A stretch of DNA of 64,000 nt. Origin: Perkinsus olseni (lineage: Eukaryota; Perkinsozoa; Perkinsida; Perkinsidae). Made by a program: the position numbers and the translations under genes. How positions within the stretch are numbered: the stretch's first letter is position 1; every line of letters begins with the position of its first letter. Below, piece after piece: positions 1 through 64,000 of this stretch. A model generated the notes under the pieces. The model made no database searches, was not told where the DNA came from, and saw only the letters and a program-made list of their open reading frames with translations. The stretch lies in NCBI GenBank assembly GCA_013115135.1, contig JABANP010000012.1, positions 124,001-188,000 of the forward strand, written 5' to 3'.

Positions 1-1399
1 CCACTGCGGCCTAACAACCCCCGGGCATCGCATTGCCCTGTGTCTGGGTGTCTCGGCCTCTCGCAAGCTGGCACTTCTGACAATATGGGTCCGAGGCTCT
101 GTCGATACGGTGCACGTATCCTCTGTAGTGTCTTTCATGCCCGATGACCAGACCGGCGAGCTTCGGTCCAGCGGCGATGTGATCTTGGACGACTCTCCTC
201 TGGCGCTGGGGTCCCAACAACGCGCGAAGCCTGTCGTTCAGCTGCCTTACCCGATCAGCACACTCCCTCTCGGATGCTCTCTTCAGTAGTGAAGCGGCTT
301 CACTGAACCCGTGTGGGCCCTTGGAGCCGGACAGCTCACGCTAACTCCATGGTGCCTTGCATCGTTGGCCCTTTTGTCCACAAGATCGTTCGGGGCTATC
401 GACCCCGTGTGACTCGGGATCCATGCCAGGCGCACCTTATAACCCAGCTGATATATAAGGGTCCTCACGCGGCCAAGCGTCTCGCTCCAGGGTTGTCCCG
501 CACGTAGCATCTGTAGGCACACTAGGGAGTCTGAGTAGAGCGTTGCCTTCTCGACTCCTTCCATTCTTGCAAGGTGCGTGAGTGCTCTCTCGATCGCTAG
601 TATCTCAGCTTGCCCTATTACGGCATAAGCTGGCAATTCGAATAGCCCTTCAGCGGACGGTTCCCTCTCGCGAGGTCTTAGGAACACGTACGCTGCTCCT
701 ACCGTCACGTCTTGGTCATAGCCTTCTTCGCCGTCCCTCCGGGAGCGATCTGTATAGACGGCGAGTTCTTCTTCGTCCCGGTCTCTCCAAGCTGCGATCG
801 CCTCATCTTTCGACGCTGCAATGCTTATGCTTCCATCCGGCGTGATTCTCTCCGCTTCCGTTCATCCATACTCTCTCGGGCTCGCATCCCGTCGTCACTC
901 TGTCGGTCATGATGGCCTCCCATTTGCGGCGCAGGGCTTTCCGTGCCCTTCTCTGCAGCATAAGAGTTGACAGGCAGTCTATCGGCCCGCCGTCGGCGCC
1001 TCTGTTGTGAGTTGAGATAAGGATCATACGGTCAATGAGGCGAGCGGACAGGGGTTGCTCACCCATGAGAATCTCAATCGCTGCCTTTGGTGAGCTTTTT
1101 GGTAGTCGTAGGCCCATCCTGAGGAAGGACCGGTAGGCTCCGTCGATCTGCTCCCTAGTCCTTTTTATTTGCCAAGGCCAGCCCCCATACGGCTAATCCA
1201 TACTCCATGATCGGCTGCCACACTGCCTGAGCCGCTCTCTCGATTGCCGATGGCGTGAGTCCGTACGTTCTCCTCACGTAACGGGTAGGCCCTACATTTG
1301 GCGATCTTGGCCATGACGTGTTGATTAAAGGTGAGAGACCTAGCTATCATTATACCAAGCACTTTTCTCATCGTCGCTCTAAAAGAATCGCCGTAATAA
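1..1399 (-). pseudogene. Non-LTR (LINE-type) retrotransposon, decayed 3' part of pol
   Basis: Minus-strand reading gives, in order, the end of a reverse transcriptase (about 1395-1150, with an LGI..RSLTFNQHV stretch typical of LINE RT tails), a connecting segment (1117-803), an RNase H domain (708-283, with E-rich helix, SDS and the closing WIPSHTG..ND.VD..A motif) and a C-terminal zinc-knuckle-like region near 220-10 (CQKC, then H and C in a second frame). At least three frame changes and an in-frame stop near 1155 break it, so it is not functional. The 5' part of pol is missing; the element stops at the MITE-like insertion at 1400, and the window edge cuts its 3' end. I infer LINE rather than LTR class from the RT-RNaseH-CCHC order without an integrase. 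Confidence 0.8.
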
Positions 1400-2026
1400 C
1401 CGTTCCAGGGTGGCTGGAAATGGGGAGTCCCCATTGGGGACTTATTCCCATAGTTCCCGGGAATATTCCCGGGGAACTTCCCCGGGTTTCCCCGGGGGAA
1501 GGGGAGAAAGGAATTATTTCGGGGAATAATATCTGCCTTTTCGGGAATTATACAAATTATGTATGAGATATCGACGAACCTGTATTTCTGAGTGACTCCT
1601 GCCTTTGTTGCTATCATGTTCATATAAAACGCCTCCGCTACGATGAAAACGTGCCTCACCGGTCCAACCGGTTGTGCCGATGATGATAAGAGGCTAGATA
1701 GCGGAGTGGCATACTAGGGGCCCCAGTACTTGCGCTCTTCGATGAGCGCACCCCCGAACGAGTGAATCGTGGAAAATGACAGGGCTCAAGGTCATTACAC
1801 TAATTTTCTCTGGCCTAGCGGACAAGAGGGCTGCCAGAAGGGTTCCTCAGCGTTTTCCGGGCTTTGATTTTGGGTTTTCGTGGGCGAAGGGCGATTTTTA
1901 TGATAGTTCCCCAAATGAGGTCCATTCGTCCCTTTCCACGCCGGCCATTATTCCCGGGAACTAAAACGGGAATTATTGGGCAAGGGAAGAATGATTCTTC
2001 CTCAGCCTTCAGCCACCCTGGAACGG
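1400..2026. mobile_element. MITE-like non-autonomous element with 17-bp terminal inverted repeats
   Basis: The ends are perfect 17-bp inverted repeats (CCGTTCCAGGGTGGCTG at 1400-1416 and its complement at 2010-2026). Subterminal sequence at both ends is rich in TTCCCGGGAA palindromes. No transposase is encoded. The element interrupts a secreted-protein gene copy: coding similarity to that family (NGYYG.SF) occurs just outside the left end, and the rest of the gene lies right of 2027. Flanking 8-mers TAACCGTT/TTACCGTT could be a target duplication. A second, partial copy in inverse orientation lies at 4503-4966. No superfamily can be assigned from these ends alone. Confidence 0.7.
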
Positions 2027-2369
2027 CCACTCGAACGGTTACCGTTCGAGTCCTCAACGACTTGGCGGCATGGGTCCATAAGTGCCACGTTGCTGCTGCC
2101 TTTGGCAATAGTATATCCACAATCGTATTGTCCTTGACGGAGGTGACCTTTATAGGGAGTTATGAATACCCTTCCACTCTGCTGCTTAGTGAACTCAAAT
2201 CTCTGGATATCTGGCTCCTTACTTGGAGAGGAGTGTAGAGTGTAGGTTTTATCGACGGGAGCTCCGAGCCCACCAGAATAATCCTCATTGTCGCCGAGGA
2301 AGATGTCAGATTCACGCTTGGGGCAACGAAGACGAAGTACAAACCAGCTTGGCGCAGGTACAGTGAGAG
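2027..2369 (-). pseudogene. Secreted-protein family copy, broken
   Basis: This is a degenerate copy of the gene at 5368-5796, read on the minus strand. The start codon is changed to CTG, one base is lost in the signal-peptide region (so the frame shifts), and the 3' half is separated by the MITE-like element that ends at 2026. The segment 2270-2425 is nearly the same as 11560-11720, so this 5' fragment was copied together with the following 2-kb unit. Confidence 0.8.
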
Positions 2370-3105
2370 AAGGGTGAGTATGAGCTGAAGTTACCGACCG
2401 TCAAATCATCAAATTGAGACAAATTCGGACGGGGATTTAGGAAATCCCCGTCGGGGAATCCCCGAAATGCCTTTCCGGCTAGCGCATAAAGGACGCCGTC
2501 ATACGACCATCGCATGCGGTGCACGGAGAGCAAGCTGCTGTCAAGTTGACAGCGTCAACAGCAGCCCTGCATCCTGCATTCATATCGGGCAGTCAATTGT
2601 TGTGATTAATGTGTAGCTCACTCGCTCGCCATCGACGACTTCGCTCTTCAGTGATCTCAGCGAGTCAGCAAACTCTGCTGAACTTACACCAAACGTGCGC
2701 TCGTGGTTGGAATTTTATAGTCTACTAGAATTCTTCTTAAAGAGAAATCACCGCACCGCTCTCCCGCATTCTTGCACACGTCAGCTGACCTTCTCTATCG
2801 GCGCGACTGAATATGTGAAACTTCTGTTTTCCCACCGCTCGCCCAAGGGTGGGAACTCGTGCTCAATCCGTTACTGTAGAACTCAACCAGTGAGGCATGG
2901 GAATCATTCCTAGTCCATAGTAACGACTAGTATCAATAGGGGTTCTCTATCAGAGGACGGGAAGAAAAAATCTCGTAATGGGTACTGCTACAGTACTACT
3001 GTGTGGTGGGCCACACATAAAATCATGGAAAGGACAACAATGAGAATGATACAAGGTTCGGCCAAGAATTGAAGTCATCGGTCATCGTCTAATCGATTAC
3101 ACATA

Positions 3106-3549
3106 TCATCTCTGAAGCTGATACAGGTCCACTCCAGTAGAGGCAGTTGGGACGTGGAGATACTGATATCCATTCTCAATATAGCAACCAGTGATGAAAG
3201 ACTTGTCATAATACCCGGCCGAATCCTCCACGATTTGGTCACATGGAGGGTTCAGCGTCACGGTGAAGCGTGGAGCACCGCTGCCCTGGTCAAGTGTATA
3301 TCCACAATCATATTGGCCTTTCTTGAGGTGGTCTTTATAGGGAGTTATGTACACCCTTCCGCCCTGCTCGCGAGTGAACTTGAACTGAAAGATATCTGGC
3401 TCACCAGTGGAAGAGGAATAATAGGTGTAGGTTTTATCGATGGGAGATCCCAGTCCACCGGAAGAATCCTCATTGTCACCGCGAAAGGCTTCAGGGCCGC
3501 ACTGAGCGACAACGAAGGTGAAGCAGAGACCAGTTAGGTGGAGGTACAT
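3106..3549 (-). CDS. Small secreted cysteine-containing protein (family copy 1)
   Basis: The product is 147 residues with a hydrophobic signal peptide at about residues 1-17 (YLHLTGLCFTFVVAQC). The mature part contains GGRVYITPYK, YDCGYTL and TGCYIENGYQYLHVPTAS, with about four cysteines that could form two disulfides. No catalytic motif or known domain is recognised. Intronless. Orthologous copies at 9576-10019 and 12404-12841 differ mainly by amino-acid replacements clustered around residues 43-60 and 78-105. Probably secreted; role unknown. The start is supported by alignment of all copies at this Met. Confidence 0.75.
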   Translation of the reverse strand: MYLHLTGLCFTFVVAQCGPEAFRGDNEDSSGGLGSPIDKTYTYYSSSTGEPDIFQFKFTREQGGRVYITPYKDHLKKGQYDCGYTLDQGSGAPRFTVTLNPPCDQIVEDSAGYYDKSFITGCYIENGYQYLHVPTASTGVDLYQLQR

Positions 3550-3859
3550 AGGGATAATCCAAGGTTGGGACTGAGGTGGTCAATGCTTCAATACGATGAG
3601 GAACTATCGCTCCATCAATGAGGGCAACGTAGCTTCGCGATCTTAGCTTAGGGCTGTATCGCCACTTGTTGTCTCCGACGTAGCGTGTCCCGAAGAACGA
3701 ATTGCCATTAGAGTGCATTTTGGTCGTTGCATCTTGTTTCTGATTATTCAATAGCTTCCTTGAGGCAATCTCGGTTCGCCGGACCGCGAAAACCGGAAGT
3801 TCGGCACTTCTATCCTGCTTACCAATGAAGTCTTCATTGTTCGCAGTTGTGCGAGCCAT
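3491..3859 (-). other. Conserved upstream ORF in the repeat unit (122 aa), probably not a gene
   Basis: An open frame beginning MARTTANNEDFIGKQDR overlaps the start of the secreted gene in another frame. It remains open in units 2 (9961-10329) and, with a different end, unit 3 (12880-13275). Differences between units are not biased to silent sites, and the homologous region upstream of 21344 is interrupted. I read it as promoter or 5' UTR sequence that happens to be open. A real short protein is possible but poorly supported. Confidence 0.35.
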
Positions 3860-4502
3860 GCCGTTCTGTGCGGAGCCCCGCTGAACTCGGTCTTCCGCGC
3901 AGGCATACTGCTGAGTTCAGTCCTTCCTCTTCGACCAGAAATGCATCAGGCACTGCCCATCATTCCGTGGCGGACTAGGCATGGGCTCTTTGACCCCATC
4001 TGTTACAATTATTAGTGACCACACTGATGCCTCAGTCATCAGGGACGGACGATTTGACTTATGTATCCTCAACTTTGTGCACTACTTCCAGCGTGCGAGC
4101 CGCACAGTGCCATAGAAACTGTCCCAGGGGCACCGTCCCTACATCGGACACACATATCATCAGGCCGATCCTCTGCCTCAGACGAATGTCTGACTTGGAG
4201 GCTCTGAGCCTCAGAGCCAGCATACCTCAGAGTGTGAGGTATACTCTGCTGGATGGCATCACCGAGGAATGGCGAATTCCCTGCCGTGTTGGCCCGGGAG
4301 CCATGTCCTCATTCACCGCGAGAGGTACCCTGAGTAACAAGCTCTTAGAAAATCAGGGGTTTTCAGCATTTTGGCTATCTACGACATTGTTTTGCAACGA
4401 GGCCTCAGTGGGTATGTTAATATGCTGCACCGGATAAACCGTCAAAGTTTGAAGGCAATACTCTCAGTGGCTGGCGAGATATCGAAGACTTGAGCCAAGT
4501 CA

Positions 4503-4966
4503 CTGGGGAACTATCATAAAAATCGCCCTTCGCCCACGAAAACCCAAAATCGAAGCCCGTAAAACGCTGAGGAACCCTTCTGGCAGCCCTCTTGTCCGCT
4601 AGGCCAGAGAAAATTAGTGTAATGACCTTCATTTTCCACGATTCACCCGTTCGGGGGTGCGCTCATCGAAGAGCGCAAGTACGGGGGCCCCTAGTATGCC
4701 ACTCCGCTATCTAGCCTCTTATCATCATCGGCACAACCGGTTGGACCGGTGAGGCACGTTTTCATCGTAGCGGAGGCGTTTTATATGAACATGATAGCAA
4801 CAAAGGCAGGAGTCACTCAGAAATACAGGTTCGTCGATATTTCATACATAATTTGTATAATTCCCCAAAAGGCAGATATTATTTCCCGAAATAACTCCTT
4901 TCTTCCCTTCCCCGGGAATATTACCGGGAACTATGGGAATAATTCCCCATTTCCAGCCACCCAGGG
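4503..4966. mobile_element. Partial inverted copy of the MITE-like element
   Basis: This 464-bp segment is nearly identical, in inverse orientation, to 1405-1908. It has one terminus (degenerate inverted repeat at about 4953-4966) and lacks the other 120 bp. It begins exactly where tandem unit 1 ends. Relative to this copy, the left copy carries a 9-nt insertion near 1780. Confidence 0.7.
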
Positions 4967-5367
4967 CCTGGGGTCAACAGTTCAGCTACTTCCGTTCAGG
5001 AACCTACTCTGATGCCGCAATGAACTTCCCTTCAACTCTCACTCAAGACTTGAGTCTCAAGTGGTCACAGTCTAACTCAACATGCGGAGAGAGCCTACAA
5101 CTATTCCGGACCAGCCACAATGTAGAGGGACAACTTGACGTCGACAAGAATGGATCTCGGAATAGGTATGGTATTGTATACTCGGCATAAAATTTATGCC
5201 ATAAATAGTCAGGAGAATTCTTGACTGTCGTAATCTTAAACTCTGGTGTCAAGAATCGATGCCATCAACCATCCTCTTACTAAGAGGCTCTCAGGATCAT
5301 ACGCTCGCCCGTTACTCTTCATACATAAGGCAAGAATATAGGCTGATCAGCTAACTGGTCATGAAGA
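4967..5367. other. Non-coding stretch with one 20-nt zigzag repeat
   Basis: No coding sequence is evident. Positions 5186-5205 have the pattern CATAAA-A-TTTATG-C-CATAAA, discussed in the findings. Confidence 0.6.
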
Positions 5368-5796
5368 TCATTTTTGTAACTGGTAGACATCATAGCCGAA
5401 GGTCGCGGTTGGCACATTGAATAACTGGCCGTCAGAACTCATATAGCAGCCTTTTTGGAAAGATTTGCCGTAATAACCGTTCGAGTCCAGAACGACTTGA
5501 CGGCACGGGTCCATAAGTGTCACGTTGCTGCCTTTGGCAAGAGTATATCCACAATCGTATTGTCCTTGACGGAGGTGACCTTTATAGGGAGTTATGAATA
5601 CCCTTCCGCCCTGCTGCTTAGTGAACTCAAATCTCTGGATATCTGGCTCCTTACTTGGAGAGGAGTGTAGAGTGTAGGTCTTATCGACGGGAGCCCCGAG
5701 CCCACCAGAATTATCCCCATTGTCGCCGAGGAAGATGTCAGATTCACACTTGGCCGCAACGAAGATGAAGTACAAACCAGCCAGGCGCAGGTACAT
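5368..5796 (-). CDS. Small secreted protein (divergent family member)
   Basis: The product is 142 residues with a signal peptide of about 17 residues (YLRLAGLYFIFVAAKC). It shares GGRVFITPYKGHLRQGQ, YDCGYTL and NGYYGKSF..GC with the 147-residue copies but differs widely elsewhere. It is the intact relative of the broken copy at 2027-2369. Intronless. Its 5' flank (5800-6640) is a strongly diverged version of the flank in the tandem units. Function unknown; extracellular location is inferred from the signal peptide only. Confidence 0.72.
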   Translation of the reverse strand: MYLRLAGLYFIFVAAKCESDIFLGDNGDNSGGLGAPVDKTYTLHSSPSKEPDIQRFEFTKQQGGRVFITPYKGHLRQGQYDCGYTLAKGSNVTLMDPCRQVVLDSNGYYGKSFQKGCYMSSDGQLFNVPTATFGYDVYQLQK

Positions 5797-6850
5797 TGAG
5801 AGAAGGTGAAGTACGAGCTGAAGTTCCCGATCGTCAAATCATCAGATTGAGACTATCATGCGATCAACGAGAGTGCCAAGACTGCAATTTCGTCAAAGCT
5901 TAAGTTGTATTTTTAGCTAACGACTACTTCTACTCCTGGTGCCCCGTTCGTGATGTCCCCTGGTTTCCGAATGGGTCCTGGGGTATAGCATTTCGTCTAT
6001 TTCGTCATTTAAGTTTTCCAAATAAGGAAGCCTCTTCAGGGCGATCTCGGCATGCCGGATTGTGAAAACTGGTAATGAATCTTAACAATGCGTGAGTTGC
6101 TCGTTACTCGTCGAGACATGCTCTATTGTGCGGATGTCTGTGTTCACAGTCGTCCATTCGCGCAGGCGTGTGGTTGGTGTTCAGGGAATCTTGTCCGCCT
6201 GATTTAGTTTCACTAATGACATTCCATTGGACAACGAAACACGTCACTGACTCCCACCTGTTAGTGCGATCGGGGAACCTCAGACGGAGATCACAGATAG
6301 CTGATTATCGTTAATGTCAACCTTGTGCGCTGCTTCTCTTGTGAGCTGGAAATTGTGTCTCTCGCTGAGAGTCCCTGATACAGACAGTGGAGCTCGGTTG
6401 CCTCGAGCCTGTGCGCATCACGCGATTACTCTCGGTGCCAGATATGGAACCTCAAGATCTCAGTCAGCATTTCCCCTCTTGCGGGAACTTGCAGATTCCT
6501 ATCCTTGTGGCACAGCTCTACTGGTCCAGGATGCCCTCTTCGGTCCTGGGGACAATTACTATGGTACTGTGTGGTCAGCACAAAAGCTGACAAATATTGC
6601 ACCAGAAGTTCAGAAAATGAAATTCATTTAATGAATGCCGTGCTCGCTGATGCAACGAGGTGGTGATGTTTTGAAGCCCTCTGGTCAGAGAGCAAGCTCC
6701 GAGGCTCCGGGCACGAAGCACGCGAGACGCCTATGATCCATAGGCTATGAAAGCCCGATGTCGACGGCCGGGCTCGCACATCGAAAGCTCCCGGACAAGC
6801 AAAAACAGACATGCTTAACGACTAGTTTTCGCATTCCGAGTCTGAATTTC
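5797..6850. other. Diverged 5' flank of the secreted-gene unit, no gene seen
   Basis: Scattered similarity to the upstream part of units 1-3 can be followed (for example around 6290-6350 against 4040-4100). Open frames here are short and not conserved. A single-base-centred palindrome lies at 6622-6636. Confidence 0.5.
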
Positions 6851-7062
6851 CGACGTGCCACGGGTCTGCACTTCATCTTAATATCTGCTCTGCGTGGCTC
6901 TGACAATGAGGGTAATCCCAACATACTGGGAGCTCCCTTCGATAGAGCTAACACTTTCACTTCCACTGATGCACCACATATCCAGCCTAGATAATCTAGG
7001 ACTCCTAGACTAGGAATTCCTAGACTAGGAATTCAAAGTTCTTCAAAATTGTGGATATAAGC
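6850..7062 (+). pseudogene. Remnant of the secreted-protein family, plus strand
   Basis: The plus-strand frame reads TGLHFILISALRGSDNEG..LGAPFDRANTFTS, which matches the signal-peptide end and first mature residues of the family (TGL.FIFV..., GDN..., LG.P.DK.YT). A short stretch resembling the DCGYTL coding region follows at about 7048-7060. The intervening part is deleted and there is no usable start. It is inverted relative to its neighbours. Confidence 0.6.
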
Positions 7063-7091
7063 TCTATGATAGAGCTCATATCCACAATTTT
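7045..7091. repeat. 23-bp-arm hairpin
   Basis: Two 23-nt arms, one mismatch, separated by one base. The left arm is derived from the secreted-gene remnant. Confidence 0.75.
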
Positions 7092-8890
7092 ATTAGCCTC
7101 TATCAAATCAACACGCACCGCTCCTTGAGGATCCTAGGTCTTCACTCCATCGAGATATGTGTGTGAGTTCGAAGTCCAAGGCTGACAAAACGGCTGAGTT
7201 GGCATCATTTCCGACTCGGAGACTCCGAGACTCGAAGAGCCGATACTGGGGCGCACGACGCAGATTGTGCGCACGTACACTACAGGAGCGGCACACAAGC
7301 ACAAGGGCCGCCGCTCAAGGCCCTTAAGGTTCTCTAATGAACAGGCGAGGTAGTAAGTTCGCCAAGGAAAAACATTCTTTGATGCAAGGGCGGGGGGCGA
7401 ATGAGTGCTCCCTTATCTTCTGCCTGACAGCGTCAGGCTACGAAAGGCTGCCGCTAAAGGCCTCAAGGTTCTCTAACGAACAGGCGAGGTAGTAAGCTCG
7501 CCACGGAAAAACATTCCCTCCCTCACCACCCACCAACATTCCAAACAAACAAGGAGGGGGAAAATCGACACAGCGTACGGATCTTCGAAGTGACGTCCAC
7601 TCTGCCCAACGTCTTGCGTTGTAAGGAACGAGGCTCCGTACGATGTGTACCTTACTTATACCACCTCAGAGGTGGCGCTTCTTACTGGAGGCTGCCATTC
7701 AGACTCTGAATTTCTGTGCTCCTCTGAATTTCAGAGTGGCATAGACACATGAACCTTTGGGATCTGTCGATCATGGACTCCATGATCGACAGATCCCCTC
7801 TGTTGCCCTTCTCGGCATAAAACTTCAACAGAAGTTGGAAAAATTTTCCCTCGATCGTCGTCTCAGCCGGCGAAAATTGTTGACTCGATTCTCGCGGTTC
7901 TCAAGTCTCCAAGTTTGACCAATGAAATTAGCTCATTGGTCACGTGGCGTGGCTCACGTCGCAAAACTAACAAGCAGCTTGTTACAAGCTGTATGGAGGC
8001 AGCCTCGAGGAGTCCGGAAAACCACCAACCCTTGGCCTCCATTCTCATGACTGCTGTATCGGTATACATGTAAATTTAGAACGGGTAGTGCTTTCACCCT
8101 TTTACTCGACGTTCGCATTGCGCCCACTTCTGTGAAGAGACTGACTGATTGAGATCCCAATACTCGGGTCTTGTCAACTGGAATCCAATCTTTCATCCGT
8201 AGTCTTCTCATCATCCTCTACTTAGCTTACTTCAGCGTAGCTTCTTGTCGGAGCAAGATGGGATCAGCGATATAAACATTCAACTTGAAGTTAAATGTTT
8301 ATGTCGCTTATCGTAAGTTAATAACTTCTGAAACTTTTAGCCTGGCGGTTGTCCTCGGCAAGGACATTGCGACAAGGACTCCTTGTCGCAAATTGCGACT
8401 CGCAATGTCCTGCTTCAGCTCACACCTCCAAGAGTCCCCTTGGTCAAGCGGCTTGACTCAAGCCTCGAACTTCAAGGAGAGAATAAACGGACGGTTCGGC
8501 TCAGAAAATTGGGGGACACTGTCGTACAGTGCCCTTCCAACTGTCGGAGACGAACCGTGACAGCGAAGTATAACTTCTGAATTACAATATCTAGCAGTCA
8601 TGCAAATCGCAAAACTTACCAGTTTTCCCTCGAATTGCAGGATCACTGCGCGATAACTATACCGGTCATCGGGGTCATCCTGGCCGACTCCAATAACCGT
8701 TGTCGTTATCCACTGAATAATACTGTATCGAACAGCTTATTTTTCGAGGTCCGACGAAAATGGACACTTCGTCCCCACAATATGTCACCCGTGACAACCT
8801 TCAGAGAGTGTGGCTGCCCGAGTCGGGTAGCATCCACAAGCCTCGTCTAGGAACGTCAACCCTGAATCGGATTTAGGCGGAGATTTACGG
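7063..8890. repeat. Hairpin-rich gene-free tract
   Basis: I see no gene here. The stretch contains many short inverted repeats with very small loops: 7661-7675 (7-bp arms), 7759-7797 (19-bp arms, one central base), 7916-7942 (10-bp arms), 8367-8391 (12-bp arms, one central base) and 8362-8410 (outer 10-bp arms). Three exact 20-nt zigzags lie at 7970-7989, 8386-8405 and 8444-8463. A direct repeat of about 50 bp occurs at about 7325-7377 and 7467-7519. Confidence 0.75.
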
Positions 8891-8894
8891 GGAT

Positions 8895-10985
8895 TCGGAC
8901 GGGGATTTAGTAAATCCCCGTCGGGGATTCCCCGACATGCCTTTCCGGCTAGCGCATAAATGACGCCGTCATACGACCATCGCATGCGATGCACGGAAAA
9001 CAGGCTGCTGTCGAGTTGACAGCGTCAACAGCAGCCCTGAATCCTGTGTTCATATCGGGTTGTCAATTGTTGTGATTAATGTGTAGCTCACTCGCTCGCC
9101 ATCGACGATTTCGCTCTTCAGTGATCTCAGCGAGTCAGCAAACTCTGCTGAACTTACACCAAACGTGCGCTCGTGGTTGGAATTTTATAGTCTTCTAGAA
9201 TTCTCCTCAAAGAGAAATCACCGCACCGCTCTACCGCATTCTTGCACACGTCAGCTGACCTTCTCTATCGGCGCGACTGAATATTTGAAACTTCTGTTTT
9301 CCCACCGCTCGCCCGAGGGTGGGAACTCGTACTCAATCCGTTACTGTAGAACTCAACCAGTGAGGCATGGGGATCATTCCTAGTCCATAGTAATGACTAG
9401 TATCAATAGAGGTCCTCTATCAGAGGACGGGAAGAAAAAATCTCGTAATGGGTACTGGTACAGTACTACTGTGTTGTGGGCCACACATAAAATCATGGAA
9501 AGGACAACAATGAGAATGATACAACGTTCGATCAAGAATTGAAGTCATCGGTAACCGTCTAACCGATCACACATATCATCTCTGAAGCTGATAGAGGTCC
9601 ACTCCAGTAGAGGCAGTTGGGACGTGGAGATACTGATATCCATTCTCAATATAGCAACCAGTGAGGAAAGACTTGTCATAATACCCGGCCGAGTCCTCCA
9701 CGATTTGGTCGCATGGAGAGTGCAGCGTCACGGTGAAGCGTGGAGCACCGCTGCCCTGGTCAAGTGTATATCCACAATCGTATTGACCTTTCTTGAGGTG
9801 GCCTTTATAGGGAGTTATGTACACCCTTCCGCCCTGCTCGCGAGTGAACTTGAACTGCAGGATATCTGGCTCATTAGTGGTAGAGGAATAATAGGTGTAG
9901 GTTTTATCAACGGGAGATCCCAGTCCACCGGAAGAATCCTCATTGTCACCGCGAAAGGCCTCAGGGCCGCACTGAGCGACAACGAAGATGAAGCACAGAC
10001 CAGTTAGGTGGAGGTACATAGGGATAATCCAAGGTTGGGACTGAGGTGGTCAATGCTTCAATACCATGAGGAACTATCGCTCCATCAATGAGGGCAACGT
10101 AGCTTCGCGATCTTAGCTTAGGGCTGTATCGCCACTTGTTGTCTTCCACGTAGCGTGTCCCGAAAAACGGATTGCCATTAAAGTGCATTTTGGTCGTTGC
10201 ATCTTGTTTCTGATTATCCAATAGCTTCCTTGAGGCAATCTCGGTTCGCCGGACCGCGAAAACCGGAAGTTCGGCACTTCTATCCTGCTTACCAACGAAG
10301 TCTTTCTTGTTCGCAGTTGTGCGAGCCATGCTGTTCTGTGCGGAGCCCCGCTGAACTCGGTCTTCCGCGCAGGCATACCGCTGAGTTCAGGCCTTCCTCT
10401 TCGACCAGAAATGCATCAGGCACTGCCCATCATTCCGTGGCGGACTAGGCATTGGCTCTTTGACCCCATCTGTTACAATTATTAGTGACCACACTGATGC
10501 CTCAGTCATCAGGGACGGACGATTTGACTTATGTATCCTCAACTTTGTGCACTACTTCCAGCGTGCGAGCCGCACAGTGCCATAGAAACTGTCCCAGGGG
10601 CACCGTCCCTACATGATGTAGGCTACATCGGACACACATATCATCAGGCCGCTCCTCTGCCTCAGACGAATGTCTGACTTGGAGGCTCTGAGCCTCAGAG
10701 CCAGCATACCTCAGAGTCTGAGCTATACTCTGCTGGATGGCATCACCGAGGAATGGCATTCCTGGAATACCGAATTCCCTGCCGTGTTGGCAGGGGAGCC
10801 ATGTCCTCGTCCACTGCGAGAGGTACACTGGGTAACAAATTCTTGGAAGATCAGGGGGATTCAGCATTTTGGCCAGTTACGACATTGTCTCGCAACGAGG
10901 CCTCAGTGGGTACGTTGATATGCTGCATCGGATATACCATCAAAGTTTGAAGGCAATACTCTCAGTGGCTGGCGAGAAATCGAAG
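8895..10985. repeat. Tandem unit 2 of the ~2-kb segmental repeat
   Basis: Same layout as unit 1 but without the upstream gene fragment at its left end. It carries two 14-nt insertions relative to unit 1, at 10609-10628 and 10750-10769. Confidence 0.85.
9576..10019 (-). CDS. Small secreted cysteine-containing protein (family copy 2)
   Basis: The product is 147 residues with the same signal peptide and cysteine layout as the copy at 3106. It differs at several mature positions (for example SSTTNEPDILQ versus SSSTGEPDIFQ, LHSPC versus LNPPC, FLTGC versus FITGC). Most differences change an amino acid. No domain is recognised. Intronless; flanks are duplicated with it. Confidence 0.75.
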   Translation of the reverse strand: MYLHLTGLCFIFVVAQCGPEAFRGDNEDSSGGLGSPVDKTYTYYSSTTNEPDILQFKFTREQGGRVYITPYKGHLKKGQYDCGYTLDQGSGAPRFTVTLHSPCDQIVEDSAGYYDKSFLTGCYIENGYQYLHVPTASTGVDLYQLQR

Positions 10986-11559
10986 ACTTGAGCCAAGTCA
11001 CTTGACCGATTTGCACGCAAAAACTTCTTAGAAAATCACGGCTTGGCTTCAAGGATGAGTCATATTATGACCCATCCTTGGGTCATAATATGCGATTGTT
11101 GTTGTTGGCTCGCGGGAAACGGCGTGCACCGCACACTTTCGGCAGTATAGTCGTGTTTCCCCCGCCTGAGGGCGATCCCGAAGGATGTCGGCACTCACTT
11201 CATATGTTTTCGTTCCACCCCAGCAGTATTCTTTTTTCTTTTTTTCAACCAGAAACATAGTACAGAACATGGTACACAACGGTACTCGTCATCATCAAAG
11301 CGGCTACAAAGGCCACGTGTTATACCAGTCTAGTCGGTCCCATTACGCGCTCTTCCGGCATTGCTCCTGCATAGCTATGAAGGTGACTACTTCAGTGCAG
11401 GATATATTAAGAGCAGGTTTCGTCACTCTTTTGGAGACCTGTGTTCATCAGCAGGCTTTGGGGCACTTACCTGAACGAACTCGACATCACAACAACTTGG
11501 TACTGCTAGGCTTCGGCCATTCATCTAGTCCTCGATTTCTTAAATGTGTGTTGGATTAC
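10986..11559. other. Spacer between units 2 and 3, no gene seen
   Basis: No coding sequence is supported. A hairpin with 13-bp arms lies at 11061-11092. Confidence 0.5.
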
Positions 11560-11670
11560 CAGCCCACCAGAATAATCCTCATTGTCGCCGAGGAAGACGT
11601 CAGATTCACGCTTTGGGGCACCGAAGACGAAGTACAAACCAGCTAGGCGCAGGTACAGTGAGAGAAGGCG
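11560..11670 (-). pseudogene. 5' fragment of a secreted-protein gene copy
   Basis: Nearly identical to 2270-2380. It covers only the signal peptide and first mature residues of the 5368-type gene and is truncated at 11560. It marks the left edge of tandem unit 3. Confidence 0.75.
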
Positions 11671-12403
11671 GAGTATGAGCTGAAGCTACCGACCGTCAAA
11701 TCATCAAATTCGAACAAATTCGGACCGGGATTTAGTAAATCCCCGTCGGGGATTCCCCGACATGCCTTCTCCGCTAGCGCATAAAGGACGCCGTCATACG
11801 ACCATCGCATGCGATGCACGGAGAACAAGCTGCTGTCATGTTGACAGCGTCAACAGCAGCCCTGCATCCTGCGTTCATATCCGGTTGTCAATTGTTGTGA
11901 TTGATGTGTAGCTCACTCGCTCGCCATCGACGATTTCGCTCTTCAGTGATCTCAGCGAGTCAGCAAACTCTGCTGGACTTACACCAAACGTACGCTCGTG
12001 GTTGGAATTTGTTAGTCTTCTAGAATTCTTCTTAAAGAGAAATCACCGCACCGCTCTACCGCATTCTTGCACACGTCAGCTGACCTTCTCTATCGGCGCG
12101 ACTGAATATTTGAAACTTCTGTTTTCCCACCGCTCGCCCGAGGGTGGGAACTCGTACTCAATCCGTTACTGTAGAACTCAACCAGTGAGGCATGGGGATC
12201 ATTCCTAGTCCATAGTAACGACTAGTATCAATAGAGGTTCTCTATCAGAGGACGGGAAGAAATAATTTTTTTGTAATGGGTACTGCTACAGTACTACTGT
12301 GTGGTGGGCCACACATAAAATCATGGAAAGGACAACAATGAGAATGATACAAGGTTCGGCCAAGAATTGAAGTCCTCGGTCGTCGTCTAACCGATCACAC
12401 ATA

Positions 12404-12841
12404 TCATCTCTGAAGATGATACAGGTCCACTCCAGTAGAGGCAGTTGGGACGTGGAGATACTGATATCCATTCTCAATATAGCAACCAGTGATGAAAGAC
12501 TTGTCATAATACCCGGCCGAATCCTCCACGATTTGGTCACATGGAGGGTTCAGCGTCACGGTGAAGCGTGGAGCACCGCTGCCCTGGTCAAGTGTATATC
12601 CACAATCATATTGGCCTTTCACTAGACGGCCTTTATAGGGAGTTATGTAAACCCTTCCGCCCTGCTCGCGAGTGAACTTGAACTGAAAGATATCTGGCTC
12701 ATCAGTGGTAGAGTGAGAAAAGGTGTAGGTTTTATCGACGGGAAATCCCAGTCCACCGGAAGAATTGTCACCGCGAAAGACCTCGTGGCCGCACTGAGCG
12801 ACAACGAAGATGAAGCACAGACCAGTTAGGTGGAGGTACAT
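12404..12841 (-). CDS. Small secreted cysteine-containing protein (family copy 3)
   Basis: The product is 145 residues, two fewer than copies 1 and 2 because of a 6-nt deletion after the signal peptide (GDNSSGGLG for GDNEDSSGGLG). The signal peptide and C-terminal half are conserved. Replacements cluster at residues 41-50 (YTFSHSTTDEPD) and in YKGRLVKGQ. The predicted mature protein is small and secreted, with no known domain. Confidence 0.75.
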   Translation of the reverse strand: MYLHLTGLCFIFVVAQCGHEVFRGDNSSGGLGFPVDKTYTFSHSTTDEPDIFQFKFTREQGGRVYITPYKGRLVKGQYDCGYTLDQGSGAPRFTVTLNPPCDQIVEDSAGYYDKSFITGCYIENGYQYLHVPTASTGVDLYHLQR

Positions 12842-13563
12842 AGGGATAATCCAAGGTTGGGACTGAGGTGGTCAATGCTTTAATACGATGAGGGAAGTAT
12901 CGCTTCATCAATGAGGGCAACGTAGCTTCGCGATCTTAGCTTAGGGCTGTATCGCCACTTGTTGTCTCTGACGTAGCGTGTCCCGAAAAACGGATTGCCA
13001 TTAAAGTGCATTTTGGTCGTTGCATCTTGTTTCTGATTATCCAATAGCTTCCTTGAGGCAATCTCGGTTCGCCGGACCGCGAAAACCGGAAGTTCAGCAT
13101 TTCTATCCTGCTTACCAATGAAGTCTTTACTGTTCGCAGTTGTGCGAGCCATGCTGTTCTGTGCGGAGCCCCGCTGAACTCGGTTTTCCGCGCATGCCAG
13201 AAATGCATCAGGCACTGCCGATCGTTCCGTGCCACGGAATCCGTGGCGGACTAGGCATGGGCTCTCTGACCCCATCTGTTACAATTATTAGCGATCACAC
13301 TGATGCCTCAGTCATCAGGGATGGACGATTTGACTTATGTATCCTCAACTTTGTGCACTACTTCCAGCGTGCGAGCCGCACAGTGCCATAGAAACTGTCC
13401 CAGGGGCACCGTCCCTACATCGGACACACATATCATCAGGCCACTCCTCTGCCTCAGACGAATGTCTGACTTGGAGGCTCTGAGCCTCAGAGCCAGCATA
13501 CCTCAGAGTCTGAGGTATACTCTGCTGGATGGCATCACCGAGGAATGGCATTCCTGGAATGCC

Positions 13564-16060
13564 GAACCAGTCACCAGGTTTCAAGCTGGTGATCGCAATG
13601 CCACGAGGTCCAATATTCCCGAGGGCAGATGCCAGCGCAGAGCGCTGTGGCTTGGCGGCGGCGTCAAGCAATGACCTCAGGGGATGAGACTTCTTTGGAA
13701 TGAGTCGAGACACAGGATATAGCCCATTCAATCCATCAAGATAATACATGAAGCGATTGTTAGGGGCGACACTGATCACCTTATAGTCGCCGACGATCTT
13801 CCGTGTTCCCTTCTGGGTGTAGCCAGCAAGGAGGACCACATCGCCGGGTGAATAGGCCGTCATATCACGCCTATCAGCGGCGCTGATTCAGCGCGGAGGA
13901 GCCCTTCAAACTCATCAACAGAGATTCGCTCTTCCTTCAGATGGACAAACAAGGTATAGACATCTGAAATATATTCAAGATGTCCATGCCAAAAGCCTTC
14001 AAGTTTAGAGTCGTTGATCGTACCATCACTCTGGTACAATGGATCCTCTATCTCTCTGAGAAAGGCGGTATGATCGGATCCAAGTGCGAGCTCTGAGGGT
14101 CTTAAAACAGGATAATCCGGAAGAGGACTAGCATTATGGCTTCCTACTGCAACCAAGGCAGAGGTCCACCAAGGTAGTCTTCGATGGTCATCAACTGCAT
14201 TTCCAACTCGTACAGCACTTTTAATCTCACGGTTGAGCCTTTCCACAGCCCCTCGATGTCGGGGAACTGCGGGTGTGCCGGATCGAGCTTGGATGTGTAA
14301 GGCAGGGAGGATACTGGACCAGTCTCCAGAAGCGAAAGCTGGCGCATTATCGGACTGGCAAGTGCCACGGCGGCCATATACATTCACCCACATCAGGAGA
14401 CACATTATAGCGGACCGGGTGGTACAATCCCAAGCAGGTATATTCATCGCGGGCCGCGATTCGCGGCACTAGTAGCTTCGTTAATGATTACCCCATGTAG
14501 GTCCAATGACCGGAAGATCTTTCAGTATCATTAATCGGACCAATAAAGTCAATCTGTATACTACTGAATCTTGCACCAGGCCTTCTCTCTTGAAGTACCG
14601 GAGATATCAATCTCCCAACTGGCTTGCCAATTTGGCATAATTAACAAGAGGAAGTGAATGCCACCACGTCTTTATTGAATAAAGTTCATTCATGCTGGGC
14701 CACCAGAATCCAAGTGTATTGATCATCTCAATACATCGTGGGGTTCCACGATGCCCCCTTATTATCGGGTTATCATGGTAACATTGCATTGCCCATAATT
14801 GAAACCATTTATTAGGGAGCAGGCCCTGCTCAGCAGGGTACGACTTCTCTTCTTTCCTCTGTGGAAATCAGTATAAACAAGGAGATCATCAGTCCATGCA
14901 AACTGTTGTCCTCTTGCCCCCCAGCTATCAATTTCTCAGCCTCGGGAGTATGATGAGAATCTGGCTCCTTGAATACTCTCAAGAGATCAGTAATCAAAAC
15001 ACCATATACCTTGGAGTCGTGCAAGTTATTTACATCATCAGAATTATACAAGCTCTGTAGTTTGTTGATGATGTCTTCTGGTGATTCCTCTACGATACCA
15101 TCAAGGTAAGGTGGCTCATCATCGACTGAGTTAGAGGGGTTGGTAGCGAAAAGGACTGAGGAGTTTGCAGCAGGTATAAAATAAAGGATACCTTCAGTAG
15201 AAGGACCGTTTGGAGCCATATCGAGAATGGCTGCATTATCGCCCACGACTCGGATATTTCCGAGATGGTTCCTTTTGGCGAACTGGCCAGTATCAATGGA
15301 TGGGATCTCGAGGTTAGGCTGTTTCGACTTCAATCTTGAGAGGGCATCCGCACGGGCATTCTGCTCTCCTTCAACATGTCTTGTTCACACTGTGATGCCG
15401 TTGTTTTCTTTTAAATCCTCAATTATCTCATTGAGATTAAAACACAAGCGGTTAATGGCTGATGCGTCAAATGAGCGCATATTTGGGCCCCAAATTTTGG
15501 GGCCAATGAATTTCCCCAACTGACTGCGCACTGATTATCAGATACCACAGTCAGTGAGTGAATTCGGCCCAATGGAAAGCGCTTAGCTAGTGTTGCTCCG
15601 TTCTGTAGAGCATGAGCCAGACAATATATCTCTTTCCTATTCGCATGCCAAGCACTCCTCTCCTTTGGCTTAAATAATGAAGCGTATTCGCTCAAGAGTG
15701 TCGGATCATAATTGCTTCCATTGCTCTCTACACACCAGCCGTAGCCGTCATAACTCGCATCACAATGGACAATTACAGCTTCATGGTCCAGAGTTGACTA
15801 ATATGTATACATGGTGATTTCGAGAGCGAAACCATATGCTGTTTGATTGAACGAAGACCGTCCGCGGTAACCTTATCCATTTTCCATAGTCGGCCCCAAT
15901 CGGCCTTCTTATTGCCAGGGGTTTTACCGATCCATTCAACGCAGATTGTCATCGCACAGACGGAGCTCACCATGAACTCTGCTCGGAAGAAGACTTGGAG
16001 CGGTGATTATGCTGCAAAGCTCCTTTCCAAGGTGGAACCCATTGCCTTCGGATACTAGAA
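13564..16060 (-). pseudogene. Ty3/gypsy-like retrotransposon pol, 5'-truncated and frame-broken
   Basis: Minus-strand order: end of RT (about 16050-15790), RNase H (15770-15440, HCDAS then RKEIYCLAHAL and VSDNQ), the ADALSRL motif (about 15350), a spacer, the integrase zinc module (14790-14600, H..GH.GTPR..I...FWWPSM), the integrase core (14520-13860, with QSDNAPAF and HRGAVERLNREIK) and the C-terminal GDVVLL...VSRL SH3-like module (13863-13600). RT fingers and palm, gag and LTRs are absent. Frames are broken near 15800 and 15780, and by a 14-nt insertion at 14447-14466. The ADALSR motif and domain order support Ty3/gypsy class. Confidence 0.85.
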
Positions 16061-16940
16061 AGTTTGTGATAGGAATGCGGCATTGCCGATTCCGTACGAG
16101 GATGTCGCTTAAGAGTTGCTCCGGTAGAAATTATATTCGTTAAAGCAATTTTGAACCCACTTATATCGTAGCGGTCGTGTCGGTCTGCGCCATGCTCGTC
16201 AATAGCGCGTAGCGTTCGAAGGTCCTAATGTAAAGAGTAAGTCTTGAAATAGTTATTTCTTGAGTACATTAACGAGACGGCCGCAACAAATCTGTCTTGC
16301 AGAAAACGAGCTGTCGAAGCTTTGTTGCCATGCTCTGTTGTGTTCTCTCCAGTGACGCGTACTCAACTACGGGTGTACATATTCGTCCGTTCATCAACGT
16401 GACAGGTTGAGTATGCGTCATTTCCCAAGTTTTATCTGCTATCGCTCAATCAGCGGCGTATAGCGCAAAACCCGTCTATGCCTCGATGCCATCATCGTCG
16501 TCATGGAACGCACCCGACCTACCTCGAGCGTACCCGGGCGACGTGGCTCAAGTGGCTATCGCAACCGCCGCCACACAATCTGCTTGCCGGAGAATCTTAG
16601 GCCAGGCTGGTTCTCTGTTTGGCACAGCTCTTCGAAGGCGCTCGAGCTACTTCGTCCGACTTGACTCCCACGGTTCAAGACACATGAGGCCCTCATGTGT
16701 CTCCCGAACTCATGTACCCTCATGATGAGGGTACTTCCTCGGCAAGAACGGGAGACATTTCATAAGATGCCTTTCGTGTTATCTTTGTTGACGATCTCCG
16801 AGCAGAAGAACAGCGCTGCTTGAAACGTCGTGTTAAGAGGTAGGAAAACAAACAGCTGCATTCGCAAGGCTGATGTGATCATCCAGTCAACTCTATCGGC
16901 TCGTCTGCCCATAAAATTGCACCACAGGGCCGTACCTGCC
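16061..16940. other. Duplicated 3' flank of the AROM gene, no gene seen
   Basis: About 16165-16940 aligns with 22250-22920, downstream of and within the end of the AROM gene. Two adjacent palindromes with one central base lie at 16679-16701 and 16714-16734. No independent coding sequence is supported. Confidence 0.55.
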
Positions 16941-19900
16941 ACTGAGCGCAATGCGACGTTGTCTGTCTTTTCTTACACATCATTTCCGAAGGCTTCCCTA
17001 GGCATTCCCGTCCACAGCATGCTTTGCTCAATACCCTGAAGGACCTAAAACGCCCTGGCCTGGAACCAAGTAGGCGGGGTGATGCTCACCAATATCTCGA
17101 GGCCATGGACGATATTGCGACACCCTAATTCCCCTGCCGTTCGCGTTAATGGAGTTTTCTGCGGAATGTACCTGCGTTTCTCATGATAGGACAACCCCTG
17201 AGCTGACGAACGCTCCGATAGGGAGGGCAAGAATCCTATATCAGAGCCAGGTGAGCTACGGAAGTGGCACGGCGGTCTCGAGACGTTCATCTTGTGTGCG
17301 AATACATATTCTAGGCGAATCAAGAGTCGCTTCCGGAGTCGTTCGATTAATAACTTAGTCGATCGGGAGTGTGGGGTGAGGACTAACAGGTCGAAAACCC
17401 GGCCCGAGAGCTTGAGTAAAGGCTCACCACTCACGGGTTTCCGACCGATAGTCACATTACCTCCTTTGAGAGGCCCAACGCCTCGAAAGAGGGCCCCCCC
17501 CTCAGAAGGTAATGTCTCCCGACCAACTAAAAGAAAAATTTCTTCGACGAGAGCTCGGACGGATGACTCAGCCCTGGTCAGGTCATCCCTCTGGCGCCCT
17601 CGGCAACCGTTTCGTGCCCACGGGCGCGCGCCGCACTCTCTCGCGATTCCATCCGCTCCCTTGAACTTGTTCTCAATTCTTGATAACTACACTTGAAGGC
17701 ATTTTTAGTCAGTAGTAATGAAACTCGAAAGGCACAGCAAAATCACTAGAAATGTCAACAAAGCGCCCCGAACGAAATAAAATGCTCGATGCCGCGCTGG
17801 TGCTCAGGTAATGCAGGAGGCTTGCTTTTCACTTATGATGCTCGAAAAAAGTTGACACAATTGGCGCTCAGTCTCAGATCTCTCGACCGGTCGGCTCTCG
17901 GATTCTGACACTCGCGCTTCCTCACGCCAATGGATACCTCGAACTTACGCCATCTCAAGTACCAACGGATCTTTTGAGAATCGCCACTGCGACCAGACCT
18001 GTGCGTCGCCAGCTGGCACGCAACCGATAATAACGTCAAAACTACCAGTGCCGGGGTCCGATGGGCAGACCTGAGCGCAGGGCCATGCGCAATGCTCCGT
18101 CAAGCAACATAAGTTCAAACAAAATTATCGAAGCCCTCCCGCCTCGATCTTGGCAAAGGTGGACTCCACCTGATGGAGTGAGCTGCTCAGACACATCGCG
18201 TCAACTTGAAGCTTCCAGGCGAACGAACGAACGAACGAACGAACGCACAGAAAAGCGCAGAAGTGACGGTATATGCACCGCTCGCCTCGCTCGCTACGCA
18301 ACTTTCCGCCGCATCTAGCAGATGTCATCTACTGAGCATCATACTGGGAAGTTTACCAGCTATTATTCCTTCAGCAGGTACAAATTTCCAGTTTACTAGT
18401 TTCCGCCTTTCTCATTGGTTTTGTGCTACAATGGCTCCTTCAGCGAAGGACTTTCACTCTTCACTACTGTCTGTAGTCTAGATGGGGCTAAATCTCACCT
18501 GGCCATTCACGAAGTCTTGAGCAAGCCTCGAGAGCCTCGTTCGGATCTCTCCCTCACACGCAAATCTTTTCCATGCCCAGCAGCTCCGCAGCAGCGCACG
18601 CCGCTCTGGCAGCTCCGCCAGTGCCGACCACCAAACACGTGGACGCCAGAACCGACCACCAAACACGTGGACGCCAGAGCCGCCTTAGTCCGTCTAACAA
18701 CAGAGCGACAGAGAGACACCAGGCGAGGAGATCTCACATGGACTCTGCCAAGGCCAGCGTGTCAGTGTTGTGGAATGAGAGGGAGCCGTCGTCGTGCTTG
18801 GCGATGGTGTTCACCACTTGTGCTGATGATGCCAACTCTGATATCCTTCCGTGGGCTCACCGGACACAGCATGGAAAACCTTAACATACGCTAGTGATTA
18901 CAAATGAACGCTATTCGCGGACAAGTCTGAGACAAAAAATGCGCGAATAACACCGAGACAAAAGAGAATCAAGCGCAGGACACAGAATGGAAAACCTGGA
19001 CAGAGGAGACACGACGCTGCTGGCTGTTGAATGAGAACTATTCACGAATAACTCTATAATGAAGACTATTTGCAAACAACACTGAAATGGAAAAAATTCA
19101 CCAACAACTTCGAGACGCAAGAAATTGATCGCGAACAACTCTGAAATGAAAAGTTTTCGCTAGCATCCCCTGCGGAAAGAAGCCGAAAGATCGGCATACC
19201 TTTTCTTTCAACGGTATGGTGAAACTGGCACCACCAAAGTCGTCCGGGCCATCAGAGAGGGCACATCATCCAAGCTGCTCGTGTCGAGTCTCGACTCGAG
19301 ACTCTCGAGTATCTTGCGCAGCGCAAAGATTCGTCCAGCTGACCCAGGCTAGACCACTCACTCGTGAGGCAATCCGAGGGTCTTAAATATGTGGTTGTGC
19401 AGTGCTGGTGAGGGGGACTTCGCCACAGGACTACCGAGAACGAAGAACCTGAGAAAGCGCTGTGGAGTTGTCTGGATATCTATAGTATAAGAATACAGTA
19501 TATCTATAGATTTAGTGAGTGCAGAGATATGCATGGATATTCATATGGCTATGATGTAAGGCTATTTTTAACATAACAAATGAGGGAATATCAAGTTGGT
19601 GAAGTAATATTAATACATTCATTTTCATAGCACACGAAACTATAGATTATACATGTAAATTTTATGTATACATGTTATGCGTAATGCATAAATGTATGGA
19701 TACAATTTGTATCATACAAATAAACATTTATAACAAATTCATGGATATTTATCTGTGCAAAGGAGAAAAATTATTCAAGTTGAAGTGAAATTGATGGCCT
19801 TCCGCGCAACGAGGACCGACTTTTTCTTTTGCTTCTCAGCTGCAGTCGTTCCGAATGCAGAGCCTGCCGCATCGTTCTCAGCTCCTTCAACGACAGCTGC

Positions 19901-20060
19901 CCTGGTGCTGCTGCCTGCGTCGCAGGATGCCTCACCGGCATCCAGAAGGGATTCGAAATCTACTCTAGTGAGAATGTGAAATTGCCGTTGTTGTTTATTT
20001 ACCCTCGAGATGGTTCTGCTGGGGCCCATGCACAGACCAATGGGCGGCTCAGAGATAAAA
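16941..20060 (-). pseudogene. Duplicate of the AROM 3' end (end of dehydroquinase and whole shikimate dehydrogenase), broken
   Basis: Exons correspond one for one to those at 22618-26010: about 20045-20000, 19960-19780 (APGQLSLKELRTMR), 19448-19363 (FFVLGSPVAKSPSPALHN), 19330-19210, 18870-18740 and 18690-18510, then the last two exons at about 17150-16930. It cannot make a working enzyme. A 14-nt insertion at 19289-19308 shifts the frame in one exon, and a 28-bp tandem duplication at about 18623-18678 shifts it in the nucleotide-binding exon (VVG.GGA region). No promoter or upstream AROM domains are present. It ends with a TAA just after the conserved WTGMPREAFGNDV, whereas the full gene reads on. 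Confidence 0.8.
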
Positions 20061-21343
20061 AAGATAATAAAAAAAGGAAACAAAGAAAAAAAGCGAAAAA
20101 ACAAAAACAACAAGAGAGAAAAAAATACAAAAATGTATCACTTCTTGCCATTATCGAATCACTATGAACCATTGAGCACCATTGATTAGCGGCACGACTG
20201 TTTCCCTTTCTTTCTTTTCTCTTCCTTCTTTCACGCTCGGCGCTTGAGAAGCGGACGTGGTGGAGCACTACAGCCTATAGTCTACAGGTGGTGAAGTTCC
20301 AAGCCAGGCGGGACGAGAGGTTCTGCGGACTTGTTCCGCGTGTCGTAAAGGCCGTATACTGCTGCAAAGCGATCGGCAAGGCCACCCCAAACAAACAATC
20401 AAACAAACAAACACCCTGCGCTACAGCTCACCGAGCCCCAGCTACAATCCGAAGACTGTCTGGAAAATCCTGGGGCGCATATCGCCCAGTGCAGCACTCG
20501 ATTGAAGCTTTCCTTATACATCGTGCTGTACTGTACAGCCTGTACATGGTAAAACTCGTACACATGATGCTCGTACAGCTCGTACACTTACAACTCAATA
20601 CATCGGCATTTCGTAAATTCATTCATACAGACACCCACAGTGGGTGTCTGTAGGAAACTCCTACTAGGAATGAGTGGGTGACCCACTATCCACTCGTACA
20701 CCTTCATTTCTTTCCACTATGCGAAAATTTTTCGCGGAGCGGCTCCGCGACTTGCCTAAAAAAATTTACTGCAAGCCTCGATTCTCAAGGGCATTACTGC
20801 CTGACTCATTGTGCGAGCCGCGCGCTTGGACTCTAAGTCTTGAAGTAGCGCACAAAGCTGAGGATACAGAAGCCCAATTGCCGGAGCGACGAGGTCAATG
20901 CCTTGCCCGTCACCGAAATTATCTGTTTGATGGTTTGACGTTTGATGGACTTCTGGTCGAAGAGCAATCCCAGAGCCGGGCGACACGGCATCGCGGGACA
21001 CCGAGTTCAGGAGGGCTCCGCACGAGAGGGCATGGCTCGCACAACGACGGACAGCAGCAAATTCGCTGGTAAGCACGATTGGCGCTTCAAACTTTTTGTT
21101 TTCGTGGTCCAGCGAACGGATATTTGCTCAGACAAGCCATCGCATACTCAGGAATGAGACGCAAGGACAAGAATGCGCTTTATTGGTAATTCCAAATTCG
21201 GGACACGCTACGTCGTAGACAACAAGTGGCGGTACAGCACCTCAGCTAAGATTGCGAAGCTACGTCGTCCTCGTTGATGGAACTATAGTTTCCTCATCGT
21301 ATTAAAGCGTTGACCGCTTCGGTCTCAACTTTAGATTAACTTT
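20061..21343. other. Spacer with palindromes and the 5' flank of the plus-strand secreted gene
   Basis: From about 20930 the sequence is homologous, in inverse orientation, to the 5' flank in units 1-3. It includes a broken MARTT frame at about 21030 and the conserved stretch near 21200-21300. Palindromes with one central base lie at 20628-20650, 20721-20735 and 20733-20749. No other gene is seen. Confidence 0.55.
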
Positions 21344-22162
21344 ATGTACCTCCACCTAACTGGTCTGTACTTCATCTTCGTCGCCGCTCAGTGCGGCCCT
21401 GAGGTGTCTCGCCGTGACCATGGTGATTCTTCTGATGGACTGGGATATCCCGTTGATAAAATCTACACCTTCTATAACTCTTCCACCGGGGACCCAGATA
21501 TCCTGCAATTCAACTTCACTCGCCAGCAGGGTGGTAGGGTATTTATAACTCCCTATAAAGGCCACCTAGAGAAAGATGAATATGATTGTGGATATACACT
21601 TCACCAGGGCAGCAGCATACAACGCTTTTCCGTGACGCTTGAACCTCCATGTGACAAAATCGTGAAGGATTCGGTCGGTTATTATGGCAAGTACTTCCTC
21701 ACTGATTGCTATATAGACAGTGGATATGAGTATCTCCATGTTCCAACTGCTACTTCTGGATATGATACTTATCAGTACAAGGCTGCCAACACAACAACAA
21801 ATGCTCCTACAACCAGAACCACAACTACAACTTCCACTACAACAACAAAGGCCCCCACAACAACAAAGGCTCCTACAACAACAAAGGCTCCTACAACAAC
21901 AAAGGCTCCTACAACAACAAAGGCTCCTACAACAACAAAGGGTCCTACAACAACAAAGGGTCCTACAACAACAAAGGGTCCTACAACAACAAAGGGTCCC
22001 AAAACAACAAAGGCTCCCACAACAACAAAGGGTCCCAAAACAACAAAGGCTCCTACAACGAGAAAGGCTCCTACAACAACAAAGGCTCCTACAACGAGAA
22101 AGGCTCCTACAACAAGAAAGGCTCCTACAACAAGAAAGGCTACACCATGGATCAAAATGTAG
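21344..22162 (+). CDS. Secreted protein with threonine-rich mucin-like tail
   Basis: The product is 272 residues. Residues 1-17 form a signal peptide (YLHLTGLYFIFVAAQC), and residues 18-145 match the small secreted family (GGRVFITPYKGHLEK, YDCGYTL, TDCYIDSGYEYLHVPTA). From about residue 155 the protein is a low-complexity tail of six-residue repeats, mostly KAPTTT, KGPTTT and KAPTTR, encoded by an 18-bp tandem repeat. Such tails are usually heavily O-glycosylated, which is an inference here. No GPI or membrane anchor is visible after the repeats. Single exon. It lies between the intact and broken AROM 3' copies and on the opposite strand to them. Confidence 0.8.
   Translation: MYLHLTGLYFIFVAAQCGPEVSRRDHGDSSDGLGYPVDKIYTFYNSSTGDPDILQFNFTRQQGGRVFITPYKGHLEKDEYDCGYTLHQGSSIQRFSVTLEPPCDKIVKDSVGYYGKYFLTDCYIDSGYEYLHVPTATSGYDTYQYKAANTTTNAPTTRTTTTTSTTTTKAPTTTKAPTTTKAPTTTKAPTTTKAPTTTKGPTTTKGPTTTKGPTTTKGPKTTKAPTTTKGPKTTKAPTTRKAPTTTKAPTTRKAPTTRKAPTTRKATPWIKM
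21834..22140 (+). repeat. 18-bp coding tandem repeat (KAPTTT)
   Basis: About seventeen repeats of an 18-bp unit (AAGGCTCCTACAACAACA and variants) encode the Thr/Pro/Lys tail. The variants GGT for GCT and AGA for ACA are grouped in blocks, suggesting recent unit expansion. Confidence 0.85.
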
Positions 22163-22617
22163 TAACTACACCCTGAATCTCCACCACGACGACCTCTAGA
22201 GGTGACTGCTGAGCGTGCCTCACATTATAAGGCGATCTTATCTTGAACCTACTTACTTTGGGGCGGACGTGTCGGTCTGCGCTATGCTCGTGAAAAGCGC
22301 ATACCGTTCAAGGGTCTTGATTAAATAATATGATGACTGTAACAATTCTGTCTTCCTGATTCGAGCTGTCGAAGCTTTATTGCCACGATTTGTTGTGTTC
22401 CTTCCAGTGACGCATTCCCAATTACGAGTGAACATATTCGTCTCTTCCTCAACATGACACCCAATACAGGTTGAGTATGCGCTCTTTCTTAAATTTGATC
22501 TGCTGTCACTCTATCCGCGACGGAGTCTACAAACTCGTCCGTGCCTCGATGGTATCATCATCATTATCTAACACACCGGACTTATCTCATTGAGCTAAGT
22601 CCGGGCTTGAGGTAACT
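22163..22617. other. Spacer downstream of the secreted and AROM genes
   Basis: The two genes converge here. From about 22250 the sequence is shared with 16165-16500. No gene is seen. Confidence 0.5.
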
Positions 22618-35198
<12,581 letters not shown>

Positions 35199-35737
35199 TC
35201 ACCAAAAATTGACGACAAGCCTGCGAGAACGTGAGTAGATAGTCGAAGTCCGAGGACCATACACCGCGCGCCGCCGCAGCACACCGGGCTTTACCGTGGG
35301 CTATACCCGCCGCAGGAGCATCCAGATGCTCGGTCGAGGGCCGCTAAGGTCGAAGAACGACATTCACGGAGTACTTGGATACTCACGGGAAATTTTTATT
35401 GAACCGCAACGATAACCCTTGCAAAACTGAGTCATCGAGGATCCCGTCGCCTGCCTTTTTTCTTCTCAGAAAATTCCTGCAAGTAATGAGGTATACTTTC
35501 CCTCAGTCAACTGCGTTATTCAAGAGCTGGTATCCTCGACTTGTAGCAATGGTAAATCTCAGCGAACTATTTTTGCGTCTCACAGCGGGTCCAATGGCTC
35601 TCCGGGCGGATGGGTGGGTGGACTACCCGACTGTCATTCCTCCCAAGTTCGATCCCTGGCAGAGGCGTTTCAACAGCCCACTAAACCGAACCCAAGGCAA
35701 ATCCCTGCCAGAAACGTCACCAGCGGCGCACATGTCG
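35199..35737. other. AROM 5' flank, short gene-free spacer
   Basis: This lies between the AROM start (35198) and the stop of the small gene at 35738, both on the minus strand. Open frames on the plus strand here are shadows. No promoter motif can be named with confidence. Confidence 0.45.
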
Positions 35738-36029
35738 TCACTCGTCCTCCTCCAGAGGATAGTGCCTCCGAAGCTTGTCCAGCTTGGCCTACTCACGAAA
35801 ATACCACAAACGCCCGACGGTGCGACGCACCTGGTGCTTGGACGCCGCCAAATCCCGTGCTTTTTCTATGCGCTCTCTCAAGGGAACCTTTTCTCGGTCT
35901 CCTGCGAAGTATTGCACTTCCGTCATGAACCTGCGGACGAAATTTACGTCAACTAATGATGATGATCGCCAACACGGCAAACACATACAGAAGCTCGATA
36001 GATGCGTGGAAGCCTAGAGAAGGCGGCAT
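35738..36029 (-). CDS. Small 63-residue charged protein, function unknown
   Basis: Three exons (36029-35989, 35930-35831, 35788-35738) join in phase through introns of 58 and 42 nt with GT-AG ends. The protein starts MPPSLGFHASIELLF, has a central helical, highly charged segment (REKVPLRERIEKARDLAASK) and ends YPLEEDE. No signal peptide or transmembrane segment is evident. The regular charged heptads suggest a short coiled coil. I do not recognise the family. The consistent splice phases and clean stop make it likely to be real. Confidence 0.65.
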
Positions 36030-36923
36030 TCTGATTCAGAGAGGACGTCGTGCGCTGGGTGGGAAGAAGACAGAGCACCAATGCATGCTGCCGCCTTCGT
36101 TACAACTACTGAAGAACCTTTGTCTGTAGTGGACGTAGAGGGAGATAGATTATTCCGGATTCAGCCCTAGTATCACTACTACAAGTACTACTTGTCGTGC
36201 GCGTCTCGGATAACGGTCAATTATGCCATGGCGCCCTGTACACATAGCAACCTTCCGAGGGCGCTTAAATACACTACTACTACCACTTCTCTCAGTACTA
36301 CCATCGCCGCCAATTCTCGAGGTCGGCCTGCTCCAAAGATGTACGGATCAATCTGATCAGCGACAATACCTCCTAGTCACTCTTGACTGTTGCCTTCGCC
36401 ACCTTTTGAGATCGCAAGAAGTTGGCCGTGGCCTTTCGAGTCCAATCCTCAGGGTTGCTGCCGTCCACCCATTTATGCCACCATGACGTGAACAACCGAA
36501 TGGATGTAACCTGCTGAGCTTCCTTCCACCAGGCTACGCATGCAGCCCACTACTACTAAATGTATCCGCGGCTCAGCAGTGCGCAGCAAAGACATCCCGA
36601 CAGGCCTCAGACTTAGTCGCGTGAGGGCATATTGTCGAAGTAAAAACTGCCAAGGAGAGAATGAGCATCCATCGTCCATATAGCGTTCCCTCATCGCCCA
36701 ACGCTAACGAAGGCGAACCCTCGTCTATTACTACAGCGGAAGCTGACGCCCTCGATGGACTGCTGCTGTGGCTGCCTGGGTGATGTACTGCAACCAAACA
36801 TGAACGAAGGCCTTACATTAATAGTGCTCTGATGATGCTTCGATTATAATGACAATAAATGGGACAACAAAAAATGAAGAGCGGGTCATTGCATTAATGT
36901 AGTCATACCACTCCTTTCCCAAC
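36030..36923. other. Spacer between the small gene and ATG8, no gene seen
   Basis: It contains trinucleotide-rich patches (TAC/CTA repeats near 36170-36300) and a palindrome around 36176-36195. No conserved coding exon was found on either strand. Confidence 0.45.
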
Positions 36924-37777
36924 TCATACCGCCTCGCCTCCCAAGGTGTTCTCGGCGGAGTAAGTCAGATAGAGGAAGCCATCCTCGTCCTTGTGAGCAT
37001 CATACAGCTCCGACATCATCGAACCTAGAACACAGAAACCAACTTCGACTCAACCCTGATGAGCTCCTGGCCCCAGTCTAAGGGCGTCGAGGGTCTCGGT
37101 GATGACGTGTTCTGAGCGTGGCGCTTGTGAGTCGGAAGACGCCGGAAGCCGCAATCGGCAGCACGACGACCCACCCGTCCGCGGGGTCTTCTTCTTGACG
37201 AAAAGGTAGATGGTCTGCTCCGCGGAGATCCCTTGAGCTCCCCCTCGCTGACCATCAGCCAGATTGTTCTCCGCGGCCTGGGTGATGTGCTTGTGGACTA
37301 TATACCTGCAGAGCCCTATCCAGCGGCGTGAGTTGGGCGATTTTCGGTACTGCTAGGTTGCAGAGAGCGAGCAATCGGCTGTCTATGTTAGGGCGACGCA
37401 CTACCAACCGACTGACAGCTGACGGTTAGTCGGATATACTAGTTCGGGTGAATCAGTTCCGAATGGAGTGGTATGAATTTCGGACGCCGATCAAGAAGAA
37501 AGAGAGCAACAAATTTGCGAGCAAGTTGCTTTCTACAGTCTACCACTACTACTTGAACTCTCCGCACAGCATCGTCCCAGGTACGAGGAACTTCTTCTTC
37601 TCGATTTCGGGGAGATCCGAACGCTCCGCCCTCTCGACGATCACAGGCACTCTGTCCGGATACCTGCGAGGAAATCTTCCGAGTGCGCGAAGATACCCCT
37701 CTTCCCCAGCATGCCTACTTCTGCAGTATGCGTCGGGCCTCAGCGAGCCTGCGGTCGAAAGGGATGGAATCCTGCAT
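36924..37777 (-). CDS. ATG8: Autophagy ubiquitin-like protein ATG8
   Basis: Four exons (37777-37719, 37663 to about 37552, 37305-37176, 37024-36924) give a ubiquitin-fold protein. The N-terminus ([20 protein letters not shown]) is followed by the core [30 protein letters not shown], then [13 protein letters not shown] and [19 protein letters not shown]. It ends [11 protein letters not shown], so a conserved glycine precedes a short tail removable by an ATG4-type protease before lipid conjugation. An insertion of about 17 residues rich in Gly, Gln and Ala sits before the SAEQTIYLF strand. ATG8 acts on autophagosomes, and in apicomplexans also on the apicoplast. Splice phases agree. Confidence 0.9.
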
Positions 37778-38787
37778 GGAGGTGGAGTTAGATGGCATTC
37801 CGAGAGATACTCTACAGCGCAATTACAGAGAGCGATGGCATGGTTTGCGGCGGCGGCGGCCAACGGCGACAACCGCGCGCGCCCTAAAATCAGCCGCCCG
37901 CCGCCGGAATAATTGCCGGTGTCGAGGCAATTGTTGCTGGTGAACCTTCTGACTTGCGTACCGTGGTAGGCAAGCATGTCAATACCACCTACCATTTTCT
38001 GGGCTGTGCCCCTTGCGGGCGCTGTTTTGTTCCTCTGTTCGGCTGGTTAAGGCTCATGAACGTTTCCCTTGTGATTCGCATAATCTACCTTGCCAGACGA
38101 GTTTGATTTTGCTACCACTCAAAGACGACCTCTCGGGTGCGACTCGGGATGTAGGTAATAGTGAACTTACGAGATTTTTTAGACATTCAGGTCAAGGAGA
38201 GGAAGTAGGGAAGGTTGGGTAGGGAGAGGTTCGTTCTTGAGGGGGGTATCTTAACCGATACCCCAGCTCGAGGTCGACCTTGAAGCGTATCTTTTTTAAC
38301 GTATCAGCGTCATTTATAAATGGCGCCCCCTTCACCAGTAATTCAACACGCCAAGCTTTCCTTGACTTCCCCCCTTTCCAAGACGGCGGCCACGGACCAG
38401 CCCGGTAGGCCCTTCCATCGACCTTTCACCACTCTCTTCTTCCTTTAGTCGCTCGTATGTGCGGCAAGAAGTGCGACCGAACTACGTGGCTCGCCGTCGA
38501 TAAGCCCACTGTCACTGCCAAGCCCACTACTGTAGGAGACGACACGATTTACGATTAAGTTGGTATGAGATTTCCCTCAGGCCCCCAAGCCCAGCACAGA
38601 GCCGCCGGATTTATTGCCTTATTTCAATGGTCTTCCTCATGATACCACCACGTGGTGATGAACCCACCGCCTTCCTCCGTATCATACGATGTTACCATTC
38701 GCCTGCTCAACGTCTGGATACGCTCTGGCCTCGAGTTGAAAGTTCTTTATACTGCGGAGGGTCAGCGGTTTCGAATCTTTTATCATA
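37778..38787. other. Shared 5' region of ATG8 and RPT4
   Basis: ATG8 (minus) and RPT4 (plus) diverge from this 1-kb interval, which must hold both promoters. A hairpin with 8-bp arms (GGGGTATC) lies around 38234-38257. No gene is supported here; a short Cys/Lys-rich plus-strand frame starting near 38458 is unconvincing. Confidence 0.5.
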
Positions 38788-40801
38788 ATGAGTGCTTCAG
38801 CGTCGAACCCTCGAGAGCAGGCTATCAACGCTTACATTGGTAAGGTGAAGGAGCACAGGGAATACGAGGCTCGATGCAAGAAGCGTAATGAGAGGGGGGA
38901 GAAGGGAAGGTAGGGCAAGGCGTTGGTCCGGGTTCAGTCCGTGAGCAAATCAAGGAGGTTGAGAACGACTTCGAGACGTCGGAAGATCATCTCAAGGCTC
39001 TTCAAAGTGTTGGGCAGATCGTAGGCGAAGTATTGAAACAACTGGATGAGGAGAGGTAATAGTACTAGTGGTCGTGGTCGGAATGATGCGCATATTTGCT
39101 GTTACTCGAGGCGCGCACGTCCCCTGATGGACATAAGCGCTTACTAACTGACTGAAAATAGTAGTAAAATAGTACTAGTTAGGAGGTCATCAGGTTGATG
39201 CTTCTTTTCTCTAGACTTTTTCCTGCCACCGGAATTTTCTCGCAATGATAGCTGCTGTTTTCGGGGCCAGTTGCGCTTCAACTCTAACCGATGGCCTCCT
39301 AGTTCTGGCCCGAGATGGTGGTGTGAGGTATAAGTGTATTGTCCCAGGTTCATCGTGAAGGCCTCAAGCGGCCCTCGATACGTGGTGACTTGTAAACAAC
39401 GATTGGATGCCGCCAAGCTCACCACAGGCACTCGAGTGGCCTTGGATATCACTACACTTACTATCATGAGTACGTGCTTCCTGTAATGTAGCGCATCAAT
39501 CGACGTATCTTTCTCAGAGGCGATGCCGAGAGAGGTCGACCCACTTGTTTTCAGCATGCTTAGTGAAGATCCTGGGTGAAGTGAGGTAGTGACCATCACT
39601 CTGGTTCAATTCAGAATTAATGATTCCCGAGGTACTCCGAGGTCGGCGGTCTCAATGAGCAGATCCGGGCCATGAGAGAGGTCGTTGAACTGCCCCTTAC
39701 CAATCCTGAGCTTTTCAAGAGGGTTGGTATTAATACACCCAAGGGAGTGCTGCTGTAAGACGTGTATGAAGGAAAGCGTGTAGTGAGGGCGCTGTGCTAG
39801 GTACGGCCCTCCTGGTACTGGTAAAACGCTGTTGGCCCGAGCAATGGCGCACAACATGACAGCCAGCTTCATCAAGGTCGTTGCTTCGGCCATTGTCGAT
39901 AAGGTAGGGTCTTGCTGTTGTGCGGGCGACGGTTTTACTGTTTTTCTATCAGTATATCGGCGAATCTGCTCGTGTGATTCGTGAGATGTTTGGCTACGCT
40001 AAGGAGCATCAGCCTTGTATAATATTCATGGATGAGATCGATGCAATCGGTGGAAAGCGGTTTGGTCAGGGCACCAGCGCTGATAGAGAGATACAGAGAA
40101 CTCTCATGGAGGTAATAGGAAAAGAGCTTTTCTATAAGAGTCACCTGTCCACCCGCCCGATTCTGCTGTAATTGCCGTGTACCTTTCGACGATTCATCAT
40201 ACCTATTTTCGGTCTACCGGCGTGATTTCTTCGCGTGTCGTTGCGTGTCATTTCTTTTGCTCAGCTCCTCAACCAGCTGGATGGCTTTGATGACCTCGGA
40301 GCCGTCAAGATAATCATGGCGACTAACCGTCCTGATGTACTTCCGCTCTCCTTCTTCGCTTCGTAGTGGTTGTCGTCAGGTCCTCGACCCCGCCCTGCTG
40401 CGCCCGGGCCGTCTTGATCGTAAGATTGAAATACCCCTCCCTAACGAGACGGCTAGGGTGGATATTTTGAAAATTCACGCCAGTGAGTTGGAAATAGAGC
40501 CCTGCTGCTCGGCTCAATTTCGGGGTGTTTCAGGCAAACTCGCCAAGCATGGTGATATCGACTACGACGCTCTGGCGAAGCTCTCAGACGGTTTCAACGG
40601 AGCTGATCTTCGGAACATTTGTATTGTCCGCTGTTGAGTGTGTCGATGGGGATGCTGTTCTTTGGTCAGGCACAGAGGCCGGTATGTTTGCTATCAGGGC
40701 GGAGCGTGATTATGTGATTGAGGAAGACTTCATGAAGGCCGTGCGGAAGTTGGCGGAGAGCAAGAAACTCGAGGGGCAAGTTGGACTACGAGAAAGTATA
40801 A
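38788..40801 (+). CDS. RPT4: 26S proteasome regulatory ATPase subunit RPT4
   Basis: AAA ATPase of the 19S base ring that unfolds substrates. Exons: 38788-38884, 38938-39055, 39348-39469, 39518-39575, 39632-39754, 39801-39903, 39953-40111, 40265-40336, 40380-40482, 40534-40620 and 40670-40801. Visible motifs are the coiled coil with [18 protein letters not shown], Walker A GPPGTGKT, Walker B IIFMDEID, the second region of homology [20 protein letters not shown], and [12 protein letters not shown]. All junction phases agree. Near the end, one extra G in GGGG (40773-40776) shifts the frame. Skipping it gives the expected ending EGKLDYEKV and a TAA at 40799-40801. The RPT4 identity (rather than another RPT) rests on the N- and C-terminal sequences. 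Confidence 0.93.
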
Positions 40802-41115
40802 ATACCGTCAGTGATGTGTGTCGCACCGGCAAGAGGCGTTCAGTCGGTGAAGCTGGGAATGCGTTTCAAAAGATTCTTCCTCTTGCGTTCCGAGTCATTT
40901 CGTGCGCGTGCGTGCAAATACGGAATCTGCACGCATGCACAAGTATCCGCTCACGGTTACGGTTAAGTGACTCGTGCTAAGTTCTCCGAGTCGGTGAGGG
41001 TAGGGGCTCATCAAATTTAGGAATCGCCCTTTTTGAAGAGTTATTGAAAGAGACCTTCTTTTGAGAGGCGTCGTTCGTGAGGGCCAGTGGGTTTTTTTTC
41101 AACTCTCATTGCATC

Positions 41116-41893
41116 ATGCTCATCTACCGCGGCGTCATTGCCTTCGCTTTTACTCTTCTGATGGCCTTCGGTGAGGACAAGGGTGCCGAAGAGGGCGGTG
41201 ATGTTGCCCCGAAGCCCCGCCCTGATCTCCCTCCAGATGACAGCCTTCGTGTCGGCGTCAAGTAAGATCGTCTGACTGGCTGTGCGTGTAGGCGGATTGC
41301 TGTCAGACGCCGAGCGAAGACGCCTTGTGACGAGCCGGCTAAGGATGGTGATGCCGTGCTCGTCCACTACACTGGATGGCTCAGAGCCACCGCTGACAAG
41401 TTCGACAGCAGCCGTGACCGAAAGGAACCTTTCAAGCTCTCCCTCGGCCAGGGAATGGTGAGGTTCTCTGTACTGCGACTATCACTCACTCGCCCAACCT
41501 CAGGTCATCAAGGGCTGGGAGCTCGGCATCCTCGGCATGTGTCCCGGCGAGATCAGACGCTTGACGATTCCTTCAGACCTCGGGTGAGTCTGGAAGCACT
41601 GTGTGCGTCAGCGGACTGTGTTTTGGGAAGGTATGGCGAGCACGGGTCTGGTGAGAAGATCCCGGGCAATGCCACCCTTGTTTTTGATGTTGAGTTGATT
41701 TCTATCAACCCCGAGGATGTTGAGGAGGAGGACGATGAGGATGATAATGATCCGTTGTTTGCCACTGATGATGACGAAGAAGATGGCGAAGGGAAGACGG
41801 AGGCAAGTGCTTCAGGCATTTCTCGCAAAAGTTTGTACTGTGGAATTCGTGTAGATTGAGCCCGAAGTAGAAGAGGATGAAGATGATCTATGA
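41116..41893 (+). CDS. Secreted/ER FKBP-type peptidyl-prolyl isomerase
   Basis: Five exons (41116-41261, 41292-41457, 41504-41583, 41631-41802, 41855-41893). Residues 1-20 form a signal peptide ([19 protein letters not shown]). A single FKBP domain follows with VHYTGWL, FDSSRDR..F.L.LGQG, VIKGWE.GILGMC and [22 protein letters not shown], which cover the usual active-site pocket. An acidic tail ([21 protein letters not shown]) ends EVEEDEDDL. The last intron has a GC donor (GCAAGT) and AG acceptor; without splicing it the protein ends in a different tail. It likely catalyses proline isomerisation of secretory proteins. No KDEL-type retention signal is present. Confidence 0.87.
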
Positions 41894-42112
41894 GCTAAAG
41901 TATCATCAAGCATTCATATCTGATGATTTTTCATATTCTGACGTCCATGCTTCCGCGTTGTGACAATAAACAGAAGGTAGTATGTTAACAAACACAAACA
42001 CACTCGCTGTATCATAATTAACGGATGGCAATTCAATTAATAGCTTTTTTTAACAAAATACAAATATTTGGAGATAAACATGGAAACTGGTACATGCTTT
42101 GTACAGTAATAT

Positions 42113-45100
42113 TCACCGCCTAGGAGGCAATCTATTTGGCCGGCTCTTCGCCGCACGCTTCGCTACTTTTGGAGACTCCCGGATGTCGCTGCCATTGCCG
42201 TGAGAAATCTGACAAGAGCTTGATGCGGGGCACATAAAGCTGGGCAGCTCTATTACTCGCTCGATTGCCTCAGCGAGGCCTGCGAGAGCACTGGTCGTCG
42301 AGAGGCCACCACCAGGGCTGTTGGAGAAGTTGGGAAGGGAGGACGCGGTGTTGAGCCCTCCGCTGTTGATGTTGAGCATGTCGACTGAATTCTGCTGCCA
42401 CTCCAACAGCGCACGATGGCTCTCACGGAGGTCCGTCTCGACACTTTCAAGCTGACTCCGAAGGCCCGCGATCTGACACGGAGAGATGGATAGCGTAGAG
42501 TGGACAAACAGTCAAACTTGATGCTCCTGGAGGTTGCATTTTTGCTTGTAGAAGCTGTGGCGCTCCTGCAGCTTCCTGAGATGGTCACCCTCCTTCTTCT
42601 CTTGGGCCTCAGCTCGCTGCTTCCATTCCGACACACTCTGCCGCAATCTGCAAGAAGGGGACATCCTCGGCCAAAACGAGACCACCGGGCTCACTTTCCG
42701 ATCTCCTGCTCATACAGCCGGGCGCGGTCTTCTGACTCCTTCTTGGCAGCCTCGATAGATTCTATCTCGCGCTTAGCGGACAGCACGTCCACCTCGCTGG
42801 ACCGCAGCCTCGCCACCTCCCCGGCAAGGACCAGCCTGTCTCGACTCTCCCGATCGACGTCTCGCGAGAGTGCCTGACGGTACTACCTCCCTGACTGCCG
42901 CTCGAAAAAGATATTTTCCTACTTCAATTTTTGCCTCGGACTGCCCTGCCTCAAGACGGAGTTGGACGTTGGTGTCTCTCTCATTTTTCAGCGTGTGCTG
43001 TAGCGCCGCCAGGGATTGCCTCAGTCCCACAACCTCTTCCGAATGCCTCGCTTCTTGCTGCTCCACACGCTGCTGCCAGTCCTTTATCGATCTAAGATGC
43101 GCTTCTGAGTTCGCCTCGGCCTCTCGAACGTCCTCGTGCGCCCGCTGCAGCTTCAACGCATATTCCCGAGCTCTCTCTTCGGCCGTGCGTGTGTTCTAAA
43201 GAAGATCCTTTCGCGGCTTCAGAAGAACCCGAGCACACTACTACCTCTTGCGATCGCTCCAGCTGTCCCGTCCAGAAAGACTTCGCACCATCAACGCCGT
43301 TGAGTCGAGCAGTGTGGACGGCCAGTGATGCGAAGCCGAGGGCGAGCAGCTTCGTTCTGAGCGGCCAGGCATGTGACAGCAGAAAGAGGAGGGCAGAGCT
43401 TACTTGACCCGTTGCAGCACTTTAGCCAGCACTACCAAGCCCATCGAGAGGGAGTACTCTCGCTTCTGTCTGACAGCCGCCCACACTGACTGGCTCCTCA
43501 GCTGGGTGCCGACGTGCTCGATCCATCCTCTCCAAGCATTCCGTGTAGAGCAATGGTGATTACAAGATACGTTTTTGAACGCTAGGGTCAGCTTCGACCG
43601 CAGAAGCTCAATGCGGCGCCGCCAGGCCAGGAAGCAGGCCTTGAGGCGCTGGCAGCGAGATTCCTCACTCAGTTGGGTGACAACGTCAACAGCAGTGCGC
43701 TGCAGCCTGTGCTTCAGCGCCACCTGCTGGACAGTACTGGTCAGGAACCTCGCGGTTCGGCATTTCAGCAGCTGCTTTCGGAGCCAGTAGACACCCGTCC
43801 GTAGTAGGGCTCGTCGTACGGCCAACCCAAGTTGGGATAGGACTCTGGAGAAGCGCGCAGACCCTCGCAATCTGACGATGGCACTTCGCTTCATTCGGGT
43901 CGCTCGAGCAGCAGCTAGCGATCTTCGGACGAGGTCGTCGTATTTCTGGCTGGAGATTTTCGACCGCCGCAGCGCCAAATAGGATCGCAGGTGCCGATCA
44001 ATGAGGAGCTGCAGGCGGCCGGCAAGGCAGACCAGATTCCGACTCCTCAGCTCGGACGTCCACCCCGACTTAGCAAAGGCCGTCAGACCCCACCGGAGGC
44101 GCTCGTTCTTGGAGCAAGATAGAACCCTTCCGAGGCGGTGCACTGCTCGTAGTCGGCGGCACAGGGATGACCACGCACGGAGGACTGTACCGTACGCGGC
44201 CTGCTGCCAGGTCTTGAGCGCCCGAGCTACACGGTCTGCACGATCTCTACGAGATAGCCTACACGCCTCGACGAAGCTGTTGAAGTAGATCTGCCGAGTT
44301 TGGCTCCTGCCAGTCACCGCCACCAGCGAGCGAGTCGCCCATTGTCTCCTAGCGGTCCTCAGAGAGGCGGCGCCGCGGGCAAGGTGATGAGCTCGGGCCC
44401 TCCAGAAGGACAACGCACGTCGAAGACAGATGCGATTGATAGTAGACATAAGAGCAGCGAGAACTCGGCAGAGCTCCTGATGACGCCGGAAATTCTCGTC
44501 AAGCCTCCCCTTCAACTCCGCAATAGAGGAGAGCATATGGCAGCGGACAAGTCGAGTGACGGCTCGGCATAGCACAGCCGAGGCGAACTGCCTTCTGGTG
44601 ACGCGAACCGCCACGGCTCGCCAGTCCGCCAGAGCAGCCCTCTAGCTGTTTGCGTCGAATAACGCTCGAAAATCACCTCTTCAAGCCGTTGAGTATGTCG
44701 TATGACAAGAGAGGCGTGGGAGGGTCGGGAGGCCCGAAGGCAGTACAGAGCGTGGACTTGCCTCGGACGGAGAACTCTCTGCCAGAGCATACTAGTCCCT
44801 CTCACAACTCCCTCCATGCGGGCTCTCCTCCTCTCTTGGATGAGCCTCATGACTGCCTTCAAGCCCCTCACCAACGACCACCTGTACCGTTGCCACTGCC
44901 CTACAGCCAACCGTCTCAGCCGACACACCGCCGCGCGGCCGGCCCTGCTCGTGCAACGCCAGCTGTCGATCACTTTCCGAAGCAGTATGTCGTCTCCAAG
45001 GGGCGACGAGAGGCCCCTACGGAGTATATACACCGCAGCTTGCCTCCCCTCGACTCCGCAGTCTCTCCATCGCCAACTCGCCTTCTGCGCATCTACTCGA

Positions 45101-46608
45101 CAGGGCCTCGACAGACTGCTGGTGCTGGGCGGCCAATTGGTCATACTCGACTTGCGCTTGCTGGAGCTTCCTGTGGGTCTCGTCGATGACGTGCTTGAGG
45201 TAGGCTTCTATGTGGCCACAACGGCCCTTCTCGTACTCCAGTGATGCGCTCAAGGCCTCGAGCCGGCCTTGACCTCTGCTGCTGATGTCCTCGTGTCCCA
45301 TGCGCCCTCTCTCCCAACCCTGTACGCTTTTTGACCGGCAGATCTTCTGGCGCCATCGACCCAAAGCGAATGATAGCCGAGCGCGGAGTCTAGGACTTAT
45401 CGCCAGTGAGATCTTCTGCACGGCCACTCTTCGTTTGAACGATGTCATCTCCGGTGAGATTGCGTGGGCCTGTCGAGCCTCGCGCGTGAGATGCGCCAGG
45501 GTCAACCAGAGCTTGAACCTCCGCCTCGCGCGATTGTGTCGTGCAACCTTGGCCGAAGCGATGGCGAGATTCCAATACCGCCGCACCGCCATGAAGCAGC
45601 TCTCCAGCAATCGCCGCCTCCTTTGCTCAGCTCGATACGCCACACGAGTGACCAGTCGAAGCCTAGTCAGTGCAGTACGCATCGTCAACCTTCGCACCGC
45701 CGAATAAAGCATATTCCCTCCCCGCGGCAAATCTTTAGTGGACCAGTGCGTCCAGCGCCTCCACTTGGCAAAGGCGGCAATGACGCATCCCGGATACTGC
45801 CAGAGCAGGATTGCCGAGGGTCCGAGGTCTCCCTTCCGAGCGAAGCGGAGCTGTAGCCGTTCAATTTGCGCTTTCCTGCGACAGTATTTTCGCCAATGCC
45901 GCAAAGCCGCAGCCTTCAACTTGGATATCAGTCGCATGGCAGCCATGGCGTTAGCAAGCCGCTGCGCACCATCTCGCCGTCTGGAGGCCGATGCAGCGCC
46001 TTCGGACCACTCTCGAAGTGAAGTCCTGAAGGCTCACACCTCGAATGCGACCAAAAGGTCTTCCAATGGTATTTTTACTTCAACAGTTTCATCCGGGATT
46101 TCCGAGTCTCGGAGGCTACGTTCCTGATAGGCGGTCGGGCCGGCGTACGAAGGACGGTATTCGGCGTATTGCACGCAGCCGAAGAGGTGGAAGACTCCCC
46201 ACACGCCTGGGTTATCACGCGGATGGCTCTACCGTCGGCGAACGTGGGCGGTTCGTCCAACTTCGGGAAACGAACTCTCAGCTGAGAAGCGCATGCTCCC
46301 CACGCGGGAATCGCCAGTCCTCGTTACTACCACATTCCTGCAATATTTCTTCATGTTCTCATTGTTCCCTTCACCGAGCAGTCGAACCAAGAGGCCCTGA
46401 GCTGCTGCTTAAACTCCCTTAGCGTCGCCTGTCCCACCTCAGCCTTGGCCCTCTGCAGTTCCTCTTGCTCATAGCCTTCCCCAACGCTCGACGGCTTCCG
46501 TATGGCCTTGTCCAACAAAGCGTCTATCGCCGAATTGCTCGTGGCGACGCCGCCGTCTCGCTGGGGTGACGCGTCGGAGTAGTAATGACGGTAAGGCGTG
46601 AGATGCAT
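42113..46608 (-). CDS. SFI1-like centrin-binding repeat protein with C-terminal coiled coil
   Basis: A large basic protein, about 1,250 residues as modelled. The N-terminal part (46608 to about 45950) is polar. The middle (about 45950-43400) is a series of short helices centred on Trp/Phe and rich in Arg (ALRHWRKYCRRK, LSFWRARAHH, KTWQQAA, FLAWRRRIELL), which is the pattern of SFI1 repeats that bind centrin at spindle poles and basal bodies. The C-terminal part (about 43343-42380) is long coiled coil, ending in a Ser/Gly-rich tail with stop at 42113. Short introns, one of only 35 nt near 44670-44640, join the frames. One extra G in GGGG near 45040 and an unresolved break near 46030 disturb the frame. 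The identification is from repeat pattern only. Confidence 0.7.
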
Positions 46609-46817
46609 ACTGGATGACCAGACATCTGAGCATACGAGAACTCCATTAAATTCACGAACACGACAAGACGACTCGACCATCAAAAATTTGCCACGCCGTG
46701 GACTTGCACTGAGGGTTTCGACGCCGTTGAGGCGATAACAAATCATAAAAAGAAAGCAACTGTTCAGCAATATAAAAAATTGAAAACAAATCTTGGGATC
46801 TTCCGTAAGCAGTCTTC

Positions 46818-48223
46818 CTAAAGACGACTGGAGGCCTCATTCCCTTGGTGGGCTTCAGACACGAGCGTCTTGGCCATCTCCGCCAGCTTCCTCATCTGTC
46901 TGACGCCGAGATCCAGCATGATCTCCTCGCTCCCACCAGGTACCGCCATCGCCCTGACCTCACGATTGAGCCTCTCGACCTTCTCACCAACACCTCCTCT
47001 AGAGTACGACAATCCACCGAAGATCTGAGCCGACTCTCGAGCACAGTACTCGAATACCTTAGTGCATTGAACCTTCAGTAGGGCAGTAACACCACCGAGC
47101 TTCATGTTGGCCTCCAGAGGATGCATAGTGGAGAGCTGATAGGCAACGTTCTCTAGCCAAGCATGAGTCGCCTCGACTAGTCTCGACATCTCGGCGAGCT
47201 TCCACCGAATGACTTGATGCTGAATCAGAGGCTTACCGAAGGTCTTGCGGCGATGGGCGTGTTTGAGGGCCTCCTCGTAACACACTCGGGCGAACCTATT
47301 CGTCTGAGCGCATAGAGCGAAGCGCTCATGGTTGAAGTTATGCATGATGCATTTGAAGCCCTTGTTCTCCTTGCCAATGAGGTTCTCGACCGGCACCTTA
47401 ACATCGTCGAAGGAGATGAAGGTGGTGCCCGAGGACCAGACGCCGGAGCATTTCATCCTCCTAGTAGTCACACCAGGCATGGTCTTCTCGATGAGTAGTA
47501 GACTGATACCGTCCATACCGGGGCCTCCAGTACGAACAGCTACAGTAAAGTAGTCAGCCCAGATACCATTGGTGATCCACTTCTTCTCGCCGTTGACGAT
47601 GTAATACTTCCCGCAAGATGACTTCTTCGCGCTGCATCGGATATTGGCGACATCAGAACCAGCGGTCGGCTCAGTGATAGCCAAGCAGATGATCTTCTCT
47701 CCAGACAGACACTCCGGCACGACACGGTCCCTCATAGCCTTCGGGCCGAACCTCAGAACAGGAGGCAGACCGATGGTCAACCCACCCACCAGCCCCCAGG
47801 CAACCCCGCCGCTTCCGCAGCGACAGAGTTCGTCAGACACGATGAGCTCATGGAAGACATCTATCTTCACACCCTTGAGGAAGTCGGGAATGTTACCGTA
47901 CTCGACAGGATAGGGGTGGCCCATCGCCAAAGACGTCAGACCGAGGGAACCCATCTTGCGATGCACCTGAGAGGGCGGATGCACCAAGACCCGACCGTGG
48001 ACACGAAACGGCTCACTTCGCGAGGAATTTCCAGATTTTCATCCCATTCGAAGACATGTGGCATGATCTCCTTCTCGAAGAGGCCTCGGACGTACTCCCG
48101 CAGCTTCCGGTGGCTCTCGTTGTAGAAGGGGCTGTTGCTTGCTTGATACCAGTAAGGATCTCCAAAGGCATTCGCATCACCGAAAACGTCAGTGTTGACG
48201 CCCATAGCGCGGGCCATCGCCAT
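46818..48223 (-). CDS. Acyl-CoA dehydrogenase (tandem copy 2)
   Basis: Two exons (48223-48017, 47966-46818) join through a 50-nt GT-AG intron. The protein carries the acyl-CoA dehydrogenase signatures AITEPTAGSDVANIRC and QIFGGLSYSRGGVG..VERLNREVR, plus VVGGLTIGLPPVLRFG. It belongs to the FAD-dependent family that oxidises acyl-CoA at C2-C3; the substrate cannot be read from sequence. Start chosen at MAMARAMGVNTDVFGD by alignment with the neighbour. The N-terminal half differs from copy 1, while much of the C-terminal half is nearly identical at the DNA level. It ends in KTLVSEAHQGNEASSRL. Confidence 0.88.
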
Positions 48224-48395
48224 CTGCTTCTTGTTGCCAGCATTCTCCTGCTCGGCCTGAGAGATCGAGAGAATGTAAAGAAGCGCCTCATTTAACGGGC
48301 CTCGGCCCGACAGCTTGCCAGCGGCAGTCGAGCACGGGAAACCCTGGGACGCCACGATTAACAAGCTCCTGAGTAGGCGACCTAGGGATTCAACT

Positions 48396-49814
48396 CTATA
48401 CGGGGCCTTCAACCTCAAAGACGGTCTTTCTCGGAAATAAAGATTTACGGCGAGCTCCAGTTCGAGTCGAAAGAATTCCTCCTACCTGTTCGACGAGCGT
48501 CTTGGCCATCTCCGCCAGCTTTGACATCTGCTTGACGCCGAGATCCAGCATGATCTCCTCGCTTCCACCAGGTACCGCCATCGCCCTGACCTCACGATTG
48601 AGCCTCTCGACCTTCTCACCAACACCTCCTCTAGAGTACGACAATCCACCGAAGATCTGAGCCGACTCTCGAGCACAGTACTCGAATACCTTAGTGCATT
48701 GAACCTTCAGTAGGGCAGTAACACCACCGAGCTTCATGTTGGCTTCCAGAGGATGCATGGTCCCAACTTGATACGCGACCTGCTCCATCCACGAGTGGGT
48801 GGCTTCGATCTGGCGGGCCATCTCGCCGAGCTTGAACCGGATCACCGGGTGCTGGACCAGAGTCTTGCCGAACGTCTTGCGCTTGTTGGCGTGTTTGAGG
48901 GCCTCCTCGTAACACACTCGGGCGAATCTATTGGTAAGGGTACAGAGGGCCAAGCGCTCATGGTTGAAGTTGTGCATGATGCATTTGAAGCCCTTGTTCT
49001 CCTTACCAATGAGGTTCTCGACCGGCACCTTAACATCGTCGAAGGAGATGAAGGTGGTGCCCGAGGACCAGACGCCGGAGCACTTCATCCTCCTAGTAGT
49101 CACACCAGGCATGGTCTTCTCGATGAGTAGTAGACTGATACCATCCATACCAGGGCCTCCAGTACGAACAGCTACAGTAAAGTAGTCAGCCCAGATACCA
49201 TTGGTGATCCACTTCTTCTCGCCGTTGACGATGTAATACTTCCCGCAAGATGACTTCTTCGCGCTGCATCGGATATTGGCGACATCAGAACCAGCGGTCG
49301 GTTCAGTGATAGCCAGGCAGATGATCTTCTCTCCAGACAGACACTCCGGCACGACACGGTCCCTCATAGCCTTCGGGCCGAACCTCAGAACAGGAGGCAG
49401 ACCAATGGTCAACCCACCCACCACACCCCAGGCGAGTCCACCACTGCCAGCTCGGGCCAGCTCGTCGCATAGAACTAGCTCGTGGAAGGTGTCGAGTTGC
49501 ACGCCCTTGAGGATGTCTGGAGGGGACTGGTACTGGGTCGGGTACGGGTGGCCCATAGCCAGGACGTAGATACCGGTCTGGCCGAGCATGCGGTGCACCT
49601 CGCGAGGGATCTCGAGGTTCTCGTCCCACTCGTGGACATGCGGCATGAGCTTCTCCTCGACCAGCTGGCGCATGGAGGCTCTCAGGCGTTTGTGGGAGTC
49701 GTTGTAGTAGGGAGAGTTGTAGGACTGGTACCAGTTTGGGTCGCCGAAGGGGGAGGCATCACCGAAGACCTCGGTGTTGACGCCCATGCGCTTGGCCTGT
49801 TGAATCATTGACAT
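48396..49814 (-). CDS. Acyl-CoA dehydrogenase (tandem copy 1)
   Basis: A 472-residue open frame without introns, starting MSMIQQAKRMGVNTEVF. It has the same FAD-binding and active-site signatures as copy 2, located 170 bp downstream. The last 28 residues (after KTLVEQV, from GGILSTRTG) resemble read-through of a splice donor (GTAGGA) rather than normal family sequence, so the true end may be near 48485 or in a small further exon. Likely mitochondrial or peroxisomal fatty or branched-chain acyl-CoA oxidation; no clear targeting peptide is visible. Tandem duplication with copy 2 is certain from sequence. Confidence 0.88.
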   Translation of the reverse strand: MSMIQQAKRMGVNTEVFGDASPFGDPNWYQSYNSPYYNDSHKRLRASMRQLVEEKLMPHVHEWDENLEIPREVHRMLGQTGIYVLAMGHPYPTQYQSPPDILKGVQLDTFHELVLCDELARAGSGGLAWGVVGGLTIGLPPVLRFGPKAMRDRVVPECLSGEKIICLAITEPTAGSDVANIRCSAKKSSCGKYYIVNGEKKWITNGIWADYFTVAVRTGGPGMDGISLLLIEKTMPGVTTRRMKCSGVWSSGTTFISFDDVKVPVENLIGKENKGFKCIMHNFNHERLALCTLTNRFARVCYEEALKHANKRKTFGKTLVQHPVIRFKLGEMARQIEATHSWMEQVAYQVGTMHPLEANMKLGGVTALLKVQCTKVFEYCARESAQIFGGLSYSRGGVGEKVERLNREVRAMAVPGGSEEIMLDLGVKQMSKLAEMAKTLVEQVGGILSTRTGARRKSLFPRKTVFEVEGPV

Positions 49815-50295
49815 GGTTAAATCTGAGGAGAGTGGGAGCGATTTGGTAGTGGCCTAGGGAAGAGAGGGTGCTGCAGAGGGGGTTGTTCAACAACTTGTTG
49901 ACAACAAGTCAACACTATTCGACTCAAATGCTCTTGCCGGCCTTAGAGTTAATAAGCCTATCGTCTTACATACGGCCCCCACGAGCCAATCGTGGGCCGG
50001 ATCAACATCACGAGCGAGCGGACTCTGTCGAGAGCAAGGTCGACCTCAAGATGCGTCGAGATGAGAATATCGGGCGTGCGCGAAAATGTCGACTATTCGC
50101 TCATTTGATACATTGTGGCGTTGTGCGGACGATACCGCGTCATCCTCTCTAACGCCCTCCTCAAGTCTTGCTTTAACAGTTTCATTTTTCCTATTTCATC
50201 ATCTTTCCCCTGTGCTGATTCGACGTGCTACTACTTCTCCTTTTGTGATCTCCCCCTCTACGTTACAGCCATAAAACCCCTGAATTACCACTGCC
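49815..50295. other. Shared 5' region of the dehydrogenase and the histidine phosphatase
   Basis: The genes diverge here. Inverted repeats lie at about 49888-49915 (GTTGTT/AACAAC and ACTTGTT/AACAAGT). No gene is seen. Confidence 0.5.
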
Positions 50296-51700
50296 ATGCG
50301 TATTGTATTCATACGGCACGCCCAGAGCTACAACAATCAGCTCTGGCAAGAAGTCCTGGCCAACCACCAAGGGAAGGCTCAGCCCGCTGAGAGACACTAC
50401 GACCAAATCACGCTCGATCGACCCGGGGATCTCAGATATTGGTAGTACCTCGGCTGCCGGTGGAAATGGTGAAGCGCTGGTTGTTAGGCAAGCAGCAGGC
50501 AGAAGCCTTGGCGAGGACGATCCGTCACATGGTGTTAACACCCGCTCCGCCGATCAATGCAGCGCCGGGCGAGGTCAGCAGGGCCTTGCATGAAGGCGAG
50601 AGGGCGGCGAGCCGAGTGATGCTGGCCTCTAGTCCGATGAGAAGGGCCCTAGAGGTGCCTACTGGTCGTGTTCCGGTCCCCGGTGAGACTCAGTGTCTGT
50701 GTTAGACGGCTCAACCGTTGTTGAACGCCTTGGCTGAAGGAGTGGATGGTATTGATTTCAAGGGGGCATTTGTACAACCTCAGTTTTACGAGGTAATTAG
50801 GGGCTCGTCATAGTGTTGTTGATGGCAGCGGAATCGGTGTCAGTTTGGCGGCTGTTTTGCCCCCAATCCGAACCCTGAGCTCCCCTCGGACGGGGAGGGT
50901 CGTGGGTGTAGCATGGAAGGTCTGGCTGGTGCGGCGTTTGTTGGGTTATCGGGGATGACGGCTGGCGAGATTCAAGAAGAATTCGGTAGTGAGTGGCAGT
51001 GTTCCGGCTCGATGGAGGTAGTAAGTGTGGCCTGGTCGTTAGAGTGTTAGCCTGTCATCCCTATGGTCTGGGGTTCTATTCTTGGGAGCATTATTATGTT
51101 TACCCGCTCTATCCTACAGGAGATCCCGTGTCTTTTGATCAGGACGGATGGTACGATCCAGCGCAAGGTCGGGAAACTCTGCAGCAGATGCTCGGGACGA
51201 GCTCGGAAAGTCGTGGAGTGGATCTACAAAATGGCGGCCTCCCGGGACGTGGACACCTTACTCGTCGTCACGCATGTACTACCACCACGCCGACGGCCGG
51301 GTGGTTGTAAGGATTCTTGTTGTCATTTCAGCAAGACTTTGGGTGCCTTGTCTTGAGGATGCTCCTCAACGCGGACCATCCACAGTGGCTCTTCAATACC
51401 TCCACGACGGCGTTGGAGGTCACGGCGAGCTTCGCCCCGAGAGTGTCTTCTTCTATGTCTACGGTGGACCCCGGTGATCAGTATCAGGGCGCGTCATCGT
51501 ACGCAGCCCTCCGGAAGATGGCTGCCCGGACTGCCGCCGCTACCACGACGACCAATGCTGCTGCTGGCGGGGAGGCTTCTAACACGGAGACTTCTACGGA
51601 GAGCGAGGGCAAAGCGACGGCGGAGGGCGGTGGTGGACGGAAGCGGACCAGCGGGAGGAGGCCCTATCGGACGGCCTGTTTGCTCTGGGCTAACAGGTAG
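50296..51700 (+). CDS. Histidine phosphatase (phosphoglycerate mutase-like) superfamily protein
   Basis: Six exons (50296-50441, 50488-50654, 50706-50792, 50844-50985, 51120-51275, 51332-51700). The catalytic RHG-type motif is RIVFIRHAQSYNN at the start. SDIGKQQAEAL and LASSPMRRALETAQPLL follow, as in phosphoglycerate mutase-like enzymes, then FGGCF and a late VVTH carrying the second histidine. The C-terminus (from about residue 330) is Ala/Thr/Gly-rich and may be mis-modelled. Two one-base shifts are needed, near 50408-50411 and in GGG near 51192. Substrate unknown: the family includes mutases, phosphatases and bisphosphatases. Confidence 0.8.
51026..51090 (+). repeat. tRNA-like sequence within an intron
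   Basis: Inside the 134-nt intron 50986-51119, the sequence has an A-box-like stretch (TGGTCGTTAGAGTG) and a B-box-like GGTTCTATTC at normal spacing. Acceptor stems do not pair, so it is not a working tRNA gene. Likely tRNA-derived. Confidence 0.5.
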
Positions 51701-52343
51701 AGGGGGGGGGGGCGAGCGCTTTGTGTCGATCGTCTGGCGGGCGTCTGTGCATATCTTTCTACCTCATCTTGATACAGCTTCAACTCGCTCGGCTCAGCAT
51801 CATGCCGCATGAGGGGACGGAGCGAATGGCGACGTTGAGTAACTCTTTTTTTCAGGACTGACCATATCCTGCTCACCGCCTGCGCCAGCCCGGGTTCGCA
51901 AGGCGCAGCTTCCCTCCATCAACAACTCCCAGTGGTCACGCCAGCCCTATCCGAATATGCTAACGTTTTAGCTGCTGCCTTCGTCCTGGTCGTCGCCCTG
52001 ATCTCGCCTGTCGTTCGAAACTTTCACACTGCTGCTGCAGCTACTGCCGGCGGTATCGCCTCCCCCTTGCGAAAATGTGTATAGTTGTGCCTTGTCCTAC
52101 TTCCGCCGCCCCTCGAGAAGGTGGCTCTCGGCGAACCTGTATGTTTACTGTCTTCTGGGGCTTCCGTTGCTGCTCTCCTAGGTCGGGATGAGCTCATCGT
52201 CACGCGACTCTTGTGTTTGGAGTATCCAATGTCGATCATGGGCTGTCACAAAAGTTTTTACTTCTCACATTCTACAACCAAAATGATGCCTCAGACTTTG
52301 CCGCAGCAAAGGCCTGCCGCTGCTCCCATGAATACCTTTTGGG
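51701..52343. other. Spacer upstream of SEC13
   Basis: No conserved coding sequence. A frame from about 52282 ([19 protein letters not shown]) may be the true SEC13 N-terminus if one T of TTTT near 52336-52339 is skipped. Confidence 0.5.
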
Positions 52344-54980
52344 ATGCCTCAGCAACAGCAGCAACAACAACAACAACAACAAGTCCCGATGATGCCGCAG
52401 CAGCAGCAGGCGACCGGGCCTGTGTCATGCTCCTTTGACACGGGGCACACTGGTCCTATTCACGATGCTCAGTTGGACTACTATGGAAAGCGTCTGGCCA
52501 CGGCTTCAGGAGACTCTACCATTCGAGTTTGGGACGTCAGTAAGTAGTGGGGGGAAGAGTGGCCTAGTGGTTGAGCACTTAGTACCAAGCGCCATTCCTC
52601 GAGGTTGGCGGTTCATTTCCGTCAGCCTGTATTTTCCGTACTGCCACCGCCTTCCCATTGTAGGCACCGAGCAGCAGGCTCTGCTTGGCGAGCTCCGTGG
52701 CCACGGCTCTCCAGTGTGGCAAGTGTCCTGGGCCCACCCCAAGTACGGCAGCATCCTGGCCAGCGTAGGCTACGACAGACAGGTAAGCGTCGCCCCCTTC
52801 GGGCTCCCTCAGTGACTATGGTCAGATTATCATCTGGAGGGAGAAGATCACAGGAGGGTATCATCAGCATCAGCAGAGCGCTGTGTGGGAGCAACTGTAG
52901 TGAGGGTTTGCCTTGGACGCCGCGGACTCTACCACTTGGGGTAGAGGCACTCCGACTTTGATGGGAGGAATCTTAGGTCGATCCATGCTGTTGGCAGAAT
53001 CGTGCTCAGGCGTTATCGCTGTGCAAGTTGTCTCCCTGCAGGTACTGTGATAAGTCCCATACCGCATCAGTCAACAGTTGTGCCTTCGCCCCTTGGGAGT
53101 ACGGATTGGTGCTGGCTGCTGGCTCCAGCGATGGCAGCATCTCAGTGCTCACTCATGAACAGGTCTCCACATGGAGTCGCAAGTAGAAATTCATGCCCTG
53201 GGGTTTGAACCTGCGACCTTTGGATTGCCTGTTGCTGTCAGGGTCATCCCGCAAGCCCATCTCGGCGGCGTCCTTGCCGTGTCGTGGAGTCCAGCCACTA
53301 CCCCTTCCACCCTGGCATCGGGCCCTGCGGTAGGTTTGCTATCATCGCATGGGGAAACCTGCTTCCATTGGCGCTCATGATGGCATCGTCGGTCCGCTCT
53401 GAATGTTGTCGGATAAGGGTTTGGCCTGGACGGCCGAGGAATGGCGTGGTTGGGCCGCTGATGTGATGAGGATTTTGCTGATCAGGTGCAGCAGCAGCCA
53501 TCGAGCGACGAGCAAGTGGGACCTAGGCGGATTGTGTCTGGAGGGAACGACAATCAGGTACATGAGTTGGGATTGGAGTGGTATTCCTTTTTCGTGTATT
53601 ACGAGCTTGTGATGGAGCCCCGATGGGTCTCAGGTGCGAATCTGGCGTATGGATGAATCGACTGGGGAGTGGAGCATGGAGACGGAGCTGCCCTCGGGAA
53701 AGCATACTGATGTTGTAGGTTGTGGTCGTGTTTGTAGCATAAAATTCAGTGGCATCTCAGGTTCGTGATGTCGCATGGAGGCCCAACGCTGGCATTCCCA
53801 CTCAGCATATTGCGTCCTGCTCGGAAGACGGCAGCGTTGTGGTAGGCCGACCTCGCTCGGGCAATTTCGTGGCGCGTGACGGTTCTTGTTTCTCCTGCCA
53901 GATCTGGCAGTGTGATATGGAAGGGCAAGCTTGGAAGGTCGCACAGGAGTTCCATATGAAGGCGGCTGCCTACAGACTCAGTTGGAGCATCACTGGCACT
54001 GTAGTATCACTAGTCGCGGTTGCCTTGGTGGGGAGGCCGTGCTACTTCTCGGGCCGTGGACTGCGGGGGAAACCTCAAGCCCAGGGCTGCTGACACAGCC
54101 ACAAAATATAAATGCTTATCATGTTTATGACTCACTAAATTACTGAAATTGATAGTTCGGAAACTTTGGGATCTGTAGCCGGGGCTGCAGTGGAACCCGA
54201 GTGTAACCGTTAATGCGTACGCGTTTGGGTTTATGTTTCGCTGAGAAGTATATGAATTATGAATAGAAATCTACTTGGATATTGAGATTATAATAACATC
54301 ATTATTAGAAGAAATTTCGATGACTTTACGTCCGGGATGCAGCGAGGCGCCAAAGTCAATGCAGCTGTTACTGTCCTAGTGCAGGTACTTGCTGTTGCGC
54401 TGGCTGATAACACAGTGGAGTTGATCAAGGAGAATGTTGATGGTCAGTTTGTGCACCTCAATGCCGTCGATGAACAAGGTAAGCAGCAGTAGCTAGCGGT
54501 ACAGGGTGTGCACGGTGAGAGCTCTCGCTCGCTGCCGAGCTGTCGTGGTCACAACTCGGTCGTAACCAAGAATTATGGCCTGTGTGCCCTTTCTAAGTGA
54601 ACGTCCTGTAGTCGGTAAACGCCGTAACAATCCTCGCTCGCTGGCTTTGAGTGTGAAGCTCCGCCGTCGTTGACGTCACTTGAGTCCTCCTGGGTTTTCA
54701 TGCTGGTGAATGGTCGCCTGAATGCACAACTCATAAACATGCTATTACAATAATAGTCAGTAAAGGGATATTTAACGGCCATACATAGTCCTGATTCTCA
54801 GGTGTGCCGGCCGATGCTGACAGCGCCTCTCACAACGGTATGATGAACGCTGCCTACGGTTCGGACTCCAATGGCGCCCAGGACCCGCACAACGTCGCTG
54901 CTGCGATACTCGGGTCCGGCGTAATAATGAGCAGGGCGTGGACGGCGTGTGGATCGTCGAAACTCCTGAGCAGCGCGTGA
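52344..54980 (+). CDS. SEC13: COPII coat / nuclear pore WD40 protein SEC13
   Basis: Eleven exons (52344-52539, 52664-52782, 52826-52896, 53042-53162, about 53255-53329, 53486-53557, 53634-53714, 53761-53841, 53902-54000, 54385-54478, 54803-54980). Six WD blades are recognisable: [84 protein letters not shown], and the final [19 protein letters not shown]13 partners SEC31 in COPII and also sits in the nuclear pore Y-complex. The N-terminus has a run of eleven Gln absent from typical SEC13. The acceptor before the fifth exon looks like AA instead of AG, or a base is missing. Two introns contain tRNA-like sequences. Confidence 0.9.
52559..52627 (+). repeat. tRNA-like sequence filling a SEC13 intron
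   Basis: The 124-nt first intron consists largely of a tRNA-like sequence with an exact A-box consensus (TGGCCTAGTGG) and a B box GGTTCATTTCC. Spacing fits a tRNA with a long variable arm. Confidence 0.55.
53193..53252 (-). repeat. tRNA-like sequence (minus) filling a SEC13 intron
   Basis: The 92-nt intron between 53162 and 53255 contains, on the minus strand, GGTCGCAGGTTCAAACCCC (full B-box consensus) preceded by a weak A-box. Confidence 0.5.
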
Positions 54981-55087
54981 AGAGATATTTCAAAGTCGGT
55001 GCTCGTGCTGCGTTAGGGAATTGGGGATGGTACTGGTTGTCCCGCAGTCGAAAGATTTGTTGCCTTTCTTGCTGTCCGTCTTGCGAT

Positions 55088-57515
55088 ATGTTCGGTAACG
55101 AACCGGACTCATTACTACGTCCCTCCCGTGCGCTCCCGACTGCGCAGAGCTACGGAGAGGACACTGCCACCACGCCCTTTGCTGGCCATGGTGTTCCTTG
55201 AGTATTTTGAACCATCCCGAGCACTACTCCTCGTCGGGTATTGCAGCCGGAGGAAGCGGACTGGCTGGTGCAGCTTCGGCTGCGTTGCTCCGGCCGCTGG
55301 GCGACCCTGGAGGCTCGGGCCATGGGCGAGAGAGTCCTGATGAGGAGTCGGTGGTATTGCTCTATCGCAAGAGTAACTTCATTACTTTGCCGCGGGTAAT
55401 AATCATGGCGGTGATAGTAGTATCCGAGGTTGACCATGGTTGGATTCAGGATTCGTCACCGTATACGATGGCGAAGCGAGCGGAGAATGCCCGTGACTAC
55501 AGAAGGGCCCTGTACTGGCACACGCAATGCATTCAGCGTGGCATTAGGGTAAGGCTCGTGCTCCTAGGAATTCGTTTCACGGCTGGGTTGCTCAGGCGGT
55601 CAGTGCGATCATGGACGTCGCTGGTCTTTTTAACAAGTTTAGTAAGAAGGAGGAGGCTTTGAGCTTCATGGCCCAGTACAAGCATTTGGTCCCGAAGGAC
55701 CGCTATCAGGGCTTCCGGAGGTGATTCGGGGAAGTTGTGGTAGTAGCGGAAGATGACGTTCAGGTTGTATGAGAGGGTGGAGTACGATCTTAATCGGCCA
55801 GCTCAAGTGGCGCCGCGTATGCTGAAGGTCACTCTGGTGCCCTCCAGTGGAATGGTAGACGGAGGGATGGAGCTTGGCGAACCCCCTCAGTGGCATTCGG
55901 CTAGTACGATAGCCTCTGTAGGGAAGATTGGAAGAAGGGTAGAAATGTCCTTGCCGGGATTCGAACCTGCGACCTGTCGCCCTCTGTTCAGGCCGCTGAA
56001 TGTGAAGCTACTGGACCGGTTGTTTCCCAATCCGGAGAAAATTGAATTTTTGGTAAGACCACCGGATCCTCCGGCCCGGTCATTCTTTCCGTGCGTCAGG
56101 CACTTTGCGAGGCTGACCCCGACACCGGCAGTCAGGTGGCCTACGTGCAGTTCGAGAGCCAAAGCTCGGCGCGGAAGGCGATAATCACTGAGAAAGTAGT
56201 TGTGAAGTTGAGTATTTTCATCACTGTAACTGCGGTAGGTGCTATGCAATATCGTCGTGGCTTGGGCGGAGAAGGGGGCCTCCATGCTGCCTCCGCCCGA
56301 CGAGGACATCATCGCCACGCACTTGGCTGCTGATTCAGAGCGCTGGTGAGATGAATGGCGGCTAGTCCTCGTCTGGGACTTGGCGTTCTTCAGTATAACC
56401 TCGCCTTTTGATTCCTCTTTGGTCATCTACACGGTACCCCTGGGCTGGGAACCTGAGATCGTTCTTTCGGCCGAGGTGAGCTTGCAACGCTTCGCGGATC
56501 GTCGGATTTTTTCCATTTTTCTCAGCCTGAGATGGACCTTCGTTTCGCGACATCCGTGAAGGGAGATACACCATCCAGGACGGCTACGACTCCCGTTGGG
56601 GAGAAGGGAATTGTTCGAACAGGGGAGGTGATGGAGCGGCTCCAAGGCGTGCCACGACGCCTGAGCGCTGACGTTAGCAGCACTTCTCCAGCGAGATCGG
56701 TAAGAGTTGGCGTTGTGATGGAGAAGGTCGCGGGTTCGATCCCTCGGCTAGTCGCTTTTCATCTCGAAAACTGTCGCGCACCACTGCCTTCAGTTCCAAG
56801 GCGGCAATGAATGGGCGCTGCAGTTCACCCAGAAGATGATAGTGGCTAATAGAATGCTTGAGGAGCTTTCTCGTGAGGAGGTCGCGGGTTCGATTCCCAG
56901 TCTCGACATGTTTATGTTCAGCTGCTCACTCCGAGTCCGAAATGATAATTCTTGCAGAAGCTTATGAGTCTGCCGGCAGGTTTGATGCTGCCTTTAGGTG
57001 GGAGTCCCTTCCTGCCGACCATTGATGTCGACTTCATCTCATCAGGATCTACGCTCACACGGCTATGCTTCAGAGTGCTCTTCCAGGCGAACAACTAAGG
57101 CGAAGTTACGAAGTGGTAGACTGCGTCATAAGGTAGGGTGGTTCTCGGGATGGTCACAGGTTATCGCTCCTGTAGAGTGTCTTCGGACGAATCTTCGGCT
57201 CAAGACCGCCCTTCACGCGTAGCTACTGGTCTTCCTCACCGTCCACTGGGCACTCCGCTGTATAATTGTCCTCTGCAGGTGTGCCGTAATAGCAGCCATT
57301 TGGGGCGGCAGCTTCGACACTGGCTGCCGAATCCTTGACTGCGTTGTCTCAGCCAACCCATCCTTGGAGGTAACCATCATACCGCGGTTTTTCCCCCTGT
57401 CACCGCTTCTTTGTAGTTCTTGGCGAAAGCGGCGGCTAACTTGGCCAGTTTGATGGGCAACACGGAAGAAAGCGCTGCCATGAGGCCTTTCAAAAGCGGA
57501 GCGAAATCTACATGA
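55088..57515 (+). CDS. Helical-repeat (TPR-like) protein, unidentified
   Basis: A multi-exon gene. Well-supported exons: to 55395 (Gly/Ala-rich, then SVVLLYRKSNFITLPR), 55429-55548 (MAKRAENARDYRRALYWHTQ), 55596-55720 (DVAGLFNKFSKKEEALSFMAQY), about 56794-56872, 56958-56997 (AYESAGRFDAAFR), 57046-57132 (SALPGEQLRRSYEVVD), 57279-57369 and 57417-57515 (SLMGNTEESAAMRPFKSG, stop). Paired-helix segments such as AYESAGRFDAAFRIY resemble tetratricopeptide repeats. The segment 55750-56350 is unclear and the start (MFGNEPDS) is tentative because frames do not join cleanly near 55200. I do not recognise the protein. Three introns carry tRNA-like sequences. Confidence 0.55.
55952..56020 (-). repeat. tRNA-like sequence (minus) in the helical-repeat gene
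   Basis: On the minus strand, an A-box-like GTCCAGTAGCTTCACATTCAG is followed at normal spacing by GGTCGCAGGTTCGAATCCC, a perfect B box. Confidence 0.6.
56706..56755 (+). repeat. tRNA-like sequence in an intron
   Basis: The intron ending at 56793 holds GGTCGCGGGTTCGATCCC (B box). The A-box half is degenerate. Confidence 0.5.
56873..56910 (+). repeat. tRNA-like sequence at the 5' end of an intron
   Basis: The intron 56873-56957 begins GTGAGGAGGTCGCGGGTT and continues as a B box (GGTTCGATTCC). It shares GGTCGCGGGTTCGAT with the element at 56706. Confidence 0.5.
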
Positions 57516-59020
57516 TTCATTATTAAACGAGCCGACCGCCCTTCAAGACTATCTCCCCTTTAGGGTGGAGGATGAGACGAAGGCGTTTTTCTAACTAACA
57601 TTCTCAACGAAATTGAGCTCCTTTTTTCCTCTGGAACATCTTCTTAATGAGGTGATTCAGCTACACGCTCTCCGTAGCGTTGTAGTAAAGTTCAGCGCTG
57701 CGAGCCCTTAGCGGAACTTGTCCTTTGTTTTTTGCACTTTCTTGCTGTAAGTGTTGTATGTACTCTTTCCCAACCGTCAACGCATACAGAACTTGTCTTC
57801 TGTATTTGCACTCACTTGGGACTGGTCGTATTTCTGCTGTAAAATGTATTTATTTTTTTCTATATTCGTATCATCATCACCACCATCATCATGTTGCTCG
57901 TATCATCTCTTATTGTCTCTGGAGTCCGCCGGTATCCTTCCAATACCGCTGGTTTTGTGCGAGCTTGCGGCGATTATTCATCATCACCGAACGCGAACTA
58001 CTCGCTTATCTCGTTATCAGACCGCCCTTCCTGTTGTGTTTGAAAGTCAACTCCGCCTCCGTGTGGCGCCGGAATAAAAAATAACGAAGAAATCATCGGG
58101 AAAGTTGGTCGTGCATTTTCGAACACACCGTAAGTTACGATTCGGTGGTTAGATGGTAGTATAACCTTCATAATTGCAAGGAGTTTTGACAACATCAGTC
58201 CGCCCGTTCGCACTTATCAACATTCATCCAAATGGACGTTCGGTATTGTAAGTACACTATTGGAACAATCATCATGAGTTGTCATTATCAATAATAGCAT
58301 TGCAAAAAAGAACTCAGACCGTTAGGATTATCAAATCATCACGAAGATGCAGTGAATGAGCATAGAAAGGTATCATCATTGTTTGATCAATTTAGTAGTG
58401 GCCTCAGTCCGCCCGTTCGCACGTATCAACATGGAGCCCCCGAGAGGACTTCAGCGTTAAAAAGTACACTATTGGAACAATCATCAACGGCCATCATCAT
58501 GGACTGCAGCCAAGCATTATCCACAGGGAGTACGAAAACTCCTCATGGGTCTTCTTATGACGATTTGTCTTGCACGACGGTCGGAGACCGATGGTTGTTC
58601 AACGATTATGGCGTTGACCAACTCTGCACGCACCGTGCTTGTTATTGACCTTTGCTGTGCCTCAGAGCCCAGTGCTGGAAAGCGATTTCATAGCGACTCT
58701 TTCGTCGCTCATCTAATCTGAATGTCATTATGGAATTATCATCAAAGGCAATGATCAGCGTTGTGACCATCAACATTATGATCTCTCAGAGTAACTATGA
58801 CATGTATAAAAGTGGTCATCGAAGTGGGCCGTACAGAATGCACTAAGCGCCACTGATACCTCGGAAATATTATCATCATCGAGATTTATGGTACTCGTTA
58901 GCCCCCTATTAAAGCACTCATTAGAAGCAAAGACGTACACATCACCAAGGAGACAGCTGTGGTTGTTGTAGTAGACCGTACTGTTGGTGCATCGCCGATT
59001 CGAAGTCGTCGTGAGTCAAC
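57516..59020. other. Intergenic, with ATC-rich patches and a direct repeat
   Basis: No gene is supported. Two copies of a segment beginning CAGTCCGCCCGTTCGCAC (about 58195-58272 and 58405-58497) share both ends, the second end being GTACACTATTGGAACAATCA. Runs of (ATC/CAT) occur near 57870-57890. Confidence 0.55.
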
Positions 59021-59790
59021 TTAGAACCTCTTGCCAGTGCGGGTCTGCTTCTGCTTGGGCTGCTTGGCAGCAACAGGCTTCTCCTGATGCTTGGCAGTCT
59101 TGGTGGCAGCGCGGGCGGCCTTGGCCTTCTCCTTCTCCTTCAGCTCAGTGGCCCTCTTGGCGTCGGCCTCCTTGCGAAGCTGAGTACGCTCAGACTTCTT
59201 CTTGTGGAAGTCCTCCAAAGAGAGACCCATGATGGCCTTCTGGACCTTCACGGTACGGCGAGTCTTCTTGCGGGCAACCTGGGAAAACAACGACGATGAG
59301 TTCCAAGCTGGTTGTTACACGATCAACGTCATGGCTTCCGGTGCGGATGATGGTACTACCTCAGTGGTCCTAACCTTCTTGTTCAGACGACGCCACTTCT
59401 CAGTCCAGGTCAGCTTGACAGGCTTGATGCGCTGCTGGAAAAGGGAGGCTGCCTTCGAGTTGAAGAAGAAGTGAGCCTGAGAGTAGAGGGCGATACTACC
59501 GCTGATACACACCCTAACCGGTACGATCGCCTCGCCCACGGTGAACAGACCTCCCCTCACTACCTTCCCGTCCTTGGCGATGAAGCGCTGGCCGTGTCCG
59601 GGGTACACACGGAACTCCGTATAACTGCAAAGCTCGGTCTTAACAACCTACAAAACACAACGACATCCCCATCAACAGAAGAGCAACTGGTAGTTTCGGA
59701 AAGCGGCGAACGTGGTGAACCGTATGCTTTCGTCAGACGAAGACCAGATTCACATGCTCTGATAGACCACTACCCCTTCGGACTTACCAT
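59021..59790 (-). CDS. RPL24: 60S ribosomal protein L24e
   Basis: Four exons. The first is only the ATG (59790-59788), followed directly by a GTAAGT intron; then 59647-59564 (VVKTELCSYTEF.VYPGHGQRFIAKDGK), 59476-59375 (FFFNSKAASLFQQRIKPVKLTWTEKWRRLNKK) and 59278-59021 (KKTRRTVKVQKAIMGLSLED...). The YPGHG and TW...RR..KK motifs and the basic Ala/Lys-rich tail are diagnostic. L24e normally starts with Met and a few residues before ELC, which fits the one-codon first exon. All phases agree. Length about 150 residues, normal for the family. Confidence 0.93.
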
Positions 59791-59985
59791 GGTGACTGTT
59801 CGGTCCTCCTTAGGGTCCTAGTATAGCCAACGCGGGCGGGATCGATCACTCGGGCGAGCGATAAATCAACGGAAGAAATTTGGAAACCACCGCCGTCCAA
59901 GATGTGTACGCAAAGTGTCTCGTTAACAGCGCATCTTCTACTGGCGCTGAGTCAGAATCTGCCTCAGTCCTTTTCTCGTTCCATT

Positions 59986-61307
59986 ATGTTTGTTTTAATC
60001 GCTACTTCGACTATACTTTTAACCATCGCTTTTGTATTGCACGGCTGTGACGCTGATGCTGTCCAGCAGATTCTTCGAGGCCAATCCACGAGCCAGTCTG
60101 CTACGACCACTCTTGCCCCTCAAGCTGGTGGAAGCTCAGTCTCGCAAGGGCACTTGTAGTGGCAAGAACCTGGGCACCTACTCTTGGGACCAGTCGTTCT
60201 GGCGTGCTGGCAACCGTGACCTCCTCAACTTCCTCGAGTCCGACACTGGTCTGGCCTGGAACTGCGGTGACGTCTACATCAACATCGCTGACTACTCCAA
60301 TTGGAGAAGCATCGCTGAGCCGGAGAACCTCCTAGCCTTTGCTCGGGCCTTTCGACAACTGTCTGGCGCTGGCTCGAGAGTCCTCTGGATGACCTACGGC
60401 GACGTGGTCGAGCGTAATGGTGTGAAGATGAAGGAGTTCGTCGCGACTTTCGAGCAGTGGTTACACGACTACGTTGATTCCGACACAATTCGGCAAATCA
60501 TGCCCATTGGTCTGAGCTATGATGTTGAGCACGTGGACCCGAAACTCGTCCGAGACGCCCTCATCGAAGCGAAGAACATGAAGGCGCGGTTGACATCCCA
60601 GTTGGGCTACCCTTCTGGCTCGGTCCTCTTGCAGGCCACCATCCAGGGCGCAGAGGACGAGGAAGGCACGCGGTATGTTATGGAGCACACGGACTCCGCC
60701 CTGATGATGCTTTATCGCAACTACATCAACGACCCCACCGGGAAGTGAGTCGCCGAGGCCTAGGCTGGTTAGTTCATTTATGTCGTGTTCAGGTACCAGG
60801 AAGATTCCAATATCGTCAACAGAATGTACTGGATGCTCACCGCGCAATGCGCTGACTGTCTCAAGGACGATTATTTCCCGCACGCGAAGATCACTGTTAT
60901 GGTCGAGGTCTGGTCGATCGTGTCCGGGTAGTTTTACTGACGTCTTTCGTGTCAGGCTTCATGCAAGATGGGTCGTGGCTGCGGCAAGCTGTCCTTCTGT
61001 GCTCACGACGGCCCTGGTGCGCAGGGTGGCGTCGAGTACATGTGGAACATCCTCACCGAGATGGATCGCATAATGCAGGATCCCGTGGAAGGAGTGAGTT
61101 CACTGGTGTGTCCATTCGCGTATTGTTCTTTCTTTGCAGTACATGACGCCAGCGCGCCATGCAGCTCTCTTCAATCCAGACACACCGTTCGCCGTTCACG
61201 ACTTCAAGTGGTCCCGGTGCTTTTATGGCGAATCTTTTTACACAAGCATGGGGTATGATGATTGTGACTCCTATAACACTATGGCCGGCATATGTCGAAC
61301 TAAGTGA
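59986..61307 (+). CDS. Large secreted cysteine-containing protein, function unknown
   Basis: Exons: 59986 to about 60748, about 60793-60900, 60956-61091 and 61138-61307. An N-terminal signal peptide (MFVLIATSTILLTIAFVLHG) is followed by a Ser/Thr/Gln-rich linker, then a globular domain starting near TCSGKNLGTYSWDQSFWRAG. Possible conserved elements are CGDVYINIADYSNW, IGLSYDVEHVDP and GRGCGKLSFCAHDGPGAQGG. The alternating strand/helix look resembles a TIM-barrel hydrolase, but I see no family signature. One G in GGG (60147-60149) must be skipped for signal and domain to be in the same frame. Ends CRTK and TGA. Confidence 0.72.
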
Positions 61308-62169
61308 TGTGACGAATTCTTCAGTCGTCTTCATTCTAAAGTATTTGGTCCATTCTGTTTTACTCTCGGAGCGGGGACCGAACTCAAGGGAGATTCGGGG
61401 CCGCTGTGGCACGCCTCTCGGGCGTGTTTATGTATATCAGCAGAAGTTTTTGTCATTCTAACGTACATAACTCGACTGTCATCCATGCATTAACGTGAGT
61501 ATCACGTCAGAAGGGAGAGGTTTCCCGCGAGGAATGGCATTGAGTTGAGCAATCAAGCATGAAAAGCGGGAAGTCTGCGGGATCTTGTTTCTGTTGGTCG
61601 TAGGTGGACGAAATATCTCCGCGAATGCGAAATGTACAGATTCATGTTTACTGTATGGTTATTCTTTTAAGCGTACGAGCTTACGTCGAGATTGTTGCAT
61701 CTCCAAGATTTGACTTATTGGAGACTGCGTGGGGTAAACTACAGCGCTTCATTTTCTGGTTTGAGTGGGATTTTCGAATGTGCTTGAGATGGCGTTTGTG
61801 TGCGAACGATTGATTTGTCTCTTCACCCTCCATACGCCGCGTCCTTCGGTGATTCGTTCTCGAATCTATAATGAGCTGCAAGGGCGATAAACTGCCAACA
61901 ATACAACATTAAGTATGAAAATTCGCCAAGCTTACTGGCTGAGAATTTATCATGCGTACATTCATCCAGACTGCGTGGAAGAAAGAAACCTATATTCGAC
62001 ACATACTCTCCTCCCCCACACTCGCGATGTCACCACTGCGGTTTCAACTCAACATGAAAGCAGCAGTGCGTGGAAATCGTAAGTTTGGACAAGTCGAGTG
62101 TTGTGATGAGAAGTAATAATTTGACGTGTACGTGTGCATAAGACTATGGTAATGTTATTGTTGGTATTA
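61308..62169. other. Convergent intergenic spacer, no gene seen
   Basis: 3' ends of the secreted gene (plus) and transporter (minus) face each other. AT-rich; open frames are short and unconserved. Confidence 0.5.
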
Positions 62170-63489
62170 TCATTCTCCTAGACAGAAAACAGTCAATGTA
62201 CCAAGTAAGCCACCGATAAAGATACCATTGATTAGCGAGAAAGCCATGGCGTATCCGGCGACCTCTTGCTCAGCCTTGTCCGCGGGGACACGCTGAGGTC
62301 CATACATCATGCACAGGGTAGCGGTGAGACCGTTAGTGATAGCAAAGAAGACCATCTCAACATGCTTGAACCAATCCCAGTAGAACGGCTTCACCGTTGG
62401 GTAGAGGGCAGTGCAGATGAACAGGGGAATGAACAGGGCACGTCCGAGAGCAAAAGCAATGAGAGGCTTCTGCGGCATCATCAGACCGACGTTTGGCGCG
62501 AATCTGCCAACTGTGTCCGCAATCTGATACGTGAAAGTGACCATCGGGATGAACTTGTTGGTGGCGTCATCAGTCCCTTCCTGAGCTTGCCACTTCATAG
62601 TCTGGGATGGGAAGCAGATGAAGGTTATAGTGAGGACCGACCAAGCACAGAAGGCCATAGGGGCGACGTCCTTGAGAATCATCCACACTGGGCGTCGGGT
62701 CTGGCGCTCCTTGAGCGAGCCAGCCTTGTTTCTGTTCTTCTCGATAGCGAGGACGTGCTGCATGTGAGGGTGCTTCGACGTTATGATACGGAACATGGGG
62801 ATGACAGCCAGAGTGACGAGAGACGTGAGAGCGAAGAAAACAAAGCAGACCCACTCGTCTCTGCGTTCTACTTTATCAAATATGACATTCAGTAGTAGCA
62901 GGATAGGCCAGCCGACGACACCACCAATACCCTCGCCCACCATAACCCAGTTCATACAGGACTTCGGGCAGAGGGCGGCCAAACCGAAGGCAGTTGACTC
63001 CATAACAGCATGACCGAAGGCCAGCAGGACCACGCAGACGATAGCAAGAGCGTTCCCGAGACCAGTGTTGGAGGAAGGGTCGTCCGAACCGATCGTCATG
63101 GCAACTACGGCGAGGAGGACATTGAAGACGGCCAGGAGACCGCACCCCCAGTCGAACCGCGGGGCAAAGGTGAACTTGTTGCCGAAGAAGATGATGAACA
63201 GCTGGGCGACATTGACGGCCAAACCGTAGAAGATTGATATGGTCGAACCGAAACCATGGTGGAATTTGCCATCCAAGTAGACCAAGTCAGTGAGGATGAA
63301 GTTCCACGGGGCCAAGGCGACGAAACCGTAGACACAGAATTGAAACAACAACGTCCAGGTAACCGGCGGGGCTTCTTGTTCCTTCTCCGTGCTTTGGGAA
63401 GACGCCGCACTTGTCTTCTTCGGCGGAGCTTCTATTCCCTGCAGCTCGCGGATTTCGGTGATGGTCGAACGTCTCCTGACTTCAGTCAT
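62170..63489 (-). CDS. Equilibrative nucleoside transporter (ENT/SLC29 family)
   Basis: A 439-residue intronless protein with a polar N-terminus (about 50 residues) and about eleven hydrophobic segments. The first membrane span contains the family hallmark (FVALAPWNFILTDLVYL), and a large cytosolic loop lies between spans 6 and 7 (about residues 245-275). Later spans include FYWDWFKHVEMVFFAITNGL. The ENT family moves nucleosides and bases down gradients. Purine-auxotrophic parasites depend on such carriers, but auxotrophy here is only a possibility. Start at MTEVRRRSTITEIREL. Paired head-to-head with a second copy at 63744. Confidence 0.88.
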   Translation of the reverse strand: MTEVRRRSTITEIRELQGIEAPPKKTSAASSQSTEKEQEAPPVTWTLLFQFCVYGFVALAPWNFILTDLVYLDGKFHHGFGSTISIFYGLAVNVAQLFIIFFGNKFTFAPRFDWGCGLLAVFNVLLAVVAMTIGSDDPSSNTGLGNALAIVCVVLLAFGHAVMESTAFGLAALCPKSCMNWVMVGEGIGGVVGWPILLLLNVIFDKVERRDEWVCFVFFALTSLVTLAVIPMFRIITSKHPHMQHVLAIEKNRNKAGSLKERQTRRPVWMILKDVAPMAFCAWSVLTITFICFPSQTMKWQAQEGTDDATNKFIPMVTFTYQIADTVGRFAPNVGLMMPQKPLIAFALGRALFIPLFICTALYPTVKPFYWDWFKHVEMVFFAITNGLTATLCMMYGPQRVPADKAEQEVAGYAMAFSLINGIFIGGLLGTLTVFCLGE

Positions 63490-63743
63490 GTAGATGAGAA
63501 GGAAGGGCCTGTTTGACCACTTAAAAGGCCGTCCAAGCCTGTGGGATACTTGCAGATTGCACGAAATAGCTAAACAGGATAAGTCGATTGAATACTATTT
63601 TGTTGCCGCTCAGCGCAGGTGGGGATGGTGCTAGGCCGCTATCCGAAAAACCGTGGGTTCAATTCTGGGCATATGTGTTTTTGCAATTCTCAATAGCTTA
63701 GCGGATTCATCTCTCCCACTATCTCTGAGTCTTCGTAAAGGTC
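63490..63743. promoter_or_regulatory. Bidirectional 5' region of two nucleoside transporter genes
   Basis: A 254-bp interval separates the divergent starts and so must hold both promoters. It includes a tRNA-like stretch at 63617-63672 with B box GGTTCAATTC, perhaps in a 5' UTR intron. No named promoter motif is seen. Confidence 0.45.
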
Positions 63744-64000
63744 ATGACCGATCTCATCGACGACACAGAGCTCGACACCTTGGAGAATGGTAAAGCCCTG
63801 CATAGTGGAGAGACGACTGACGGCGGAGATGACACCAAAAGCTGGCAGGGCGACTCGAAGGAGGTTAATGAGCCTCCCAGAGCCTCCTGGTTCCTTCTAC
63901 TCCAGTTCTGTATGCTCGGCTTCGTTGCCTTGGCACCTTGGAACTTCATCCTCACCGATTTACTCTACCTGACCGGCAAGTTCGAGCACCGTTTCAGCTC
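63744..64000 (+). CDS. Equilibrative nucleoside transporter, second copy, cut by window end
   Basis: The first 85 residues are visible: an acidic N-terminus (MTDLIDDTELDTLENG), then the first membrane span FVALAPWNFILTDLLYL, which matches the transporter at 62170-63489 almost exactly. The rest lies beyond the window. The cytosolic N-termini differ completely, so regulation or sorting may differ. Confidence 0.85.
   Translation, partial: MTDLIDDTELDTLENGKALHSGETTDGGDDTKSWQGDSKEVNEPPRASWFLLLQFCMLGFVALAPWNFILTDLLYLTGKFEHRFS

Follow-up and report, generated by a model that had tools for sequence, protein, structure and literature searches.

What process has written the same short zigzag, each time in different letters, into a 64,000-nucleotide stretch of Perkinsus olseni DNA (contig JABANP010000012.1, positions 124,001 to 188,000; hereafter the window)? 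The first-pass annotation listed 11 such sites, each composed of a hexamer, one base, the inverted hexamer, one base, and the same hexamer (6-1-6-1-6). All 11 are real (10 are exact, and the one at 10750 carries the single mismatch ascribed to it), but the list is only part of a total of 22 exact 6-1-6-1-6 units in the window; each of the other 35 combinations of 6-nt arms with spacers of 0 to 5 nt yields at most 3 units. The hexamer geometry is present but masks a true unit that extends one base further at either end. In 21 of the 22 exact units the second spacer is complementary to the base just before the first hexamer, and likewise in 21 of 22 the first spacer is complementary to the base just after the last hexamer. 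The unit is 22 nt long and consists of the first seven bases of an 8-mer X (X1-X7), the reverse complement of X1-X8, and then X2-X8 (7-8-7). The 8-mer differs from site to site, which upholds the original reading of a process and not a repeat family.

A scan for this unit identified 20 perfect copies in the window, 34 with at most one mismatch, and 43 with at most two. Ten of the perfect footprints, at 5185..5206, 7969..7990, 8385..8406, 8443..8464, 10608..10629, 13225..13246, 13541..13562, 14446..14467, 19288..19309, and 19699..19720, are those annotated at 5186, 7970, 8386, 8444, 10609, 13226, 13542, 14447, 19289, and 19700. The others lie at 1420..1441, 5041..5062, 6615..6636, 8914..8935, 11739..11760, 13873..13894, 14817..14838, 15481..15502, 20525..20546, and 49887..49908; the last is the sole perfect footprint past 20,546 and adjoins an open frame (48396-49853, minus strand) while lying outside it. 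The 14 footprints with one mismatch are at 289..310, 2444..2465, 2538..2559, 5273..5294, 6730..6751, 6833..6854, 6995..7016, 9406..9427, 10749..10770 (annotated at 10750), 10985..11006, 14670..14691, 18157..18178, 20267..20288, and 20650..20671. With the exception of the unit at 49887, all units with at most one mismatch (33/34) are located before position 20,700. Perfect units of the same form built on targets of 5 to 13 bases numbered 7, 0, 2, 20, 0, 0, 0, 0, and 0 in the window, and 8 is the only target length in excess both there and in a 258-kb sample comprising the window and 20 further stretches. This sample contains 114, 158, and 223 units at up to 0, 1, and 2 mismatches, against means of 0.0, 0.2, and 1.0 in five first-order Markov resamples. 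A control with the pattern reversed counts other hexamers only and cannot be used as a null, because a zigzag read backwards is a zigzag again. As a rough estimate, the zigzags number on the order of 10^4 copies.

Paralogues that lack exactly 14 nt indicate that each unit is a net gain of this length, as had been claimed. Empty-site alignments were obtained for 23 of 262 units with at most two mismatches in the sample, the total being taken from chain counts and including units less than 60 nt from stretch ends, which went untested. Footprints in the window with empty-site paralogues are those at 1420 (58-nt alignment), 5041, 5273, 10608 (two paralogues, 99.2% identity over 128 nt), 10749, 13225, 19288, 19699, and 20650. 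The exact 14-nt absence reported for six sites was recovered at 10609, 10750, 13226, 19289, and 19700, but 13542 failed the empty-site filter. The predicted peak at 14 is seen in the indel spectrum of the paralogues: among 145 distinct indels, 14-nt events account for 10 bearer rows (9 sites, all at listed footprints), while sizes of 10, 11, 12, and 13 nt occur 0, 1, 1, and 0 times. Some scars recur among paralogues. The unit at 8914 recurs in tandem paralogues at 2444 (with one mismatch) and 11739, and the scar of 10749 recurs in a diverged paralogue at 13541, so that these two probably stem from one event, as the annotation suggested. Such recurrence in diverged paralogues, in some cases with later point mutations, argues against an artefact of assembly, library preparation, or sequencing, as does an 8-mer preference that is that of a transposase (see below). 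Chimeric reads often carry inverted copies and the evidence here is assembly sequence, but we regard an artefact as exceedingly improbable.

The spacers point to the origin of the unit. Among 138 exact zigzags of a 303-kb sample whose hexamers contain at least three different letters, both spacers complement the outer border bases in 124; in 1, both match the border bases themselves (the prediction for 5' overhangs), and the remaining 13 are mixed or neither. Each zigzag very probably marks a place from which a hAT-type DNA transposon was excised. The transposon would insert and duplicate an 8-bp target, X. Excision would make a staggered break in each flank, severing one strand exactly where the transposon ends and the opposite strand 1 nt further into the flank, after which each flank would be sealed as a hairpin; on the left, X7 would be linked to the complement of X8, and on the right the arrangement would be mirrored. 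A host nuclease would open both hairpins so that each keeps a 3' overhang no shorter than 8 nt; being inverted copies of X, the two overhangs could anneal over 8 nt before flaps are trimmed and gaps filled. The predicted product is X1-X7, the reverse complement of X1-X8, and X2-X8, which exceeds the empty site by 14 nt. The unit geometry, the spacer rule, the target preference, the empty sites, and the hAT genes and elements with 8-bp duplications are directly seen in the DNA, whereas the enzymes, the order of their steps, and the assignment of elements to scars are inferred. A hairpin-opening nuclease, as in transposon excision, was one of two ideas in the first-pass annotation and is the better one.

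The other idea, double template switching, needs no transposon: a replication fork would copy back about 8 nt and then forward again. A double switch does yield direct, inverted, and direct copies, and zigzags of several units occasionally occur (3 of 257 chains, with L060 and L061 as examples). It predicts neither a unit length fixed at 8 nor a hAT-like target preference, however, and the target is selected in this manner. T at X2 or A at X7 occupies 110 of 258 positions (P = 8.6e-10 against 25%) in 129 of the 130 distinct events, those with full flanks, and the two bases occur jointly in 24 of the 129 events where about 8 are expected. The pattern nTnnnnAn is a preference and not a rule, since one or both bases are missing in 105 of 129 events; the consensus here is nearer GTYnnRAC, with weak positions. 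A generalized two-hairpin scan, covering centre distances of 1 to 120 with one shuffle as control, adds longer products that template switching does not predict either. Distance 7, the 22-nt class, gives 158 cases against 1 in the shuffle, and distances of at least 8, reaching up to 33, give 12 against 0; their arms span the distance (7+21, 16+11, and 14+8). These longer products consist of two hairpins with separate arm lengths, both centred on the border-base complement of one 8-mer. Template switching is accordingly a very unlikely source of the scars. A product in the window with two hairpins of unequal length (C24:125477, at 1470..1501) has centres 17 apart and arms of 9 and 6. Palindromes with 1-nt loops and arms of 10 to 34, counted outside the 22-nt units, number 22, including a few paralogous ones, whereas control loops of 0, 2, and 4 give 1, 0, and 2; loops of 3, 5, and 7 include the 1-nt-loop palindromes and so were not used as controls. 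One perfect example with arms of 19 (C24:131778, at 7759..7797) is perhaps a one-sided product of a hairpin opened far from its tip. Distances of 1 to 3 gave 20 cases against 19 in the shuffle, which is background.

Excision of an element also relates empty, filled, and scarred states of a site. Both pairings were seen, empty with scarred sites and empty with a filled site, and searches by flank pairs, DNA, and site patterns found no site with all three states together. One filled site has five empty paralogues and no scarred one, and pattern searches at two other sites returned no match. A DNA search with window positions 13600-15100 returned one other copy, which is unbroken. The flank-pair search also gave 59 "filled" hits that, on reading, look like neighbouring paralogues or tandem repeats. 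Direct 7-mer repeats counted by offset show no excess at 8 or 14, since the stretch that a scar repeats directly is just 6 nt long; nor does the same scan show simple tandem target duplications visibly left behind.

The annotation knew of no described system with this geometry, which was too strong: footprints of the hAT element Ac/Ds form palindromes whose centre is the complement of the transposon-adjacent base, the equivalent of the 1-nt spacers in Perkinsus (PMC5873905). Ac/Ds excision in yeast, Arabidopsis, and Candida albicans is described as proceeding through hairpin opening and microhomology joining (PMC5873905, PMC1978519). One product prevails at a single Arabidopsis donor site (11/17; PMC1978519), the two commonest C. 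albicans products make up 35 and 18 of 128 footprints, which fall into 28 types whose P insertions do not exceed 3 nt, and S. cerevisiae palindromes have arms of up to 20 nt, with arms of at least 3 nt in 47% (PMC5873905). These known footprints are mostly short, whereas the 22-nt product of Perkinsus recurs at many unrelated sites; short footprints are at background here, and the match to known hAT footprints therefore lies in geometry and not in length distribution. In the hAT excision literature consulted, we did not meet a full-length product as the dominant genome-wide scar. Hermes, another hAT element, shares with the Perkinsus scars the 8-bp target duplication and the nTnnnnAn preference (PMC10368747). 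The Perkinsus consensus differs in its closeness to GTYnnRAC and its weak positions. Excision of mPing is reportedly precise through microhomology of the target duplication (PMC4561436), and in both systems the repair microhomology comes from the duplicated target; the Perkinsus scars differ in gaining the inverse of the target, since the strands that anneal would be opened-hairpin overhangs. V(D)J coding joints (RAG and Artemis) form with flank hairpins, opening to 3' overhangs, and P nucleotides, which resemble the steps proposed here, but they are not known to have the 8-bp duplication on both sides or the 1-nt offset of the Perkinsus scars.

Scars of excision usually vary, and without a matched filled site they are difficult to recognize. 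The Perkinsus scar carries its own proof in 14 constrained positions and records its 8-bp target, so that a single assembly suffices to count past excisions, date them against paralogues, and map them. The zigzags, most likely scars of excision, are unusual in that most of the recognized ones were repaired alike, each gaining exactly 14 bases. The mechanism is of a known kind, while its uniformity, the long hairpin opening, and the abundance of scars appear to be new. We lean slightly toward a broader reading for this Perkinsus lineage, in which hairpin opening takes place 8 nt or more from the tip and almost always yields 3' overhangs, and the ends are joined mainly by annealing of inverted target copies; excision would then show itself chiefly as one stereotyped +14-nt scar, a ledger of transposon departures on the order of ten thousand copies and a leading source of mid-size indels outside genes. 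The scars also record, naturally and on a large scale, how hairpins are opened and how ends are joined through microhomology in an alveolate, a group for which such data are, to our knowledge, scarce, and the simple unit scan could be applied to any eukaryotic genome.

Which elements could have left the scars? Perfect units contain nothing beyond X and its complement, and because a scar holds no transposon sequence it does not name its element. Excision of the Transib/RAG type, with a 5-bp duplication and hairpins without the 1-nt offset, does not fit the 8-base unit with its offset. P, Merlin, Zisupton, and Kyakuja are further superfamilies with 8-bp duplications, and one of these, or breaks made by a domesticated transposase without any excised element, could be responsible. 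A precedent for the latter is Kat1, reportedly a domesticated hAT transposase that forms hairpins; resident hAT elements, whose counts are lower bounds, also seem scarce relative to the scars. Transposon ends usually remain after P excision, and none accompany X and its complement in the perfect scars, which speaks against the P element. Since border-base-complement palindromes and the nTnnnnAn preference are both reported for hAT (PMC5873905, PMC10368747), another superfamily or a domesticated transposase is quite unlikely as the source, and an excised hAT element is preferred.

Resident candidates of this type exist. A scan for terminal repeats with duplications of 5 to 10 bp returned 6, 4, 0, 3, 0, and 1 candidates in the sample, with no peak at 8. 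One of the three 8-bp candidates (C24:114219-114826) belongs to a confirmed mobile family, of which 7 other copies were read at both ends, a count that leaves out C682 (no recognizable left end) and C223 and C295 (ends without a partner). Another looks like an effect of tandem duplication. L009:529-1975 surrounds a hAT domain and is found again in C25 next to 12 identical flanking bases, where 7 of 8 duplication bases are alike; its left end is a candidate only, because the left flank is common to L033. The mobile family, whose ends are CAGGGTCGTTGG, has 8 copies read at both ends; their 8-bp duplications are perfect in 7 and match at 7 of 8 bases in the eighth, representing 7 distinct sites in all. 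The CAGGGTCG family with 8-bp duplications is putatively hAT, as judged by its ends only. The hAT dimerisation domain (PF05699) occurs at 21 places, and a TAGAGATGGGCA end lies within about 1 kb of it at 7 of them. A Pfam scan of four frames left two without a match and identified DUF4371 and hAT C-terminal domains in a 668-aa open frame. An SNM1/Artemis-type domain is also encoded.

The window covers positions 124001-188000 of contig C24. All 11 sites at which the first-pass annotation had described a zigzag of hexamer arms separated by single-base spacers (6-1-6-1-6) are present in the window sequence. The motif exists in that form, and the true unit is longer, comprising 22 nt with the structure X1-X7, rc(X1-X8), X2-X8, where rc is the reverse complement and X is an 8-base target (bases X1 to X8) that varies between sites in the window scan. 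The observation is confirmed and sharpened to a 22-nt unit with a target of fixed length. The window holds 20 perfect units and 14 with one mismatch; 33 of these 34 lie within the first 20.7 kb, where paralogue alignment finds frequent paralogues, and the remaining one is at 49887.

Zigzag units are not due to chance. The proposed comparison with shuffled sequence, run on 258 kb, returned 114 perfect units against a mean of 0.0 over five first-order Markov resamples, and perfect counts for target lengths of 5 to 12 were 17, 2, 2, 114, 0, 0, 0, and 0. A 303-kb set contained 137 perfect units, representing 130 distinct events when judged by flank; this set is non-random, comprising 228 contiguous kb of the window's contig (C24), mostly hAT neighborhoods in the remainder, and four 3-kb loci chosen for matching one zigzag pattern. 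Across the 61.5-Mb assembly, a pattern covering the eight hexamers TCRRRA had 325 matches, whereas about 1 would be expected at equal base use by our own arithmetic, in which 9 positions are fixed and 9 allow two bases; 28 of the first 40 matches listed are strict zigzags. The reversed pattern had 30 matches, which is not a null for zigzags because a zigzag read backward is again a zigzag (hexamers ARRRCT), and the ten-fold gap agrees with a target preference of X. A single-hexamer zigzag pattern had 5 matches genome-wide versus 1 for its reverse. Since the TCRRRA class accounts for 3 of the 137 perfect sample units, its 325 matches place the genome total in the order of 10^4, a rough figure based on three sample events.

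Insertion of exactly 14 nt was borne out by empty-site paralogues and by indel sizes. Of the 262 units with up to two mismatches, 23 had an empty counterpart that carries a single 8-mer and aligns on both flanks (34 alignments), some of the alignments being weak (73 to 76% identity, one within a tandem repeat). The footprint at 10608 has two empty paralogues with 99.2% identity over 128 nt, so the scar is young. Gapped paralogue alignments (74 alignments, 57,259 columns, and 145 distinct indels) showed the suggested peak, with 14 nt the commonest size above 3 nt (10 rows at 9 sites). All 14-nt indels coincide with listed footprints, as do both 15-nt indels; sizes of 10, 11, 12, and 13 nt occurred 0, 1, 1, and 0 times.

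A hAT transposase nicks one strand 1 nt beyond the transposon and links the cut strand to its partner at the border, producing a hairpin on the flank, as is known in detail for Hermes and Ac. Such excision would seal each flank, the left hairpin reading X1-X7 and then turning back through the complements of X8 and X7 and onward, and the right being its mirror image. If both hairpins were opened with 3' overhangs 8 nt or longer, these overhangs, as inverted copies of the duplicated target, could anneal over 8 nt; their joining would yield X1-X7, rc(X1-X8), X2-X8, an exact match to the observed unit. Footprint rules and models for hAT excision appear in two published studies (PMC5873905 and PMC1978519). 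The model was tested by four predictions further to the unit itself, namely, spacers, target preference, two-hairpin products, and resident hAT elements. The zigzag behaves as a hAT excision footprint would, and the sequence features tested identify it as one; the mechanism is known, and the outcome is unusual in being near-uniform.

The model predicts spacers complementary to the outer border bases if overhangs are 3' and identical to them if 5'. Both spacers were complementary in 124 of 138 units and both identical in 1, with 13 mixed or neither. X is expected to carry the transposase target preference, and T at X2 or A at X7 was enriched (110 of 258, p = 8.6e-10), the two occurring together in 24 of 129 units versus about 8 expected; enrichment of G at X1 or C at X8 was weaker (95 of 258). 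This bias is consistent with the Hermes target nTnnnnAn (PMC10368747). Where hairpins did not join through annealing of the 8-mer, the expected trace is a pair of palindromes with unrelated arm lengths around the same duplicated 8-mer. Twelve such products were found at center distances of 8 to 33, compared with none in one shuffled set; the clearest have arms of 7+21, 16+11, and 14+8, and some are weak (the arms of one being just 1 and 4). Outside the units there were 22 palindromes that combine a 1-nt loop with arms 10 to 34 nt long, a few mutually paralogous, versus 1, 0, and 2 for control loops of 0, 2, and 4 nt. Perfect examples with arms of 34, 24, and 23 nt at C24:116851, C24:106360, and L013:1293 (L handles denote fetched loci of the assembly) showed no second hairpin in the two-hairpin scan and are perhaps products of one-sided excision. 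Multi-unit zigzags at L060 (contig C12:76240-76320), L061 (contig C85:6705-6785), C24:85045, and C24:91287 resemble the outcome of recurrent insertion and excision at one site.

The model also expects hAT elements in the genome, and hAT dimerization domain matches occur at 21 places, one inside a 668-aa open frame also bearing DUF4371 (L034:3877-5883, minus strand). A terminal repeat pair (3 mismatches) with an 8-bp duplication lies at L034:3723-6413. Matches to the 12-mer TAGAGATGGGCA number 35, versus 5 for its reverse, and one lies within about 1 kb of each of 7 of the 21 domain places. A family with the end CAGGGTCGTTGG, presumably hAT by its duplication length and ends, yielded eight copies readable at both ends: 7 of them carry a perfect 8-bp duplication, and the eighth agrees at 7 of 8 bases. 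These copies occupy 7 distinct sites, two sharing one. The element occupies one of the sites in two contigs and is absent from it at five places, and no transposase for the family was found. A brief look at repair genes returned one SNM1/Artemis-type domain and one short Ku match (E = 4.7e-5).

Some results do not fit, and some expected ones are missing. Searches by paralogue, flank pair, and site pattern found no single site in empty, filled (transposon present), and scarred states. Sampled candidates with terminal repeats and duplications showed no 8-bp peak (3 at 8 bp, 6 at 5, and 4 at 6). Hairpin footprints with center distances of 4 to 6 numbered 16 versus 5 in the background, whereas short ones at distances of 1 to 3 did not exceed it (20 versus 19), although these are frequent in published Ac/Ds work. 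Resident elements seem too few to account for the scars, a shortfall that loss, divergence, or non-detection of most source elements may explain. Perfect excisions restoring X leave no trace, and so the 14-nt scar is dominant among visible products only.

The Perkinsus scar differs from known hAT footprints in its length and its uniformity between sites. In PMC5873905, 128 footprints from Candida albicans fall into 28 types, the two commonest accounting for 35 and 18, and P insertions there are no longer than 3 nt; Saccharomyces cerevisiae has palindrome arms of up to 20 nt, 47% of them at least 3 nt. Prevalence of one product at a single donor site has a precedent in Arabidopsis, where an identical footprint was left in 11 of 17 excisions of Ds (PMC1978519). 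A comparison of two rice genomes describes 94 excisions of several superfamilies, mainly deletions and filler (PMC4423477). Neither a uniform 14-nt scar nor Perkinsus hAT footprints appeared among the literature matches listed, which cover titles and abstract openings and mostly lie outside subscription literature. The scar is of interest for its scale and for being readable by itself, rather than as a new kind of system.

Other genes were also observed in the window. Related short proteins are encoded by open frames at 3106-3579, 5368-5838, 9576-10049, and 12404-12871 (all minus) and 21335-22162 (plus), in tandem-duplicated blocks and with a signal-peptide-like start by eye; the last has a tail of Thr/Lys-rich repeats, and its scan, the sole one in the family, returned no Pfam match. 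Frames 17045-17686 and 22979-23434 (both minus) share a stretch around an 18-residue sequence or a near form of it, which is a repeated sequence. A nucleoside-transporter frame at the window end is 99% identical to a Perkinsus olseni protein across 94% of its length, which makes P. olseni or a near relative the host. Two adjacent open frames at 46818-49853 (minus) have long identical stretches in common, and the second (48396-49853), the one within the Pfam scan, carries acyl-CoA dehydrogenase domains.
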